NCBI RefSeq assembly: GCF_040939785.1
Contig: NZ_CP162553.1
Span: forward strand, 6,219,001 to 6,283,000
Direction: 5' to 3'
DNA length: 64,000 bases
Origin: Bradyrhizobium lupini
GTDB taxonomy: Bacteria > Pseudomonadota > Alphaproteobacteria > Rhizobiales > Xanthobacteraceae
Shown here: positions 1 to 64,000 of the stretch, piece by piece
How positions within the stretch are numbered: the first letter of the stretch is position 1
How the letters are laid out: every line of letters begins with the position of its first letter
The notes under the pieces: generated by a model
Told to the model about the DNA's origin: nothing
Seen by the model: only the letters and a program-made list of their open reading frames with translations
Database searches by the model: none
Program-made: the position numbers and the translations under genes

Positions 1-1499
1 TCAAGGCATATCGCGAGAAGCACCGCAATTGGGGCAAGCCCGTGCTCGCCTCGTGGATCGGAGCAGACCAGAACATCATCGAAACACTGTCCGGCGCCGG
101 CATCCCGAACTATCCGACCGAGGATGATGCCGTGCGCGGCTTCATGTACCTCGTGAGGCACCGCGAAGTCGTGGAGGAACTGAGCCAGGTTCCACCCGCA
201 ATGCCCGACACGTTCGTGCCGGACGCACGTGCCGCAAGACAGATCGTAGCTGCTGCCATCGCAGACGGCCGCCAATGGCTCGAACCCGTCGAGATCAAGC
301 ACCTGCTCGAAGCGTACGATATCGCGATGGTGCCCACATACGCCGCGGGCGATGTCGAGCAGGCGGTGGCCTACGCGGAAGACATCTTCGCGCAAGGCGC
401 CACCGTCGTGCTGAAAATCATGTCGCGCGACATCGTCCACAAATCCGATGTCGGCGGCGTCGTGCTCAATCTGACGACGGTCGAGGCGGTGCGCGCCGCC
501 GCTACTGATATTCTCGGTCGGGCGAGAAAGCTGCGTCCCGAAGCCCGCATCGAGGGCGTCATCGTGCAGGCGATGGTGGTGAAGGCTAAGGCGCGCGAGT
601 TGATTCTGGGCCTCGCCGACGATCCGACCTTCGGCACGGTCGTTGTGTTCGGCCGCGGCGGGACCGCGGTCGAGATCATCAACGACAAGGCGCTTGCGCT
701 TCCGCCGCTCGATCTGCAACTGGCCCGCGACCTGATCGACCGCACGCGCGTGTCCCGGCTGCTTCGCGCTTACCGGGACGTGCCGGCGGTGAAGCCCGAC
801 GCCGTCGCCATGGTCCTGGTCAAGCTGGCGCAGATGGCCGCCGACATTCCCGAGATCCGCGAATTCGACATCAATCCGCTGCTGGCGGATGAAACCGGCG
901 TGACCGCGGTCGATGCCCGCGTCGCGGTCGGGCCGCCGCAACGGAAGTTTGCCGGCTCCGGCGCCGCCAACTTCGCGGTTCGGGCCTATCCGTCGCAATG
1001 GGAGCGCCACCTCAAGCTCAAGGAGGACTGGCGGATCTTCGCGCGGCCCCTGCGTCCGGAGGACGAGCCGACCATCCACGCATTCCTGCGTCATGTCACG
1101 GCGTACGACCTTCGTCTGCGTTTCTTCGCGCCGATGAAGGAGTTCACCCACGAGTTCATCGCGCGCCTGACCCAGCTCGACTATGCGCGCGCGATGGCCT
1201 TTATCGCATTCGACGAGGCGACCGGTGAGATGGTCGGCGTGGTCCGACTCCATTCGGACTCGATCTACGAGAGCGGTGAATATGCGATCCTGCTGCGGTC
1301 CGACCTCAAGGGCAAGGGTCTGGGATGGGCCCTGATGCAGCTGATCATCGACTACGCGAGATCGGAGGGCCTCAAAGCGATCTCGGGTGATGTTCTCAGG
1401 GAGAACACCACCATGCTGGAGATGTGTCGCCAGCTCGGCTTCGATGTGAAGCCGGATCCGACCGAGCCGGATATCTGCGATGTCAGGCTGAAGCTCTGA
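1..1499 (+). CDS. Bifunctional acetate-CoA ligase (ADP-forming type) / GNAT acetyltransferase, 3' part
   Basis: The reading frame is open from the first bases of the window (codons begin at base 3), so the 5' part lies outside; 499 codons are visible. The visible part begins with the end of a succinyl-CoA-synthetase-like region, continues with an ATP-grasp_5 domain (about residues 85-310, with VLKIMSRDIVHKSDVGGV) and ends in a GNAT domain (about 340-499, with acetyl-CoA loop LKGKGLGWALM). This order matches the family of PatZ/Pat, which acetylates protein lysines and so tunes acetyl-CoA synthetase and other acyl-CoA ligases; that role is family knowledge, not shown here. The full protein is usually about 900 residues. 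The next gene starts 103 bases downstream and is unrelated. Confidence 0.88.
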   Translation, partial: KAYREKHRNWGKPVLASWIGADQNIIETLSGAGIPNYPTEDDAVRGFMYLVRHREVVEELSQVPPAMPDTFVPDARAARQIVAAAIADGRQWLEPVEIKHLLEAYDIAMVPTYAAGDVEQAVAYAEDIFAQGATVVLKIMSRDIVHKSDVGGVVLNLTTVEAVRAAATDILGRARKLRPEARIEGVIVQAMVVKAKARELILGLADDPTFGTVVVFGRGGTAVEIINDKALALPPLDLQLARDLIDRTRVSRLLRAYRDVPAVKPDAVAMVLVKLAQMAADIPEIREFDINPLLADETGVTAVDARVAVGPPQRKFAGSGAANFAVRAYPSQWERHLKLKEDWRIFARPLRPEDEPTIHAFLRHVTAYDLRLRFFAPMKEFTHEFIARLTQLDYARAMAFIAFDEATGEMVGVVRLHSDSIYESGEYAILLRSDLKGKGLGWALMQLIIDYARSEGLKAISGDVLRENTTMLEMCRQLGFDVKPDPTEPDICDVRLKL

Positions 1500-1602
1500 G
1501 CGCGCCGCTACAGCTGGCCTTGAGACAGGTCAAGCCGGCCGCCCCATGCTGCCCTAGAACTGCCGGCTGAACGGGACCCGGTTGTCCCGATGAGGTGGAA
1601 GC

Positions 1603-2739
1603 GTGAACTCCGAACCGCTGTTGCTGGCGAGGCCCTCGGGCGAAGAGCTGAAATTGTGCCCGGAAGGGCCGTGGATTGCCGCGAACGTGTCGATGCTGGA
1701 GACGTTGTCCCGGTCGGTCGGGGCGGACGTCGATCGATCCAGAGCCGTGACGCTGGACTTGTCGGGCGTCAGTGCGCTCGACACGCTCGGCGCCTGGGTC
1801 CTGGAAAAGCTATCGCGCAGGGCCTCATCATCCGGTCAAGCGGCCGAGTTTATCGGTGTCGCCGACCATTTCAGTGGCCTGATGGAGGAGGTGCGTCAGG
1901 TCAACCGCCACACGCCGCTGCCGGTGCCCGCACCCAACCCGGTTCTGCTCAGACTGAACGATCTCGGCAAGTCCACGGTCGGCGCGCGCGAAGACATCAC
2001 GATCTTTCTCCAAATGCTGGGCGCGTTGTTCATGGCCGTGATCGGCGTGCTGCGCCGGCCGCGCTCGCTGCGGCTGACATCGCTGATCTATCAGCTCTAC
2101 CGCATCGGCTGGCAGGCCATCCCCATCGTCGTGCTGATCACCTTCCTGATCGGCGCCATCATCGCCCAGCAGGGATTCTTCCATTTCCGCAGGTTCGGCG
2201 CGGAGTCCTACACGGTCGACATGGTCGGCATCCTGGTGCTGCGCGAGCTCGGGGTGCTGATCGTCGCCATCATGGTCGCCGGCCGTTCGGGAAGCGCCTA
2301 CACTGCCGAGCTCGGCTCGATGAAGATGCGCGAGGAGATCGATGCGCTCTCGACCATGGGCCTCGATCCTGTCCACGTCCTGATTCTGCCGCGGGTTGCG
2401 GCCCTGGTGATTGCGCTGCCGATCCTTGCCTTCATCGGATCGATTGCCGCACTCTATGGTGGCGGCCTGGTCGCGCAGTTCTACGGCGGTATGGCGCCGG
2501 CGATCTACATCGCGCGGCTGCACGAGGCGATCTCGGTCACCCATTTCGAGGTGGGCATCCTGAAGGCGCCGTTCATGGCGCTGGTGATCGGGGTAGTCGC
2601 CTGCAGCGAGGGCTTGCGCGTGAAGGGCAGCGCCGAATCGCTGGGACGACAGACCACGACGTCGGTGGTCAAGTCGATCTTCCTGGTGATCGTGCTCGAC
2701 GGCCTGTTCGCGATCTTCTTCGCCTCGATCGGAATGTGA
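1603..2739 (+). CDS. mlaE: MlaE-type ABC transporter permease with N-terminal STAS domain
   Basis: This 378-residue inner-membrane protein should be the permease of an Mla-like phospholipid or hydrophobic-compound ABC importer. Residues about 20-105 form a STAS domain (LDLSGVSALDTLGAWVL); residues about 125-378 are the MlaE permease with five or six hydrophobic segments and the family motif region ELGVLIVAIMVAGRSGSAY. The GTG start at 1603 has a GAGG motif 7 bases upstream. In E. coli, MlaE has no STAS domain and a separate MlaB does that job; a fused STAS is common in alphaproteobacteria. The ATPase gene starts 2 bases after its stop, so the two are almost certainly co-translated. Confidence 0.9.
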   Translation: MNSEPLLLARPSGEELKLCPEGPWIAANVSMLETLSRSVGADVDRSRAVTLDLSGVSALDTLGAWVLEKLSRRASSSGQAAEFIGVADHFSGLMEEVRQVNRHTPLPVPAPNPVLLRLNDLGKSTVGAREDITIFLQMLGALFMAVIGVLRRPRSLRLTSLIYQLYRIGWQAIPIVVLITFLIGAIIAQQGFFHFRRFGAESYTVDMVGILVLRELGVLIVAIMVAGRSGSAYTAELGSMKMREEIDALSTMGLDPVHVLILPRVAALVIALPILAFIGSIAALYGGGLVAQFYGGMAPAIYIARLHEAISVTHFEVGILKAPFMALVIGVVACSEGLRVKGSAESLGRQTTTSVVKSIFLVIVLDGLFAIFFASIGM

Positions 2740-2741
2740 TC

Positions 2742-3509
2742 ATGGGCGAATCGCAAGAGCAGTTCGCGATCCGCGTCCGCGACCTCGTGGTCGGCTTCGG
2801 CCGACAGACCGTGCTCGATCATCTGTCGCTCGACGTGCGCCGGGGTGAGATCCTCGGGCTCGTGGGGGCGTCCGGTGGCGGCAAGTCGGTGCTGATGCGA
2901 ACCATCATCGGCCTCATCCCGCGCCAAGGCGGGACCATCGAGGTTACGGGACGGCCAATCGGCGGCCGCACCGAAGGTGCGGCCACGACCTGGGGCATCC
3001 TGTTCCAGCATGGCGCGCTGTTCTCCTCGCTGACGGTCCGGCAGAACATCCAGTTTCCGCTCCGTGAAAATCTCGTCCTGTCGCAGGAGCTGATGGACGA
3101 GATCGCGATCGCCAAGCTCGAAATGGTCGGGCTGCGGCCCCAGGATGCCGATAAATATCCGGCGGAGCTATCCGGCGGCATGACCAAGCGCGTGGCGCTG
3201 GCGCGCGCGCTCGCGCTCGATCCGCCGATCCTGTTCCTGGACGAGCCGACCTCAGGCCTCGATCCGATCGCGGCGGGCGATTTCGATGCGCTGATCGGGA
3301 CGCTGCAAAAGACCCTCGGCCTCACCGTGTTCATGGTCACCCATGATCTGGCGAGCCTGACCACGGTCTGCGACCGCGTCGCCGCTCTCGCTGACGGCAA
3401 GATCGTGGCGATCGGTCCGATGCGCGAGCTGCTGCAATCCGAGCATCCCTGGGTGCGCGCCTATTTCCACGGTAAGCGCTCGCAGATGCTGCAACACGAG
3501 ATGAGATGA
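2742..3509 (+). CDS. mlaF: MlaF-type ABC transporter ATP-binding protein
   Basis: A 255-residue ABC ATPase that powers the MlaE permease encoded immediately upstream. Visible motifs are Walker A GASGGGKS (residues 42-49), signature LSGGMTKR, Walker B ILFLDEP followed by the D-loop SGLDP, and a switch histidine in MVTHD. The frame stays open far upstream, overlapping the permease, but ATG 2742 gives the standard ABC N-terminus and sits 2 bases behind the permease stop. The MCE-domain gene follows 3 bases after its stop, giving the usual order permease, ATPase, substrate-carrying MCE protein. Predicted to be cytoplasmic and membrane associated. Confidence 0.92.
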   Translation: MGESQEQFAIRVRDLVVGFGRQTVLDHLSLDVRRGEILGLVGASGGGKSVLMRTIIGLIPRQGGTIEVTGRPIGGRTEGAATTWGILFQHGALFSSLTVRQNIQFPLRENLVLSQELMDEIAIAKLEMVGLRPQDADKYPAELSGGMTKRVALARALALDPPILFLDEPTSGLDPIAAGDFDALIGTLQKTLGLTVFMVTHDLASLTTVCDRVAALADGKIVAIGPMRELLQSEHPWVRAYFHGKRSQMLQHEMR

Positions 3510-3512
3510 GAC

Positions 3513-4616
3513 ATGGAAACCCGCGCTCCCTGCGTGCTGATCGGCAGTTTTGTCCTGGCCGCGATCCTCGCGGTGTTCGGCTTCGTCTATTGGCTGAACA
3601 ACACCGGCGGGATCGGGCCGCGCACCAGCTATCACGTGCAATTCCAGGGCCCGGTGCCCGGTCTTCTGGTCGGCGCCGGCGTGCTGTTCAACGGCATCCG
3701 CGTCGGCGAGGTCACCCAGCTCGGGCTTGCGCCGGACAATCCACGCTTTGTCAATGCGACGATCTCGGTTGCTTCAACCACGCCGGTGCGTGCCGACAGC
3801 AGGGTCGGGCTCGATTTTCCAGGGGCTGACCGGCGTGCCGGTGGTGACGCTGGAGGGAGGCGTCATCGTCACTAAATCCGGCGAGCCCCCGACCTTGATT
3901 GCCGAGGCCGGTGCGGGCCAGAGCATGACGCAGGCCGAGCGCGATGCGCTGCGGCGGGTCGACACCGTGCTGGAGGACAATTCGGGCCCGCTGAAGGACA
4001 CCATCGCCAATCTCAGGACCTTCTCCGACGGGCTTGCGCGCAACACCGGCAAGATCGACGGCGTTTTGGCGGGCCTGGAGAAGATGACCGCCGGCGGAAC
4101 GCCGGCGCAGAAGTCCCCTATGATCTGCGCACGCCGCGGAACCTCGGTCCGGGCGGCAAGACGCTCTCGGCGTCACTGGCCATCCCCGAGCCGACAGCGG
4201 TCGCCATGCTCCAGACCCAGCGCATGCTGTTCGCGCCGGGCGGCGATAATCCGGGCTTTGCGGACTTCCTCTGGGCCGACAGCATTCCCAAGCTGATACA
4301 GGCGCGTCTGATCGACAGTTTCGAGAACTACGACATCGCCCACGCGCCGTTGCGCACGGCCGATCTCGGGCAGGCGGACTATCAGCTGCTGATCGACATC
4401 AGGCGCTTCCGCATTGCCACCGAGGGGGAGACGCGGGTCGAGATCGGGCTGTCGGCGCGGATCGTCGACAAGCACGGCAAGGTGATCGCCTCGCGTCTCG
4501 TCGAGACCAGCGAAAAACTCGACAAGATTGTGCCGGCCATGGCGGTCGCAGCGTTCGATACGGCCTTCACGCGCATCGCGAAGGAGCTGATCGGCTGGAC
4601 GGTGCAGGCGGTGTGA
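3513..4616 (+). pseudogene. MlaD-like MCE protein fused to ABC_trans_aux (PqiC-like) domain, broken by two frameshifts
   Basis: Three frames must be joined to read one product of about 368 residues. The first (3513 to about 3820) gives an N-terminal membrane anchor (residues 7-27) and an MCE domain. The second (about 3820-4115) continues with GLTGVPVVTLEGGV and a helical stretch. The third (about 4119-4616) starts YDLRTPRNLGPGGKTLSA and matches the ABC-type transport auxiliary lipoprotein domain. The first break fits one extra base in ttttcc at 3815-3820; the second fits one missing base in the cccc run at 4115-4118. MCE proteins bind lipids and shuttle them across the periplasm. Because both flanking frames stay conserved in sense, sequencing error is a serious alternative to real decay. 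The gene is last in the mlaE-mlaF operon. Confidence 0.75.
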
Positions 4617-4622
4617 CGCCGG

Positions 4623-4940
4623 CTATTCCAGGGTCTTGAGGTAGGACAGGAGATCGTGGATCTGGTCCGGACTGAGCTCGAAGGCCGGCATGTCGGCGTG
4701 GCCGGTGTTGATGCCCTCAGCCAGCGCCTCCCCAAGGCTCTCGATGGGATAGCGCTTGTGCAGGGCCCGCAGCGGCGGTGCGATCTTGAGCGGACTGTTC
4801 GACGCACGGTCGATCGCGTGGCAGCGCGCGCAATGGGCTCGCGCAAAGGCCTTGCCGCGTTGTTCGGCGGTCGGGGCAGCCAGGACAGGCGTCATCAGAA
4901 GCAACCCGATCAAGCCGTGACGCAGCATTCCTTGCAGCAT
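4623..4940 (-). CDS. Small class I c-type cytochrome
   Basis: A 105-residue periplasmic monohaem cytochrome c. It has a signal peptide (about residues 1-21, ending VLAA), haem motif CARCH with Cys37, Cys40 and His41, and a probable axial Met84 in HADMPAF. Size and layout fit soluble electron-carrier cytochromes. The gene ends 6 bases from the end of the Mla gene (convergent) and is transcribed away from the FNR-type regulator. A FixK/FNR-like box centred 63 bases upstream of the start suggests induction at low oxygen. Its redox partner cannot be told from the sequence. Confidence 0.88.
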   Translation of the reverse strand: MLQGMLRHGLIGLLLMTPVLAAPTAEQRGKAFARAHCARCHAIDRASNSPLKIAPPLRALHKRYPIESLGEALAEGINTGHADMPAFELSPDQIHDLLSYLKTLE

Positions 4941-4996
4941 GTAAAGTGACCCCGTTTAAGTCTGGGAGAAGAATAGGGCGGGGATTCCCTCCAAAA

Positions 4997-5010
4997 TTGA
5001 TCTGGGTCAA
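4997..5010. promoter_or_regulatory. FNR/FixK-type box between cytochrome c and regulator genes
   Basis: TTGATCTGGGTCAA matches the consensus TTGAT-N4-ATCAA except for one base (GTCAA in place of ATCAA). If used as a class II site for the minus-strand cytochrome, the -10 would fall near 4970-4975, where the minus strand reads TATTCT. It may also allow autoregulation of the FNR-type gene on the plus strand. Confidence 0.65.
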
Positions 5011-5088
5011 CCGGCTTTGGCGCACTGCAGTAAAATGCAGCTGCGCGGCGGGATGGGCCTGATGGGCAGCCGGCGCTTGGAGCGGTCG

Positions 5089-5799
5089 ATGAAGCCCGTA
5101 GTCACGATTGAGCCGAACTGGCAGCTCTGCAGCGATTGCGCCGTCCGCGCATCAGCGGTCTGTTCGTCTTTGGATGCGGCCGAGCTTCGGGAATTCGGGC
5201 ATCTCGGTCGGCGCGTCCATTTTTCGTCAGGCCAGACTGTGTTCTCCGAGGAGGACATCACGACCTCGTTCTACAATCTCCTCGAGGGCGTCATGCGGCT
5301 GTACAAGCTGCTGCCCGACGGCCGCCGGCAGATCGTGGGCTTTGCCTTGCCCGGCGATTTCCTGCGGATGAATATTTCGGGCAGGCACAATTTTTCGGCC
5401 GATGCGATCGGCGCGGTGACCGTATGCCAGTTCGCGAAGTCACCCTTCGGCCGTTTCATCGAGGACCGGCCGCATCTCCTCAGGCGGATCAACGAGCTGG
5501 CGATTCGCGAGCTGAGCCAGGCCCGGGACCACATGGTCCTGCTCGGCCGCCGTTCGGCGGACGAAAAGGTTGCGGCCTTTCTGCTCGGCTGGCGCGAGCG
5601 GCTGGTCTCGCTGAAGCGGGCGTTGGACACGATTCCGCTTCCAATGAACCGCCAGGACATCGCCGACTACCTCGGCCTGACCATCGAGACCGTCAGCCGC
5701 ACCTTGACCAAGCTGGAGCGCCCCGGCGTGATCGAGATCATTCATGGCGGGATCAGCCTGCTCGATCCGGCGAAGGTCGAGGCCTTGGCCGCAGCCTGA
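5089..5799 (+). CDS. FNR-type transcriptional regulator with N-terminal Cys cluster
   Basis: A 236-residue Crp/Fnr-family activator. The N-terminus has Cys14, Cys17 and Cys25 (C-x2-C-x7-C), the pattern that binds an oxygen-labile 4Fe-4S cluster in FNR/FnrN proteins; a fourth Cys is expected in the sensor domain and one is visible in VTVCQF. A cNMP-like beta-roll follows, then a C-terminal helix-turn-helix at about 186-210 with Glu200, Ser203 and Arg204, the E--SR fingerprint that recognises TTGAT half-sites. ATG 5089 is chosen because GGAG lies 6 bases upstream; in-frame starts exist as far as 5017. It probably acts on the boxes at 4997 and 5823. Related to FixK1/FnrN; which of these cannot be decided. 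Confidence 0.88.
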   Translation: MKPVVTIEPNWQLCSDCAVRASAVCSSLDAAELREFGHLGRRVHFSSGQTVFSEEDITTSFYNLLEGVMRLYKLLPDGRRQIVGFALPGDFLRMNISGRHNFSADAIGAVTVCQFAKSPFGRFIEDRPHLLRRINELAIRELSQARDHMVLLGRRSADEKVAAFLLGWRERLVSLKRALDTIPLPMNRQDIADYLGLTIETVSRTLTKLERPGVIEIIHGGISLLDPAKVEALAAA

Positions 5800-5822
5800 T
5801 TCCGACGCAGCGCGGCTCGATT

Positions 5823-5836
5823 TTGATCGGGATCAA
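5823..5836 (+). promoter_or_regulatory. Perfect FNR/FixK box
   Basis: TTGATCGGGATCAA is an exact TTGAT-N4-ATCAA palindrome. An AATAAT hexamer at 5858-5863 lies where the -10 of a class II promoter (box centred near -41.5) should be, giving a start of transcription near 5871, about 18 bases before the ATG of the 44-residue membrane peptide. Confidence 0.8.
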
Positions 5837-5888
5837 TGCATTCGGCCGGGTGCCCCGAATAATGCTCAAAACGACAGGGGAGGGCATC

Positions 5889-6023
5889 ATGCCGGCTGAC
5901 GCGTTGCTGATGAGCACCATTGTCGTGGCAATCTTTGTCACCTTCGCCGGGGCTCTGGCCTGGGCAGACCGGCAAACCAGTGCAGGCCGGCCCGAGTCGG
6001 ACGTCAAGCGTCGAAGCTTCTGA
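5889..6023 (+). CDS. 44-residue single-span membrane peptide under FixK-box control
   Basis: A very small protein with one hydrophobic segment (about residues 7-25, STIVVAIFVTFAGALAW) followed by a polar, basic tail. The ATG at 5889 is preceded by GGGGAGGG 6-13 bases upstream. The size and one-span layout recall accessory peptides of respiratory oxidases (CcoQ-like), but there is no oxidase gene beside it, so function is unknown. Its position behind a perfect FNR/FixK box, next to an FNR-type regulator, argues that it is a real gene expressed at low oxygen. Confidence 0.6.
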   Translation: MPADALLMSTIVVAIFVTFAGALAWADRQTSAGRPESDVKRRSF

Positions 6024-6291
6024 GATCACCGTCCCATCTTGCGGCGCCCGCGGGGCGGGCTATGCCGTGCGAGTTCGGGACGGTTGGCAGCGCCTCAACG
6101 CAAGGTGGCGTGCGGCACTTGCAACTCTGCATCGACTGGGACGCATTGGCTCATCCTTCGGCTGCCGGCTTTAGGCCTGACCGCGGCATTTTCGCCGCGT
6201 TCGCCTCAGATAGGGCGCATGCTTTCCGGTTGAAAAACTGGGCTACACTGACTACGCAGGGACCCCAGTGCCTCGCAGTCTTAGGAGCCCA

Positions 6292-7026
6292 GTGGCGTGC
6301 CTCAGGACAAGACCGGCGACGACCCCCCGACAAGCGGCGGGGAATAAATTATCGGTCCTGCGCAAGCACCCGATCTTTGCGGATCTGGAGCCGGAGGCGC
6401 TGGATCAGCTCTGCCGTTACGCCAAGCACACGACGGTGAAGCGCGGCGCGACGATCGCCGCCAAGGGCGATCCCGGCAACAATCTTTTCGCGGTGATCAC
6501 AGGGACGGTGAAGATTTCCTCGTCGTCGCCCGACGGCCGTAACGCCATTCTCAATCTGATCGGTCCCGGAGAGATCTTCGGCGAGATCGCGGTGCTCGAC
6601 GGCGCCCCCAGGTCGGCCGATGCGACCGCCAACACCAATTGCGAGCTCTACATCATCGATCGCCGGGACTTCCTGCCGTTCGTGAAGAGCCAGCCGGCGC
6701 TCGCAATGAAATTCATCGAGCTGCTCTGCGCGCGCCTGCGCTGGACCAGTCAGCAGGTCGAGCAGGTGATCCTGCAAAATCTGCCGGGCCGGCTTGCGAG
6801 CGCGCTGCTCGGCCTCACCGAAGAGCGCAAGTTCGACTCCGGCAGCGGCACGCTCGCCATCACGCAGCAGGAGATCAGCGAGATGGTGGGGATGACGCGC
6901 GAGAGCATCAACAAGCAATTGCGCGCCTGGGCGGGCCGCAACTGGGTTCGCCTCGAGCACGGCGCCATCGTCGTGCTCGACATTAATGCCTTGCGCGAAC
7001 TCGCCGAGAGCGGGCTCGACAGCTAG
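6292..7026 (+). CDS. Crp/Fnr family transcriptional regulator
   Basis: About 244 residues: a cyclic-nucleotide-binding-type beta-roll (GDPGNNLFAVITG and GEIFGEIAVLDGAPRSADA), a long dimerisation helix, and a C-terminal winged helix (TQQEISEMVGMTRESINKQL). It lacks the N-terminal Cys cluster of the FNR-type gene upstream, and PGEIFGEIAVLDGAPRSADA resembles the cNMP-contact loop of true Crp proteins, so a nucleotide effector is possible. The start is uncertain: AGGAG at 6283-6287 precedes both GTG 6292 (used here) and GTG 6297 in another frame. The second would read MPQDKTGDDPPTSGG and enter this frame only with one G fewer near 6342. The stop overlaps the stop of the convergent cyclase gene by 4 bases. 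The 268 bases before it (6024-6291) hold no gene I can support. Confidence 0.85.
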   Translation: MACLRTRPATTPRQAAGNKLSVLRKHPIFADLEPEALDQLCRYAKHTTVKRGATIAAKGDPGNNLFAVITGTVKISSSSPDGRNAILNLIGPGEIFGEIAVLDGAPRSADATANTNCELYIIDRRDFLPFVKSQPALAMKFIELLCARLRWTSQQVEQVILQNLPGRLASALLGLTEERKFDSGSGTLAITQQEISEMVGMTRESINKQLRAWAGRNWVRLEHGAIVVLDINALRELAESGLDS

Positions 7027-7799
7027 CTGTCGATGATCGCGACGGCGCGGGTCCAGCCCGCGGAGGCCCGCTCGATCTTCACCGGAAAGCACGAGAGGGT
7101 GAACCCGGTCGAAGGCAGCTGGTCGAGATTGTGCAGCTTCTCGAGGTGGCAATAGCCGATGTGCCGCCCCGCCTTGTGGCCCTCCCAGATCAGGCCGGCA
7201 TCTTTCGTTTCGGCATATTTCTTCGCGGTGTGGACGAACGGTGCGTCCCAGCTCCAGCCGTCGGTGCCGGTCAGCCGCACGCCGCGTTCGAGCAGATACA
7301 TGGTGGCCTCGTAGCCCATGCCGCAGCCTGAGCTGACATAATCGGCTTGGCCGAACCTGGCGCCGGCGCCGGTGTTGACGACGACGATCTCCAGCGGCGA
7401 CAGCGCATGCCCGATCCGCCTCAACTCCTTCTCGACGTCGTCGGCGCTCGCCACGTAGCCGTCGGGCAGATGCCGGAAGTCGAGCTTCACGCCGGGCTGA
7501 AAACACCATTCCAGCGGGACCTCGTCGATCGTCCATGACCGCTCGCCGCGATTCATGGTCGGATGGAAGTGCCAGGGCGCATCGAGATGCGTGCCGTTAT
7601 GGGTCGACAGCGAGACCTGCTCGACGGCCCAGCCCTGGCCGTCCGGCAGATCCTGTGCCGTGAGGCCGTCGAAGAACTGCAGCATCCGCGGCAGGCCCTG
7701 CTGGTGATCGATGTACTGGATCGTCGGGTGATTGCCCGGCGGATCCGCCGTCACGTCGTTTCTGAGCGGCACGGAGATGTCGATCAGCTTCCGCGGCAT
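7023..7799 (-). CDS. Cyclase-family (kynurenine formamidase-like) metal-dependent hydrolase
   Basis: A 258-residue member of the cyclase family (PF04199). The metal-binding signature is complete: HNGTHLDAPWHF at residues 67-78, with His67, His71, Asp73 and His77. Family members hydrolyse amides or lactones such as N-formylkynurenine; the substrate here is not known. Two ATGs lie 6 bases apart (7805 and 7799); the inner one has GAGGA 6 bases upstream and is preferred. The gene is divergent from the TRAP transporter operon, which suggests, without proving, a shared substrate pathway. Confidence 0.88.
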   Translation of the reverse strand: MPRKLIDISVPLRNDVTADPPGNHPTIQYIDHQQGLPRMLQFFDGLTAQDLPDGQGWAVEQVSLSTHNGTHLDAPWHFHPTMNRGERSWTIDEVPLEWCFQPGVKLDFRHLPDGYVASADDVEKELRRIGHALSPLEIVVVNTGAGARFGQADYVSSGCGMGYEATMYLLERGVRLTGTDGWSWDAPFVHTAKKYAETKDAGLIWEGHKAGRHIGYCHLEKLHNLDQLPSTGFTLSCFPVKIERASAGWTRAVAIIDS

Positions 7800-8121
7800 A
7801 GGCATTCCTCGGGATGTCCGTTTTGCTTCGCAGCATCTTGAGAGGACCGCACCGGCGGCGTCAAGCAACGCGCATGAACGCTTGCCGCGCCAGACGACAG
7901 ATGATTTCGGAAAAACTGGACGAGGAGCCGGCTGTCTGCCCAAAGCCGGTCTGATCCATCGATGCAACTCTAGCATTGATCGATGCCGGATTTGGCTTGG
8001 ACAGAGAATGCCGCGCGCCCTAGGGACGACGATGGCGCTTGACTTCACACCGGAAGTGGAGCGACCCAAGGCGGCCCGCAGCATCTGCCCAACGATATAA
8101 TCACCTCAGGAGGAAGCCCAG
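7800..8121. promoter_or_regulatory. Divergent promoter region, cyclase gene / dctP
   Basis: These 322 bases hold no gene. They must contain both promoters. Two related ATCGATGC elements occur, one within CATCGATGC at about 7958-7966 and one within the near-palindrome GCATTGATCGATGC at 7973-7986; they could be an operator for a GntR- or IclR-type regulator, but no such gene is nearby. An AGGAGG ribosome site at 8108-8113 serves dctP. Confidence 0.4.
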
Positions 8122-9093
8122 ATGAAGATACTCACCGGCGTCATCGCAGCCGCTCTGCTGGCGGTCTCAGCCCCCTTGGCGACCGCACGCGATTTCCGTT
8201 CCGCCGACATCCATCCCGCCGATTATCCAACCGTCGAGGCCGTCAAGTTCATGGGCAAGCAGCTCGCCGCGGCGAGCGGCGGCAAGCTCGGCGTGAAGGT
8301 GTTCCCCAACGGTGCGCTGGGCTCCGAGAAGGACACCATCGAGCAGCTCAAGATCGGCGCCCTCGACATGATGCGGATCAACGCATCGCCCTTGAACAAC
8401 TTCGTGCCGGAAACCATCGCGTTGTGCCTGCCCTTCATCTTCCGGGACACGCAGCACATGCGTACCGTCCTTGACGGGCCGATCGGCGACGAGATCCTGG
8501 CGGCCATGGCGCCCGCAGGCCTGATCGGCCTTGCCTATTACGACAGCGGCGCCCGGTCCATTTACACCGTCAAGGCACCGATCAAGTCGCTCGCGGACGT
8601 CAAGGGTCTGAAAATCCGCGTCCAGCAATCCGACCTGTGGGTCGGCATGATCCAGAGCCTCGGGGCCAATCCGACCCCGATGCCCTATGGCGAGGTCTAT
8701 ACCGCTCTCAAGACCGGTCTGGTGGACGCTGCCGAGAACAACTGGCCCTCTTACGAGTCCTCGCGCCACTTCGAGGCCGCCAAGTTCTACAACGTCACCG
8801 AGCACTCCCTGGCGCCCGAAGTTCTCGTGATGTCCAAGACGGTCTGGGACACGCTGAGCAAGGAGGACCAGGCGATGGTCCGCAAGGCGGCCAAGGAATC
8901 GGTGCCCGTCATGCGCAAGCTCTGGGACGAACGCGAGCAGGCCTCCCGCAAAACGGTCGAAGCGGCCGGCGTTCAGGTCGTGACGATCGCCAACAAGGCG
9001 GAGTTCGTCGATGCGATGAAGCCGGTGTACGACAAGTTCGCGGGTGACGAGAAGCTGAAGAGCCTCGTCAAGCGTATCCAGGACACGAAGTAA
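8122..9093 (+). CDS. dctP: TRAP transporter substrate-binding protein DctP
   Basis: A 323-residue periplasmic solute-binding protein of the DctP family, with a signal peptide of about 22 residues ending in ATA. Family features are visible: GALGSEKDTIEQLKIGALDM near the N-terminus, the KIRVQQSDLW region with the conserved arginine that binds a carboxylate in most DctP proteins, and PMPYGEVYTALKTGLVDAAENN. It delivers an organic acid, often a sugar acid or aromatic acid, to the DctQM membrane pair encoded next. AGGAGG lies 8 bases before the ATG. The exact ligand cannot be read from the sequence. Confidence 0.93.
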   Translation: MKILTGVIAAALLAVSAPLATARDFRSADIHPADYPTVEAVKFMGKQLAAASGGKLGVKVFPNGALGSEKDTIEQLKIGALDMMRINASPLNNFVPETIALCLPFIFRDTQHMRTVLDGPIGDEILAAMAPAGLIGLAYYDSGARSIYTVKAPIKSLADVKGLKIRVQQSDLWVGMIQSLGANPTPMPYGEVYTALKTGLVDAAENNWPSYESSRHFEAAKFYNVTEHSLAPEVLVMSKTVWDTLSKEDQAMVRKAAKESVPVMRKLWDEREQASRKTVEAAGVQVVTIANKAEFVDAMKPVYDKFAGDEKLKSLVKRIQDTK

Positions 9094-9153
9094 GGCCATA
9101 GCGTCGGTCCGGCGTTGCCGACTGGCGACGCCTGACCGACGCATTGGACGCGC

Positions 9154-9177
9154 GCAAGGAGACTTGCAAGGAGACTT
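9154..9177 (+). repeat. 12-bp tandem duplication carrying the dctQ ribosome site
   Basis: GCAAGGAGACTT occurs twice head to tail (9154-9165 and 9166-9177). Each copy has AAGGAG; the second copy is 6 bases from ATG 9180 and is correctly placed as the Shine-Dalgarno sequence. Confidence 0.85.
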
Positions 9178-9179
9178 GG

Positions 9180-9728
9180 ATGACAGACCCTCACGTCGCA
9201 GACCACGAACTGGACGTAGCCGGACGCCCGTCCACCGGCTTGCTGTCCCGGATCAATGCTCCCGTCGCTCGGCTAGGGATGTACCTGTCGGTGACCGGGC
9301 TGCTCGTCATCGTCACCATCGTCTTCTACCAGGTGTTCGGACGTTACGTGCTCAATTCCAGCCCGACCTGGACGGAGAACCTTGCGCTGGTTCTTATCCT
9401 GTATGTCACGTTGATCGGCGCCGCCGTCGGCGTGCGCGATGCCGGGCATATCGGCATGGACAGTTTGCTGGTGATGCTGCCGGATCGCGCGCGGGAGAAG
9501 ATCGAGCTTGTCATCCACGTCCTGGTCGCCGGCTTCGGCGTCGCGATGGCCTATAACGGCTGGATCCTCGGAGCGTCGGTCGGAACCGTGAAGATCCCCA
9601 ATCTCGGGCTGCCCGAAGTCATCCGCTACGTGCCGCTGATCGCCTCCGGCGTCCTGATCGTCTCCTTTTCAATCGAGCACATCATCGCTCTCCTGCGCGG
9701 CGAAGAGGTCGTCCCCTCATGGAACTGA
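9180..9728 (+). CDS. dctQ: TRAP transporter small permease DctQ
   Basis: A 182-residue membrane protein with four hydrophobic segments and the DctQ signature region YQVFGRYVLNSSPTWTENLAL, which is near diagnostic for the family. Together with DctM it forms the ion-driven importer fed by DctP. The frame is open from 9144, but ATG 9180 has AAGGAG 6 bases upstream. Its last 10 bases overlap the start of dctM, as is usual in these operons. Confidence 0.92.
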   Translation: MTDPHVADHELDVAGRPSTGLLSRINAPVARLGMYLSVTGLLVIVTIVFYQVFGRYVLNSSPTWTENLALVLILYVTLIGAAVGVRDAGHIGMDSLLVMLPDRAREKIELVIHVLVAGFGVAMAYNGWILGASVGTVKIPNLGLPEVIRYVPLIASGVLIVSFSIEHIIALLRGEEVVPSWN

Positions 9729-11011
9729 TCATCCTCGGCGCCACTTTCTTCGGCTTCCTGGTCCTCGGCGTCCCCGTCGCCTTCGCGATCGGCCTCTCGG
9801 CGATTTGCACCATCCTCTACGAAGGCCTGCCGGTCGCCGTCATCTTCCAGCAGATGATGTCCGGGATGAACATCTTCTCCTTCCTCGCCATCCCGTTCTT
9901 CGTCTTCAGCGGTGAGCTGATGCTGCATGGCGGCGTCGCCGACAAGATCGTGCAGCTTGCCAAGAATCTCGTCGGACACATCCGCGGCGGGCTCGGCATG
10001 TCGAACGTGGTCGCCTGCACGCTGTTCGGCGGCGTGTCCGGCTCGCCCGTGGCCGACGTGTCGGCGATGGGGGCCGTGATGATCCCCATGATGAAGAAGG
10101 AAGGTTTCGACACCGACTACGCCGTCAACGTCACCACCCATGCCTCGCTGGTCGGAGCGCTGATGCCGACCAGCCACAACATGATCATCTATGCGCTCGC
10201 CGCCGGCGGCAAGGTTTCGATCGGCGCGCTGATCGCCGCCGGGCTCCTGCCGGCCCTGGTGCTGATGGTGTGCATGCTGGTCGCCGCTTACGCGGTCGCG
10301 GTGAAGCGAGGCTATCCGGCCGGCAAGTTCCCGGGCTGGCCCGCGGTTTTTCGCTCGTTCGCTGCCGCTCTGCCCGGGCTTCTGATCGTCGGCATCATCC
10401 TGGCGGGCATCCTGTCCGGTGTGTTCACGGCCACCGAATCCGCGGCCGTCGCGGTCACCTATACGATCCTGCTGACGTTCTTCATCTACCGCACCATGAC
10501 CTTGCCGAACTTCCTGCGCGCTGCGGCCAAGGCGGTGAAGACGACGGGCGTGGTGCTGCTGCTGATCGGCGTCTCCACCATGTTCCAGTATCTGATGGGG
10601 CTTTACGAGGTTGCCGACTTCGCCGGCGAGATGATGAGCAAGGTCTCGACCCAGCCCTGGGTCATCTTCCTGCTCATCAACGTCATCCTGTTCGTGCTCG
10701 GCACGTTCATGGACATGGCGGCGACCATCCTGATCTGCACGCCCATCTTCCTGCCGATCGCGATGAAGGCGGGCATGGACCCGGTGCAGTTCGGCATGCT
10801 GATGCTGATCAACTGCGCGCTCGGGCTGAACACCCCGCCGGTCGGGACGACGCAGTTCGTGGGCTGCGCCATCGGCGGCATCTCGGTGGGTGCGGTGATG
10901 CGCACCATCCTGCCATTCTACGCCGCCCTGATCGCAGCTCTGATGTTCGTGACCTACGTTCCCGCCTTCTCGCTGTGGCTGCCCCGCCTGCTGATGGGCT
11001 ACAAGGGATAG
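9719..11011 (+). CDS. dctM: TRAP transporter large permease DctM
   Basis: A 430-residue protein with about 12 hydrophobic segments. Typical DctM stretches are visible: FFVFSGELMLHGGVADKIV, GVSGSPVADVSAMGAVMIP, and LINCALGLNTPPVGTT near the C-terminus. It is the transport-conducting subunit of the TRAP system. It overlaps dctQ by 10 bases and is followed 23 bases later by a short-chain dehydrogenase gene, so the imported substrate is likely an alcohol or hydroxy acid that is then oxidised. Confidence 0.94.
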   Translation: MELIILGATFFGFLVLGVPVAFAIGLSAICTILYEGLPVAVIFQQMMSGMNIFSFLAIPFFVFSGELMLHGGVADKIVQLAKNLVGHIRGGLGMSNVVACTLFGGVSGSPVADVSAMGAVMIPMMKKEGFDTDYAVNVTTHASLVGALMPTSHNMIIYALAAGGKVSIGALIAAGLLPALVLMVCMLVAAYAVAVKRGYPAGKFPGWPAVFRSFAAALPGLLIVGIILAGILSGVFTATESAAVAVTYTILLTFFIYRTMTLPNFLRAAAKAVKTTGVVLLLIGVSTMFQYLMGLYEVADFAGEMMSKVSTQPWVIFLLINVILFVLGTFMDMAATILICTPIFLPIAMKAGMDPVQFGMLMLINCALGLNTPPVGTTQFVGCAIGGISVGAVMRTILPFYAALIAALMFVTYVPAFSLWLPRLLMGYKG

Positions 11012-11034
11012 CAGCAACGCAGGGAGAATCTTCC

Positions 11035-11841
11035 GTGACCGACTATCGCAAGCTCTTCGATCTCACCGGCAAGACGGCCGTGGTGCTCGGCGCGGCCTCG
11101 GGCATCGGCAAGTCGTCGGCCGAGGCGCTGGCCGGGCTCGGCGCCCGTGTCGTCTGCGCCGATCGTGCGCTTGACGCCGCCGAAGCAACCGCCGCCGGCC
11201 TTCGTGAGAAGGGCGGCTGGGCCGAGGCGGCTGCGTGTGACGCCGCGAGCGCTGCGGACGTCAATGCGCTGGCCAAGACCGTGATGCAGAAATTTTCGCG
11301 GCTCGACATCGCGGTGACGACGCCCGGGCTCAACATCCGTAAGACCATCCTCGACTACACCGAGGAGGATCTCGACCGCGTCCTCAACCTCAATATCAAG
11401 GGCACGGTCTGGTTCTTCCAGGCTTTCGGCCGCATCATGGTCGAGCAGAAGGGCGGCAGCATCATTGCCTGCTCCTCGGTGCGGGCGGTGACCATCGAGC
11501 CCGGCCTCGGCGTCTACGGCTCGACCAAGGCCGCCATCGGCCTGCTGGTGAAGGGCTTTGCCTCCGAGGTCGGACGTTCCGGCGTGCGGGTCAACGCGAT
11601 CGCGCCGAGCATCGCCGAGACCGCGCTGACCGGCCCGTTCAAGCAGCGTCCCGACATCTACAATCTCTACGCCGGTCACACCGTGTTCAACCGCTGGAGC
11701 AGCGCCGACGAGGTCGCGACCGCCGTGGCCTATCTCGCCTCGGACGCCGCGAGCTATGTCAGCGGCAGCACGCTATTCGTCGATGGCGGCTGGACGGCCG
11801 TCGACGGGCCGCCGACCGGCCTCACCCAGTTGCACACGTAG
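11035..11841 (+). CDS. Short-chain dehydrogenase/reductase (SDR)
   Basis: A 268-residue classical SDR. The cofactor motif is GAASGIG (residues 19-25); the catalytic residues are Ser148 in CSSVRA, Tyr161 and Lys165 in YGSTK. The usual NNAG motif after strand 4 reads TTPGLN here, an uncommon substitution. The end (YVSGSTLFVDGGWTAVDGP) is standard. GTG 11035 is chosen because GGGAG lies about 7 bases upstream and the N-terminus then fits the family. It is last in the dctPQM operon and probably oxidises the imported compound. Confidence 0.9.
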   Translation: MTDYRKLFDLTGKTAVVLGAASGIGKSSAEALAGLGARVVCADRALDAAEATAAGLREKGGWAEAAACDAASAADVNALAKTVMQKFSRLDIAVTTPGLNIRKTILDYTEEDLDRVLNLNIKGTVWFFQAFGRIMVEQKGGSIIACSSVRAVTIEPGLGVYGSTKAAIGLLVKGFASEVGRSGVRVNAIAPSIAETALTGPFKQRPDIYNLYAGHTVFNRWSSADEVATAVAYLASDAASYVSGSTLFVDGGWTAVDGPPTGLTQLHT

Positions 11842-11850
11842 GGCGCTTAC

Positions 11851-12549
11851 CTACCCGGTGAAGCCGGCGCGCTGGCGCAGGTCCTTGCGGTCTGCGCCGG
11901 TCAGCAACGCGATCAGCGCGGCCGCCTCTTGCGGATGTGCGGCCCGCGTGGTCACGCCGGCCGTGTACATCGTCACGAGCTCGCAGCCCGGCGGCAGCGC
12001 TCCTGACAGTGCGATGCCGTCGGTCGCGATAATCTCGGTAGCCTGGGTGCAGCCGATCGGATGCGCGGCGGTGGATGCCGCAAGCTCCCGCATCGCGGTC
12101 GCGCCGTTCGGAAAGATTTTCAGGCGCGAGGCGACCTCGTTGGCGATGCCCAGCTGATCCAGCACTTTTGCAACGTGTTGTCCGGCGGTCGAGGCTTTCG
12201 TATCAGGGACGTAGATCGCGTCGGCGCTGCGCAGCACCTCGCGCAGGTCAGTTTCGGTCTTCACCGTCACCATGGGATCGCGGCTGCGGACCGCCAGCGC
12301 GGTTTCGACCCGCCCGACATTTGTGATCGAGGAGGGGATGACGAGCTTCTCTTCGGCAAGCTTTGCAAGCAGCGCCTGCGTCAGGATCACCAGATCGGCC
12401 GCCGTTCCCGTGCGCAGCTTGTCGGCCATGATGCCGACCGCGCCGAACTCGCCGTCGATGCCGAAGCCGGTCTGCGTCTTGAAGGGATCGCTGAGGCCGC
12501 GCACCAGGCCTTGCGCCGCGCCTCCGCTCGAAATGCTCACTGTCGTCAC
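11851..12549 (-). CDS. ModA-like substrate-binding-domain protein without signal peptide
   Basis: A 232-residue protein with the fold signature of molybdate/anion-type extracellular binding proteins (SSGGAAQGLVRGLSDPF; VILTQALLAKLAEE; GIALSGALPPG; ALIALLTGADRKDLRQRAGF). Unlike true binding proteins it shows no signal peptide: the mature fold starts at residue 4, so it should stay in the cytoplasm. The GTG start at 12549 overlaps the stop of the upstream molybdenum hydroxylase gene (GTGA), so the two are translationally coupled. A role in handling molybdate or cofactor for that enzyme is an inference. It ends 9 bases from the convergent SDR gene. Confidence 0.8.
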   Translation of the reverse strand: MTTVSISSGGAAQGLVRGLSDPFKTQTGFGIDGEFGAVGIMADKLRTGTAADLVILTQALLAKLAEEKLVIPSSITNVGRVETALAVRSRDPMVTVKTETDLREVLRSADAIYVPDTKASTAGQHVAKVLDQLGIANEVASRLKIFPNGATAMRELAASTAAHPIGCTQATEIIATDGIALSGALPPGCELVTMYTAGVTTRAAHPQEAAALIALLTGADRKDLRQRAGFTG

Positions 12550-14681
12550 GATGCCAGCTCCATGGCTGCAATGATCTTGTCGCGGGTGATCGGCAGGTCG
12601 CGCACGCGCACGCCGAGGCAATCGTAAACGGCATTCGCGATCGCCGCCGTCACCGGGCCGTGGGCAGCCTCGCCGGCGCCGACCGGTTCGATCTCGGGCC
12701 GCTGCACGATCTCGACATCCACCATTGGCACCTCGCTGAAGGTGAGGATCGGATAGTCGGTCCACGACGTCGATGTGATGCGCATGCGGTCGAAGCGGAC
12801 GCGTTCCTTCAGCACCCAGCTCGTCGCCTGGATCGCGCCGCCCTCGATCTGGTTGATGACGCCGTCGGGATTGATGGCCTCGCCGACATCGACCGCAAGC
12901 GTCAGCCGCTTGACGCGGATGTCATCAGTGCCTTCGATCTCCGCAATCGCGGCGCAATAGGCCCCGGTGTTCTTGTAGCGGGCGAAGCCCACGCCATGAC
13001 CGATGCCGGCCTGCTTCTGCGGTTTCCACTGCGCGCGTCGTGCCGCGGCCCGGATGACGTCCTTTGCGCGTTCGTCGCGCAGATGACGCAGGCGGAACGC
13101 GATCGGGTCTTCGCCGCGCAGGGCGGCGACCTCGTCGAGCAGGGACTCGATCGCGAACACATTGCCTTGTCCGCCGAGTGTCCGCAATGCCGAGGTCCGC
13201 ACCGGCATGGTCAGCAGCCGGTGGCTCGTGACCGTCCAGGCCTTGAGGTCGTAGAGCGGAACGGAGTTGCGGTCGCCGCCGCCGCCATTGGCCGCGGGCG
13301 GATTGGTCGAGACCATGCGCGGGTAGGGGTTCGTAATCTCGGTTGCGGCAAGCAGCGCGGGCTGGGCCGCGCGCCCCGGCCGCGCCGCGTGGCCGTTGCT
13401 CCAGATCGCATGGCGCCAACTGACGATCTCGTTGTCCGCATCGAGGTCGGCCTCGATCTCGATCGCCATCGCCGCGCCGAACGGTGCGTGGGCCATCTCG
13501 TCGTGGCGCGACCACTGCACCCGCACCGGACGGCCGCCGGCCGCTTTCGCCAGGAGCACGGCATCGAGCGCGACGTCATCGGCGGCATTGTGTCCGTAGC
13601 AGCCGGCGCCCTCCATGTGCTCGACGACGATGTTTTTTGCCGGCAGCTTAAGCACGATCGCGAGGTCGGCGCGCAGCAGATAGACGCCTTGGCTGTGCGT
13701 CCAGACATGGACACGATCGCCGTTCCATCGGGCCATCGCACAGGACGGTGCGATCGAAGCATGCGCGATGTAGGGACGGATGAATTGCCGGCGGAGAGTG
13801 CGAGCAGCTTTCTTTATCGTTGCCGCAGTGGTCCTGGTGTCGATGACATCAGTCTCGACCGGCTGGCTCTTCAGAAATCCGGCCAGATCATTTTCATCCG
13901 GCAGCGGCTCGCCGGCCGACCATGTCGCCCCCTTGCGCAAGGCTTTCAGCGCGGCTTCCGCCGCTACCTCGCTGTCGGCAACCACGCCGGAAAAGCCGCC
14001 GTCGCGGACGATCGCGACGAGGCCGGGAACGGCTCGCGTCGCCGTCTCGTCGAGCGCGATCAGCCTGGCGCCCGAGATGTCCGGCCGCAGCACGCGTCCG
14101 TGCAGCAAGTTCGGCAGCGGACAGTCGTGAATAAAACGGTTCCGTGCGAATACTTTGTCGGGAATGTCGACGCGCTGGACCGAATGTCCGGCCACAGTGC
14201 GCTTGGCGACAATCTTCGCTGTCGCGCCGACGTTGGCGTCGTAGTCGAGCGAAACGTCGCAGGCCAACTCCCAATAGCTGGTCCTGACATTGCCGGGGCC
14301 CGAGATCGTGCCGTCATCGATCTCGAGCAGCGACGCATCGACGCCGAGACGTTCGGATGCCGCGGTGAGGAAGCGCTGGCGGACCTCGGCACAGGCGTGG
14401 CGCAGCGCGCGGCCGGACTGCTGGACCGAAAGGCTGCCCGAGGTGACACCCTCGTTCGGACTTGCCGCCGTGGAGGCGCGGATCATCTCGATGCGGCCAA
14501 TATCGACGTCGAGTTCGTCGGCTGCGATCTGTGCCAGGGCCGTGACGATGCCCTGGCCGATCTCGACTTTTCCGGGCGAGATCGCCACACGGCCCTCGCC
14601 GACGAGCTTCACCCAGGATGACAGCTTGGGATTGGCCGCAAGGCTGACCGGCAGTGTCGGGGCAGGGGACGGCGCACTCAT
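12546..14681 (-). CDS. Xanthine dehydrogenase family molybdopterin-binding subunit (isoquinoline 1-oxidoreductase beta-like)
   Basis: A 711-residue molybdenum hydroxylase large subunit, hydroxylating an aromatic N-heterocycle or aldehyde with water as oxygen donor. Visible family features are the early KVEIGQGIVTALAQIAADEL, HMEGAGCYGHNAADDVALDA, GVGFARYKNTGAYCAA, and near the C-terminus GAGEAAHGPVTAAIANAVYD with the conserved catalytic Glu. It lacks FAD and Fe-S domains; the Fe-S subunit is encoded just upstream with a 4-base ATGA overlap, which fixes the start at 14681. No twin-arginine signal is visible, whereas some relatives are periplasmic. Substrate unknown. Confidence 0.88.
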   Translation of the reverse strand: MSAPSPAPTLPVSLAANPKLSSWVKLVGEGRVAISPGKVEIGQGIVTALAQIAADELDVDIGRIEMIRASTAASPNEGVTSGSLSVQQSGRALRHACAEVRQRFLTAASERLGVDASLLEIDDGTISGPGNVRTSYWELACDVSLDYDANVGATAKIVAKRTVAGHSVQRVDIPDKVFARNRFIHDCPLPNLLHGRVLRPDISGARLIALDETATRAVPGLVAIVRDGGFSGVVADSEVAAEAALKALRKGATWSAGEPLPDENDLAGFLKSQPVETDVIDTRTTAATIKKAARTLRRQFIRPYIAHASIAPSCAMARWNGDRVHVWTHSQGVYLLRADLAIVLKLPAKNIVVEHMEGAGCYGHNAADDVALDAVLLAKAAGGRPVRVQWSRHDEMAHAPFGAAMAIEIEADLDADNEIVSWRHAIWSNGHAARPGRAAQPALLAATEITNPYPRMVSTNPPAANGGGGDRNSVPLYDLKAWTVTSHRLLTMPVRTSALRTLGGQGNVFAIESLLDEVAALRGEDPIAFRLRHLRDERAKDVIRAAARRAQWKPQKQAGIGHGVGFARYKNTGAYCAAIAEIEGTDDIRVKRLTLAVDVGEAINPDGVINQIEGGAIQATSWVLKERVRFDRMRITSTSWTDYPILTFSEVPMVDVEIVQRPEIEPVGAGEAAHGPVTAAIANAVYDCLGVRVRDLPITRDKIIAAMELAS

Positions 14682-15148
14682 GATGTCGCCATCTCCGCGG
14701 CCGCCCGCAGCACGGCGCGGACCATGCGGTTGTGCGATCCGCAGCGGCACAGATTGCGATCAAGCGCGGTTCTCACCTCCGCCTCCGTCGGCGACGGATT
14801 GCGCTTCAGCACCGCCGCCGCGCTGATCAGGATTCCCGAGACGCAATAGCCGCATTGCATCGCCTGCTCGGAGATAAAGGCGCGTTGCAGCGGATGCGGT
14901 TGGTCCGCGGTGCCGAGGCCTTCCACCGTGACGACCTCCTTGTTGGCGACCGACCACATCGGCATGTCGCAGGAGGCCATCGCGCGATCACCGACCATGA
15001 CATGGCAAGCGCCGCACTCGCCGGCCCCGCAGCCGAAATGCGGACTTGTGACGCCGAGCCGGCCGCGCAGCACATCGAGCAGCGTCTGATCCGGATCGGT
15101 CTCGACCGCCGTCGCCGTGCCGTTAAGCTGGAATTGAATGGTCGGCAT
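14678..15148 (-). CDS. (2Fe-2S)-binding subunit of molybdenum hydroxylase
   Basis: A 156-residue protein with both clusters of the family: plant-ferredoxin type Cys40, Cys45, Cys48 and Cys60 (FGCGAGECGACHV), and the helical-domain cluster Cys99, Cys102, Cys134 and Cys136 (QCGYCVSG, LCRCGSH). It passes electrons from the Mo centre to an acceptor; since no FAD subunit is encoded beside it, the acceptor may be a cytochrome, as in isoquinoline-oxidoreductase-type enzymes. It is the first gene of the pair, 15 bases behind the TctC-like gene. Confidence 0.92.
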   Translation of the reverse strand: MPTIQFQLNGTATAVETDPDQTLLDVLRGRLGVTSPHFGCGAGECGACHVMVGDRAMASCDMPMWSVANKEVVTVEGLGTADQPHPLQRAFISEQAMQCGYCVSGILISAAAVLKRNPSPTEAEVRTALDRNLCRCGSHNRMVRAVLRAAAEMATS

Positions 15149-15163
15149 TGTCGCGCTACGGCC

Positions 15164-16138
15164 TCAGGACTTGTCGAACTTCTTGACGACATCGGCCCAT
15201 TTCTCGATGTCGCCGCGCAGGAACTTGTCGAATTCTTCCGGCGTCATCGACATGGGCACCGCGCCCTGCGCAGTCCAGAGTTTGACGATGTCGGGACGCT
15301 TCACCATTGCGTTCACGGCTGCATTGAGCTTGTCGATCACGGGTTTCGGCGTGCCGGCCGGAGCCATCAGGCCGAGCCAGATCGTGGCTTCATAGCCTGC
15401 GACACCCGCCTCGATCGCCGTCGGCACGTTCGGCAGCACCGCTGAGCGCTGCTTGCCGGTGGTCGCGAGCGCGCGGACCTGGTTCTCGCCGATGTTCGGC
15501 GCCATCGCCGGCACGGCATCGATCATCATCTGCACCTGCCCGCCGATCACACCGCTGCGTGCCTCGCCACTGTTGCGATAGGGCACGTGGACGAGGTCGA
15601 TGCCGGCCATGGCTTTGAACAGCTCGCCGGCCATGTGATAGGGCGTGCCCTGGCCGGAGGAGGCGTAGTTCAATTTGCCCGGCTGCGACTTGGCGAGCGC
15701 AACGAACTCCTGCAGCGTCTTCGCTGCGACTTGCGGGTTCACCACGATGACGAGATCGGAAGAGTTCACCGGCGCGATCGGCGCGAGGTCGCGCATCAGC
15801 TCGTATTTGCGCTTGTCCGGCGTCAGCAGGGATTCGTTCGCGGTCTGGGTGTTGGACATCATCAGCAGCGTGTAGCCGTCGGCGGGCGACTTCGCCGCTT
15901 CGACTGTGCCGATGACGCCGCCCGCGCCGGTGCGGTTCTCGATCACGAAGGGCTGGCCAAAACTCTCCTGGAGCGCATTGCCGATCTGCCGGGCCGCGAC
16001 ATCGGCCGGCCCGCCGGCGCCGAAGGGCACGACGATCCGGACCGAATGGTTGGGATAGTCTTGCGCCAGGGACGGGGCTGCGGAGAATGCGCTGAGCAGG
16101 CCGGCGGCCAGCGCCAGCATGAATTGTCGGGCCGTCAC
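15164..16138 (-). CDS. Bug/TctC family tripartite tricarboxylate transporter binding protein
   Basis: A 324-residue periplasmic binding protein with a clear signal peptide (about 24 residues, ending in SLAQ). Bug-family marks are VRIVVPFGAGGPADVAARQI, ENRTGAGGVIGT, NYASSGQGTPYHM and LGLMAPAGTPKPVIDKLN. The GTG start at 16138 follows a strong GGGAGGTG. Bug proteins bind carboxylates, often for TctAB permeases encoded elsewhere; none is adjacent, so it may be an orphan. It heads the minus-strand operon with the molybdenum hydroxylase genes, suggesting that it captures that enzyme's substrate. Confidence 0.9.
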   Translation of the reverse strand: MTARQFMLALAAGLLSAFSAAPSLAQDYPNHSVRIVVPFGAGGPADVAARQIGNALQESFGQPFVIENRTGAGGVIGTVEAAKSPADGYTLLMMSNTQTANESLLTPDKRKYELMRDLAPIAPVNSSDLVIVVNPQVAAKTLQEFVALAKSQPGKLNYASSGQGTPYHMAGELFKAMAGIDLVHVPYRNSGEARSGVIGGQVQMMIDAVPAMAPNIGENQVRALATTGKQRSAVLPNVPTAIEAGVAGYEATIWLGLMAPAGTPKPVIDKLNAAVNAMVKRPDIVKLWTAQGAVPMSMTPEEFDKFLRGDIEKWADVVKKFDKS

Positions 16139-16371
16139 ACCCACCTCCCTGATGTCGTTCTTGTTGTTGGGCACTGTAGCGGCAGGGGAGGCGGACTGTC
16201 GACGCCTCACAAGGCGATGCCGCCTGGAATATCGGGCGGTTTTCGGTGTGGCGGCGCCGCTCTTCGCGGTCACGGCAGGAACCGGCGGCGCACGCGGTCT
16301 GAGCAAATCGCATGGGCATTGCCGGATAAATACCCTCGGCTGACAGGTCTTTTGGTGTTACCAAATTGGAC

Positions 16372-18462
16372 ATGAACCAGCACGCCAAGATCGAAATCCG
16401 CCATTCGACCTGTCCGCATGATTGCCCGTCGGCCTGTGCCCTCGATGTCGAGGTGGTCGAGGGACGCAGCATCGGTCGTGTCCGCGGTTCGAAAAAGCAG
16501 ACCTATACGGCCGGCGTGGTCTGCGCCAAGGTCGCCCGTTATGCCGAGCGCATCCATCATCCTGAAAGGCTGATGTATCCGCTGCGCCGAACGGGTGCGA
16601 AGGGCTCCGGCCAATTTGCGCGGATCAGCTGGGACGAGGCGCTGGACGAGATTGCGGATCGCTTCAACCAGGCCGAGCGCGAATTCGGCGCGGAATCGGT
16701 CTGGCCCTATTATTACGCCGGCACGATGGGGCTGGTGATGCGCGACGGCCTCAACCGCCTCACGCATGTGAAGAAATATTCGCGGTTCTATCAGACCATC
16801 TGCGCCAATGTCGGCCGCATCGGGTTCGCGATCGGCACCGGCAAGATCGCCGGCGTCGATCCGCGCGAGATGGCGCTGTCCGATCTGGTGGTGATCTGGG
16901 GCACCAACCCCGTCAACACCCAGGTCAACGTGATGACGCACGCCGCCCGTGCGCGGAAGGAGCGTGGCGCCAAGATCGCAGCCGTCGACATCTACGACAA
17001 CGAGACCATGAAGCAGGCGGATATCAAGATCATCCTGCGGCCCGGCACCGACGGCGCGTTCGCCTGCGGCGTGATGCATGTCCTGTTCCGCGACGGCTAT
17101 GCCGATCGCGCCTATATGGACAAGTACACCGATTGTCCTGGCGAGCTCGAGGCGCATCTGAAGACGCGCACGCCCGAATGGGCCTCCGCGATCTCAGGCG
17201 TGCCGGTGGCGGAGATCGAGGCTTTTGCCAAACTGGTCGGCGAGACCAAGCGGACCTTTTTCCGGCTCGGCTACGGCTTCACCCGCTCCCGCAACGGCGC
17301 GGCGCAGATGCATGCCGCGAACTGCATTCCGGCGGTAACAGGCGCCTGGCAATATGAAGGCGGCGGCGCCTTCTTCAACAATTACGCGCTGTGGCACTTC
17401 AACGAATCTATCATCGAAGGCCATGACGCCATCGACCCAACTGTCCGCGCGCTCGACCAGTCGCAGATCGGCCGCATCCTCACCGGCGATTCCAAGGCCC
17501 TGCACGGCAGGGGCCCGGTCAAGGCGCTGCTGATCCAGAACACAAACCCGATGACGGTGGCGCCGGAGCAGGCGCTGGTGCGACAGGGTTTTGCGCGCGA
17601 GGATTTGTTCGTCGCGGTGCACGAGCAGTTCATGACCGAGACGGCCGAGATGGCCGACATCGTGCTGCCGGCGACGATGTTCATGGAACATGACGATCTC
17701 TATTACGGCGGCGGGCACCAGCACATCTCGGTCGGGCCGAAGCTGATCGAACCGCCCGGCGAATGCCGATCCAATCACGAGGTGTTGCAGGCGCTGGCGC
17801 CGCGGCTTGGCGCCAGGCATCCGGGGTTCGAGCTGACGCCGCGTGAATTGATCGACGCGACGCTGAAGCTGAGCGACCACGGCGACATTGCCGGTCTCGA
17901 AGCCGACCTCTGGCGCGACCTGCAGCCGGACTTCCGCACGTCGCATTATCTCGATGGCTTCGCCCATGCCGACAGGAAATTCCATTTCAAGGCCGATTGG
18001 GCGCATCCGCCGTTCGGCCAGAAGATGGGTGATTTCGACAAGATGCCGTCGCTGCCGGACCATTGGGCGGTGATCGAGCATTCCGATCAGGCACATCCGT
18101 TCCGGCTTGCCACCAGCCCGTCGCGCAGCTTCCTCAACACCACCTTCAACGAGACGCCGTCCTCCCAGGCGCGTGAGGGCAAGGCGAGCGTGATGATCCA
18201 TCCCCTGGATGCCGCCGCGCTCGACATCGCCCATGGCGACGCCGTGACGCTCGGCAACACCCGCGGCGAGACCACGCTGATCGCCACACTGTTCGAAGGC
18301 GTGCGGCGGGGTGTGCTGATCGCGGAGTCCGTTCATCCCAACAAGAACCATATCGGTGAGCGCGGCATCAATATGCTGACGGGCGCGGACACAATCGCGC
18401 CGATCGGCGGCGCCGCTTTCCACGACAACAAGGTCTGGATCAGGAAAGCGGTCGCGGCCTGA
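16372..18462 (+). CDS. Molybdopterin-dependent oxidoreductase (DMSO reductase superfamily)
   Basis: A 696-residue enzyme with an N-terminal 4Fe-4S motif Cys14-x3-Cys18-x3-Cys22-x28-Cys51 (CPHDCPSAC), followed by the molybdopterin oxidoreductase core (GTNPVNTQVN, LIQNTNPMTVAPEQ, ADIVLPATMFMEHDD) and a C-terminal molydopterin-dinucleotide domain (about 560-690, HPFRLATSPSRSFLNTTF). No twin-arginine signal is present, so it should be cytoplasmic. The family includes thiosulfate/polysulfide-reductase-like and formate-dehydrogenase-like enzymes; the substrate cannot be assigned. TTG 16366 is a possible alternative start. Transcribed divergently from the Bug gene across 233 bases. Confidence 0.88.
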   Translation: MNQHAKIEIRHSTCPHDCPSACALDVEVVEGRSIGRVRGSKKQTYTAGVVCAKVARYAERIHHPERLMYPLRRTGAKGSGQFARISWDEALDEIADRFNQAEREFGAESVWPYYYAGTMGLVMRDGLNRLTHVKKYSRFYQTICANVGRIGFAIGTGKIAGVDPREMALSDLVVIWGTNPVNTQVNVMTHAARARKERGAKIAAVDIYDNETMKQADIKIILRPGTDGAFACGVMHVLFRDGYADRAYMDKYTDCPGELEAHLKTRTPEWASAISGVPVAEIEAFAKLVGETKRTFFRLGYGFTRSRNGAAQMHAANCIPAVTGAWQYEGGGAFFNNYALWHFNESIIEGHDAIDPTVRALDQSQIGRILTGDSKALHGRGPVKALLIQNTNPMTVAPEQALVRQGFAREDLFVAVHEQFMTETAEMADIVLPATMFMEHDDLYYGGGHQHISVGPKLIEPPGECRSNHEVLQALAPRLGARHPGFELTPRELIDATLKLSDHGDIAGLEADLWRDLQPDFRTSHYLDGFAHADRKFHFKADWAHPPFGQKMGDFDKMPSLPDHWAVIEHSDQAHPFRLATSPSRSFLNTTFNETPSSQAREGKASVMIHPLDAAALDIAHGDAVTLGNTRGETTLIATLFEGVRRGVLIAESVHPNKNHIGERGINMLTGADTIAPIGGAAFHDNKVWIRKAVAA

Positions 18463-18595
18463 GCCTGCGCTTCGATCGCCTTTCAAGTTTGTGTCGAGGC
18501 GCTAAAGCGGCGCCGCGCCGCAGTTTGCCCTTGCACCTTCGGCCCGAGCTGCCGCAAATGGCCGCTAAACGGGAGCCCGAGGAAGCGAGCGTGCC

Positions 18596-19378
18596 ATGAC
18601 CGACACCACAGCCGTGATCACCGAGAAGCGCGGGCAGGCGCTCTGGATCACCATCAACCGGCCCGAGAAACGCAACGCGCTGAATGGCGAGGTCATTGCC
18701 GGCATCGCGCGTGGCTATCGCGACGCGCATGACGACAAGGATGTCCGGGTCATCGTGCTGACCGGCGCGGGCGACAAGGCGTTCTGTGCCGGTGCGGACC
18801 TGCAGAACTCGGGCGCGGCTTTCGCGATGGATCATTCGAAGCCGAATGTCGACTATGCCGATCTGTTGCGCTTGTCGCAGAACGCGACCAAGCCCGCGAT
18901 TGCGCGCGTTGGCGGGGTCTGCATGGCCGGCGGCATGGGCCTGCTCTGCATGACCGACATGGCCGTCGCCGCCGATCACGTCATCTTCGGCCTGCCGGAG
19001 GTGAAGGTCGGCGTATTCCCGATGCAGGTGTTGAGCCTGTTGCAGGAGATCGCACCGCGGCGCCTCGTCAACGAATGGGCGCTGACCGGCGAACCGTTCG
19101 ACGCGGACGCGGCACTCGACGCAGGCCTTCTCAACTACGTCGTGCCTGCGGCCGAGCTCGACGCCAAGGTCGACTGGCTGATCGGCCGTATCGTCGACAA
19201 ATCCCCGAGCGCCATCCGACGTGGCAAATACGCCATGCGGGCCATCGCGTCGATGTCGTTCGACGAGAGCATCGCCTACACCGAAAGCCAGATCTCACTA
19301 CTGGCGATGACCGAGGACGCCAAGGAGGGCCTGAAGGCATTCGCCGAGAAGCGCAAGCCGGTCTGGACGGGGAGATGA
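18596..19378 (+). CDS. Enoyl-CoA hydratase/isomerase (crotonase family)
   Basis: A 260-residue crotonase-fold protein. The oxyanion-hole regions are visible as GAGDKAFCAGADLQ and RVGGVCMAGGMGLL, with a conserved Glu in FGLPEVKVGVFP. The C-terminal helices (SPSAIRRGKYAMRAIA, AFAEKRKPVW) are standard. It acts on an acyl-CoA in beta-oxidation or a related route; the exact substrate is not readable. It stands alone, 133 bases behind the molybdopterin enzyme, and is the last conventional gene before the accessory island. Confidence 0.9.
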   Translation: MTDTTAVITEKRGQALWITINRPEKRNALNGEVIAGIARGYRDAHDDKDVRVIVLTGAGDKAFCAGADLQNSGAAFAMDHSKPNVDYADLLRLSQNATKPAIARVGGVCMAGGMGLLCMTDMAVAADHVIFGLPEVKVGVFPMQVLSLLQEIAPRRLVNEWALTGEPFDADAALDAGLLNYVVPAAELDAKVDWLIGRIVDKSPSAIRRGKYAMRAIASMSFDESIAYTESQISLLAMTEDAKEGLKAFAEKRKPVWTGR

Positions 19379-19878
19379 GGGGCGCTCCGGTCATCAGCTT
19401 TCGTTAAGCTGACTGAGATCGTGCATGGCGAACGACCTAGTTATGGTGCTGATGCAGGGAACGCAGACGGAAGACTGCCTGCCCTCAATTCCACCATCAT
19501 CGACCCGCTGACCGCAATGCCCTGACCGCTTCGCGCGGGTTGCGTTTTGGAAGCGCTTCCGAAGCGTGCATCGCCACTCGCTCCTCTGTTTGCGCTATTC
19601 TTGGTCTCGCAGTCGTTCGGCCGCTCACGGGACATCTAGTCAGGCAATCAATGAGCGTGCGCTCGATCGCCTATAGGTCATTTCTTGGATCAAAGCTCCT
19701 CCCATTCGGGCTGTCCTCCCTCTCTAGTTTGACGGCAAAAGCGAAAACTTTTCGCATTTGGATTTTCTTCCCGGACCGTGCCGAGTTGCCATCATACGGA
19801 AAAGATTGACGTTTTTCCGTTTTGGTGTATCCTGACCGAGGATACTTCAAACGAGAGAGCGTTGGAGCGCGCACGACC
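19379..19878. other. Gene-free left edge of the accessory island with clustered inverted repeats
   Basis: These 500 bases hold no gene I can support. The right-hand third is AT-rich and carries three inverted repeats: GCGAAAA-c-TTTTCGC at 19741-19755, ACGGAAAA/TTTTCCGT at 19796-19803 and 19813-19820, and GTATCC/GGATAC at 19827-19832 and 19840-19845. I found no tRNA gene or attachment-site duplication here. Confidence 0.6.
19806..19833 (+). promoter_or_regulatory. Candidate sigma-70 promoter overlapped by inverted repeats
   Basis: TTGACG (19806-19811) and TATCCT (19828-19833) are separated by 16 bases. The -35 element sits in the loop of the ACGGAAAA/TTTTCCGT repeat and the -10 element overlaps the left arm of the GTATCC/GGATAC repeat. 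This is the layout of a repressed promoter for the mobilization gene set that starts at 19879. Confidence 0.55.
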
Positions 19879-20514
19879 ATGATGGGCGGCGATCAGTTCG
19901 ACTATGGCCAAATTCCTCCCCAGATGCGGGACAGGCTGCCGGAGCTCGAGGTCGTCATCCAGGAGGGGGTGGAGCGGGAGGCCTGCAGCGGACTTGTGAT
20001 CGGCGTCGCGCTGGTAGAGGCCAAGGAAGGTCTGGGGCACGGCATTTTCTTGCGGTGGTGTCGCGTGGTTTTGGGGTTCAAGCCGCGGAAGGCGCAACTC
20101 TATATGAACGCAGCGCATCTGTTCCAGCGCCACGGCGAGGTCGTGTGCCGGCTGCCGCTGACCGCCGCTCAGGCGCTGGGTGCTGCGTCGGTGAGCGAGG
20201 AAACGGTGCACGAGGTGATCGCGCGGGTGCGGCGCGGCGAGCGGGTGACAGTCGAGTTCGTGAAGCAGACGATCCGGCGCGCCAAGGAGGGCTCCGCTAA
20301 AATGGAGACGGACTCGGCTGAATCGGTTCAGATCGCGGCGATGATCACGGAGGCGTTGGACGCCCACCAATGCCGGCTGCTGCACGTTTTTCTTGAGGAG
20401 CGGCCGTCCGCGCGCCATTTCGTGGCGGATCTTGCCGATCGCGCGGCCGCGAAGATTCGCAGGAGCCGCTCTGCGCGGGCGACGCCCTCGATCCTCAGCC
20501 TGCCGGCGCCCTAA
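19879..20514 (+). CDS. DUF3102-like protein at the head of the mobilization gene set
   Basis: A 211-residue protein. Residues about 25-85 (IGVALVEAKEGLGHGIFLRWCRVVLGFKPRKAQLYM, shown here only in outline) resemble DUF3102, a domain found in plasmid and phage proteins and thought to be DNA related: a helix with EAK-x3-GHG-x-F-x2-W, then a helix with an R-x-A-Q-x-Y-M pattern. The rest is helical and Arg-rich toward the C-terminus. Two adjacent ATGs (19879, 19882) are possible starts; a GGAG lies about 12 bases upstream. It is the first of six or seven plus-strand genes that end with a relaxase, so a role in maintenance or control of the mobile element is likely. Function unproved. Confidence 0.65.
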   Translation: MMGGDQFDYGQIPPQMRDRLPELEVVIQEGVEREACSGLVIGVALVEAKEGLGHGIFLRWCRVVLGFKPRKAQLYMNAAHLFQRHGEVVCRLPLTAAQALGAASVSEETVHEVIARVRRGERVTVEFVKQTIRRAKEGSAKMETDSAESVQIAAMITEALDAHQCRLLHVFLEERPSARHFVADLADRAAAKIRRSRSARATPSILSLPAP

Positions 20515-20600
20515 TCGAGCATTCCACGTCGTGAAGGGCGGGCCACGCGCAAGCCCAACGGAAGGTATTTTGTTCATCATCTAAGGGCAATGGCACCGCG

Positions 20601-21029
20601 ATGATCCTTGACGAGTTGTTGACGCCGATAGTTGCTGCGCTGGCCGCGACCGAGTTGGGCGTTCCGAAAACGCAAATGGTCATCGACCAACACATCGGCT
20701 CGTTCGAGGCGATTTTGGAGCATGGCTTGACCTACAAGCAGATTGCCGAGGGTCTGAACGTCCGGGGGGCGCGAGGTCGCACGGGCGCGGAGTTCACCGG
20801 GCAATCGCTCTACAACTTCATCAAGCGTGCTAAGGGGAAGAAGGATCGGCCGCCCGGAGCGGCAACGAGGGGGCCGTCCGTTCGACCAACCGATGTTGGC
20901 GGACCATCGCCGGCGAGCACAGCGAAGAACCAGCCGACGTCGCCCGAACTTGAAAGGTTTAAGCACCGTATCGACCAGGCCCGGATCCACGACGCAATAG
21001 ACGATCTCTTCCGTCGTGGAAAACGGTAG
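20601..21029 (+). CDS. Putative helix-turn-helix protein of the mobilization set
   Basis: A 142-residue protein. Residues about 25-75 contain ILEHGLTYKQIAEGL, a helix-turn-helix-like pattern, followed by FTGQSLYNFIKRAKGKK; the middle is a Pro/Gly-rich linker and the end is a short charged helix. This layout recalls small DNA-binding accessory proteins of plasmids (KfrA- or TraC-like position), but I do not recognise the family. ATG 20601 lies 86 bases after the DUF3102-like gene; the next gene begins 5 bases after its stop, so the two are co-transcribed. Confidence 0.6.
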   Translation: MILDELLTPIVAALAATELGVPKTQMVIDQHIGSFEAILEHGLTYKQIAEGLNVRGARGRTGAEFTGQSLYNFIKRAKGKKDRPPGAATRGPSVRPTDVGGPSPASTAKNQPTSPELERFKHRIDQARIHDAIDDLFRRGKR

Positions 21030-21034
21030 CGCGC

Positions 21035-22258
21035 ATGCTTATCGAGGAGGATCGTGCCGAGGTTAAGAGCCTCGTCCTCCGGGTCCGCCGTCCTTCGGCG
21101 GATGTCGCGGTCCATCTCGAAGCCCTCGACCGGGCCGCGTCGTTGTTTCAGTGCCGGAGCGCGCGGCGCGAGGCCTCGGCTCGTATCGGGGAAGTCATCT
21201 CGCAGCTGTCCGTGCTCGTAGATGCGGCGCATCACGCGGCTCACACCGGCGTCGCCTGCATTCCGTCCGAGATATTGCCTGAGACTTTCGACGCGCTGAT
21301 CGGGCGTTATCCATTCTCGAATTGCGACATGGCGCCTGTCACCGCTGAAGTGCTGAAGAATGCCGTCAGTTGCGCAGTTTCTTCCCGGACGGTCGTCGTA
21401 GCTGCGCCCGTCGAGCCCCATGTTGTGAATGCGGCGCTGCGCCAGGTCCCGGGCCAACCGCATTTGGTGGCCGTCAGGTCGACACCCTTCCCATTTGACG
21501 CGGCGACGACGTATTTTTTCGAAGGTTTGGCCACGCCGGCTGCGGGCGATCTGAGAAGGCGGCTCGGAGATTTCATCGCTGGGATGACAGATGTCGCGCC
21601 CAGCTTCCTTGAACATGTGCGCGATCGCGTGTGCCTCGCCACACGAGATCCGCAGCGGCAAAACCGCGGACGGCGAACGCTCTATGATTGGGCCGAGCCG
21701 TCGCCCGGAGCCCGTCTGGTTTGGGACGTGCTCGAGGCCGTTCTGGATCCCATGACGGAGCGACCGCAAGGCCCGGTTCAGGACGTCATCATTCGGATCG
21801 TCGATATCCTGGCGGGGTCGATTGGCGTAGACAACATCCGTTCCGACGTCGTTTCCGCGATGTTGACGATCTGGGTCGCGAGCTGTCAGCACCATATCGT
21901 GGCAACGCGTCTGTCGGAACTCCTGGACGGCGCGTCGGGGCGAGCGGAAACGCTGCGCCATCGGCGTCGACGCGGCTTCTGGATCGCCTGCCATGGCGCC
22001 GTCCGTGACTCGGCCGCCGAACTCTGGCGCCGGGCATGCATGGGCGACTATCATCATGTCGCGCTGCTTGGCGGCTCTTCCAAGCCGTTCGATGCCACGT
22101 CAGCCTCGCCGGCCGGCGGCGTCAGCAGCACGCCGAAAGCCCGCGCGACGGGAATGCCGGTGCCGACTCTCGATCTTGCCGCCGCAGCTAGCGCCGGGAC
22201 GACTTTTCGATTCCTCCGCACCCTTGCAAAAGCCTGCGCGCCCGCGCTCCGCCCGTAA
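21035..22258 (+). CDS. Hypothetical 407-residue protein of the mobilization set
   Basis: I do not recognise this protein. It is largely helical in character, rich in Ala, Arg and Val, with no signal peptide, no clear membrane span and no nucleotide-binding motif. Notable stretches are FPFDAATTYFFEGLATPAAGDLRRRL and a basic patch LRHRRRRGFWIACHG (given only for location, about residues 150-180 and 305-320). The C-terminal 60 residues are low complexity (Ser/Ala/Thr/Pro). ATG 21035 follows the previous stop by 5 bases. A long open frame on the opposite strand (20810-22057) is Arg/Asp-rich in the manner of an antisense shadow and is not annotated. Confidence 0.6.
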   Translation: MLIEEDRAEVKSLVLRVRRPSADVAVHLEALDRAASLFQCRSARREASARIGEVISQLSVLVDAAHHAAHTGVACIPSEILPETFDALIGRYPFSNCDMAPVTAEVLKNAVSCAVSSRTVVVAAPVEPHVVNAALRQVPGQPHLVAVRSTPFPFDAATTYFFEGLATPAAGDLRRRLGDFIAGMTDVAPSFLEHVRDRVCLATRDPQRQNRGRRTLYDWAEPSPGARLVWDVLEAVLDPMTERPQGPVQDVIIRIVDILAGSIGVDNIRSDVVSAMLTIWVASCQHHIVATRLSELLDGASGRAETLRHRRRRGFWIACHGAVRDSAAELWRRACMGDYHHVALLGGSSKPFDATSASPAGGVSSTPKARATGMPVPTLDLAAAASAGTTFRFLRTLAKACAPALRP

Positions 22259-22371
22259 GCCGAGCCAGGCGTCCTCAGACGATTGATATCAATTTCCGAC
22301 GGATGACGACAATCTACGACAGTTTCCACATAGGGTTCGTGGGGGCCTTGTTCGTCAAGCCATGCCTTATT

Positions 22372-22402
22372 CAGCTGCTCGCCGACAGAGGAGAAGCAGC
22401 TG
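22372..22402 (+). promoter_or_regulatory. Hairpin enclosing the ribosome site of the ParA-like gene
   Basis: CAGCTGCT (22372-22379) and AGCAGCTG (22395-22402) are perfect 8-base arms. The 15-base loop contains GAGGAGA, the Shine-Dalgarno sequence, and the right arm ends at the base before ATG 22403. In the mRNA this could hold the ribosome site in a loop and control initiation. Confidence 0.5.
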
Positions 22403-23213
22403 ATGCCGGCTCGGTACTTCATTGTCATCTTGTCCGCCATCGGCGGCCAGGAAAGAGCCTGTTTACCGAACTCGTGGCGCTGATCTTGCGCTCGCGCGGA
22501 TGCAAGATTGAGGTCTTCTCGGCGGACGTCGCCGAGCGGTTGGCTGACAAGCTGGCAGCGTCACCAAGATCGACACCGATCTGCTCGACGCATCCGACGA
22601 TCCGCTTGCTTTGTTGCGGGCATTTTCACCCCTGTCTAACGCCCTCGATCAGGCGGTGACAAGCGGTAGCAGCATCGTGCTCGACACGGCGGCCACATGG
22701 GACGTGACGGTCTTGCGCTTCCTGCGCGACATGGACGTCGATAAGTTGGTCGCCGACGGGGGCGGCCAGATGATCGTGGCGCTTGTGACCACCTCGAATC
22801 GTGACGCCATGCGCGCATTGGCGACGAACACGAGCTTAGTGCGCACCGCGCTACCGCTCGCCCGGCCGCTGTGGGTGCTCAATGAACGGGTCGGCGTCGT
22901 GTTCCCGCCGAATTTCGATCGGGGCATCATCGACCTGGAGCCGGAGCACTTCGACGAGATGCGTGCGGGCGTGACGGAGATCGCGCTGCCGCGGCTCGAT
23001 GACCGTCTGTGGCAGCCGGTGGACCGTGCAGGATTGAACCTCGTCGATTTCGTGAACGCCGATCCGGCGAAACTCGCCCCCTTGTGGCTCGATGCCTCCG
23101 GCCGGCCGCTCGATCGGCTGTCGGCGGCGGCGGTCCAGCGGCGCATCGCGAGCTGGATCGCAAAGATGATCGAGGAGGCCTCGCGCGGGCTCAGGTTTCC
23201 CGATGCCAATTAA
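22403..23213 (+). pseudogene. ParA/MobD-like P-loop ATPase, interrupted by two frameshifts
   Basis: Joining three frames gives one protein of about 270 residues. It starts MPARYFIVILSAIGGQ and should continue GKSLFTELVALILRSRG, a deviant Walker A (GGQGKS) of the ParA/MinD type; the frame breaks inside this motif at about 22449-22454 (one G short of GGGAAAG). The second break is at about 22556-22562, after which the frame runs cleanly to 23213 (LDTAATWDVTVLRFLRDMDV and on). Relaxase operons often encode such an ATPase (TraL, MobD, VirC1), which helps bring the relaxosome to the transfer channel or aids maintenance. Both breaks fit single-base deletions; sequencing error cannot be excluded. Confidence 0.65.
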
Positions 23214-23478
23214 GCTTGGGCCGACCTTCGCACGAGCCGAACAGCGCGGAGCCGCGGCTTCTTGCACGCTGGTCCGGCGCCTCGCTCGATCGACCAGCCT
23301 GATTTCCTTGCTGCTAGATCCGCCACGGGAGTTTCAGATGCTGACGCGGGCTGAACGCGAGCAAGTCCTCAAACTCCGGGTCCGTATCCGTCGAAGCCGG
23401 ATCGGCCCGTGCGAGCACCGGCTGCGGCTCATCGGCCGCTGGATGGACGCCTTCTGGAGCAAAATCACGTGGGTGTAA
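23203..23478 (+). CDS. Small basic hypothetical protein between ATPase and MobC genes
   Basis: A 91-residue, strongly basic protein. ATG 23203 overlaps the end of the ATPase gene by 11 bases and the stop overlaps the MobC-like start by 10, the tight packing expected of a real operon gene. The C-terminal half (LTRAEREQVLKLRVRIRRS) is helical and Arg-rich, and a nucleic-acid-binding role would fit. No family recognised. It could also be a chance frame. Confidence 0.4.
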   Translation: MPIKLGPTFARAEQRGAAASCTLVRRLARSTSLISLLLDPPREFQMLTRAEREQVLKLRVRIRRSRIGPCEHRLRLIGRWMDAFWSKITWV

Positions 23479-23882
23479 ATAGCTCCAAGCAGGGCCGGAA
23501 AAAGCCATTGGCGAAGCATCCAGAGATTGGCTGTAATACGCCGATCACGACCAACGCTCCTTTTTCCGTGCGGTTGCCGCAGGCACTCAAGGACCAGGCC
23601 ACCGAGCGAGCGGCATCGATGAACATCGACCTCAGCCAATTCATCAAGGATGCGATGGAGGCCTACTTGTCGGGAACCCGTCCGCGCAGGAGGCGGGCCA
23701 AACACGACGGAATAAGACAAAAGCTCGCGGAAATCCACGCAACGATCATTCGCTGTGCGAACGAAATCAAGCAGAGCCGCGCTCAGGGCGCCGATGCCCA
23801 ACACCTCGTGCAGACGACAATCTTGTTGCGAGATGCAGTATCCGCCTTGCTGCTGATCGCCCGCTCGATCGGGCCGCGCTGA
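23469..23882 (+). CDS. MobC-like relaxosome accessory protein
   Basis: A 137-residue protein. Residues about 32-67 read as a ribbon-helix-helix DNA-binding domain (FSVRLPQALKDQATERA, then NIDLSQFIKDAMEAYL). The C-terminal half (EIHATIIRCANEIKQ, LLRDAVSALLLI) resembles the MobC domain, which opens oriT DNA for the relaxase. GTG 23469 has GGAG about 10 bases upstream; it is chosen over the longer frame, which starts inside the previous gene. The stop TGA overlaps the relaxase ATG by one base, so the two are translationally coupled, typical of MobC-relaxase pairs. Confidence 0.7.
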   Translation: MGVNSSKQGRKKPLAKHPEIGCNTPITTNAPFSVRLPQALKDQATERAASMNIDLSQFIKDAMEAYLSGTRPRRRRAKHDGIRQKLAEIHATIIRCANEIKQSRAQGADAQHLVQTTILLRDAVSALLLIARSIGPR

Positions 23883-25168
23883 TGATCGCGCGCGCCTTTT
23901 CATATCGGGGGTCGCTAACGGACGCCCGCCGCCTCGATGCACACCTCTGGAAGGACAAGGATCAGCGTCCAGAACTCCTCGAGATGCGCAATCTCTGCGT
24001 TCGTTGGACCATCGACGGGATGCAAGTCATGGCGGCCCTGACGGCTGCGTCCCGCGCCGAGATTGCGCTCTGGCATCTCTATATTTCGCCCCGGCGTACG
24101 CTGACGGCGGACGAAGTGGCGAAGGTCGTCGATCTCGTCCTCACAGAACTCAAGGCACATGACCACCCGTTGATGGTGTTCGCCCACAACGACAAGCCGC
24201 GTGCTGGAGGAGGTGCAAATCATCTGCACCTGGTGTTGGGCCACGTTTCCCCTCAAACTTTTCGCGCGCTGGACATGCGCCATCATGCACCGAGACTCCA
24301 CAAAGTCATGGCGCTCGCGGCCTACCTGATCGAGGGCGAGGCCGTCCCGAGCCGTTGGCAAAAGTCGGTCATCGAGGCGCTTCGCGCCGATGGCAACGGT
24401 CACGTTGCCGACTGGCTTATCGACGAACTCGGGGTCGTGCCGGTCATCGATGCGCCGCGCATGACCGATTCCATGCGCCGAGCGGCTCAGGCTGTTGACT
24501 TCCCGCTGCCCAGGTTTCAGTCGGAGCTGAAACGCCTGTGGAAGAGTTCAGCGACGGAAGCCGAATTCGCCTCGTTCCTGGGCCGCAACAACGTGGCGGT
24601 CAAACCGGGGAATGCGCCGAGAGTGATCGCGTTTCACCATCCGCAGTTGTTCGTTGGTGCCTTGCATCGCATTCTCAGGCAGGAGGTCTCGGTTGCTTAT
24701 CACGAGGCGCAGCGCCGGATCCCCCGGTTACTTCACGCCGATGAAGGCAACCCACTCGATGCTGCCTCGTCAGATGCTTCGGCCGAGGTCCTGAAGCCGT
24801 CCGATGCTGATCGGCGCGCCCGCCTCGATTTGCAGAAGAGGATCGATGCGATAGAGCGGCCGTTGGCTCGTCTGAAGACGGAACGTCTATCGCTGATCTA
24901 CCAACCGGGCCGTACAGGCTCGGGCGAGCCGATTTCCCCGGACGAAATCGCCATCCGCATTCACCGTCTTGCCCGAGCCGAGTCCATTTTGGAAAAAGCG
25001 ATTTCGCTGCTGTGCCAGGATGCTGGATGGATGGTCAGACCGGAGCTCGATTTGATGCAAGCCGCGGCGAAGATCGTCACCTCGGCGGCCGAGGACATTC
25101 CGCCAAACATTGAGATCGCGCAGCGCGGGGAGGTGGAAGATGTGCGAGTTTCCGGCTGGAGTCCTTAG
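23882..25168 (+). CDS. Relaxase / mobilization nuclease
   Basis: A 428-residue protein with the relaxase core in residues about 1-180. The HUH metal site is visible as NHLHLVLGH (His114, His116, with a further His121), preceded by HPLMVFAHNDK (His102) and the LYISPRRTLTADEV helix, in the spacing seen in MobP/VirD2-like enzymes. The catalytic Tyr is probably Tyr8 or Tyr68; the first is nearer the N-terminal position usual for these enzymes. Relaxases nick oriT, stay linked to the 5' end and pilot the strand into a recipient. The remainder is helical and may contact MobC or the channel. No helicase domain, coupling protein or type IV secretion gene is in the window, so the element would need helper functions. 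Confidence 0.75.
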   Translation: MIARAFSYRGSLTDARRLDAHLWKDKDQRPELLEMRNLCVRWTIDGMQVMAALTAASRAEIALWHLYISPRRTLTADEVAKVVDLVLTELKAHDHPLMVFAHNDKPRAGGGANHLHLVLGHVSPQTFRALDMRHHAPRLHKVMALAAYLIEGEAVPSRWQKSVIEALRADGNGHVADWLIDELGVVPVIDAPRMTDSMRRAAQAVDFPLPRFQSELKRLWKSSATEAEFASFLGRNNVAVKPGNAPRVIAFHHPQLFVGALHRILRQEVSVAYHEAQRRIPRLLHADEGNPLDAASSDASAEVLKPSDADRRARLDLQKRIDAIERPLARLKTERLSLIYQPGRTGSGEPISPDEIAIRIHRLARAESILEKAISLLCQDAGWMVRPELDLMQAAAKIVTSAAEDIPPNIEIAQRGEVEDVRVSGWSP

Positions 25169-25297
25169 TGACGGAAGTTCATGCGGTTGCGAGCCTTTGA
25201 AAGCGTCCTCAAGAGACAGGGCTGATCCCGCGGGGGACTTTGGATGACAACGCCTGAGACCTTACCCGCTGTGGCACAGGGGGATCGGCGCTATCGT

Positions 25298-26854
25298 TCA
25301 ATGGCGGCTTGCGTTGACCTCGCGCTGGCGCAACACGATCTCGAGGAGGCGGCGGAGCCGTCGCACTGATCCGCCGCGCCAATGGTGCGCGATGGCGGAA
25401 GTTTCGCTCGGGCTCAGGCCCTCGATCCAGCGCCGGTCCATACCCTGGTCGCGCAGGATATCGGTGATCACCGCGGGGATGAGAGCCAGAAGGTCGGCCT
25501 CCGTCGGCTTGGGAAAGTCTATCTTGCGGAAGCGATCGAGCAAAGGAGAGGGCAGGTTGTCGATGAAATTCGCCGTAGCAACGTAGCAAACGTGTCGCAG
25601 GTCAACGGGGGTCTGCAGTGCGGGGTCCGGATATTGCCGCGCCGAGTCGATTTCGAGGAACCCAAGAAGGCAATCAAACAGGCGGCCATGGTCTCGCCCC
25701 GTCGCGGCTTTGTCGAGCTCATCGAGCAGGATCATTACGTTGGCATGCCGAGCGCGCGCGATCGCCAGAAGCGGATGGCACGGCTGCGCGGTCGCCCATC
25801 TGCGGTCGGTTCCGGAGAACGCCGCGCCATCGGCTCCACTTGAATCAGTCCGCCACATGCCGACGCCAAGCAGCTGCTGCAGCCGTTGCGCGAAACGCGT
25901 CTTCCCGCTCCCGGGCGGCCCCACCATCAGCAGCGGGCGGAAGGCGACCGTGGGGCGACCGACGAGGTCGGATAGCACAAAATCGACGACATTGGCCGCG
26001 TAGCTGAATTCCGCCATCAACTGGCGGCGCACTTCCGCAAGCGCCGGTGTCTTGATCAGCGGCAAGGGTACATCGATCAGGCCTTTCAAGGGCGTGACGA
26101 TCTCTTTCAATTTATAGCCCGTCATGGTGACCGGATCCGTTCGCACCACGATGACATGCCCCTCGGGAACGTCCAGCAGCGGCCTCTCACTACTGGCGTC
26201 GCTGCGCATGGCCTCCCGCTCGTCGGCTTTACGCAGACGCTCCCGCGAGCGGGCGAATGCTGTCTCCTCGGCTTCCTCGATCCTGCGCCCCGCCATGCTG
26301 GCGCCGAGCATCGCAGCTGCCCGGATTGCGGGCGTCTGAAAGGCACCTATAACTTCGTGCGCGCAGACTGGCAGTGCCGCCCAGCCATAAACGAGGGCCT
26401 CGATCTCGGCGGCGAGCTCGAGGGGGATGGACGGCGGAAGTTTGTGAAAGGCGGCAACAAGCGCGCTTGCGACACGGCGGTGCTCTTCGTCGAGCCCCCT
26501 GTCGCGAGGTAGCGCCAGCGAGATCAGCCGCACGCCATCGGCAAGGCTCCGGCACTCCGGCTTGTCTTCGCGGACCGCCCGGTGGTCGAGCTCGACGGCA
26601 AGCGCGCATCCGCTTGCGGCGTCGGGCGTGTCGATCCATGTCTCCGTCAGGGCGATGCCCGGGCAGACCGTCTCGATTTCGGCGGCGAGGCGCTGGTAGA
26701 CCGAATGGTCGGCGCGCGAGGCCAGAACAGCGTAGCGCAGCACGCGTGGCAAGCTGGCAGTGGCCTGCTCGCCGGATGCGGAATCCTCGGCCGCGCCCTC
26801 GATGACCTCCTCATCGAGGTCGCTCGGAGGCAGGTCATCCAGATCATCGATCAT
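25298..26854 (-). CDS. AAA+ ATPase (Lon-like core, no protease domain)
   Basis: A 518-residue protein. An acidic N-terminus (about 1-30) is followed by a helical region with no recognised domain (30-290) and a C-terminal AAA+ module: Walker A GPPGSGKT (312-319), Walker B MILLDELDKA (about 374-383), sensor-1 region CYVATANFIDNLPSPLLDRF with an arginine finger, and a sensor-2 GGSVRRLRRLLE. The module resembles Lon and related unfoldases, but the Lon Ser-Lys protease domain is absent, so it may remodel proteins or complexes. The ATG at 26854 is chosen because the acidic start fits; the frame is open further upstream. It lies 166 bases behind the GIY-YIG gene on the same strand and converges on the relaxase gene. 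Confidence 0.82.
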   Translation of the reverse strand: MIDDLDDLPPSDLDEEVIEGAAEDSASGEQATASLPRVLRYAVLASRADHSVYQRLAAEIETVCPGIALTETWIDTPDAASGCALAVELDHRAVREDKPECRSLADGVRLISLALPRDRGLDEEHRRVASALVAAFHKLPPSIPLELAAEIEALVYGWAALPVCAHEVIGAFQTPAIRAAAMLGASMAGRRIEEAEETAFARSRERLRKADEREAMRSDASSERPLLDVPEGHVIVVRTDPVTMTGYKLKEIVTPLKGLIDVPLPLIKTPALAEVRRQLMAEFSYAANVVDFVLSDLVGRPTVAFRPLLMVGPPGSGKTRFAQRLQQLLGVGMWRTDSSGADGAAFSGTDRRWATAQPCHPLLAIARARHANVMILLDELDKAATGRDHGRLFDCLLGFLEIDSARQYPDPALQTPVDLRHVCYVATANFIDNLPSPLLDRFRKIDFPKPTEADLLALIPAVITDILRDQGMDRRWIEGLSPSETSAIAHHWRGGSVRRLRRLLEIVLRQREVNASRH

Positions 26855-26976
26855 GAGATTGCTCGGCTCGCGTCGACGCCGAAACACGGCGCCAGCCGGT
26901 CCTACTGTGAAAAATCGCGGATCGCTCTTGCCATTGCGGAGGAGGGCAAGGCCCCGCCTACGCAAACGACGAACAT

Positions 26977-27006
26977 GGACGCTGCAGAAAACCTTCCGCA
27001 GCGTCC
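26977..27006 (-). terminator. Hairpin terminator behind the GIY-YIG gene
   Basis: GGACGCTGC and GCAGCGTCC (26977-26985 and 26998-27006) are perfect 9-base arms with a 12-base loop, 14 bases beyond the stop of the minus-strand GIY-YIG gene. The minus strand after the stem is only moderately T-rich (ATGTTCGTCGTTTGCG), so termination may be partial. Confidence 0.5.
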
Positions 27007-27020
27007 AGTCGCGCTCAGGT

Positions 27021-27983
27021 CTAGAGCTGCATCACCGGGCGCTGCGTCGGATCGACCGGCCGCCACTTCGAGCTGTCGACATGCGCCCCGCAGACGGCCT
27101 TGGCGGCGGTCGCCATCGAGGGGAAGGCGATGTCGACGGTGATCCGCATGCGATCTATGGCTCCCGGGATCGGCGTCAGCACGCCGGCCTCGAACAAGGC
27201 GGCTCGACGCGCCCGGGTCACCGGGCTCGCGCTCGGATTGGTGGCGATGCGGAAATCCGAGCCGGCGGCCACGACAAATCGGTCGTTGGCGGGATAGCCG
27301 CGCGCCCAGATCGTCTCATCATAACGCAACTCGAACTCCGCGCCGCCAGGCGACAGGTGCACGTCGATCTCCATCGGGCCGCTCTCTACATCGTCAGCCG
27401 CCTCCGGCGACAGCACCGGCGCGTCCACCTGTGGCATGCCGCCCGGCGGCGGTTCGAAGGCGGTCAAGCCGGCATCGAACAGCAAGCGCTGTGCGTCTTC
27501 GAGCATGCGCTCATGCAGCGGCAGGTCCAGCGGATCGATCTCGGGCATCCGTGGCGGGCTGCCCGCGACCACTTTCATGACGCCGCAGCGATCGGCCGCA
27601 TGCGTCAGCCAGAACTGCAGGTAGGCTGCGGTCTCTTTCGTGAAGCGCACCTCCTTCGAGGTCCCGCGCACCACCACCACCTGGCGGGCCCACGCCTTCT
27701 GCGGATCGGCAAGGTGTTCACCGAGCCGCCGGCTGAAGCAGTTCGTCTCGCCGAGATAGATCGGAACGTTGCCGTCCTGAACGTCGCCGGTCATGGCATA
27801 AAAGGCCGGGCAGGCGAGCTCGCTCGCCACGAGCTTGGGGCCGAGGCTCATCGGGAACACCAGAACTTTGACATGGGCGGCGCGGTCGATGATCTCGCGA
27901 ACGTCGGCAACACCTCCATACGGGCGGTGCACATGGCTCGTGGTGCGCGTGCTGATGAGCGGCTTGTCCTTGAAGTAAGACAT
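27021..27983 (-). CDS. GIY-YIG nuclease-fold protein with C-terminal DUF4357
   Basis: A 320-residue protein. Residues about 40-130 match a GIY-YIG domain of the kind that precedes DUF4357: FYAMTG in place of the first motif, IYLGET (75-80) for YIG, Arg86 and His90, and a Glu in RFTKETAAYLQFWL as candidate metal ligand. Residues about 210-315 match DUF4357 (WARGYPANDRFVVAAGSDF, then RRAALFEAGVL and AFPSMATAAKAVCG). GIY-YIG enzymes cut DNA in repair, homing and restriction. ATG 27983 is chosen over the longer frame because the protein then begins with a normal N-terminus. It sits between a 57-residue gene and the AAA+ gene on the same strand. Confidence 0.75.
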   Translation of the reverse strand: MSYFKDKPLISTRTTSHVHRPYGGVADVREIIDRAAHVKVLVFPMSLGPKLVASELACPAFYAMTGDVQDGNVPIYLGETNCFSRRLGEHLADPQKAWARQVVVVRGTSKEVRFTKETAAYLQFWLTHAADRCGVMKVVAGSPPRMPEIDPLDLPLHERMLEDAQRLLFDAGLTAFEPPPGGMPQVDAPVLSPEAADDVESGPMEIDVHLSPGGAEFELRYDETIWARGYPANDRFVVAAGSDFRIATNPSASPVTRARRAALFEAGVLTPIPGAIDRMRITVDIAFPSMATAAKAVCGAHVDSSKWRPVDPTQRPVMQL

Positions 27984-28095
27984 GTTGAAGATCTCCGGTT
28001 CGATCGAATGTCCGTTGAAATCCGAACGGCAGCAGTCCCCAACACCTTGCGTGCCGAGAAGCTGTGCCGTTCGGAAAGCTCGATGGGGGGCGAGG

Positions 28096-28269
28096 CTAGT
28101 GGATCGCGATCCACGACAGCGAAACGCCGCCATCCACGCGCGTCAGGCGGCCCGACGAGCTCATGAGCTCCGAGTGCGCAAGGCGCGACCGGACAGCCAT
28201 CTGGGAGGGAACAAGAAGATCAAAAGAGAAATTCGCCGACGAATCGGCAATATACTGGCCGATAGCCAT
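28096..28269 (-). CDS. 57-residue hypothetical protein
   Basis: A short protein (MAIGQYIADSSANFSFDLL to SLSWIAIH) with a good ribosome site: AGGAG lies 7 bases before the ATG at 28269. It is not hydrophobic enough for a membrane peptide and has no Cys motif. It is first on the minus strand ahead of the GIY-YIG gene (112-base gap). Family not recognised; the signal for a real gene is the start context and the position. Confidence 0.5.
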   Translation of the reverse strand: MAIGQYIADSSANFSFDLLVPSQMAVRSRLAHSELMSSSGRLTRVDGGVSLSWIAIH

Positions 28270-28736
28270 TGGTAGACTCCTGGTTAGTCTGCTGTGGTTA
28301 GGTCGCCGTCCGATCTGAACCATCGGCGGCGGCCGCCCTTGCGGTTATGCGTAGGCCGGACAAACATAGAACAAAATGTGGCCGGCGCAAAGTCCAAATA
28401 TTTATCGATTTTCCCGAAATTCGCCCCGGGCGATTTTCTCTCCAATTGTGCAGCTCGCTTGACAAGGCGACAACCTCGCTACCAGCCGGCCTGGGGATGG
28501 CGGAATGCTGCTCAGAGATATCTTTGCTCCCAGTTTGATAGTAAAGACCGCGAACGAAAGTTTGAGGGCCATCCGTCGTTATCTCAATAGGCGCGACGAC
28601 TCTAATCAGTCGATCGACCGGTCGCGCACGCAGCAGGCGCGGTAAATTCTATTGAGGCAGGCGGATGATGCTAATGTCCTCTCCGCAACTTTATCTGTGA
28701 CATTTTTCCGGTGCGCAGCGCTCGAGGGGGACATCG
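28270..28736. other. Gene-free right edge of the accessory island
   Basis: These 467 bases hold no gene I can support. The part at 28360-28480 is AT-richer than its surroundings, and the region should contain the promoter of the 57-residue gene. I found no attachment-site repeat matching the left edge of the island. Confidence 0.55.
28358..28372 (-). promoter_or_regulatory. Candidate LexA (SOS) box
   Basis: On the minus strand the sequence reads GTTC-TATGTTT-GTCC, one mismatch from the direct-repeat LexA site GTTC-N7-GTTC known from some alphaproteobacteria. It lies about 90 bases before the start of the 57-residue gene and points the right way. A chance match is quite possible. Confidence 0.3.
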
Positions 28737-29165
28737 CTACCCAGCGTTGGCCTTTAGGGCCGCGGCCTGGATGCCCGCCACCGCACAAGCTTCGTCATTG
28801 TCGGACGTGTCGCCCGACACACCCACCGCGCCGAGCAGGGTCGTGCCGTCCATGATCAGCACGCCGCCGGGGACCGGCACCAGCGCGCCCTTGGCAATCG
28901 TGTTCACGGAATCAATGAAATAGGCCTGCTCCTGCGCGCGCTGGAAGAGAGCGCGCGAGCCCATGCCCAATGCGAGTGCGCCATAGGCCTTGCCGTGCGC
29001 GATCTCGGCGCGCATCAGGCTGGTGCCGTCCTGCGCCGCGGCGATCTTGAGCACCCCGCGGGCGTCGAGGATGGTGACCACCAGCGGCTTCAGCTTCAGC
29101 TCGGTGGATTTCGCGAAGGCGGCGTCGAGGATCTTGCGGGCGGTGTCGAGGGTGAGGTCAGCCAT
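28737..29165 (-). CDS. GlcG/HbpS family haem-binding protein
   Basis: A 142-residue protein of the DUF336 family (GlcG, HbpS, Cob-adenosyltransferase-like PduO C-terminal fold). Typical segments are TLDTARKILDAAFAKS, VTILDARGVLKIAAAQDGTSL, KAYGALALGMGSRAL and LLGAVGVSGDTSDNDEACA. No signal peptide. In glycolate operons GlcG lies beside the oxidase genes, as here: its start overlaps the end of the GlcDF-like oxidase gene by 8 bases. The biochemical role of GlcG is unclear; haem or small-ligand binding is known for relatives. Confidence 0.85.
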   Translation of the reverse strand: MADLTLDTARKILDAAFAKSTELKLKPLVVTILDARGVLKIAAAQDGTSLMRAEIAHGKAYGALALGMGSRALFQRAQEQAYFIDSVNTIAKGALVPVPGGVLIMDGTTLLGAVGVSGDTSDNDEACAVAGIQAAALKANAG

Positions 29166-32100
29166 GGCTGGGTTCCTTTGCAAGGGGAGGGGTTGTGGAT
29201 TGCGTTTTGGCACGATCGAGGCTCAGCGCCAGCACGCGCGCGACGTGAAGCGCCTCGCGCTCGGCGCCGTCGTGGATCTGGTGCCGACAGGAGGTGCCGT
29301 CGGCGACGACGAGCGTATTCTGGTCCGCGCGCCGCACGGCGGGTAGCAGCGAGAGCTCGGCCATCTCGATCGAGGCATCGTAGGTGTCCGCGCCATAACC
29401 GAAGGCGCCGGCCATGCCGCAGCAGCTCGACTCGATGGTCTCGACCTCGAGGCTGGGAATGAGGCGCAGCACCTGCTCGACCGGCTTGAACGCGCCGAAG
29501 GATTTTTGATGGCAATGGCCGTGCACCATTGCTTTGTCGGCGACGGTGCCGAGTGGCAGTTGCAGCCGGCCGGCCTCGGCCTCGCGCACCAGGAATTCCT
29601 CGAAGGTCAGCGCGTGGGCGCCAACGGCCTTGGCGTCGGCGTCCTTGCGCAGCGAGGCGAGCTCGTCGCGCAGCGTCAAGAGGCAGCTTGGCTCGAGGCC
29701 GACGATCGGCACGCCACGCGCGGCGAAGGGCGCGAACGCGGCGACGAGGCGGTCGAGCTCGGACTTGGCTTCGTCAACGAGACCGGCTGAGAGGAAAGTA
29801 CGGCCGCAGCACAGCGGGCCGTTGCCGCTCAATGGCTTCGGCAGATGCACGCGATAGCCGCCGGCCGCGAGCACGCGCAGCGCGGCGTCGAGATTTTCGC
29901 GCTCATAGATGCGGTTGAATGTATCGGCGAACAGCACGACCTCGCGGCCAGTCTCCGGCCCGACCGCTTCGGCAGGCGGCGCGAACACGTCGCTGCGGAA
30001 GGCGGGCAGCGCCCGCCGCGCGCTGATGCCGGCAAAACGCTCGAACAGCCTTCGCAGCAGCGGGCTGCGGTTGCGCAAATTCGCCAGCGGCGCGAAGCGC
30101 GACGCGAGGCCGGCATAGCGTGGGAGGTAGCCGACCAGGCGGTCGCGCAAGGTCGGGCCATGCGAGGCCGCGCGCGCGGCGAGCACCTCGATCTTCATCT
30201 TGGCCATGTCGACGCCGGTTGGGCATTCGTGGCGGCAGGCTTTGCAGGATACGCAAAGCTTCAGCGTCTCCATCATCTCGTCGGAGGAGAGCGCGCCCGC
30301 GCCGAGCTGGCCGGAGATCGCGAGCCGCAGCGTGTTGGCGCGCCCTCGCGTCGCGTCCTTCTCGTTGCGCGTCGCGCGATAGGACGGGCACATCACGCCG
30401 CCCTCGAGCTTGCGGCAGGCGCCGTTGTTGTTGCACATCTCGACCGCGCCCTGAAAGCCGCCGCCGGCCCCGGGATAAGCCGACCAGTCGAGTTTTGTCT
30501 TGAGCTCAGCGACGCGATACTCAGGCTTGAAGCGGAATAGCGAACGATCGTCCATCTTCGGTGAGTCGACGATCTTGCCGGGGTTTAGCACGCCCTCGGG
30601 ATCAAAGCGCTGCTTCACTTCCCGGAAGTCGGCGACCAGGCGCTCGCCGAACATCGTGGTGTGGAACTCCGAGCGCACCAGGCCGTCGCCGTGCTCGCCG
30701 GAATGCGAGCCCTTGTACTCGCGCACCAGTTCGAAGGCTTCCTCGGCGATGGCCCGCATCGCCTTGACGTCCTGCTCCAGTTTCAAATTCAGCACGGGTC
30801 GTACATGCAGGCAGCCTTCGGAGGCGTGAGCATACATCGTGCCGCTGGTGCCGTGCTTTGCGAACACCTCGCTCAGCCGCGCGGTGTAGTCGGCGAGATG
30901 CGGCAGCGGCACGGCGCAGTCCTCGACGAAGGAGACGGGCTTTCCTTCCTGCTTCATCGACATCATGACGTTGAGGCCGGCGGCGCGGAAATCGGCGATC
31001 CCGCTCTGCAGCGCGGGCTCGGTGATTTCCACCACGCCGCCCCATTTGCGCTTGTCGTTATTCCAGCCGAAGCCGAGATCGCCCATCAGCTCGCCGAGCT
31101 GCTTCAGGCGCACGAGGTTGTCCGCCTGGTCCTCCTCGGCGAACTCGACCACGAGCACCGCATCCGGATCGCCCTTGATCGCGGCGGAGATGATCGGCCG
31201 GAACATCGCGATGTCGCGGCCGAGCGCGAGCATGGTGCGGTCGACCAGCTCGACCGCGATCGGCTTCAGCTTGACCAGATGCTGGGCCGCGTCCATCGCC
31301 TCGTAAAAACTGCCGAAATGGCAGATGCCGAGCGCCTTGTTGCGGATCACGGGCCACAGCTTCAGCTCGACCTTGGTGGTGAAAGCGAGAGTGCCCTCGG
31401 AGCCGACGAGAAGGTGCGCCATGTTGTTGCGGGCATTGCGCGGCACCAGCGCATCGAGATTGTAGCCGCCGACACGGCGCTGCACTTTTGGAAAGCGCGC
31501 GGCGATCTCCCCGGCCTCGCGGGCGCCGAGATCGAGCATGTCGCGGACCAGGGCACGCGCGCTGTCGTTCGCATCGAGATCGGAAAGATCGCGCGACACC
31601 TCGCCGTAATGGCTCAGCGTGCCGTCGGCAAGCGCGGCCTCCATCGACAGCGTGTTGTCGCGCATGGTGCCGTAGCGCAGGCTGCGGCCGCCGCAGGAAT
31701 TGTTGCCGGCCATGCCGCCGATGGTGGCGCGCGAGGCCGTGGAGACATCGACCGGAAACCAGAGGCCGTGTTTCTTCAGCTGGCGGTTGAGGTGGTCGAG
31801 CACGATGCCCGGCTCGACCACGCAGGTGCGTCCTTCGACGTCGAGCGACAGGATCCGGTTCAGGTGCTTGGAGAGATCGACCACGAGGCCGTCATTGACG
31901 GTCTGGCCGCATTGCGAGGTTCCGCCGCCGCGCGGGTCACCTTCAGTCCCTCGTCGCGCGCGATCGCCAGCGCCCGCAAGGCCTCGTCCATGGTGCGCGG
32001 CACCACCACGCCGTAGGGCATGATCTGGTAGAAGGAAGCGTCGGTGGCGTAGCGGCCGCGGCTGAAAGCGTCGAACAGGACGTCGCCGGTCACGTCCCGG

Positions 32101-32168
32101 GCCAGGCGTGCCGCGAGGCCGTCCTTTTTGGCCGATTCCTGTGATTTCCCGGGCACTTCCGCCGCCAT
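29158..32168 (-). pseudogene. FAD- and (Fe-S)-binding oxidase (GlcD-GlcF-like fusion), one frameshift
   Basis: About 1003 residues once one break is repaired. The N-terminus (MAAEVPGKSQESAKKDG, from ATG 32168) runs in one frame to about 31934, then continues in the next frame as RGGGTSQCGQTVNDG, the FAD-contact loop; one base is missing at about 31930-31936. Then follow an FAD_binding_4 domain and FAD-oxidase C domain (to about 550), two Fe-S Cys clusters (CNNNGACRKLEGGVMCPS; CVSCKACRHECPTG) and two CCG domains (PLCCGRTF; SSCCGMAG). Such fusions oxidise D-lactate, glycolate or D-2-hydroxyglutarate and pass electrons to quinone or cytochrome. With GlcG beside it and a serine-glyoxylate aminotransferase divergent, glycolate is a good guess. 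If the break is real, the enzyme is inactive. Confidence 0.8.
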
Positions 32169-32355
32169 GGTCCGCTCTTGCCTGTTCGCCGCCCCCGTCT
32201 TGCCTCCGGTCACGGCCCTTGGCAAGGCGAGCCCTGCTTCTTGTGCATTGACGGACCCCGCCCGGCGAGGGACAAGCCCGGCGAATAGTGATATTCGAGC
32301 GGCTCGCGCAGCCCCTTGAGGCCAGATGGCTCCAAGTCAAGCTGGGCTCGAAGCC

Positions 32356-32394
32356 AAGACAGACTCAAGAGACAGACGCAAAAGACAGACTCAA
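32356..32394 (+). repeat. Three 13-bp tandem repeats upstream of the aminotransferase gene
   Basis: AAGACAGACTCAA, GAGACAGACGCAA and AAGACAGACTCAA follow one another without gaps and end 18 bases before the ATG at 32413. The first and third are identical; the middle one differs at two positions. They lie in the divergent promoter region between the oxidase and the aminotransferase (32169-32412). Confidence 0.8.
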
Positions 32395-32412
32395 AGACCG
32401 GGAAGGACGCCG

Positions 32413-33612
32413 ATGACCGTGCATACTGGAAGGCATTTTCTCCAGATTCCAGGACCGACCAACGTGCCCGACCGGGTGCTGCGGGCGATGGACATGCCGA
32501 CGCTGGACCATCGCGGTCCGGAGTTCGCCGAACTCGGTTTCGCCGTCCTCGCCGGCATGCAGCGGGTGTTCCGCACCAAGCAGCCCGTGATCATCTTCCC
32601 CTCGTCCGGCACCGGTGCCTGGGAAGCCGCGATGGTCAACGTGCTCGCGCCCGGTGACAAGGTGCTGATGTGCGAGACCGGCCAGTTCGCCGTGCTGTGG
32701 CGCGGCATCGCCGACAAGTTCAAGCTCGACGTCGACTTCATCCCGAGCGATTGGCGCCATGGTGCCGATCTCGCCGAGATCGAGAAGCGCCTTACCGCCG
32801 ACAAGCAGCACACCATCAAGGCGGTCTGCGTCGTCCACAACGAGACCTCGACCGGCTGCGTGACGCCGCCGCTCGACGTGCGCAAGCTGCTCGACCGGGT
32901 CAAGCATCCGGCGCTGCTGATGGTCGACACCATCTCCGGCCTCGGCTCGATCGAGTATGAGCACGATGCCTGGGGCATCGACGTCTCGGTCGCCGGCTCG
33001 CAGAAGGGCCTGATGCTGCCGCCGGGCCTCGGCTTCAACGCCGTCTCGGAGAAGGCGCTCGCGGTGGCCAAGGCCAACCCCGGCATGCGCTCCTATTGGG
33101 ACTGGCAGGAGGTCATCGGCTTCAACAAGCTCGGCACCTTCCCCTATACGCCCGCCACCAATTTGCTCTACGGCCTGCGCGAGGCGATCAAGATGCTGGA
33201 AGAGGAGGGGCTCGAGAACGTCTGGACCCGCCACAAGCGCCACAGCGCGGCGACGCGCGCCGCGATCAAGGTCTGGGGCCTGGAGACGCAGTGCGCCGAT
33301 CCTGCCGCGCATTCGCCGGCGCTGACCGGCGTGCGCGTGCCTGATGGCCATGACGCCGATGCCTTCCGCAAGGTGGTGCTGGAAAATTTCGACATGTCGC
33401 TCGGCACCGGCCTGAACAAGGTCAAGGGCAAGGTGTTCCGCATCGGCCATATCGGCCATTTCAACGATCTGATGCTGATGGGCACGCTCGCGGGCGTCGA
33501 GATGGGCCTCGATCTTGCAAAGATCCCGCACCGGAGCGGCGGGGTGTTGGCGGCCATGGACGTCCTGAAGGGACGCGACGTGGTGCCGATGACCAAGGCT
33601 CAGGTGGCTTAG
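32413..33612 (+). CDS. sgaA: Serine-glyoxylate aminotransferase (class V)
   Basis: A 399-residue PLP enzyme that should convert serine and glyoxylate to hydroxypyruvate and glycine, as in the serine cycle or glyoxylate disposal. The PLP lysine is Lys198 in SVAGSQKGLMLPPG; other class V marks are FPSSGTGAWEAAMVN, VVHNETSTG and the pre-lysine VDTISGLGS. ATG 32413 is chosen because the protein then starts like the family (GRHFLQIPGPTNVPDRV); the longer frame runs through the 13-bp repeats. It heads a plus-strand set with a crotonase and TctCBA genes, and faces the GlcDF-like oxidase. Confidence 0.9.
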   Translation: MTVHTGRHFLQIPGPTNVPDRVLRAMDMPTLDHRGPEFAELGFAVLAGMQRVFRTKQPVIIFPSSGTGAWEAAMVNVLAPGDKVLMCETGQFAVLWRGIADKFKLDVDFIPSDWRHGADLAEIEKRLTADKQHTIKAVCVVHNETSTGCVTPPLDVRKLLDRVKHPALLMVDTISGLGSIEYEHDAWGIDVSVAGSQKGLMLPPGLGFNAVSEKALAVAKANPGMRSYWDWQEVIGFNKLGTFPYTPATNLLYGLREAIKMLEEEGLENVWTRHKRHSAATRAAIKVWGLETQCADPAAHSPALTGVRVPDGHDADAFRKVVLENFDMSLGTGLNKVKGKVFRIGHIGHFNDLMLMGTLAGVEMGLDLAKIPHRSGGVLAAMDVLKGRDVVPMTKAQVA

Positions 33613-33673
33613 AGGCTCAGGTGGCCTGAAGGCTCAGCTTGCCTGAGCCAACTTAGAGAAAAGAGAGCGCGCG

Positions 33674-34471
33674 ATGAACGCACCGACGACCGCCAACGAA
33701 GACCTGCTCTACTCCGTCACGGACGGCATCGCGCGGATTACCTTCAACCGCCCGCAGGCGCGCAACGCACTGACGTTCGCCATGTACGAGCGCATGGCGG
33801 AGATCTGCCAGGAGATCAACGCCGACCGCTCGATCAAGGCGCTGATCCTGACCGGCACCGGCGACAAGGCGTTTGCCTCCGGCACCGACATTTCTCAGTT
33901 CCGTGCGTTCAAAACCGCGCAGGATGCGCTCGACTATGAGGCCCGCATCGACCGCGTGCTCGGCACGCTCGAGCAGTGCCGCGTGCCCGTGATTGCGGCG
34001 ATCGCGGGGGCATGCACTGGCGGCGGCGCGGGAATTGCGGCGTGCTGCGACCTCCGCATCGGGACTGAAACGACGCGCATCGGGTTTCCGATCGCGCGCA
34101 CGCTCGGCAACTGCCTGTCGATGTCGAACATCAGCCGCGTCGTCTCGCTGGTCGGCCCCGCCCGCACCAAGGATCTGATCTTCAAGGCGCGCCTCGTCGA
34201 GGCGCCGGAAGCACTGGCGCTCGGCCTCCTCAACGAAATCGTTCCCGACGTCGAGACGCTGCAGCGCCGCGCCGACGAGACCGCCAGGCTCGTGGCGAGC
34301 CATGCCCCGCTGACGCTTGAAGCGACCAAGGAGGCAGTGCGCCGCATCCGCCGCACGCTGTCGCGCGAAGAGGGCGAGGATCTGATCCTCAAGGCCTATA
34401 TGAGCGAAGATTTCCGCGAGGGAATGGACGCCTTCCTCAACAAGCGCACACCGAGCTGGAAGGGCAAGTAG
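33674..34471 (+). CDS. Enoyl-CoA hydratase/isomerase (crotonase family)
   Basis: A 265-residue crotonase-fold enzyme. The first oxyanion loop is GTGDKAFASGTDISQF and the second is IAGACTGGGAGIAACCDL; the usual AGAD is replaced by SGTD, seen in several acyl-CoA lyases and hydratases of uncertain substrate. ATG 33674 lies 61 bases behind the aminotransferase gene, after AGAGAA. It is followed by a Bug-type binding protein and TctBA, so it may process the CoA ester of the acid that they import. It shares only the fold with the crotonase at 18596. Confidence 0.88.
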   Translation: MNAPTTANEDLLYSVTDGIARITFNRPQARNALTFAMYERMAEICQEINADRSIKALILTGTGDKAFASGTDISQFRAFKTAQDALDYEARIDRVLGTLEQCRVPVIAAIAGACTGGGAGIAACCDLRIGTETTRIGFPIARTLGNCLSMSNISRVVSLVGPARTKDLIFKARLVEAPEALALGLLNEIVPDVETLQRRADETARLVASHAPLTLEATKEAVRRIRRTLSREEGEDLILKAYMSEDFREGMDAFLNKRTPSWKGK

Positions 34472-34598
34472 CGCATCTGCGGCTTGGCTTCGTCAGCCGA
34501 AAGTCATAGGCAGCGGGATACCCGCGTGCTTGAACTCGCTCGCATTAGTCCGCACAATGCGTCGAGAAGCAAAGCTAATAATCCAGGGGACGAAACTC

Positions 34599-35585
34599 GT
34601 GCGAATTCTTCTGAAAGCTGTCGGCGTTGCAGCGTCGCTATCGTTGAGCACGGCGGCCTTTGCCGGCTGGGAGCCGACCAAGCCGGTCGAGATCGTGGTC
34701 GCGGCGGGCGCGGGTGGCGCCTCCGACCAGATGGCGCGGATGATGCAGGCCGCCATCCAGAAGAACAATTTGATGAAGCAGCCGATTGTGGTCTCGCTCA
34801 AGGGCGGGGCTTCCGGCGCGGAAGCACTGATGTACATGAAGTCCAGCGAGGGCGACCCCAACAAGGTGCTGATCGCCTATTCGCTGATCTACATGCTGCC
34901 GCTGTCGGCGAAGATCCCGTTCAACTGGCGTGAGTTGACCCCGGTTTCGGTGATCGCGCTCGACCAGTTCGTGCTGTGGGACAACAGCGCGGGTCCCAAG
35001 ACGGTGAAGGAGTTCGTCGCAGCCGCAAAGGCGGCAGCCGCGCCGTTCAAGATGGGCGGCACCGGCTCCAAGCGCGAGGATCACGTGCTGACCGTGTTCC
35101 TCGAGCAGAAGACCGGCGCGAAATTCTCCTATCTGCCCTACAAGTCCGGCGGCGAGGCCGCGACCCAGCTCGTCGGCAACCACACCGAATCCAACGTCAA
35201 CAATCCATCCGAAAATCTCGAAGTCTGGCGCGCGGGCCAGGTGCGTCCGCTCTGCGTGTTCGACAAGGAGCGAATCTCCTACACCAGCAAGGTGACGGAG
35301 ACGCAATCCTGGGCCGACATCCCGACCTGCAAGGAGGAGGGCGTCGATGTGCAGTATCTGATGCTGCGCGCGATGTTCCTGCCCGGCAAGGTCACCGCTG
35401 AGCAGCAGGCGTTCTATGTCGAGCTGTTCCACAAGGTGACGCAGACCGCGGAATACAAGGACTACATGGAAAAGCAGGCGCTGAAGCCGATCTTCCTCAC
35501 CGGCAAGGACATGGTGCAATTCCTCGAGGAGGACGATGCAGTCAACAAGTCGCTGATGACGGAAGCCGGATTCGTCGCGAAGTAG
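34599..35585 (+). CDS. tctC: TctC-like tripartite tricarboxylate transporter binding protein
   Basis: A 328-residue periplasmic binding protein with a good signal peptide (MRILLKAVGVAASLSLS, cleavage after FA). Family features are VEIVVAAGAGGASDQMARMM and a GG-rich ligand loop, and KMGGTGSKREDHVLTVFLE. GTG 34599 gives the best signal peptide; ATG 34557 and a start at 34530 are in frame. It is followed by tctB and tctA, so this is a complete TctCBA importer, probably for a di- or tricarboxylate. It is a divergent member of the family compared with the Bug protein at 15164. Confidence 0.88.
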   Translation: MRILLKAVGVAASLSLSTAAFAGWEPTKPVEIVVAAGAGGASDQMARMMQAAIQKNNLMKQPIVVSLKGGASGAEALMYMKSSEGDPNKVLIAYSLIYMLPLSAKIPFNWRELTPVSVIALDQFVLWDNSAGPKTVKEFVAAAKAAAAPFKMGGTGSKREDHVLTVFLEQKTGAKFSYLPYKSGGEAATQLVGNHTESNVNNPSENLEVWRAGQVRPLCVFDKERISYTSKVTETQSWADIPTCKEEGVDVQYLMLRAMFLPGKVTAEQQAFYVELFHKVTQTAEYKDYMEKQALKPIFLTGKDMVQFLEEDDAVNKSLMTEAGFVAK

Positions 35586-35600
35586 CCGCCTCTTCTCCCC

Positions 35601-35738
35601 CGCCCCGTTCTTGCGGGGGCGCGACGAGCTTCGCTCGCGCTGGGAGGGTTGGGTGAGGGCTCTCTCCGCGAGTCCAATCCTCACCGTCATCGCGGACACT
35701 CCCGCTCACCCCAACCTCTCCCCGCAAGCGGGGAGAGG
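35601..35738. repeat. REP-like palindromic intergenic repeat
   Basis: The tctC-tctB gap holds several strong hairpins: CGCCCCG/GCGGGGGCG at about 35601-35621, a GCGCGACGAG/CTCGCGC stem at about 35620-35641, and perfect 11-base arms CCTCTCCCCGC and GCGGGGAGAGG at 35715-35725 and 35728-35738. The pieces GGGTGAGGG and CTCACCCCAAC also pair loosely across the unit. The composition matches REP/RIME-like elements scattered between genes in rhizobial genomes; copy number cannot be checked here. Confidence 0.65.
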
Positions 35739-35771
35739 GAGGAATTGAACTTACTCCGTCCCCAACGGCTC

Positions 35772-36314
35772 ATGCCCCAAACCGATCTTGAAATCGTCGT
35801 CGACGATCCGACCGCGCCCGAAGACGACTCGCCTTCCGTCGTCTCCTCCGGCACGATCCAGATATTCGTCTGTCTCCTGCTGCTCGCGCTGGCCGCCACG
35901 CTCGGCTACGACAATTGGCGCACCGGCGCCTCCTGGGATCTGACCGGGCCGGAGCCCGGCTATTTCCCGTTCTACCTCTCCGTCATTCTCGGTGGTGCCA
36001 GCCTCTACGGTCTGATCGTGGCGCTGGTCGCGCACCGCGGGGCACCCGACACCTTCGTCACGCGCGCGCAGGCCCGCCGCGTCATGGCGGTGTTCGTGCC
36101 GACGCTGCTGTTCTGCCTGGCGACGCAGTTTCTCGGCGTCTATGTCGCGAGCTTCCTCCTGATCGCCAGCTTCATGCGTCTCGTCGGCAAGATCGCGCTG
36201 TGGAAGTCGCTGCTCACCGCTGTCGTATTCACGGCGATCATGTTCGTTACCTTCGACGTCGCCTTCGACGTCATCATGCCGAAAGGGCCGCTCGAAGCGG
36301 CCTTCGGCCACTAA
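35772..36314 (+). CDS. tctB: TctB small permease of tripartite tricarboxylate transporter
   Basis: A 180-residue membrane protein with four hydrophobic segments (about 29-47, 70-92, 107-130 and 140-165) and the TctB-type motif GPEPGYFPFYLS after the first span. It is the small membrane subunit that pairs with TctA. ATG 35772 is chosen because the upstream frame runs through the REP-like repeat. tctA starts 12 bases after its stop. Confidence 0.9.
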   Translation: MPQTDLEIVVDDPTAPEDDSPSVVSSGTIQIFVCLLLLALAATLGYDNWRTGASWDLTGPEPGYFPFYLSVILGGASLYGLIVALVAHRGAPDTFVTRAQARRVMAVFVPTLLFCLATQFLGVYVASFLLIASFMRLVGKIALWKSLLTAVVFTAIMFVTFDVAFDVIMPKGPLEAAFGH

Positions 36315-36326
36315 GGCGAGCCCGCG

Positions 36327-37844
36327 ATGGAAGCTTTCGGCCTGTTGCTTCACGGCTTCGCCGTCCTGCTGACGTGGAAGACTCTCGTGCTGATGATGGT
36401 CGGGCTGGTGCTCGGCATCTTCGTCGGCGTCTTGCCCGGACTCGGCGGACCCAACGGCGTCGCGATCCTGTTGCCGCTCACCTTCACGATGGATCCGACC
36501 TCGGCGATCGTGATGCTGTCCTGCATCTATTGGGGCGCGCTGTTCGGCGGCGCGATCACCTCGATCCTGTTCAACATCCCCGGCGAAGCCTGGTCGGTCG
36601 CGACCACTTTCGACGGCTATCCGATGGCGCAGCAGGGCAGGGCGGCGGAGGCGCTGACGGCGGCGTTCACGTCCTCTTTCATCGGCTCGCTGGTCGCTGT
36701 GCTCCTGATCACCTTCCTCGCCCCGATGATCTCGTCCTTTGCCTTGAAGTTCGGCCCGCCCGAGTTCTTCGCGGTGTATCTGCTGACCTTTTGCTCCTTC
36801 GTCGGGCTGGGGCGCGAGGCCAAGCACAAGACGGTCATCTCGATGTCGCTGGGGCTGTTGCTCGCCGGCATCGGCATGGACACGGTGTCCGGCAATCTGC
36901 GCATGACCTTCGGCTCGTCCGAGCTGCTCCGCGGCATCAACTTCCTCGTCGCCGTCATCGGCCTGTTCGGCATCAGCGAGATCCTGCTGACGATGGAGGA
37001 GCGCCTGGCGCTGCGCGGACACGCGGCGAGCATTTCGTTGCGCGTCGTGCTGAGTGTGTGGAAGGACCTGCCGAAATACTGGGTGACGCTGCTGCGCTCC
37101 TCCTTCATCGGCTGCTGGCTCGGCATTACCCCGGGCGGCGCGATCGCGGCCTCCTTCATGGGCTACAACCTGGCAAAGCGTTTCTCCAAGGATCCCGAGA
37201 GTTTCGGCAAGGGCCGCATCGAGGGGGTGTTCGCGCCGGAGACGGCGGCGCATGCCTCCGGCACCGCGGCGCTGCTGCCGATGCTGGCGCTCGGCATTCC
37301 CGGCTCGGGCACCGCCGCGATCCTGCTCGGCGGGTTGATGGTGTGGGGGCTCAATCCGGGACCGCTGCTGTTTGTCGAGCACAAGGACTTCGTCTGGGGT
37401 CTGATCGCCTCGATGTATCTCGGCAACGTCGTCGGCCTCGTGCTGGTGCTGACGACGGTGCCGATCTTCGCCTCGATCCTGCGCGTGCCGTTCGCCGCGG
37501 TGGCGCCGATGATCGTGGTGTCCTGCGCGATCGGCGCTTATGCAATCCAGAACGCGATATTCGATATCTGGCTGATGCTCGGCTTCGGCGTCGTCGGCTA
37601 CGTCTTCAAGAAGATCGGCATTCCGCTCGCACCGTTCACGCTGGCGCTCGTGCTCGGCAACCGCGCCGAGGATGCCTTCCGTCTGTCGATGATCGGCGCG
37701 GGCGGCGACCTCAAGGTGTTTTGGTCGAACGGCCTGGTGGGCTCGATCACAACCTTGGCGATCGTGCTGCTGTTTTGGCCTGTGATCGACGGCTTGCTCA
37801 CCCGTGTCGGATTGACGCATCAGTCCAAGCAGGCGCCCAGCTAG
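36327..37844 (+). CDS. tctA: TctA large permease of tripartite tricarboxylate transporter
   Basis: A 505-residue integral membrane protein with about 11-12 hydrophobic segments. The conserved TctA motifs are present: LPGLGGPNGVAILLPLTF near the N-terminus, YWGALFGGAITSILFNIPGE, and a second GLG-type repeat GCWLGITPGGAIAASFM followed by LALGIPGSGTAAILLGG. It forms the proton- or sodium-coupled channel fed by TctC. The overlapping long open frames in other phases are GC-rich shadows. Confidence 0.94.
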   Translation: MEAFGLLLHGFAVLLTWKTLVLMMVGLVLGIFVGVLPGLGGPNGVAILLPLTFTMDPTSAIVMLSCIYWGALFGGAITSILFNIPGEAWSVATTFDGYPMAQQGRAAEALTAAFTSSFIGSLVAVLLITFLAPMISSFALKFGPPEFFAVYLLTFCSFVGLGREAKHKTVISMSLGLLLAGIGMDTVSGNLRMTFGSSELLRGINFLVAVIGLFGISEILLTMEERLALRGHAASISLRVVLSVWKDLPKYWVTLLRSSFIGCWLGITPGGAIAASFMGYNLAKRFSKDPESFGKGRIEGVFAPETAAHASGTAALLPMLALGIPGSGTAAILLGGLMVWGLNPGPLLFVEHKDFVWGLIASMYLGNVVGLVLVLTTVPIFASILRVPFAAVAPMIVVSCAIGAYAIQNAIFDIWLMLGFGVVGYVFKKIGIPLAPFTLALVLGNRAEDAFRLSMIGAGGDLKVFWSNGLVGSITTLAIVLLFWPVIDGLLTRVGLTHQSKQAPS

Positions 37845-38001
37845 GTAGAAGATATCCCCTGGATTCAGATACATAGGGGTGATGTCGCTCTAGGCTTGGG
37901 CGTTGCACGCCCCGATTGTTTCCGGTTGTTGCTGGCGCGGCACAGCCGTTGGGCGCTCCTCCGCGTATATTTTCATCATCAAATTGGGCGGAGGAATTGC
38001 C

Positions 38002-38871
38002 ATGAAGCGGATTGTGATTGGAATGGCGGCGGCGATGTCGCTGTTTGCGACGGGCGCATTGGCTGCCGACCTAGGCGCGAGGCCATATGTCAAGGCTCCT
38101 GTCATGGTCGATCCGGTCTGGAGTTGGACCGGATTCTACGTCGGCGCCAATGGCGGCTACAGCTGGGGCCGCTCGCGCACCGACGTCTCCTACTTCAATT
38201 CGGCAACCGGTGCTGCGATCGTGCCGCCCGCCGGCTCCATCACCAATGCGTCGTTCGACATGAACGGTGCCATCGCCGGTGGCCAGGCTGGCTACAACTG
38301 GCAGAGCGCCAACTGGGTCTACGGCATCGAGGGCGACCTGCAATGGTCGGATGAAAAGGGCCGCGCCGGTTTCAATTGCGCTCCCACCGGACCTGCAGGA
38401 GGAACCTGTCTTCCGGGCCTTACCTTCCTTCCCGCCGGCGCCGCTGCCGGCACCTCGCTGACGATCGACCAACATCTTCAGTGGTTCGGTACGGTCCGCG
38501 GCCGCGTCGGCATCCTCGCGACGACGAAGGTGCTGTTCTACGGCACTGGCGGTCTGGCCTTTGGCGAGATCAAGACCACGGGCACGATGTCCGGCTTCAC
38601 GCCCGCGGGTGTGGCGGTCGCCTCGATCGGCTCGAACTCGACGACGCGTGCCGGCTGGACCGCTGGCGTGGGCGTCGAAGGCAAGATCACCCAGAACTGG
38701 AGCGCCAAGCTCGAATATCTCTACATGGACCTCGGACGCTTCGGCTCTGGTCCGTTCACGCTGGCGCCGCTCTCCACGATCAGTGCCAACGTTTCGTCGC
38801 GCTTCACCGACCACATCCTGCGCGCCGGCATCAACTACCAGTTCGGTGGCCCGGTGGTCGCCCGGTACTAA
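38002..38871 (+). CDS. Outer-membrane beta-barrel protein (Omp25/RopB-like)
   Basis: A 289-residue exported protein with a signal peptide ending ALAADLGARPY. The mature part starts with WSWTGFYVGANGGYSWG and ends with FTDHILRAGINYQF, both classic for the Omp25/Omp31 family of eight-stranded barrels in rhizobia and Brucella. In between are alternating strands (QAGYNWQSANWVYGIEGDLQW; YGTGGLAFGEI; AGWTAGVGVEGKI). GGAGGA lies 7 bases before ATG 38002. It stands alone with its own terminator and probably has a structural role in the outer membrane. Confidence 0.93.
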   Translation: MKRIVIGMAAAMSLFATGALAADLGARPYVKAPVMVDPVWSWTGFYVGANGGYSWGRSRTDVSYFNSATGAAIVPPAGSITNASFDMNGAIAGGQAGYNWQSANWVYGIEGDLQWSDEKGRAGFNCAPTGPAGGTCLPGLTFLPAGAAAGTSLTIDQHLQWFGTVRGRVGILATTKVLFYGTGGLAFGEIKTTGTMSGFTPAGVAVASIGSNSTTRAGWTAGVGVEGKITQNWSAKLEYLYMDLGRFGSGPFTLAPLSTISANVSSRFTDHILRAGINYQFGGPVVARY

Positions 38872-38897
38872 GAAAAACAGAGGCGTCAACAAGAAGT

Positions 38898-38921
38898 AAA
38901 GCCCGGCTCACGCCGGGCTTT
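38898..38921 (+). terminator. Rho-independent terminator of the outer-membrane protein gene
   Basis: AAAGCCCGGC and GCCGGGCTTT form a perfect 10-base stem with loop TCAC, followed by TGTCGTTT. It lies 26 bases after the stop codon. Confidence 0.9.
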
Positions 38922-39001
38922 GTCGTTTCCGGCCTCGTTATTCGACCCCGCGTTGCCTGTTCATTGCTCCGCGAGTCGCCGGCCAACCTCTAACGAGGCA
39001 C

Positions 39002-40195
39002 TCACACCACTTTGGCGTCCCTGAGCTTGGCGATCTCGTCCGCGCCGAAGCCGAACTCCTTCAGCACTTCGTTGGTCTGCTCGCCGAACTCCGGCGGCCG
39101 CGCCACCATCCTGCTCGGCGTGCGCGACAGCGTCATGGGCTGGCCGACCAGGCGGATCTCGCGCCCCTCGTCGTTGGGCACCTCCTGCGCGATGCCGAGA
39201 TGCTTGACCTGCTCGTCTTCGAACATCTGGTCGATGGCGTAGATCGGCCCGCAGGGCACGCCGGCCTCGTTGAGTTCACGGACCCAGGTCTCGGTGGACT
39301 TCGTCAAGGTACGCTTCTCGATCTCAGCATTGAGTGCGTCGCGGTTCTTGGAGCGGGCCGGCGCGGTCAGATAGTCGGGATGGCTGTAGAGTTCCGGCGC
39401 GCCGATCCCCTGCGCGCAGCGCTCCCAGATCCGGCCGCCCGTGGTGGCGATGTTGATGTAGCCGTCCGAGGTCTTGAACACGCCGGTCGGAATGCTGGTC
39501 GGGTGGTTGTTGCCGGCCTGCTTGGCCACTTCCTTCTCCATCAGCCAGCGTGCGGCCTGGAAGTCGAGCATGAAGATCTGGGCCTGCAGCAGCGAGGTCT
39601 GCACCCACTGGCCCTTGCCCGAGACCTCGCGCTCCAGCAGCGCGGTGAGGATGCCCATGGCACAGAACAGACCGGCGGTGAGGTCGGCGACCGGAATGCC
39701 GACCCGCATCGGGCCTTCGCCCGGCGCGCCCGTGATTGACATCAGCCCGCCCATGCCTTGCGCGATCTGATCGAAGCCCGGCCGCTTGTGGTAGGGCCCG
39801 TCCTGGCCGAAGCCCGAGATGCTGCCGTAGACGATACGCGGGTTGATCTTGGCGAGGCCCTCATAATCGATGCCGAGCTTCTTCTTCACGTCGGGGCGGA
39901 AATTCTCCACCACGACATCGGCCTTGGCGGCGAGGCGCTTGAACACGGCGAGCCCGCGCTCGTCCTTCAGGTTCAAGGTCATCGCCCGCTTGTTGCGGTG
40001 CAAATTCTGGAAGTCCGAGCCCCGCCGCGGTCCGCCTGGCTGCTCGCCGCCGGCATCCTCGGTGAGCGCGTCGATCTTGATCACGTTCGCGCCCCAATCC
40101 GCGAGCTGCCGCACGCAGGTGGGCCCGGACCGGACGCGGGTCAGATCGAGCACGGTGAAGCGTGACAGGGCTTCCGAGGCATGCGGAAAGGGCAT
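39002..40195 (-). CDS. CaiB/BaiF (class III) CoA transferase
   Basis: A 397-residue family III CoA transferase that moves CoA between carboxylic acids, like formyl-CoA:oxalate transferase (Frc) or CaiB. Motifs include VLDLTRVRSGPTCVRQLADWGANVIKI at the start (listed in outline), NKRAMTLNLKDERG, NFRPDVKKKLGI, and GQDGPYHKRPGFDQIAQGMGG with an Asp near the position of the catalytic residue. ATG 40195 is preferred; ATG 40231 is 12 codons further out. It is convergent with the outer-membrane gene. It could activate the acid imported by TctCBA, but they are not in one operon. Confidence 0.88.
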   Translation of the reverse strand: MPFPHASEALSRFTVLDLTRVRSGPTCVRQLADWGANVIKIDALTEDAGGEQPGGPRRGSDFQNLHRNKRAMTLNLKDERGLAVFKRLAAKADVVVENFRPDVKKKLGIDYEGLAKINPRIVYGSISGFGQDGPYHKRPGFDQIAQGMGGLMSITGAPGEGPMRVGIPVADLTAGLFCAMGILTALLEREVSGKGQWVQTSLLQAQIFMLDFQAARWLMEKEVAKQAGNNHPTSIPTGVFKTSDGYINIATTGGRIWERCAQGIGAPELYSHPDYLTAPARSKNRDALNAEIEKRTLTKSTETWVRELNEAGVPCGPIYAIDQMFEDEQVKHLGIAQEVPNDEGREIRLVGQPMTLSRTPSRMVARPPEFGEQTNEVLKEFGFGADEIAKLRDAKVV

Positions 40196-40329
40196 CGTGA
40201 TGGGCTCCGGGGCAGATTGCGGGCCTACCATAGTGCCGAAAGACCATGCGGCAAGACATCACGCGGCAGGTCAGGGCCGCGCGGATGCCGCCTTTCGAAA
40301 TGCAATGCCTGAGGGGCGCCCGCGCAGGA

Positions 40330-40656
40330 TCAGCGCGCCAGCTGTTTCAGCGCGGCGCGCGCCTGCTCGGCCAGCGGGTCATCGCCGTGGCGCGCAATGA
40401 ACAGCTCGAACGCCTCCCGCGTTCCCTTGCGACGGGCGGATTCGTACTCCTCCGCGACCGCAGCCGAGGGGTCGCGGGCCATTGGAACGGAGGGCGCGCG
40501 CCCCGCTGTGCCGCCATGCCTGGCGCTTTCCTTGCTGCTCTCATCCGCATTGGCTTTGCCGACCATGACAGGCAGTCCTCCGAGGGGCAGATGGCCCGGC
40601 CCGGCGAGCGCCACCAGGGCGCCGAACAGACCGGCCGAAAGGGAACGTCGTTTCAT
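40330..40656 (-). CDS. Small exported hypothetical protein
   Basis: A 108-residue protein with a basic start and hydrophobic stretch (MKRRSLSAGLFGALVALAG) that reads as a signal peptide or anchor. The C-terminal third (EEYESARRKGTREAFELFI, then ADDPLAEQARAALK-like helix pair) resembles one TPR-like hairpin, a pattern common in small bradyrhizobial periplasmic proteins. ATG 40656 is chosen for the signal peptide; the frame is open further out. No operon partner; function unknown. Confidence 0.6.
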   Translation of the reverse strand: MKRRSLSAGLFGALVALAGPGHLPLGGLPVMVGKANADESSKESARHGGTAGRAPSVPMARDPSAAVAEEYESARRKGTREAFELFIARHGDDPLAEQARAALKQLAR

Positions 40657-40857
40657 GATTTCACTCGCAACACGGCAGCTGGTCGGAACCGGGGCCCTTG
40701 TCCTGGACCGTATCACTACGTGATTTCATGGCTAACACGGCCTTATGAAAGGAGTCCGCACCGGCTCGCCAAAATTAAACCAAACGTTTAGCTCTCAAGC
40801 TAGAATCACCTGTCCGCGCCCCGAATCGAATGGGGTTTGCCGCTTTCGGAGATCCCC

Positions 40858-43608
40858 TTGGCTACCGCAGTCACCGTCAGTGCCACCAACAACGCCGAGA
40901 TCGACGGCCTGCTGTCAGGCTATAAATGGACCGGCACGATCACCTACAGCTTTCCGGACGCTGCAAGCGACTACGTTAGTCCCTACAGCGGCGGCAGCAG
41001 TGAGCCGACGACGTCGGGTTTTGCCTCGGCGCCGAGTCAAATGCAGGCGGCGATCAATTACGCGATTGGACTGATCCTCGGCTACACAAACGCCAACATC
41101 CAGTATGCCGGGACGAACGGCGCCGACATCATGGTCGCGCAGTCGCCAGCGGCCAATCCGACATCCTACGCCTACTACCCCGGCAACTACGCGCCCGGCG
41201 GCGATATCTGGTTCGGAACCGCCTACAACTATTCGCAGGCGGCGCTCGGCAATTACTATTTTACGACTGCGTTGCACGAGCTCGGACACGCCTTTGGCCT
41301 GAAGCACAGTCAGGAAGCCGGCGGCCCCGCCAATGTCGCGGTGCCGAGCGCGCATGACGACAGCGAATACACCGTCATGAGCTATCGCAGCTATGTCGGC
41401 GCTTCGACCACGAGCGGCTACACCAATGAAGCCTTTGGATATCCGCAGACCTATATGGCCAACGATATCCTCGCGCTGCAGACGATGTACGGTGCGGACT
41501 ACACCACTCAGGCCGGGACCACCGTTTATACATGGAGCCCGACCACCGGGCAGGAGTTCATCAACGGCGTTGGCCAGCCGGCCGACAATGGCGGTGCCGG
41601 TGGCTCGGCCAATCGCATCTACGAGACGATCTGGGATGGTGGCGGCGTCGATACCTACGACCTGTCGAACTACACGACGAACCTGAGCATCAATCTCAAT
41701 CCAGGTGCGTCGTCCGTGTTCTCGTCGGTTCAACTGGCCAATCTCGGAAACGGCCATTACGCGTCGGGCAACGTCTACAATGCTTATCTCTATAACGGGG
41801 ACGCGCGGTCCTACATCGACAACGCCACTGGAGGGTCCGGCAACGACACCATCATCGGCAATGCCATCGCCAACACGCTGAACGGCGGCGGCGGCAACGA
41901 TACGATCACCGGCGGCGGCGGTAACGACACCATCAACGGCGGCTCGGGCACCGATACGGCGGTGTATTCGGGGAACCAGGCCAATTACGCCATTTCGTAC
42001 AATTCGGGCACTCAAACCTTCACTGTCAGCGACCAGCGCTCGGGCTCGCCGGATGGTACTGATACAATAACAGGCGTCGAGTATTTGCAGTTCCTCGATG
42101 GGAGGACGGCAAGTTCGTCTTTTATGACACCGCTCGTACTCGAGTCGCTTGGCTCCACGAGCCTGGTGCTGCTGGGTGACAATTTCCATCTCAATCCCGT
42201 TGCCGGGGGCACCGGGCCGATATTGATGTTTGGCGCCACTCCGCTTTCAGCAGCGTCGCTGGGAGGCTGGGGGGTGATCGGCGCCGAGCAGACCAGTAGC
42301 GGTTATGAGGTTGCATTGCATTCGCTGAACAGCGATCAGTACACCGTCTGGACCACCGACAATGGCGGCAACGTGGTCGGCAATGGCACGGGCGGGATTG
42401 TCTCGGGCGCCAGCTCGGCGCTGCAGTCGCTGGAGCCGAGTTTCCACCAGGACCTCAACGGGGATGGAGTGATCGGAAGTCCGAGCCACGTGATCGAGTC
42501 ACTTGGTTCGACGAGCCTGGTGCAGGTTGGTGACAATTTCCATCTCAATCCCGTTGCAGGGGGCACCGGGCCGACATTGATGTTCGGCGCCACTCCGCTT
42601 TCAGCAGCGTCGCTGGGGGGCTGGGGGGTGATCGGCGCCGAGCAGACCAGTAGCGGTTATGAGGTTGCATTGCATTCGCTAAGCGGCGACCAATACACGG
42701 TCTGGACCACCGACAATGGCGGCAACGTGGTCGGCAACGGCACGGGCGGAATTGTCTCGGGCGCCAGCTCGGCGCTGCAGTCGCTGGAGTCGAGTTTCCA
42801 TCAGGACCTCAACGGGGATGGAGTGATCGGAAGCCCGGGCCGGGTAATCGAGTCGCTTGGTTCGACAAGCCTGGTGCTGCTGGGTGACAATTTTTATCTC
42901 AATCCCGTTGCCGGGGGCACCGGGCCGATATTGATGTTTGGCGCCACTCCGCTTTCAGCAGCGTCGCTGGGAGGCTGGGGGGTGATCGGCGCCGAGCAGA
43001 CCAGTAGCGGTTATGAGGTTGCATTGCATTCGCTGAACAGCGATCAGTACACCGTCTGGACCACCGACAATGGCGGCAACGTGGTCGGCAATGGCACGGG
43101 CGGGATTGTCTCGGGCGCCAGCTCGGCGCTGCAGTCGCTGGAGCCGAGTTTCCACCAGGACCTCAACGGGGATGGAGTGATCGGAAGTCCGAGCCACGTG
43201 ATCGAGTCACTTGGTTCGACGAGCCTGGTGCAGGTTGGTGACAATTTCCATCTCAATCCCGTTGCAGGGGGCACCGGGCCGACATTGATGTTCGGCGCCA
43301 CTCCGCTTTCAGCAGCGTCGCTGGGGGGCTGGGGGGTGATCGGCGCCGAACAGACCAGTAGCGGTTATGAGGTTGCATTGCATTCGCTGAGCAGCGACCA
43401 ATACACGGTCTGGACCACCGACAATGGCGGCAACGTGGTCGGCAACGGCACGGGCGGAATTGTCTCGGGCGCCAGCTCGGCGCTGCAGTCGCTGGAGTCG
43501 AGTTTCCATCAGGACCTCAACGGGGATGGCCACATCGGTTTTGTTACGGCCGCTCCAACGCTGTCCGCGACCGCACTCGATCCTGTGACGGGCTACCTGT
43601 TGGTTTGA
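40858..43608 (+). CDS. Secreted M10 (serralysin-like) metalloprotease with RTX motifs and four C-terminal W-rich repeats
   Basis: A 916-residue protein with no N-terminal signal peptide, as expected for type I secretion. The zinc site is HELGHAFGLKH (residues 140-150) with the Met-turn at Met174 (YTVMSYRSY). Around 325-365 are RTX nonapeptide-like repeats (GGSGNDTIIGN, GGGGNDTITGG). Residues 427-898 are four 118-residue repeats that match the Trp-rich C-terminal domain (PF07483): each has GAEQTSSGYEVALHSL and QYTVWTTDNGGN and ends in DLNGDG, an EF-hand/dockerin-like calcium loop. TTG 40858 is chosen because GGAG lies 6 bases upstream and the family N-terminus fits; TTG 40837 is also in frame. 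No type I secretion genes are near. Confidence 0.9.
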   Translation: MATAVTVSATNNAEIDGLLSGYKWTGTITYSFPDAASDYVSPYSGGSSEPTTSGFASAPSQMQAAINYAIGLILGYTNANIQYAGTNGADIMVAQSPAANPTSYAYYPGNYAPGGDIWFGTAYNYSQAALGNYYFTTALHELGHAFGLKHSQEAGGPANVAVPSAHDDSEYTVMSYRSYVGASTTSGYTNEAFGYPQTYMANDILALQTMYGADYTTQAGTTVYTWSPTTGQEFINGVGQPADNGGAGGSANRIYETIWDGGGVDTYDLSNYTTNLSINLNPGASSVFSSVQLANLGNGHYASGNVYNAYLYNGDARSYIDNATGGSGNDTIIGNAIANTLNGGGGNDTITGGGGNDTINGGSGTDTAVYSGNQANYAISYNSGTQTFTVSDQRSGSPDGTDTITGVEYLQFLDGRTASSSFMTPLVLESLGSTSLVLLGDNFHLNPVAGGTGPILMFGATPLSAASLGGWGVIGAEQTSSGYEVALHSLNSDQYTVWTTDNGGNVVGNGTGGIVSGASSALQSLEPSFHQDLNGDGVIGSPSHVIESLGSTSLVQVGDNFHLNPVAGGTGPTLMFGATPLSAASLGGWGVIGAEQTSSGYEVALHSLSGDQYTVWTTDNGGNVVGNGTGGIVSGASSALQSLESSFHQDLNGDGVIGSPGRVIESLGSTSLVLLGDNFYLNPVAGGTGPILMFGATPLSAASLGGWGVIGAEQTSSGYEVALHSLNSDQYTVWTTDNGGNVVGNGTGGIVSGASSALQSLEPSFHQDLNGDGVIGSPSHVIESLGSTSLVQVGDNFHLNPVAGGTGPTLMFGATPLSAASLGGWGVIGAEQTSSGYEVALHSLSSDQYTVWTTDNGGNVVGNGTGGIVSGASSALQSLESSFHQDLNGDGHIGFVTAAPTLSATALDPVTGYLLV
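42136..43551 (+). repeat. Four 354-bp repeats in ABAB order inside the protease gene
   Basis: The units begin at 42136, 42490, 42844 and 43198. Units 1 and 3 share the VLLGDNF version and units 2 and 4 the VQVGDNF version, and 1/3 and 2/4 are nearly identical at the base level (for example 42247-42593 reads the same as 42955-43301). So a pair of diverged 354-bp units was recently duplicated as one 708-bp block. Confidence 0.92.
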
Positions 43609-43779
43609 CGGCGCAGGGAACGGGCTGAGCCCGCTTCCGCCCAACCGGCATCCACATTGGCTGTCTGGGCTGCTAGGTCGCTCTTTTCCGAAGAGGAATG
43701 CGGCTTCAATCCGGAGAGCGATCACGCTGATTTTAACCGTCGTCATTCGGCGCTCGCCGCAATATAGCCTTCAGCCCTC

Positions 43780-44136
43780 CTAATAGCCTCGACGATACTG
43801 CAGCCCCTCTTGGAATCGGCGCGGCACCGTTCCGGTCGGATAGCATTGTCCGTCTCGGATATCGACGTCTCCGCCATCGCCGCATGGGACAGGATATCGA
43901 CCCCCGCCATAGCCTCGACCGCCGCGATAGTAGCCCTGCAGCGCCTGCTGCTCTTGAGGCGGAAGGTAGCCGTTCGGATAGCACCAGCCATCGCGCGCAC
44001 TCACGTCCCAGCCACGCCCGCACGGCGGGGGATGCCTCGGAACACCATACTGAACTTGCTGAACGGACGGAGGCACATCGACCGCCGGCATGGCGCGGCC
44101 TGCCATCAGTCCAACTGCGAGAACAGTAACGATCAT
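43780..44136 (-). CDS. Small exported protein with duplicated Cys motif
   Basis: A 118-residue protein with a signal peptide (about 20 residues). The mature part holds two similar segments, CGRGWDVSARDGWCYPNG and CGDGGDVDIRDGQCYPTG, each with two Cys and each followed by a Pro/Gln segment, joined by a Gly/Tyr/Arg-rich linker. GGAGGTG lies 5 bases before the ATG at 44136. Two disulphide-closed loops are likely in the periplasm. I do not recognise a named family; similar small Cys proteins occur in rhizobia. It is convergent with the protease gene. Confidence 0.65.
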   Translation of the reverse strand: MIVTVLAVGLMAGRAMPAVDVPPSVQQVQYGVPRHPPPCGRGWDVSARDGWCYPNGYLPPQEQQALQGYYRGGRGYGGGRYPVPCGDGGDVDIRDGQCYPTGTVPRRFQEGLQYRRGY

Positions 44137-44259
44137 TGGACACCTCCACCTGAGTAAGAATGGTAGCGAGAGGATGAACACGACGTGAATGGGATTCGGC
44201 GCGCAGAGAGCAAGCGATCGCAACCGGAGGGCGTGCGCAAGAAGTCTCGGTTGCTCCGT

Positions 44260-44604
44260 ACCGTGACCCTGGAGTGCTCGATCTTCTCGGCCATGCGCCG
44301 GCCGCCATCGCGCGCCTCCGCCGCATCCCCGGTCAAAAAGATCGCTCCGCCGCCACCCAAGCTGGTCGAGGCGGCGCCGCCGCTACTGCTGGTCGCCGCG
44401 GTGGTCGGGCAGGGCGATGCTATCGCGATTTTCCTCAACCGTATCGACAGAGGGGCGTGCGGCTGCGACAGGGCGAGTCCCTCGGCGGCTGGTCGCCGAC
44501 CTCGGTGCAGCCGCTCGAGGTGACGCTCAAGCAGAAGTCAGGTGCTGGCGCTGCAGCGGTCGGATGCAGCGGCCGCTCCCGCGCTCTGCCCGGATCGCGG
44601 CTGA
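44260..44604 (+). pseudogene. Remnant of a GspN-like (type II secretion) protein
   Basis: Three frames together resemble a GspN-type protein. They read PPPPKLVEAAPPLLLVAAVVGQGDAIAIFLN-style text (44325-44450 region), then VRLRQGESLGGWSPTSVQPLEVTLKQK in the next frame (about 44456-44540), then VLALQRSDAAAAPALCPDRG to a stop at 44604. The second part matches the GspN-type 'RLRxGExxxGW' core. No start codon or complete frame is visible and no other secretion gene is near, so this is most likely a decayed fragment, although frameshift errors like those elsewhere in the window would give the same picture. Confidence 0.45.
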
Positions 44605-44930
44605 TTCTGCGAGTGTTGAGGCAAGCTCGCCATGCCGGCGACGAGCGGATCGTCGTCCGTCCCCTTTCGCGCTCGCACATCGCCAAGGAAAGGCGAGTCG
44701 GACGAACTCTGAGCACCGCTTCCCGCGATCAAGCCGCATACGTCCTGATCGGTCCCGGGAGGCCTGCTGGGCTTGCGTGAGCGGTCGAAAGGGCCCCGCG
44801 CAGTGGGGCCGCTGCCGCCTCTTTCGGCTATCGACTTTAGTTGTGCTGACTGCTAGCCCGAATTCGCGATCCTTATAGGAACCCTGATCGGTGAGTGGCG
44901 GAGGCTCGAGGTGAAGGCCGGGTGGTTGGC
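44605..44930. other. Gene-free stretch before the polysaccharide locus
   Basis: These 326 bases hold no gene I can support. A GC-rich inverted repeat, GGCCCC/GGGGCC at 44792-44797 and 44805-44810, could form a hairpin but lacks a T-run. The promoter of the plus-strand polysaccharide operon should be here, probably in the AT-richer part at 44830-44890. Confidence 0.45.
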
Positions 44931-46484
44931 ATGGCGTTGAGACAAAAACCGCCCGATTTGCTGGGGAACTCGGCGTGGAATGCGATAGCCTTCCTTGTGG
45001 CCGTGGTGCTGAATCTGGCGGTCCTGCCTTTCGTAATCACCCATCTCGGCCTCGCGGCATTCGGTGTCGCGGGTCTTGTCACCGCATGCATTGCGCCAGC
45101 ATTGGTGTTCAGCAACGCGCTCGGACTATCGACGTCGCGCGAGCTTGCACAGCAACTGGAGCCATCCGACCGCGACGACGCGCGACGCCTGTTCGCGACC
45201 GCGGTCATGCTCGCGGTCGGCGCGGGCGGGCCGATCGCCATTTTCCTTTTGGTGGCCGGGGCTCCGCTCGCGCGTCTCGGATTTCATCTGGCCGGTCCGG
45301 CCGCCGAGGATCTCGCGCTGGCGTTTGTGTTGGCCGGTATCGGCTGGTTATGCCAATGTCTATCGGCCGTCTTCATTTCGTTGTTCACCGCGCGGCAAGA
45401 CTATCGCCGGATCGCCTCGATCGGCATCGTCAGCACCGTGGTCTCGACTCTTTCGATGCTCCTCCTGATCCCCGCCGCGCCCTACGCATCGACATTCCTG
45501 GGTTGCCAGGCGCTGGGGTTGGCGATCGGCCTGTTGCTGGCGCTGGCTTGGTGTCGCGGCCAAATGCGTCAGTGGCTGGCGCCTCCAGCATTGCATCGCG
45601 AGGCGCTCGGCAGGCTGGTTCGGTTGGGCGGATGGCAGGTTGCCGCACAGGGCGGTGCGCTGCTTGCGGGGCAGGCCGATCGATATCTGCTTGGCGCGCT
45701 GCTGCTACCGCAGTTCGTCGGCTTCTACGGCGTTGCGCAGCGCCTGCAGGAGGCGACCTATATCGGTATCCTGAAGGTCGGCGAGATCCTGTTTCCCTTC
45801 TTCAGCACGCTGCAAGGGGAGAGCGAGGACCGCAAAGTCGATCTGCTGTTCCGATCGTCGTGGATTCTCAACGTCCTCGCCGCAAGCGCGCTCGGCGGGT
45901 TGATCCCGGTGGCCGGTCCGCTGCTGCATGTTTGGACCGGCGCCGGGGTCGCGGGCGAGGCTGCACAGGTTCTCGTCGTCCTGTCGATCGCCGGGATCCT
46001 CGGATCGAGCGCGAACGTGTTCGGCTTTTACTTGCTGGCGCACGGGCAGTCGCGCTCCAACGCGCTCATCGCCTTGATCACGGGTGTCGTCACACTCGTG
46101 ACCAGCGCCATCGCGTTGCCTCGCTTCGGATGGCAGGCCGCAGGCTGGAGCGCGTGTGCCGGAATGGTCGCGCAGATGGCGACGATTGTCTTCCTAGTGC
46201 GCCGTAGTTTTGACGTCGCCGGCATGTGGTCGCGCATCGTGCATTGCGTGCTGATGCCGCTTGGCATCGGGATCGCGACGGCGCTGGCGGTGCGATATGG
46301 TCTCGACCGCGCGCCATTCCAACCCGCGCCGTCCTGGTGGTCGGTGGGAGCTGTTTCATCGGTGACGGCCGCGATCATTTTCGCAATCGCGGTTGCGGCG
46401 TCGCAATTGGGTCCGTATCGAAGGGCTTGCCGGCAGGATATTCGTTCGATCGTCGGTCGCTTCTTGCCCCTCAAGGCTGTCTAG
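44931..46484 (+). CDS. Polysaccharide flippase (Wzx/MATE-like)
   Basis: A 517-residue membrane protein with about 14 hydrophobic segments, the layout of oligosaccharide flippases of the polysaccharide-synthesis (PST/MOP) family, which move undecaprenyl-linked repeat units across the inner membrane. The N-terminus NSAWNAIAFLVAVVLNLAVLP-like (about residues 13-33) and the central GGWQVAAQGGALLAGQADRYLLG region are typical. ATG 44931 follows GGTGG; GTG 44895 is in frame. It opens a nine-gene plus-strand operon and is the first of two flippases in the locus. Confidence 0.85.
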   Translation: MALRQKPPDLLGNSAWNAIAFLVAVVLNLAVLPFVITHLGLAAFGVAGLVTACIAPALVFSNALGLSTSRELAQQLEPSDRDDARRLFATAVMLAVGAGGPIAIFLLVAGAPLARLGFHLAGPAAEDLALAFVLAGIGWLCQCLSAVFISLFTARQDYRRIASIGIVSTVVSTLSMLLLIPAAPYASTFLGCQALGLAIGLLLALAWCRGQMRQWLAPPALHREALGRLVRLGGWQVAAQGGALLAGQADRYLLGALLLPQFVGFYGVAQRLQEATYIGILKVGEILFPFFSTLQGESEDRKVDLLFRSSWILNVLAASALGGLIPVAGPLLHVWTGAGVAGEAAQVLVVLSIAGILGSSANVFGFYLLAHGQSRSNALIALITGVVTLVTSAIALPRFGWQAAGWSACAGMVAQMATIVFLVRRSFDVAGMWSRIVHCVLMPLGIGIATALAVRYGLDRAPFQPAPSWWSVGAVSSVTAAIIFAIAVAASQLGPYRRACRQDIRSIVGRFLPLKAV

Positions 46485-46487
46485 GAC

Positions 46488-48326
46488 ATGTGCGGAATCG
46501 CAGGCATCGTAAATCTGGGTGGCAATGCGGTCGAACCGGCAGACATCTCGCGGCTGACCAGCCTGATCGCGCATCGCGGTCCGTTCGGCGAGGGTACCTG
46601 GTTCAGCGCGGACCGAAGCCTCGCATTCGGCCACCGCCGCCTGGCGATCATCGACCCCGGCGAGGGCGGCTATCAGCCGATGCTGTCCGGGGACGGCCGC
46701 CATGTGATCGTGTTCAACGGCGAGATCTACAACTTCCTCGAGCTTCGCCGCGAGCTCGAGGCGCAGGGCGCGGTGTTCCGCAGCCAATCCGATACCGAAG
46801 TGATCCTGGCCGCCTGGCAGGCCTGGCGGGAAGACATGCTGCCGCGGTTCAATGGCATGTGGGCCTTGGCGATCTTCGACACCAGCACTCGCGAGCTTTT
46901 CCTTGCGCGCGACCGCTTCGGCATCAAGCCGCTGCTCTATGCCGCGTCGCCGGAACGATTCATCTTCGCCTCCGAGCAGCGGGCGCTGGTGCGGAGCGGA
47001 CTGATCGATACTTCCGTTGACATGGAGGTTGCACGCCGGCTGCTGCTCGATGCGTTCGGGATCGAAGGAAGCGCGCGGACCCTGTTTCGCCAGGTTCGCC
47101 GCCTGCAGGGCGGCCATTGCATGTGGCTTCGCCAAGGCAAGGTCAGTGTCAAGCGTTGGTGGCGGACCGTAGATCATCTACCCCCCGTGCCGGCCACCGA
47201 AGCCGAGCGTGTCGCGCGGTTTCGCGAACTGTTCCAGGATGCCGTGGCCCTGCGCATGCGCAGCGATGTCCCGATCGGAACATGCCTGTCGGGTGGCTTC
47301 GATTCGTCGGCCGTGATTTGCGCCATGGCCGCGCACGAGAAGGAAGGCATGGGGCCGCGCGACAGCATGGCATGGCGTCACGCCTTTGTTGCGACGTTCC
47401 CCGGCGCCTTGAACGACGAGAGGCCGATGGCCGAGGAGGCCGCCGCCTGGGCCAATGTCGCGCCTACTTTTCTTGAAATCGGACAGACCGATGCGCTGAC
47501 GGATATCGATCAGATTCTCGACGATCTCGACGACGTCTACATCGCGTTGCCCAGCGCCGTTTGGTTGCTCTATCGGCAGTTGACGCGAAACAGCGTGACG
47601 GTGTCACTCGACGGTCACGGGGCCGACGAACTGATGGGCGCCTATTTGCAGGAAGGACGAGTGGGCGCATTCCGAATACGGAACGCGGCTGAGGACCTCG
47701 CGTCGCGTTCGAAACTGGCCCGGCGCTGTGTGGATGTCCTGCGTGCGTTGGCCCTCAAGCGGAAGGGCGTGTATTTTCTGCGCGGTGGCCTGCGCAAACT
47801 TCCCGCCCCGCTCCCGCTGATAGCGGAGGACGATGTGCTGCCGCGTGAATGGGGTGGCTTGAACAAGCGCCTCTATCGGATGTTTCACAGCACGGTGCTG
47901 CCCACCATCCTGCGCAACTTCGACCGGCTTTCGATGGCGCACGGCGTCGAGGTCCGCATGCCCTTCATGGATTGGCGGCTGGTGACTTATACGATGGCGC
48001 TTCCCGACAGCAGCAAGTCGGCAGACGGCTATACCAAGGCTGTTGCCCGGCGGGCGATGGCCAATTTGATGCCGGAGTCCATTCGCACCGCGCGCCGCAA
48101 GGTCGGCTTCAATTCGCCAATGCCGGAATGGTTGAACGGGCCGCTGGCCGGCTGGACGGCTGACCTGCTGGACAGGAACGTCCCGGCGTTCGCGGAACTG
48201 GTGGATGAAGCGGGTCTGCGCGCGGCGGTCAGCCGTTTGACGGCGTCGAAGTCCTGGGATTGGGAGTCGGTCGGGCGGATCTGGCCCTATCTTAATATGA
48301 AGTGGACTCTGGCAGGGTGCGTCTAG
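46488..48326 (+). CDS. asnB: Asparagine synthase (glutamine-hydrolysing)-like protein
   Basis: A 612-residue class II amidotransferase. Cys2 is the glutaminase nucleophile (MCGIAG), with the ammonia-site NGEIYNF; the synthetase half has the PP-loop SGGFDSS (268-274). In surface-polysaccharide loci such proteins often amidate a uronic acid or other carboxylate and do not make asparagine, and the presence of uronic-acid genes here makes that plausible. ATG 46488 lies 3 bases after the flippase stop, and the next gene starts 3 bases after its own stop. Confidence 0.88.
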   Translation: MCGIAGIVNLGGNAVEPADISRLTSLIAHRGPFGEGTWFSADRSLAFGHRRLAIIDPGEGGYQPMLSGDGRHVIVFNGEIYNFLELRRELEAQGAVFRSQSDTEVILAAWQAWREDMLPRFNGMWALAIFDTSTRELFLARDRFGIKPLLYAASPERFIFASEQRALVRSGLIDTSVDMEVARRLLLDAFGIEGSARTLFRQVRRLQGGHCMWLRQGKVSVKRWWRTVDHLPPVPATEAERVARFRELFQDAVALRMRSDVPIGTCLSGGFDSSAVICAMAAHEKEGMGPRDSMAWRHAFVATFPGALNDERPMAEEAAAWANVAPTFLEIGQTDALTDIDQILDDLDDVYIALPSAVWLLYRQLTRNSVTVSLDGHGADELMGAYLQEGRVGAFRIRNAAEDLASRSKLARRCVDVLRALALKRKGVYFLRGGLRKLPAPLPLIAEDDVLPREWGGLNKRLYRMFHSTVLPTILRNFDRLSMAHGVEVRMPFMDWRLVTYTMALPDSSKSADGYTKAVARRAMANLMPESIRTARRKVGFNSPMPEWLNGPLAGWTADLLDRNVPAFAELVDEAGLRAAVSRLTASKSWDWESVGRIWPYLNMKWTLAGCV

Positions 48327-48329
48327 AAT

Positions 48330-49418
48330 ATGCGGGTTTTTCAGAACTGCGGTCTCACTCCGTCCTACCTCGCGCGCCTGGATCGCCTTGCACCGGAGGG
48401 CCTAAGTTTTCAGGAACGGCGTAACACGTTTCTGGATGATCGTTTCGGCGCACTTCACCTTCTACAACCTGTGCTCGCAGGCGATGCGAATGCGTTCCTC
48501 ACCTGCGGCAACGATGGTCGTCTGCAAGGCCGCTGGGCACGCGAGCATGGCGTCCGCTGGGGAGCTACGCCGGAAGACATTCTGCTCGCACAGATCGAGC
48601 ATCACAGAACCGAAGTGCTTTACAACCTCGATCCAGTCGCCTTTCCAAGTTCCTTCGTTCGCAGGCTGCCCGGCTGTGTGAGGAAGACACTATGTTGGCG
48701 CGCGGCGCCGTCGGGCAACGCTGACTTGACTGCCTATGGAGCTGTGCTCGGAAATTTCCCGTCAATTCTGGATTCCTGGCGCGAAAAGGGGTGCCGAGCG
48801 GAATGGTTTTCTCCCGCGATTGATCCTGTAATGAGCGAGTACGTGCAGGACGAGCGCCCCATCGACGTGCTGTTTGTTGGCGGCTACTCGCGGCATCATT
48901 CGGCGCGTGCAAGAACGCTCGAAAAGGTTGCTGCCCTCGCGGGAAGCCGAAAGATCGTCTATTGTCTCGACTCGTCGCGGTTGACTAGGCTCGCGGAGAG
49001 CTCGATCGGCTACTTGCTGCCGCTCCAAAAATATCGGCGCCCGAGGATAGTCGCGGCAATCGCCAAGCCGCCGGTCTTTGGGAGAGAGCTCTACGAGTTG
49101 ATCGGGCGATCCAAGATCGTCCTCAACGGCGCGATCGATATGGCAGGCCAGGATCGGGGTAACATGCGTTGCTTCGAAGCCATGGGGTGTGGCGCGCTGC
49201 TGGTTTCGGACGCTGGCAACTATCCCGAGGGAATGGTCGCTGAAGATACGATGCTGGCCTATCGAGATGAGAAAAGTTGCCTTGAACAGATCGAGCGAGC
49301 TATCTCTGACTGGAGCGCTGTGCGGCAAATAGCAATGAACGGGCGAATTCGGGTTGATGAGATTCATACGAAGGCACGTCAGTGGAGCCTCTTTCAAGCT
49401 ATCGTAGCGAGTCTTTAG
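48330..49418 (+). CDS. CgeB-like glycosyltransferase
   Basis: A 362-residue cytoplasmic protein. The C-terminal half resembles CgeB/DUF3880-type glycosyltransferases: IDVLFVGGYSRHH, then a donor-site region SKIVLNGAIDM and RGNMRCFEAMGCGALLVSD with the conserved Glu. The N-terminal half is less typical. The G+C content of this gene looks lower than that of its neighbours, hinting at transfer of the locus. It would add one sugar of the repeat unit; donor and acceptor unknown. Confidence 0.75.
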   Translation: MRVFQNCGLTPSYLARLDRLAPEGLSFQERRNTFLDDRFGALHLLQPVLAGDANAFLTCGNDGRLQGRWAREHGVRWGATPEDILLAQIEHHRTEVLYNLDPVAFPSSFVRRLPGCVRKTLCWRAAPSGNADLTAYGAVLGNFPSILDSWREKGCRAEWFSPAIDPVMSEYVQDERPIDVLFVGGYSRHHSARARTLEKVAALAGSRKIVYCLDSSRLTRLAESSIGYLLPLQKYRRPRIVAAIAKPPVFGRELYELIGRSKIVLNGAIDMAGQDRGNMRCFEAMGCGALLVSDAGNYPEGMVAEDTMLAYRDEKSCLEQIERAISDWSAVRQIAMNGRIRVDEIHTKARQWSLFQAIVASL

Positions 49419-49529
49419 CCATTTGACGCATCATGCCGAATGTCGTCCATTGGAGATCGAGCGTATTTTTTGGGGCAATTCTGTGCACTTTCGCGCGCAC
49501 GTGTCGGCGCCGTATAGGAGGAAACGCTG

Positions 49530-50150
49530 ATGTCCAGCCTCGGCGGCCTTGCGCGCCACGGCGCAAGACTCATAGACGGGATTAATCTCCATTTGCTCGC
49601 CCAGCGGCTCATCGGGCGTGCCACCTGCCGCCTGCAAGAGCGTGCTTTTCTGGCTCACTGCGCAAGGATCCGAAACGCGCTTGGCGATAGCGATCAGATC
49701 GTTATCGGTCCCTATTCGCATATCAGGGGTGAATTGATGGTCCTCGGTCACGGCGGCCGGATTTCAATTGGAGAATGGTGTTACGTGGGCGTAGGGACGC
49801 GGATTTGGTCGGGAGCGTCAATCCAAATCGGCAACCGGGTCCTGATCTCGCACGCCGTGAATATATTCGACAATCTGTCGCATCCGATCAAAGCCGCCGA
49901 GCGGCACGAGCAGGCTAGGCAGATTTTTTCGACGGGCCACCCCAGAAAGGTATTTCTTGATGACCGTCCGATTAAAATAGGTGATGACGCTTGGATCGGC
50001 GCCGGCGCGATGGTCATGCGCGGCGTGACGATTGGGGAGGGCGGCATCGTAGCGGCGGGAGCGGTCGTCACCAAGGACGTTCCGGCCTATGCGATTGTTG
50101 CTGGAAATCCAGCAACCCTCGTCAGGGAGTTGTCTTCGGATGAGCGATGA
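49530..50150 (+). CDS. Hexapeptide-repeat acyltransferase
   Basis: A 206-residue left-handed beta-helix acyltransferase. Hexapeptide repeats run from about residue 70 to 190 (HGGRISIGEWCYVGVGTRIWSG-like text in outline; IGDDAWIGAGAMVMRGVTIG; GGIVAAGAVVTKDVP) and a catalytic His is expected in LSHPI. The CatB/LacA-like arrangement suggests O- or N-acetylation of a sugar. AGGAGG lies 8 bases before the ATG. It is 111 bases from the upstream glycosyltransferase. Confidence 0.85.
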   Translation: MSSLGGLARHGARLIDGINLHLLAQRLIGRATCRLQERAFLAHCARIRNALGDSDQIVIGPYSHIRGELMVLGHGGRISIGEWCYVGVGTRIWSGASIQIGNRVLISHAVNIFDNLSHPIKAAERHEQARQIFSTGHPRKVFLDDRPIKIGDDAWIGAGAMVMRGVTIGEGGIVAAGAVVTKDVPAYAIVAGNPATLVRELSSDER

Positions 50151-50227
50151 GGCAATCAGTGAGGCGTCAGATCGCTACCGATCCGGCTTGCGATCGGAAT
50201 GCAGCTAGTTGAGCATAAGAAAGTTCG

Positions 50228-51160
50228 ATGTCCATCTGGGTCACCGGTGCGAACGGATTCATCGGACGTCATCTCGTTCGCGAGTTGGCGAGCGCCGGGC
50301 ATGCGGTCCATGGCGTCGGTCACGGTGCGCTCGATCCGGCCCAGGCACAGACCCTCGGTTTGCAGACCTGGATCAATGGCGAAGTTGACGCGGCCAATCT
50401 GAGCGCGCTCGCAACCTTGCACGGGCTGCCGTCGCGAGTCTTCCATCTGGCTGGCGGATCGTCGGTCGGGCTGTCGATCGCGCGCCCGTTCGAGGATTTT
50501 TCGCGGACCGTGACGAGCACGGCGCGGCTGCTCGAATGGCTTCGAAGTTTTGCGCCCAGCAGCCGGCTGATCGTGGTGTCGAGCGCTGCGGTTTACGGCG
50601 CCGATCACACCGGTCCGATTCCCGAGAGCGCGGCGCTTCTGCCGATGTCGCCCTACGGACACCACAAGCTGGTCATGGAGCAGCTGTGCCAAAGTTACGT
50701 CCAGAGCTTCGGCATTCACTGCATGGTCGTGCGACTGTTCTCTGTCTACGGTCCCCACCTTCGCAAGCAACTGCTCTGGGATATCTGCTCTCGGCTGCGG
50801 AGCGAGGTGGCAGCGCTGAATCTCGGAGGGACGGGAACCGAGATAAGGGATTGGACCGACGTTCGCGACGTCGTTCGCTTGCTGGCGCGCGTCGCGGAGG
50901 GGGAGTGGCGCGATGATTTTGGCGTGATCAATGGCGGTTCGGGGCGCGGCGTGAGCGTGGCCGATATTGCCGAGGAACTGATCAGGCATTGGGACAGCAA
51001 AACGGTCGTGCGCTTTTCCGGAGTCGGGCGGCCAGGGGACCCGACGAGCTTGCTGGCGGACAATGGACGCGTGCTCGATATGAATTTCGATTGGCGTATC
51101 CCGCTGGAGCGCGGTCTGGCCGACTACGTCGAATGGTTCAGGAGCCACGCTCGTGCCTGA
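50228..51160 (+). CDS. NAD-dependent epimerase/dehydratase (extended SDR)
   Basis: A 310-residue sugar-nucleotide SDR. The cofactor motif is GANGFIG (residues 7-13); the catalytic pair is Tyr/Lys in SPYGHHK and a Ser/Ala region VVSSAAVYG lies before it. Family members are 4-epimerases, 4,6-dehydratases or 4-reductases of nucleotide sugars; which reaction is not readable. Its end overlaps the next glycosyltransferase gene by 8 bases. Confidence 0.88.
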   Translation: MSIWVTGANGFIGRHLVRELASAGHAVHGVGHGALDPAQAQTLGLQTWINGEVDAANLSALATLHGLPSRVFHLAGGSSVGLSIARPFEDFSRTVTSTARLLEWLRSFAPSSRLIVVSSAAVYGADHTGPIPESAALLPMSPYGHHKLVMEQLCQSYVQSFGIHCMVVRLFSVYGPHLRKQLLWDICSRLRSEVAALNLGGTGTEIRDWTDVRDVVRLLARVAEGEWRDDFGVINGGSGRGVSVADIAEELIRHWDSKTVVRFSGVGRPGDPTSLLADNGRVLDMNFDWRIPLERGLADYVEWFRSHARA

Positions 51161-52349
51161 GCGCGCGCCGCTGCGGATTGCTTTCACCAATATCCCACGT
51201 CGACTATGGGCGGGCGGCTACAACTATCAACGCAACCTGTTCGAGGTGCTCAACCGGCATTCTCCGGGGACGGTGGTCCCGGTGCTGTTCGCTGGAACGG
51301 CGGACGATCCCGATGAGATCGCGGTGCTGGCCGGCATTCCCGGCGTTGAGGTCGTGCGCTCGCCGGTGTTCGACCACGCCGCAACCGGTCTTGCCCGCGC
51401 GACGGACCTTGCCCGCGCGATCGTCTTTGGTTTGGACGCACCTGCCGCGGCCGCGTTCACGGCCAGCAAGATCGATATGGTGTTCGAATCCGCGCGCTTC
51501 TTTGGCTGGCGCCTGCCATTTCCGGCGGTCGCATGGTTCCCGGATTTCCAGCATCGACTGCTCCCGCATCTGTTCTCCAGGAGTGCATATTGGCGGCGTG
51601 ATCTCGGCTTTCGGGTTCAGATCGCATCAGGCCGGCACATCATGTTGAGCAGCGCCACGGCGCTCGGCGATCTCAAGAAGTTCTATCCGGGCAATTCGAA
51701 CGGCGTGTCGGTCGTCCGGTTTGCGACCGCGCCGCCCGCCAGTCTGCTCGCCACGCAGCCGTCCGACGTGATTGCGCATTATGGTCTTCCACCACGGTAT
51801 TTCTATCTGCCAAACCAGTTCTGGCGGCACAAAAATCACCAGATCGTGGTCGATGCGCTTGATCTGCTGAAACGTCGCGGGTTGGACGTCGTCGTCGCAG
51901 CATCCGGCAGTACGCAGGACTTCCGTGAATCCGGACTTTTTGAGCGGACCATGAGTGAGGTCAGGTCGCGCGGTCTTGAGTCGAACTTCAAGCATCTCGG
52001 AATGATCCCGCTGGATCACGTCTACGCCCTCCTGCGCGCGTCGACGGCCCTCATCAATCCGTCGCGCTGCGAAGGGTGGAGTACGACGGTCGAAGAAGCA
52101 AAGTCATTCGGTGTCCCGATGCTTCTGTCTGGCCTCGATGTTCATCGCGAGCAGACCGGTGGTAAAGCGCGATATTTCGGCGTTGACGATGTCCAGGCGC
52201 TGGCCGATCACATCCGGGATGCCGCAGAGAGCGCGCCGGACGCAGTCGTTCGGCAGTTGCAGCCGGATCTCGATGATCGGGTTCGTGCGTTCGTCGCGGA
52301 TTTCGTCCACCTCGCCACCGAAGTGGCCCGCGGCGCAGGAACGAGCTAG
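51153..52349 (+). CDS. Glycosyltransferase family 4 (GT1-type C domain)
   Basis: A 398-residue GT-B glycosyltransferase. N-terminal LWAGGYNYQRNLFEVL is a common acceptor-side loop, and the C-terminal domain has NQFWRHKNHQIVVDALDLL and the donor site NPSRCEGWSTTVEEAKSFG with the EX7E-type pair of Glu. GTG 51153 overlaps the previous gene by 8 bases. It transfers a sugar from a nucleotide donor to the lipid-linked repeat unit. Confidence 0.9.
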   Translation: MPERAPLRIAFTNIPRRLWAGGYNYQRNLFEVLNRHSPGTVVPVLFAGTADDPDEIAVLAGIPGVEVVRSPVFDHAATGLARATDLARAIVFGLDAPAAAAFTASKIDMVFESARFFGWRLPFPAVAWFPDFQHRLLPHLFSRSAYWRRDLGFRVQIASGRHIMLSSATALGDLKKFYPGNSNGVSVVRFATAPPASLLATQPSDVIAHYGLPPRYFYLPNQFWRHKNHQIVVDALDLLKRRGLDVVVAASGSTQDFRESGLFERTMSEVRSRGLESNFKHLGMIPLDHVYALLRASTALINPSRCEGWSTTVEEAKSFGVPMLLSGLDVHREQTGGKARYFGVDDVQALADHIRDAAESAPDAVVRQLQPDLDDRVRAFVADFVHLATEVARGAGTS

Positions 52350-52493
52350 TCTCAGCCGGCCAAAAGGACCCCTCTTCTGCCTTGATTTGTCGTGTTGTTC
52401 GGATAGAAACAGGTTCGGGTTCACCGGAAAATGCGTATTTTGGGGCTTTCAAGCCCTCCAGAGCATTCGCTCTGACGACGGCGGGAAGTCTTG

Positions 52494-53555
52494 ATGATCA
52501 GATTCGGCCTGCTCGGCTGCGGGCGCATTGCCAAGCGTCATTCCGACTTGTTGGGCGGTAACCACATCGTGGGGGCCAAGCTCGTTGCCGTCTGCGATTC
52601 CGATCGAGCACGCGCCGATGCGATCGCGAGCAAATTCGCCGTCGCCGCGCATGACGACATCGACGAGTTGCTGTCGCGCGACGACATCGACGCCGTCGCG
52701 GTGCTCACTCCGAGCGGGCTGCATCCTCAGCATGCGATCGCCTGCGCGCGCGCCGGCAAGCATGTCGTGGTCGAAAAGCCGATGGCGCTACGTCTCCAGG
52801 ACGCCGACGACATGATCCGCGCCTGCGACGAGGCGGGTGTAAAACTCTTCGTCGTCAAGCAGAACCGTTTCAACGTTCCGATCGTGAAGGCGCGGGAGGC
52901 GCTCGATGCCGGCCGGTTCGGCAAGCTCGTCCTCGGCACCGTGCGCGTGCGTTGGTGCCGCGACCAGAGCTATTACGATCAGGACTCATGGCGCGGTACG
53001 TGGGGTTATGATGGCGGCGTACTCACCAACCAGGCCAGTCACCACATCGACATGCTGGAGTGGTTTTTCGGCGACGTCGTCAGCGTCCATGCGCGTAGCA
53101 CTACCGCGCTCGTGAAGATCGAGACTGAGGACACGGCAGTGGCGACGCTGAAGTTTCGCAGCGGTGCGCTGGGTATCATCGAGGCGACGACGGCCACGCG
53201 TCCCGCCGATCTCGAAGGCTCGCTGTCGATACTGGGCGAGAAGGGGACGGTGGAGGTCGGCGGTTTCGCCATGAACCACATCCGGCACTGGCTTTTCGTC
53301 GACGCGCTGCCGTCGGACAAGGAGGTGATCGAGAAATTTTCGGTCAACCCGCCGAACGTGTACGGCTTCGGCCATCAGGCCTATTATCAGCATGTCGTCG
53401 ATTGCCTTGCGGATCGCGGTGCGGCGCTGGTCGACGGATTGCAGGGTCGCAAGAGCCTGGAGTTGATCTCGGCGCTCTACGAATCGATCGAGACCGGGCA
53501 GGAGGTGTCGCTCCACTTCGTGCCGCGACGTAGCCGGCTGGGCGTCGCTTCGTGA
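52494..53555 (+). CDS. Gfo/Idh/MocA oxidoreductase (WbpB-like)
   Basis: A 353-residue NAD-dependent dehydrogenase. The Rossmann motif is FGLLGCGRIAKRH; VVEKPMALRLQDADDM carries the Glu-Lys-Pro of the family; the C-terminal domain has the substrate His in NQASHHIDMLEW. In the order with an acyltransferase (WbpD type) and a DegT aminotransferase (WbpE type) it matches the 3-oxidation of UDP-GlcNAcA in the route to UDP-diacetamido-uronic acid. ATG 52494 is used (TTG 52491 is adjacent). The next gene overlaps by 4 bases. Confidence 0.87.
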   Translation: MIRFGLLGCGRIAKRHSDLLGGNHIVGAKLVAVCDSDRARADAIASKFAVAAHDDIDELLSRDDIDAVAVLTPSGLHPQHAIACARAGKHVVVEKPMALRLQDADDMIRACDEAGVKLFVVKQNRFNVPIVKAREALDAGRFGKLVLGTVRVRWCRDQSYYDQDSWRGTWGYDGGVLTNQASHHIDMLEWFFGDVVSVHARSTTALVKIETEDTAVATLKFRSGALGIIEATTATRPADLEGSLSILGEKGTVEVGGFAMNHIRHWLFVDALPSDKEVIEKFSVNPPNVYGFGHQAYYQHVVDCLADRGAALVDGLQGRKSLELISALYESIETGQEVSLHFVPRRSRLGVAS

Positions 53556-54013
53556 ACCGGCCGGAGCTGCGTCAGGTCGGAATCCGCGATGTCGCCTTTG
53601 GCGCTGGCGTGAAGGTCGTTGAGCCCTGCAACCTCTATGGCTGCACGATTGGCGACGGCTGCTTCATCGGGCCGTTCAATGAGATCCAAAAGGGAGTCGT
53701 TATCGGCGCTCGCACGCGCGTGCAATCGCACAGTTTCATCTGCGAGCTCGTCACGGTCGGTGAGGATTGTTTCATCGGCCATGGAGTGATGTTCATCAAC
53801 GATACGTTTGCGAGCGGCGGTCCGGCACGTGGCCGCAAGGAATTGTGGTGTGAGACCAGGATCGGCAATCGGGTGTCCATCGGCTCGAATGCGACCATCA
53901 TGCCGGTGCAAATTGTCGACGACGTCGTAATCGGTGCAGGTGCAGTGGTCACCAAAGATATCACTGTTGCCGGCGTGTATGCCGGAAGTCCCGCGCGTCG
54001 GCTTCGGATGTAG
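53552..54013 (+). CDS. N-acetyltransferase, WbpD-like (hexapeptide repeat)
   Basis: A 153-residue left-handed beta-helix acetyltransferase. Repeats include CTIGDGCFIGPFNEIQKGV, and the loop HGVMFINDTFASGG is typical of WbpD/WlbB, which acetylates the 3-amino group of UDP-GlcNAc3NA. The GTG start overlaps the dehydrogenase stop (GTGA), and the aminotransferase starts 8 bases after its stop, so the three are coupled. Confidence 0.87.
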   Translation: MNRPELRQVGIRDVAFGAGVKVVEPCNLYGCTIGDGCFIGPFNEIQKGVVIGARTRVQSHSFICELVTVGEDCFIGHGVMFINDTFASGGPARGRKELWCETRIGNRVSIGSNATIMPVQIVDDVVIGAGAVVTKDITVAGVYAGSPARRLRM

Positions 54014-54021
54014 AGGCGCAC

Positions 54022-55125
54022 ATGGCGGTTCCCTTCGCTGATCTTCAGCTCCAGTATCAGAACATCAAAGGCGAAATCGATGCCGCGATCGCCGCTGTGA
54101 TTCGCGACAACGCGTTCATCCGCGGCCCCTACGTCGAGAGGTTCGAGCGGGAGTTCGCCAAAGCTGCGTCCGTGGAGCATTGCGTCTCATGTGCCAACGG
54201 AACCGATGCGCTGTATCTCGCGATGAGCGCGCTGAAAGTGAAGCCGGGTGACGAGGTGATCACGACGGCACATTCCTGGATTTCGACTTCCGCGATGATT
54301 ACGCATGCTGGCGCAGCCGTGAAGTTCTGCGACACCGACGGGTCGACCTTCACCATCGATCCCGCGGCAGTCGAGGCAGCGATCACCCCCCGCACCGTTG
54401 GCATCATTCCGGTGCACCTTTACGGGCAGCCCGCGGACATGGACGCGATCATGTCGATCGCGAAGAAGCATGGGTTGTGGGTGATTGAGGATTGCGCGCA
54501 GGCGCATCTGGCGGATTACAAGGGCCGGATGGTCGGAACGTTTGGCGACGCCGCGACCTATTCCTTCTACCCGGGCAAGAATCTCGGTGCGATGGGCGAT
54601 GCCGGGGCCGTTGTCACCAGCGATGCGGCCTTCGCCGAGCATATCGCGATGCTAGCCCGTCACGGGGGAATCGTGAAGCACCAGCACCAGATCGAGGGTA
54701 TCAACAGCCGCCTGGATGGCATGCAAGCCGCGATCCTGTCGGCCAAGCTGCGGCATCTGACGGGCTGGACGCGGGCGCGCCAGGAAGCCGCGAGGTTCTA
54801 TGATGCCGCCCTGAACCAGATCGAGGGTGTGCAGGTCCCTCAATTGGCGCCCGGGCGAAGCCACGTCTACCACCTCTATACAATCAAGCATGCCAAACGA
54901 GACAAGCTTGCCGCGCATCTGAACCTCAGGGGGATCCAGACCGCGATCAACTACCCGACGGCGCTGCCGCTGCTTCCAGCCTATCAACGCTTGGAGCACA
55001 GTTCGGCGCAGTTTCCGAATGCCTATGGTGACCAGCAGAGCATCCTGTCGTTACCAATGTTCGCCGAAATCACCGCTTTGCAGCAGCAAGAGGTGGTGCG
55101 TGCGGTGCGTGAGTTCTCGACCTGA
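54022..55125 (+). CDS. DegT/DnrJ/EryC1 aminotransferase (WbpE-like)
   Basis: A 367-residue PLP sugar aminotransferase. The PLP lysine is Lys186 in FYPGKNLGA; other motifs are CANGTDALYLAM, PVHLYGQPADMDAI and EDCAQAHLADYKG. It would put the amino group on C3 of UDP-3-keto-GlcNAcA. With the two genes upstream this is a Wbp-like trio; the first enzyme of that route, a UDP-GlcNAc 6-dehydrogenase (WbpA), is not in the window. It is the last gene of the plus operon, 20 bases from the convergent polymerase gene. Confidence 0.9.
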   Translation: MAVPFADLQLQYQNIKGEIDAAIAAVIRDNAFIRGPYVERFEREFAKAASVEHCVSCANGTDALYLAMSALKVKPGDEVITTAHSWISTSAMITHAGAAVKFCDTDGSTFTIDPAAVEAAITPRTVGIIPVHLYGQPADMDAIMSIAKKHGLWVIEDCAQAHLADYKGRMVGTFGDAATYSFYPGKNLGAMGDAGAVVTSDAAFAEHIAMLARHGGIVKHQHQIEGINSRLDGMQAAILSAKLRHLTGWTRARQEAARFYDAALNQIEGVQVPQLAPGRSHVYHLYTIKHAKRDKLAAHLNLRGIQTAINYPTALPLLPAYQRLEHSSAQFPNAYGDQQSILSLPMFAEITALQQQEVVRAVREFST

Positions 55126-55145
55126 CTGTTTCGGCCACGCGCAAT

Positions 55146-56474
55146 CTACGACTTCTCTTCGAAAATGCTCCGGGGCGTCACATACCAGAGTAGGAAGAGG
55201 AGCGCGGTGCCGTGCGTCACCATGGCGACCGTGAGCGGTACGTTGAGCAGAATATGAGGCACCACTCCGGCGGAGATCAGCACGAAACGGGACGGTAGCC
55301 CCGCGGACGTTCGATTGCCGAACGCGAGCACGACGCCCGACGCAAAGGCGGTCAGCGGCGCAAATAAGAGGCCGACGGAGGCGACGCCTTCGGTTGCAAA
55401 CAACGAGGCATTCAGGTTGCCGAAGCCGTAGGCCTTCTCCATTACGATCGCCAGCTGTTCCTGGTAAGGACAATGCATCAACGGCTTGAGCCCCGATATC
55501 TGGCAAAACCAGGTCGCGGGGTGACTCGCGAAGAAGTGGTTGTAGATGTCGAGTGCGCTCGATGGCGTCGCCATCATCCGGATGTTGACAAGATCGAACA
55601 GCCGGATGCGTGCGACGTCCATGATCGCATAAATGGCCGTGTGCCCGATGGAACTGATGCTGATCATTATCAGGATGACGCCCGCCAGCGTTGGAATGAG
55701 AAGAGAAAGGATTGCGGATGTTCTCGCTTTGCAGATGCTGGAAATTGCGGCCAGCGTGGCGAGCCAGATCGGCGTGAAAAAGGCCGATTTCGTCAGGGTG
55801 ACGGGATAGAAAAGCAGCAGCAGGACAATAACGAATGCCGCTCGCGAGCGATATCCAAGCAGCCAGTAGCAGGCGAAGGCAAACGGCAGCAACGTGCTGG
55901 AGATCCAGCCCATGAGATATCGCACCGCTCCCGGGAACTCGATCAGGTTGCGGTAGTCGTAGATGCGCTCGATCGAGACGAGTCGGAAATTATACGCCGA
56001 GGCCACGGCAATGGTACCGGCCGAGATCACCATGATCAGCGTGAGCAGGTGCTCGAAATGGGGCTTCGAAAGGACGAAGGGCGGTTGGAACGGCGCCCTC
56101 ACGAACAGCACGGGCACCAGAAGGAGTACGAGCGATAGCGCCGCCGAGACGCCTGCGAACAGATGCGGGTAGTTGTATTCCGAGAACACGTCGATCCACA
56201 GAAACCCCAAGATCATCGCATAGAAATAGAAGCCTACGAAATAGCCGAAACTGAAGCGGGCGAAGACGAACAGCAGCGAGATGGTGGAGAAAGATATCGC
56301 GACGAGGACAGCGAACCAGATGCGCTCGGGGCTGAAGTGGATATAGGATTGATGGTCCGCGACCTTGATCAGAGACAGACAGGTGACGGCGCTGTGCAGC
56401 AGCACCAGGAGCGCCAGCGCGGTTTTCGAATCCAGTCGGGCTCGCAGATCTCCGATGACGGACGATGCGTTCAT
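55146..56474 (-). CDS. Candidate O-antigen polymerase (Wzy-like) membrane protein
   Basis: A 442-residue protein with about 11-12 hydrophobic segments and few charged residues. It has one long periplasmic-type loop (about 280-345, with HPATWFCQISGLKPLMHCPYQEQ in outline), the layout of Wzy polymerases, which join repeat units delivered by the flippase. Wzy sequences diverge fast, so the call rests on topology and on the place in the locus; it could be another membrane protein of the pathway. It is the last gene of the minus-strand operon. Confidence 0.65.
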   Translation of the reverse strand: MNASSVIGDLRARLDSKTALALLVLLHSAVTCLSLIKVADHQSYIHFSPERIWFAVLVAISFSTISLLFVFARFSFGYFVGFYFYAMILGFLWIDVFSEYNYPHLFAGVSAALSLVLLLVPVLFVRAPFQPPFVLSKPHFEHLLTLIMVISAGTIAVASAYNFRLVSIERIYDYRNLIEFPGAVRYLMGWISSTLLPFAFACYWLLGYRSRAAFVIVLLLLFYPVTLTKSAFFTPIWLATLAAISSICKARTSAILSLLIPTLAGVILIMISISSIGHTAIYAIMDVARIRLFDLVNIRMMATPSSALDIYNHFFASHPATWFCQISGLKPLMHCPYQEQLAIVMEKAYGFGNLNASLFATEGVASVGLLFAPLTAFASGVVLAFGNRTSAGLPSRFVLISAGVVPHILLNVPLTVAMVTHGTALLFLLWYVTPRSIFEEKS

Positions 56475-56516
56475 GATGAACAGGCTCGCTGCGGGCGAGG
56501 GGAGTTGGGAACCGGA

Positions 56517-57479
<963 letters not shown>

Positions 57480-57632
57480 GGTGGGTTCCAGTTCGCGGCG
57501 GAGCGCGCTGAGTGGTATCGGCAACGGTCAGACTCGCCAATAGCCAAATGGCTTGGTTTCAGGTATTCAAATACCGGTAGTGTGCACGGGGTTGTTTTCG
57601 CTATTTTTGTGGGGTGCTTGGCAGGGCACTGG

Positions 57633-58382
57633 CTAGAACTCCCGTCTTTTCAGCCAGGCGCGCGCACTCCAATGGGCGAAGCACCAGGCCGATCTGATCA
57701 GGGAGAGCTGTTCGACATTGCGGTAGATCTGCCAGACCCATTTGGCGGAACGCGCCGGGCGGCTGGAGACCGAAGAGCCCCTGACGCGGTAGCGCGCAAG
57801 GTCCTCGTTGAGGCCGTAGGCGGTATGGCCGCGCTTCAGGATCGAGAGCCACAAGCAGAAATCGTCGTAGCCCTCGTTCTTCATCACGATTGGACCGGCG
57901 ATCTCGCGGTCGACCAGCGCGGTCAGCGTCGCGATCGCGGTGTTCTTCAGGAGCTGGTCATAGGTGAGCGAGGCCGGCACCTCGATCAGGCGGCCGGTGA
58001 CCGTGTTGCTTTCGTCGATGCGGCGGAACGCGGTGTAGCTGAGGGCGGCCCGCTTCTCGCGGGCGAAGGCGAGCTGGCGCTCAAGCTTCCCCGGCAGCCA
58101 CAGATCGTCGCTGTCGAGGAAAGCGAGATAGCGGCCCTGCGCGGCGTCAATCGAGGCTTGGCGGGCGAGCGCAGGGCCGCCATTTCGGGCCTGCCGGATC
58201 AGCTTGACGCGGGGATCGCGCTCGCCGATCGCCGCGATGATTGCCGGCGTCCTGTCGGTCGAGCAGTCGTCGGCGATCAAGAGTTCCCAATCGGCGAACG
58301 TCTGGTCCTGCACGGAACGGATGGTTTCCTCGATCAGGCCTTCGACGTTCCAGGAGGGTGTTATGATCGAGACGAGCGGCAT
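57633..58382 (-). CDS. Glycosyltransferase family 2
   Basis: A 249-residue GT-A glycosyltransferase: VSIITPSWNVEGLIEETIRS at the start, then DDCSTDRTPAIIA and the metal-binding FLDSDDLW (DXD-like SDD). The C-terminal third is specific to this subgroup of short GT2 enzymes. ATG 58382 gives the standard family start; the open frame further upstream belongs to the overlapping end of the previous gene in another phase. The gap to the corrected stop of that gene is 11 bases. Confidence 0.9.
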   Translation of the reverse strand: MPLVSIITPSWNVEGLIEETIRSVQDQTFADWELLIADDCSTDRTPAIIAAIGERDPRVKLIRQARNGGPALARQASIDAAQGRYLAFLDSDDLWLPGKLERQLAFAREKRAALSYTAFRRIDESNTVTGRLIEVPASLTYDQLLKNTAIATLTALVDREIAGPIVMKNEGYDDFCLWLSILKRGHTAYGLNEDLARYRVRGSSVSSRPARSAKWVWQIYRNVEQLSLIRSAWCFAHWSARAWLKRREF

Positions 58383-58393
58383 CACGGATCCGT

Positions 58394-59796
58394 TCAGTTC
58401 ACCCGGGCCGGCGCGGCGATTGCCGCACGCAAGGAGGCCGCAAACGTGTCGAGCAGCTTGGGATCGCCGATATAAAGCTCGCCCGGATAAGACCGGCGCC
58501 AGGCAGACTCGAAATAGGGTGCCCCCTGGCCGGATCGAATGGCCCGGCGGAGAGCGCTTCGCGCAGCCGTGCCGGCACATCGGCCAGGCGGTCGACCTCA
58601 TACACCAATGGGCACGAGCGGTAGAACGCATCGCCCATCACCACGACCGGCTTGCCGAGCAGCAGTGCTTCGGCGCCCGACTTGCTGTTGACGGAGACGA
58701 CGGCGTCGGCGCGATTGAGGACGGTGTAATTGTTGGTCTGCGGCGGCAGCAGCACGAAATTGTCGAACCGGCGCGCGAGCTCGAACAGGCGCGAAGCTGC
58801 GATCGCGCCGATCTGGGCGGGATGTTCCTTGACCACGAGCACATGCAAATCCGGGATCGTGCGCAGCAGGAAGTCGACGGTGGCGACCTGGTCGAGATAA
58901 TCCGGCGAGCGCAGCGTCAGCGCCATGTCGGCGGGAACGTGGAAAGGGTAGTAGACGAAGGGCGTGTCAGGAAGCGGGCGATAGAGCTTGCGCAGCCGCG
59001 TCGCATTGAGAGCCATTGCCGCATGAACACGCGCGTGGCGCAGATTGTGCCCGAACTCCTGGTGCTTGCCGAGCGCAAACTGGTCCCAGAGTTTTTCGAC
59101 AAGACGGTGGGCATTGCGCGGATTTACGACCTTTTTGAAGGCCGCCGAATAATGGTGTTGGTCCTTCTTGGGGATGACGATGGCACGCTGCGTCAGCGTG
59201 TCGTCCAGATAGGCGCGCACCTCTGATGACACCGTGTCTGCCGGCGTCGCCATCACGTCGGGCGCTGCGAGGCTGTCGGGCGTAAAGTACATGCGGCCAC
59301 GGAAGAACGACGGCTCGATGAACCAGTTGCGGATGTTGCGGCGCCTCGCGGCGTAGAAGCTCGCGATGACGGAGAGAAAGCCGCCGAGCTCCTGCACCAG
59401 CTCGGCGCGGGCGCCTTGCGCCTCCAGCCGGTCGAGCAGCGCCTCCATGGCGTTGGCATAGATCATGAATCGCCGGCGCAGCGCGGCCGTGTCACGGATG
59501 CCGAAAGTGAAGCGCTCATGGCTGAACAGGAAATTGGTCCCATCGAGTCCGTAGGCAGCGACGCGCGCGTCGAACGCCGTGCGGTCGTCGGGTGCAGGGC
59601 CAGCCTTGAGGCCCTCGCGGTACATGTTCGTAACCGGCACGCCCGCAGCGGCCGAAATCTCCGCGCTGCGATCGTCGAAGGCGAGCAATTCGACATTATG
59701 GCCCGCCGCGCGCAACCGCTGCGCGACCGGAATCCAGAACCTGGTCTGGTATTCGGCGAGCGTGGTGATGAGTACGGTCTTTGCAGATGTGGTCAT
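58394..59796 (-). pseudogene. Surface carbohydrate biosynthesis protein, frameshift near the C-terminus
   Basis: About 467 residues if one missing base is restored. The frame from ATG 59796 (MTTSAKTVLITTLAEYQ) runs well to FDPARG, then breaks at a CCCCC run at 58522-58526. In the next frame the text continues APYFESAWRRSYPGELYIG and ends ...AAIAAPARVN at 58394. Read as it stands, the gene ends at 58399 with an unrelated 37-residue tail. The family resembles UDP-GlcNAc 2-epimerase-like glycosyltransferases found in capsule and LPS loci; LPDLHVLVVKEHPAQIG and DAVVSVNSKSGAEALLLGKPVV are diagnostic. The start overlaps the stop of the gene upstream by 4 bases. Confidence 0.75.
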
Positions 59797-61187
59797 TGCT
59801 CTAAGACCTGGTCGATCGCAACGCTCGCGAGCGGCAAACCCGTCGTCACACAATGCGCGCGTCGCGCTCTAAATTGCAACGGGCTCGCGCGATCATGAGT
59901 TGCGATCCGCTGAAGCAGCGTTTTGACGAAGACGGGCTCGATCCGCTTGTCGCGCCGGGCTGGATTGAACCGGCTGCGCAGCCGCTCGGTGACGGCCGAG
60001 CCGAGCGCGGCGCTCGCGGCGCCCTTGACAATCTGACCGAGGCTCGGCCTGGCGCGCGTGCCCTTCACGGTCGCAAGCAGAGACACGTAAGGTCTCCGCG
60101 AGCCTTGGGCGCCAATCAGGACATCTGCGACACGATCGGCCGCCTGTCCGTCGTTGAGATGGAAGAAAGGCTCGATGTCGGCGGCGTGGACGCCGGCGAA
60201 ATCGAAGGTCCCGGTTTCGCGCTCGACGTGGTCGATCGCGCCAAGCAGCTCGTCGAAGGAGGCCACCTGCCGGCTCACGCGCGCGGGCAGCCCGGCATGA
60301 CCCGCGGTGGTCGGTGTGTTCAGATATTGGAGCTGAAGCGGCAGCTTTCCGAGCAATACCGATTCGACGGCCGTCCCGCAGTTGAGATGAATGATTGCGG
60401 CCGCGTTGCGGATGCGGTCTAGCACGCTGCCGGTGCCGTCGATCACGACGGTGGCATGGCGCGAGAGCGCGTTGCGATAGACCTCCTCGCTCTCGAAGGG
60501 ATGCGGACGTACCAGAATTTTGCGGTCAGGCCGCGCTGCGGCGAGCCGCCCGATCTCGGCGAGATAGTTCGTGAACACCTGTTTCAAATCCGCGATGAAG
60601 CGATCGACATAGGCACCGTCCCAACCGGCTCGCACCATCGCCTCGCGCTCCCCACCCGGCTTGCCGGTGAAGCGCGAGTTGACCAGCGGGAAGTTGGCGT
60701 TGACGAGCAGATAGCCGCGCGGTTCACCGTCGAGCAGCGCACGCCAGCGTGAGGCTGCAAAATCGAAGCGCGGGCAGCCGGTGAGGTGAAGCTGCTCCGG
60801 CAGCATGGTCCCGGCCGCGAGGAACGCGTCACGCAGCCGGCTGCCCCAGAAGAAATAGCCCGCCAAGATGTCGGCGTAGCCACTGTCCTTGATGTGCATG
60901 GCCATCGCGGGCGGCGAGTTGCCGCCCTTTTCCGCGAGCACGCCGCCTTCGGTGTCGAGCACGTACAGCGCGAGGCCGGCTTTGGCAAAGCTGCGCATCA
61001 GGTCGAGAGTGGCCGGGCGCGCGTAGTTGACGACCAGGGCGTCGAGCCCGAGCCGCGGCACATCGACCGCCTGCTCGTACATCGGCACCAACACGACGGA
61101 GGCGCCGCGCCGCGCGAGTTGATAACCGAGCATGACTGCCCCCGGCAGGTCACGCTTGGGGTGATCGACCACCAGGCCTATGCGCAA
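59793..61187 (-). CDS. Surface carbohydrate biosynthesis protein
   Basis: A 464-residue cytoplasmic protein of the surface-carbohydrate biosynthesis family (GT-B-like). Features are the N-terminal LVVDHPKRDLPGAVMLGYQLA, HLTGCPRFDF, ILVRPHPFESEEVYRNAL and INC-type donor region HLNCGTAVESVLLGKLP. Members may act as unusual glycosyltransferases or CMP-/UDP-sugar enzymes in capsule loci; the reaction is not established. The two family members in a row (this and 58394) are distinct paralogues. Confidence 0.82.
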   Translation of the reverse strand: MRIGLVVDHPKRDLPGAVMLGYQLARRGASVVLVPMYEQAVDVPRLGLDALVVNYARPATLDLMRSFAKAGLALYVLDTEGGVLAEKGGNSPPAMAMHIKDSGYADILAGYFFWGSRLRDAFLAAGTMLPEQLHLTGCPRFDFAASRWRALLDGEPRGYLLVNANFPLVNSRFTGKPGGEREAMVRAGWDGAYVDRFIADLKQVFTNYLAEIGRLAAARPDRKILVRPHPFESEEVYRNALSRHATVVIDGTGSVLDRIRNAAAIIHLNCGTAVESVLLGKLPLQLQYLNTPTTAGHAGLPARVSRQVASFDELLGAIDHVERETGTFDFAGVHAADIEPFFHLNDGQAADRVADVLIGAQGSRRPYVSLLATVKGTRARPSLGQIVKGAASAALGSAVTERLRSRFNPARRDKRIEPVFVKTLLQRIATHDRASPLQFRARRAHCVTTGLPLASVAIDQVLEQ

Positions 61188-61212
61188 GATCGTGGCTCCC
61201 GGCAGACCCGAT

Positions 61213-62139
61213 TCAGAGGCGCATCACGGCGCGATCGATATCCGTGAGCTGCCCGGCTGCCCGGAAGCGCGGAGCCGGTTCGGGGTAGATGCGCGGCTGT
61301 TGTATATAGGTTGCGGTATACAGCAGGCGGTTGCGATCGGACTGAATCCGGCTGCCCATATGCAGGCAGCGGGCCGTATTGACGATGAACGACGACAGGC
61401 GCGGCGCCACCATCTCCTTCACCGCATCAGGCCCGGTCTTGGCGAACACCTGTTGGTCGGTCATGTGGCTCTTCAGCGTGTTGCGGAACGGTTTGGAGGG
61501 GCCTGCCGGAATGAAGGTGAACGGGCCGTCGGCGGTGTCGCGGACATCCGTCAGATAGATGAAAAGCTTGCAGACGCGCTTGTCGTCGTGATCGAGGTGC
61601 CAGAGCTGCGAATAGCTCAGGGTCTTGCTTGGTGTCGGCTGCGACAAGGTCAGCAGCACGTCGGAGAGCTGCGGCAAATCGTGCATGAAATCGCCGATGA
61701 TGCGAAGCGCCGCGGGTTGTAGCGCATAGCGCACAAAGGGATGGTCGGTCGCGAACGCGCCGTCGACGAGATCCTCATCAAGGAGGCTAACCCAGAACGA
61801 TTTGTGTCCAAGCTGCTGCTTGCCGGAGAGTTCGTTGAGCCGGCTCATTTTGGCGTCGGCGACGGCGGCGACCGCCTCGGCCAGGCCGCATTCGACGATT
61901 GTGGACACGTCGACGTAGCCGTCTTCGTTGAGCTTGCGGCTTGCTTCGGCCCATTCCGGCTTGACCGGAAGCTGCTTGAGCAGGGCGATTCGCTTCGCTC
62001 GTGCCGGCAGTTGCAGACTCGTCAGACCGGCTTTGAGCACCCATCCAAGATCGGTCCGATTAACGTGCCAAAGAAGGCGGCGAAATTGGCTGATCTTCGG
62101 CTTCTTCGGTGTTTTGACACCTGCATCGATGGTCGTCAT
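61213..62139 (-). CDS. Phytanoyl-CoA dioxygenase-like Fe(II)/2-oxoglutarate enzyme
   Basis: A 308-residue protein. The iron triad is visible as His181-x-Asp183 in WHLDHDDKR and His260 in CLHMGSR, with Arg264 or Arg271 placed to bind 2-oxoglutarate. Residues 190-215 (KLFIYLTDVRDTADGPFTFIPAG) are typical of the PhyH fold. Such enzymes hydroxylate small acids or sugars. In a polysaccharide locus it may modify a sugar or a lipid carrier; that is inference. It stands between the flippase and a surface-carbohydrate gene on the same strand. Confidence 0.8.
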   Translation of the reverse strand: MTTIDAGVKTPKKPKISQFRRLLWHVNRTDLGWVLKAGLTSLQLPARAKRIALLKQLPVKPEWAEASRKLNEDGYVDVSTIVECGLAEAVAAVADAKMSRLNELSGKQQLGHKSFWVSLLDEDLVDGAFATDHPFVRYALQPAALRIIGDFMHDLPQLSDVLLTLSQPTPSKTLSYSQLWHLDHDDKRVCKLFIYLTDVRDTADGPFTFIPAGPSKPFRNTLKSHMTDQQVFAKTGPDAVKEMVAPRLSSFIVNTARCLHMGSRIQSDRNRLLYTATYIQQPRIYPEPAPRFRAAGQLTDIDRAVMRL

Positions 62140-62201
62140 ATGAGGTTGTCCGATCCCAGTAAAGCAGGTCTCTTTAACCTCGGACCCCCGCTTTTGCTAC
62201 C

Positions 62202-63738
62202 CTAAAGTGCCGCCGGGGAGGTGCCCTTTCGACTGAAATAGCTCCGTCCCAGTGCGCCAATCATCGCGCGTTGCTTCGCACTCAAGACCATAAAATACTG
62301 AGCAACCCATGTGGCAGCGCAAAATGCAACCATAAGCCCTGTGAGGGTGAGCATGTCTTGGTTAGGCACGACCAAAAGGATGGCAGCGAGGGAAAGTCCG
62401 CCGACGATGAGTATGGACCAATGGGCGACGATCGCCAGCCAGAAGGCCTTCGAATCTATCTCAAGTTCTCTGACAAAGATCATAAGTTGCCAGGGCACAA
62501 TCGCAGCGGTTCCAATGGTCTGACCGAGAATGAACGCCCGCTCTGCGAGGAGATGGACCGTCGCGAGTGTTACCACCGCCCAAATCACCAGATGAATCAT
62601 CATCAACATGTTCAATTGACGCTGAACCTTGGTCCGCGTCATGAACAGAGTATTGCCGAAAATGATGTACTGGAACGACATCGTGACCACGAACATAATG
62701 CCCATCCAGTAGGCGTAAGGAACGATCTGTGGTCCGATCCACAGCTGCATGATGGCGGGCGATATCACCGCCGCAGCGACAAAGGGGGGCACGGTCACGA
62801 TGGGCAGCATCATGATTCCGGCTTCACCAAATTTGTTGAACTGCCCGTGGTTGTTACGCTGATCGAGCCGGCTTACGACCGGCAGCATTGCCGAGATTAG
62901 TAAACTCGCGACGACTTTTGCCAGCCGCGGTATTCTGACCAAGGTGTCGTAGATGCCAACGCTCTGCGGCCCGAGATATACACCGATCAGGAATGGCTGG
63001 ATCGGAGCTATGATTCCGCCGATCAACTTACCCTGCATTACCAATATACAACGCGTCATGAGTTCCCGGTTGGCTTCCCTTCCAGGCGGTGACAACTTGA
63101 TTCGCGTGCGTCCGAGAGCAGCGATCGCGGCGATGAGAAGGATCACTGCGCGCAGCAGAGCACTCCCAAGGAAACAGTACGTCACCACTTCGTAGGGTTG
63201 GTCAGATTTCGCCGCGTAAATGGTAGCGCCTACGTAGAGCGAGGTTGTCAAAAATTCGCAAAGTCGCAACAACCCGTAACGTTCGAAGCCCTTGACGATG
63301 CCTTCCCAGACGAGGGCCGGAAAGAGCAAGATGTTGCTCGCGGCCGTCGCTAGCAACATGTTAGTAAAACTTGCGGTGTGGGCCGACCTCGACCTTGAAC
63401 TGGGCGACGATCAGGGGGGCTGCCAACCACATCGCGAGGCTAACGACGATTGCGAGAAGAATGGAGACCGCTGCTAACAAAAGAATTTGGCTGCCGGCCA
63501 GACGCCAGTCCCGGTGCTCCCTGGCGCGTGCCACGACCTGCGTCGTTACCTCTGGCAGACCGAAATCGATGACGCCAATCAGGCCAGACGGCAAGAAAAG
63601 GCGGGTGAGAACGATCAGGCCGAACTCTGCAACGCCCCAGGTGCGAATAATAATCGGGATGACCACAATGCCGAGGATTGCGACAAGACCGAAGACGATC
63701 GCCGATACGAGCGTATTCTGGATGAGGCGCCTCAGCAT
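62202..63738 (-). pseudogene. Second polysaccharide flippase (Wzx-like), one frameshift
   Basis: Two frames make one protein of about 511 residues. The first (63738 to about 63372) gives the N-terminal spans (LVSAIVFGLVAILGIVVIP, RTWGVAEFGLIVL) and stops after GPHRKFY. The second (about 63370 to 62202) continues SFTNMLLATAASNILLFPALVWEG with the remaining spans. One extra base in the CAAG at 63370-63373 explains the break. About 12-14 hydrophobic segments in all, typical of the MOP flippase family. If real, the locus relies on the flippase at 44931; if an error, it has two intact flippases. Confidence 0.78.
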
Positions 63739-63751
63739 CGCATAGCTCGTC

Positions 63752-64000
63752 TCACCACGCGGTCAGGCCGCCGTCGACGGCGATGTTCTGTCCGGTGACA
63801 TAGGATGCCGCGTCGGACACCAGGAAAAGCATTGCGCCCACCATCTCGTCCGCGCGGGCCATCCGGCCGAGCGGAATGCGGGCCCCGTAGCGTGCCTTGA
63901 AAGTCTCGTTTTGCCCGCTCTCCACGCCGCCCGGGGTGAGCGTGTTGACGCGAACGCCTTTCGCCGCCCAATAGGTCGCCAGATGCTTGGTCAGTCCGAT
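63752..64000 (-). CDS. Short-chain dehydrogenase/reductase, C-terminal part
   Basis: The last 82 codons of an SDR whose 5' part lies beyond the window. Visible features are the substrate-loop region [20 protein letters not shown] and the standard C-terminus [15 protein letters not shown]. The catalytic Tyr-Lys lies outside or just at the edge. It ends 13 bases before the flippase start and is therefore upstream in the same minus-strand operon. In such loci SDRs of this type take part in making rare sugars, but the substrate is unknown. Confidence 0.85.

Follow-up and report, generated by a model that had tools for sequence, protein, structure and literature searches.

What do three neighbouring minus-strand frames in Bradyrhizobium lupini encode, and do they work together? 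A preliminary description of this DNA, a 64,000-nucleotide stretch that we call the window, read them as a candidate undescribed system composed of a 57-residue protein, a likely nuclease and a Lon-like ATPase. All three frames are present: a 57-codon frame (28096-28269), a gene for a 320-aa protein with a GIY-YIG fold (27021-27983), and a gene for a Lon-like AAA+ ATPase (25298-26854; 518 aa from its ATG, with a TTG start at 26965 less likely). Our data retain the label of candidate undescribed system, since the two large genes recur together, linked to mobile DNA, and the GIY protein has a match to the defence candidate PDC-S14, but the first frame yields no third protein and the presumed nuclease has lost a catalytic residue.

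The GIY-YIG and ATPase genes form a recurrent pair

The neighbour counts that the preliminary description proposed as a check bear out the pairing of the two large genes. Among 265 same-genus genomes we found 58 GIY-YIG places, and at 28 of these, beyond chance, the GIY gene is followed by a Lon-like ATPase gene on its own strand no more than 6 kb away; other orientations were found at none (duplicates L023-L026 and L190 were excluded from the counts). The ATPase is absent within 6 kb at the remaining 30 places, linkage is spread patchily over the GIY tree (10 changes), and an FtsH-like ATPase accompanies seven leaderless GIY members. The pair is therefore not obligate. Both genes occur with many different neighbours, and both are under purifying selection in seven close pairs, with dN/dS of 0.09-0.19 for the GIY gene and 0.18-0.30 for the ATPase gene.

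In the window, the pair lies on an accessory island of ~9.3 kb (19384-28731, ends approximate) that extends from an enoyl-CoA hydratase gene to an HbpS-like gene. We examined 30 loci, the window included, returned out of 115 genomes carrying the flanking gene. In 25 of the 30, the hydratase and HbpS-like genes are neighbours, separated by less than 500 nt in 19 loci and by 0.9-1.0 kb in six, and the island is absent at the same site in 25 of the 29 other loci. A repeat search over 18400-29600 recognised no attachment-site repeat pair at the island ends. The relaxase noted beside the operon is present as a MobA/VirD2-type gene on the plus strand (23882-25168; PF03432, E 4e-06), and it adjoins the module in this clade, on an island that also bears weakly RHH-like and recombinase-like genes. 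As a general partner it does not hold: the relaxase family occurs on just four of 31 stretches carrying both the GIY and ATPase genes, so we consider the link clade-specific and reject a general one.

The 57-codon frame is the leader ORF of a structured RNA

The frame previously taken for a small first gene starts inside a structured leader element (28225-28349, minus strand), described by our model R1. The element consists of a large hairpin, CCUAACCACA, a hairpin whose loop carries the ribosome site, then AUGGCU and finally the hairpin GCCGAUUCGUCGGC. Conservation of the frame is at the nucleotide level and limited to the first ~11 codons; the body has a pooled pN/pS of 1.08 (46 pairs), and searches of Pfam, NCBIfam, PADLOC and PHROGs assign it to no family, which led us to reject the frame as a toxin, antitoxin or subunit. 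Its length is alike within groups, its stops are TAG (23), TAA (7) and never TGA, and its openness by itself lacks significance (0.17-0.64 per locus by chance). The leader AUG coincides with the GIY start at one locus (L043) and with an in-frame GIY start at another (L041). The operon's apparent first gene is a leader ORF rather than a third protein.

In the 30 aligned loci, the same sequences from which the structure was derived, pairing holds for 96.4% of cells. Both sides are changed in 21 cells, whereas shuffles give 4.8 and none of 500 reaches 21. The covariation score is also unmatched by shuffles (0 of 500), while two of the five measures are not or only mildly outstanding (further pair types, 8 versus 8.2, 360 of 500 as high; pairs with a double change, 5 versus 3.0, 26 of 500 as high). 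A genus search of 257 genomes with R1, under stricter filters that lose weak matches, gave 36 matches, 34 of them with this GIY gene at most 1.5 kb downstream. At class level, a pattern recovered the leader in 13 of 24 loci, with one (L242) misplaced, and some of the weakest matches have no leader-like sequence. The 24 GIY rows without a leader include at least two artefacts: a row from G367 that is one of two gene pieces, and L208, which has a shortened leader (24.1 bits).

The structured leader of the operon resembles the translation-initiation leader of IncQ repA. R1, built without plasmid sequences and tested on one IncQ plasmid, matches the IncQ1 repA leader, known as the target of the R1162 antisense RNA, with 37.7 bits (E 1.9e-11; next best 3.4). 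The Rfam model RF00043 in turn matches the window's leader at 28262-28335 (minus strand) with 33.2 bits, below its cut-off of 55 bits; in the 7.8-Mb genome this is its sole match up to E 10 (E 0.002), and sub-threshold RF00043 matches occur in seven of 14 control genomes.

In our best reading, the leader is probably gated by an antisense RNA. A candidate -10 box for such an RNA, TATACT (28251-28256, plus strand), would direct transcription into the leader, and its TATA is retained in 28 of 30 loci; no -35 was found for this promoter, and a promoter scan did not report the -10 box. Leader relatives in other genomes are matched, below the cut-offs, by models of symR (on L241, L258 and L247), FinP and PtaRNA1; on the window's own leader symR has no match at E up to 1. 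The same leader type also lies upstream of unrelated small genes, so the leader is not specific evidence for defence.

In the mRNA strand, a stem-loop (28021-28075, minus strand) follows the stop of the leader ORF and precedes the start of the GIY gene. The fold of this intergenic segment has a z-score of -4.5 in the window and a median of -3.4 over 30 loci, 24 of which score at most -2; a consensus of 18 long segments reaches only -3.5 kcal/mol, with 16 pairs, four of them with a double change.

ATPase-linked GIY-YIG proteins have lost a catalytic residue

Residues 31-143 of the 320-aa protein adopt a GIY-YIG-like fold, followed by a conserved C-terminal domain (~residues 205-310) with weak likeness to DUF4357; both Pfam families score under cut-off. 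The best fold Z scores, 8.6 and 7.8, are near the level of models without relatives according to the tool's own note, and Foldseek found no PDB match at E 0.001. In tblastn searches, the GIY protein matched 12 plasmid records and, at 1e-5, none of 50,697 phage records.

The earlier reading of a likely nuclease is right as to the fold and the retained core residues (Y62, Y76, R86 and H90) but not as to an intact active site, as the catalytic Glu is replaced by Gln123. The catalytic residues of UvrC are R39 and E76. In our residue table and tree, which cover members longer than 280 aa, Glu or Arg is lost in 30 of 30 ATPase-linked members; six of six unlinked members, with neither leader nor ATPase, retain both the Glu and the Arg. 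The GIY tree shows a 99/98 split. The GIY protein is best read as a former restriction protein that would now act as a DNA reader, and cleavage might survive with Gln123 or by another residue.

A Lon-like ATPase without a protease domain, and an upstream LexA-like site

The description of the last gene as a Lon-like ATPase without a protease domain is borne out. Residues 1-220 form a helical N-terminal part, and the AAA+ module (~residues 255-518) matches Lon in Foldseek with E 7.2e-15. There is no C-terminal protease domain: the sequence stops at the end of the AAA+ part, and so do the matches to Lon chains. Foldseek rows are dominated by the AAA+ module. Walker A Lys318 and Walker B Glu379 are invariant in 65 aligned members.

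Upstream of the leader, the LexA-like site that had hinted at damage control is present on the minus strand at 28358-28372 (GTTCTATGTTTGTCC, GTTC-N7-GTCC), one mismatch from what we take to be the alphaproteobacterial consensus. It is retained in six of seven close-clade loci, but its spread is limited: 13 of 30 loci have a GTTC/GAAC-N7 site, deviating at one position at most, in the 300 nt upstream, where a rough chance estimate of 0.2 per locus would give 6-7.

A possible leader-gated module and its alternatives

We see about an even chance that the operon is a leader-gated two-protein accessory module. In such a module, a short antisense RNA, transcribed from the other strand, would pair with the leader and block ribosome entry, and the leader ORF would be translated when this RNA is titrated or not made. 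In repY/repZ leaders, translation of the leader is coupled to that of the downstream gene; by analogy, translating the leader ORF could open the structure that follows and permit translation of the GIY gene. The GIY protein may then use its conserved C-terminal domain to bind particular DNA but leave it uncut, and the complex could be handed to the AAA+ ring, which would strip proteins from, or remodel, the DNA of an incoming or competing element. We infer an anti-element function. Sister operons may encode other, possibly catalytic, partners, with the stripped-down form in the window. A more specific and rather doubtful proposal is an undescribed family of exclusion modules, in which an IncQ-type antisense-RNA leader gates a nuclease-dead DNA reader, derived from a GIY-YIG restriction enzyme, that loads a protease-less Lon ring. 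In sister loci the first operon position would be held in turn by a GIY-like protein, by a 290-aa protein or by a protein of a phage family, mostly with HNH, and the leader ORF would reuse the decayed stub of a former nuclease gene.

The combination of an IncQ-type leader with a relaxase is plasmid biology, and could instead point to a maintenance, copy or transfer module of the mobile island itself, in which the GIY/AAA+ pair serves to process DNA of the element that carries it and has no role in defence. The weakly RHH-like and recombinase-like genes on the island, and its absence from the site in most other loci, fit such a role, but the relaxase family accompanies so few of the paired stretches, and the two genes keep company with so many different neighbours, that we think it unlikely. 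Still less probable is a type I toxin-antitoxin-like locus, with leader and antisense RNA repressing a toxic GIY protein or ATPase as SymR represses SOS-induced SymE. PMC1891008 describes repression of SymE by LexA, SymR and Lon, which the LexA-like site of this clade and the symR, FinP and PtaRNA1 matches in other genomes recall. The site is weak, however, and the window's leader lacks a symR match at E up to 1. To our knowledge, moreover, type I toxins are unlike these large GIY and ATPase proteins.

The GIY-YIG fold, its four retained core residues and the PDC-S14 match could also indicate an active restriction system. In that case the GIY-YIG protein would still be able to cleave DNA, perhaps modified DNA like the substrate of CMoRE, and the ATPase would be its helper. 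We regard this as very improbable: the Glu is Gln here, and every ATPase-linked member has lost Glu or Arg. CMoRE, a type IV restriction enzyme with a GIY-YIG domain, has conserved catalytic Arg and Glu residues, and every active-site mutation tested abolished its activity in vitro (PMC12923530).

We recognised no description of the operon or of the widened leader family in the open-licence literature. If true, the leader-gated module would put an accessory module of the chromosome under RNA control of a plasmid type and be a case of a restriction-nuclease domain retained in two families minus its catalytic residue, and the leader ORF may be a relic of the controlled gene. The leader matches suggest that the Rfam IncQ antisense family may have more alphaproteobacterial relatives than its cut-off admits.

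Comparison with known systems

The GIY protein matches the PADLOC model of the single-gene system PDC-S14 (PDLC04925, residues 53-303, E 9.2e-25), an unvalidated candidate. PMC10855318 describes PDC-S14 as a phage-defence candidate not yet characterised, and reports 57% of 14 carriers to be phage-susceptible in one survey. DUF4357 scores above cut-off in four of four scanned catalytically intact relatives; the window's protein, in contrast, lacks the catalytic Glu, is paired with an ATPase and has its own DUF4357 match under cut-off. With CMoRE it shares the layout of an N-terminal GIY-YIG and a C-terminal domain, but CMoRE consists of a single component, has an intact active site and carries a GIYxY-YIG motif (PMC12923530), whereas the window's protein reads PAFYAM at residue 62 and is missing the Glu. 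The ATPase has the AAA+ module of Lon protease with Walker A and B; it differs from Lon in its N-terminal part and in having no protease domain, and its NCBIfam lon score of 77.5 bits is far under the 608-bit cut-off.

As in SymE/SymR, a translation start may be under antisense control and LexA may act as a regulator, although the protein is different and symR matches are sub-threshold and at other loci only. The leader shares with that of R1162 repA and RF00043 a hairpin, an unpaired CCUAACCAC, a hairpin with the ribosome site, and AUGGCUA. In the window a leader ORF and a GIY-YIG gene follow instead of a replication helicase, the antisense RNA is putative and the RF00043 score is under the cut-off, yet R1 and RF00043 each match the other's locus.

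The ATPase and GIY genes are recurrent neighbours

The three minus-strand frames claimed in the preliminary description are real: the ATPase (25298-26854), the 320-aa GIY-YIG-fold protein GIY (27021-27983) and a 57-codon frame (28096-28269) were confirmed at these coordinates, and a gene caller called all three coding, starting the ATPase at the ATG at 26854. The host genome is 7.83 Mb, and the closest named matches for the locus are Bradyrhizobium strains (protein identity 64-100%). As proposed, the ATPase is Lon-like without a protease domain: the protein stops after a Lon-type AAA+ module whose Walker motifs are intact. Residues 1-220 are helical, and the predicted model (pLDDT 85.5) matches Lon structures mainly across the AAA+ part. 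The same genome encodes a second, more distant Lon-like ATPase (L168, G000:C1:6767000-6786000), followed by a DUF6634-type cluster gene.

GIY has a match at E 0.001 in 43 of 265 same-genus genomes. At 28 of 58 GIY places, a same-strand gene no more than 6 kb downstream matches the ATPase strongly (E at most 1.3e-65), and no such match has another orientation; the pair is a recurrent neighbourhood. GIY is encoded upstream of the ATPase in 31 of the 70 ATPase loci fetched, the 290-aa protein c19 in nine and the phage-family protein c24 (phrog_4652) in eight; the remaining 22 have something else there. The phrog_4652 protein replaces GIY in the ATPase operons of L136-L139, L143, L146, L150 and L159, usually with a small HNH gene. 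The 190-aa protein c2 is present in 19/31 GIY, 9/9 c19, 8/8 c24 and 1/22 other-partner loci, and genes for a calcineurin-like phosphoesterase, DUF6634 and DUF2130 proteins recur. The window holds the shortest operon form, which lacks c2, yet both proteins are still under selection (dN/dS in seven close pairs, 0.18-0.30 for the ATPase and 0.09-0.19 for GIY). A second operon type (L170-L174, L176, L178) pairs a GIY protein lacking the catalytic Glu with an FtsH-like AAA/M41 protein and has no leader; the 200-aa protein c9 is on the stretch in six of these seven loci, often with a DnaQ-like exonuclease or the small protein c33.

The operon lies on an island (about 19384-28731) flanked by hydratase and HbpS-like genes. 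When 30 loci with the HbpS-like gene were compared, one of the 30 being the window itself, the two flanking genes adjoined each other in 25, with gaps below 500 nt in 19 and of 0.9-1.0 kb in six. Both genes, together with a class-V aminotransferase gene (all three labelled by Pfam), belong to a metabolic cluster (16366-35600), which presumably also includes molybdopterin oxidoreductase, FAD oxidase and Tct-like genes. This cluster is a recurrent site for such islands: of 97 loci fetched, 16 contain its genes, and more than one of its gaps is involved. The edge of the island bears a gene with weak similarity to DUF3102 (19822-20514), which recurs in 18 of the 102 stretches fetched, a count that includes duplicates.

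The 57-codon frame begins inside a structured RNA leader

A frame sharing the start motif lies upstream of GIY in 30 loci, and its start sits inside a structured leader that spans 126 model positions. Across its three helices, the thirteen pairs tested are formed in 96.4% of cells; 21 cells are double-changed, versus 4.8 on average in shuffles, and pairing drops to 22-47% when the partners are slid. Two weaker measures gave 5 versus 3.0 pairs with a double change (26/500 shuffles as high) and 8 versus 8.2 further pair types (360/500). The ribosome site reported for the first gene is present, within a hairpin loop of the leader. The frame itself does not behave as the small first gene that had been proposed: its conserved codons are preserved base for base, and its body has a pooled pN/pS of 1.08 (46 within-group pairs, not independent).

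A leader covariance model found 36 matches in 257 genomes, 34 of them with GIY within 1.5 kb downstream; the other two are the weakest. No leader match accompanies 24 of 58 GIY rows, and fetched ATPase loci without GIY reach at most 18.1 bits. At L043 the GIY gene starts at the leader's AUG, and at L041 this AUG is an in-frame start inside the GIY frame, 105 nt downstream of the gene caller's start. At six loci, part of the leader ORF resembles GIY-YIG, with E-values between 9e-10 and 4e-4, the weakest of them near the noise (best of 620 shuffles, 5.6e-4); the window's own leader ORF holds no such trace. On the simplest reading of these sequences, the leader would formerly have driven a GIY gene whose stub decayed to the leader ORF, while a second, downstream copy stayed in use.

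The leader resembles an IncQ plasmid repA leader

RF00043, the Rfam family of R1162-like plasmid antisense RNA, matches the leader at 33.2 bits (cut-off 55), its sole match in the genome up to E 10 (E 0.002); this is weak evidence alone, because 7 of 14 control genomes also match at that limit. The reverse test is stronger: with a model built solely from Bradyrhizobium leaders, the repA leader of an IncQ1 plasmid from E. coli scored 37.7 bits (E 1.9e-11) and the next hit 3.4 bits.

A class-wide scan of 337 genomes gave leader matches at E 0.001 in 16 besides the window's own. The 24 class-level stretches fetched carry no GIY or ATPase relatives, and at five loci in two genomes of one genus the ORF begun by the leader is 21-33 codons long and overlaps a downstream frame or meets it. 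The leader is therefore a more general control element. Elsewhere in alphaproteobacteria, this leader type lies upstream of short ORFs, several starting like MADSENTRT, and unrelated small genes (L241, L243, L244, L246, L247, L249, L251, L255, L258, L259, L263, L264). In an Rfam scan of seven such loci, five had sub-threshold symR, FinP or R1162 matches, hinting at a possible superfamily of antisense-controlled leaders.

Folding of the stretch that separates the leader ORF from GIY reaches z <= -2 relative to shuffles at 24 of the 30 loci, with a median of -3.4, versus 15/30 for the leader and 5/30 for the ORF body, and the leader ORF ends in TAG in 23 loci and TAA in seven. Together with the IncQ-type leader, these data suggest, by analogy, that an antisense RNA may control translation of the leader ORF, to which GIY translation would be coupled in the manner of repY/repZ, where leader translation is coupled to the downstream gene. 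The opposite strand retains a -10-like TATA in 28/30 loci; a promoter scan found no full promoter there. From fold, residue loss and neighbourhood, we propose that GIY could act as a non-cutting reader and the ATPase as a motor. Compared with known systems, the leader resembles that of IncQ1 repA, which the model of Bradyrhizobium GIY leaders recovers, but differs from RF00043 in scoring under that family's cut-off.
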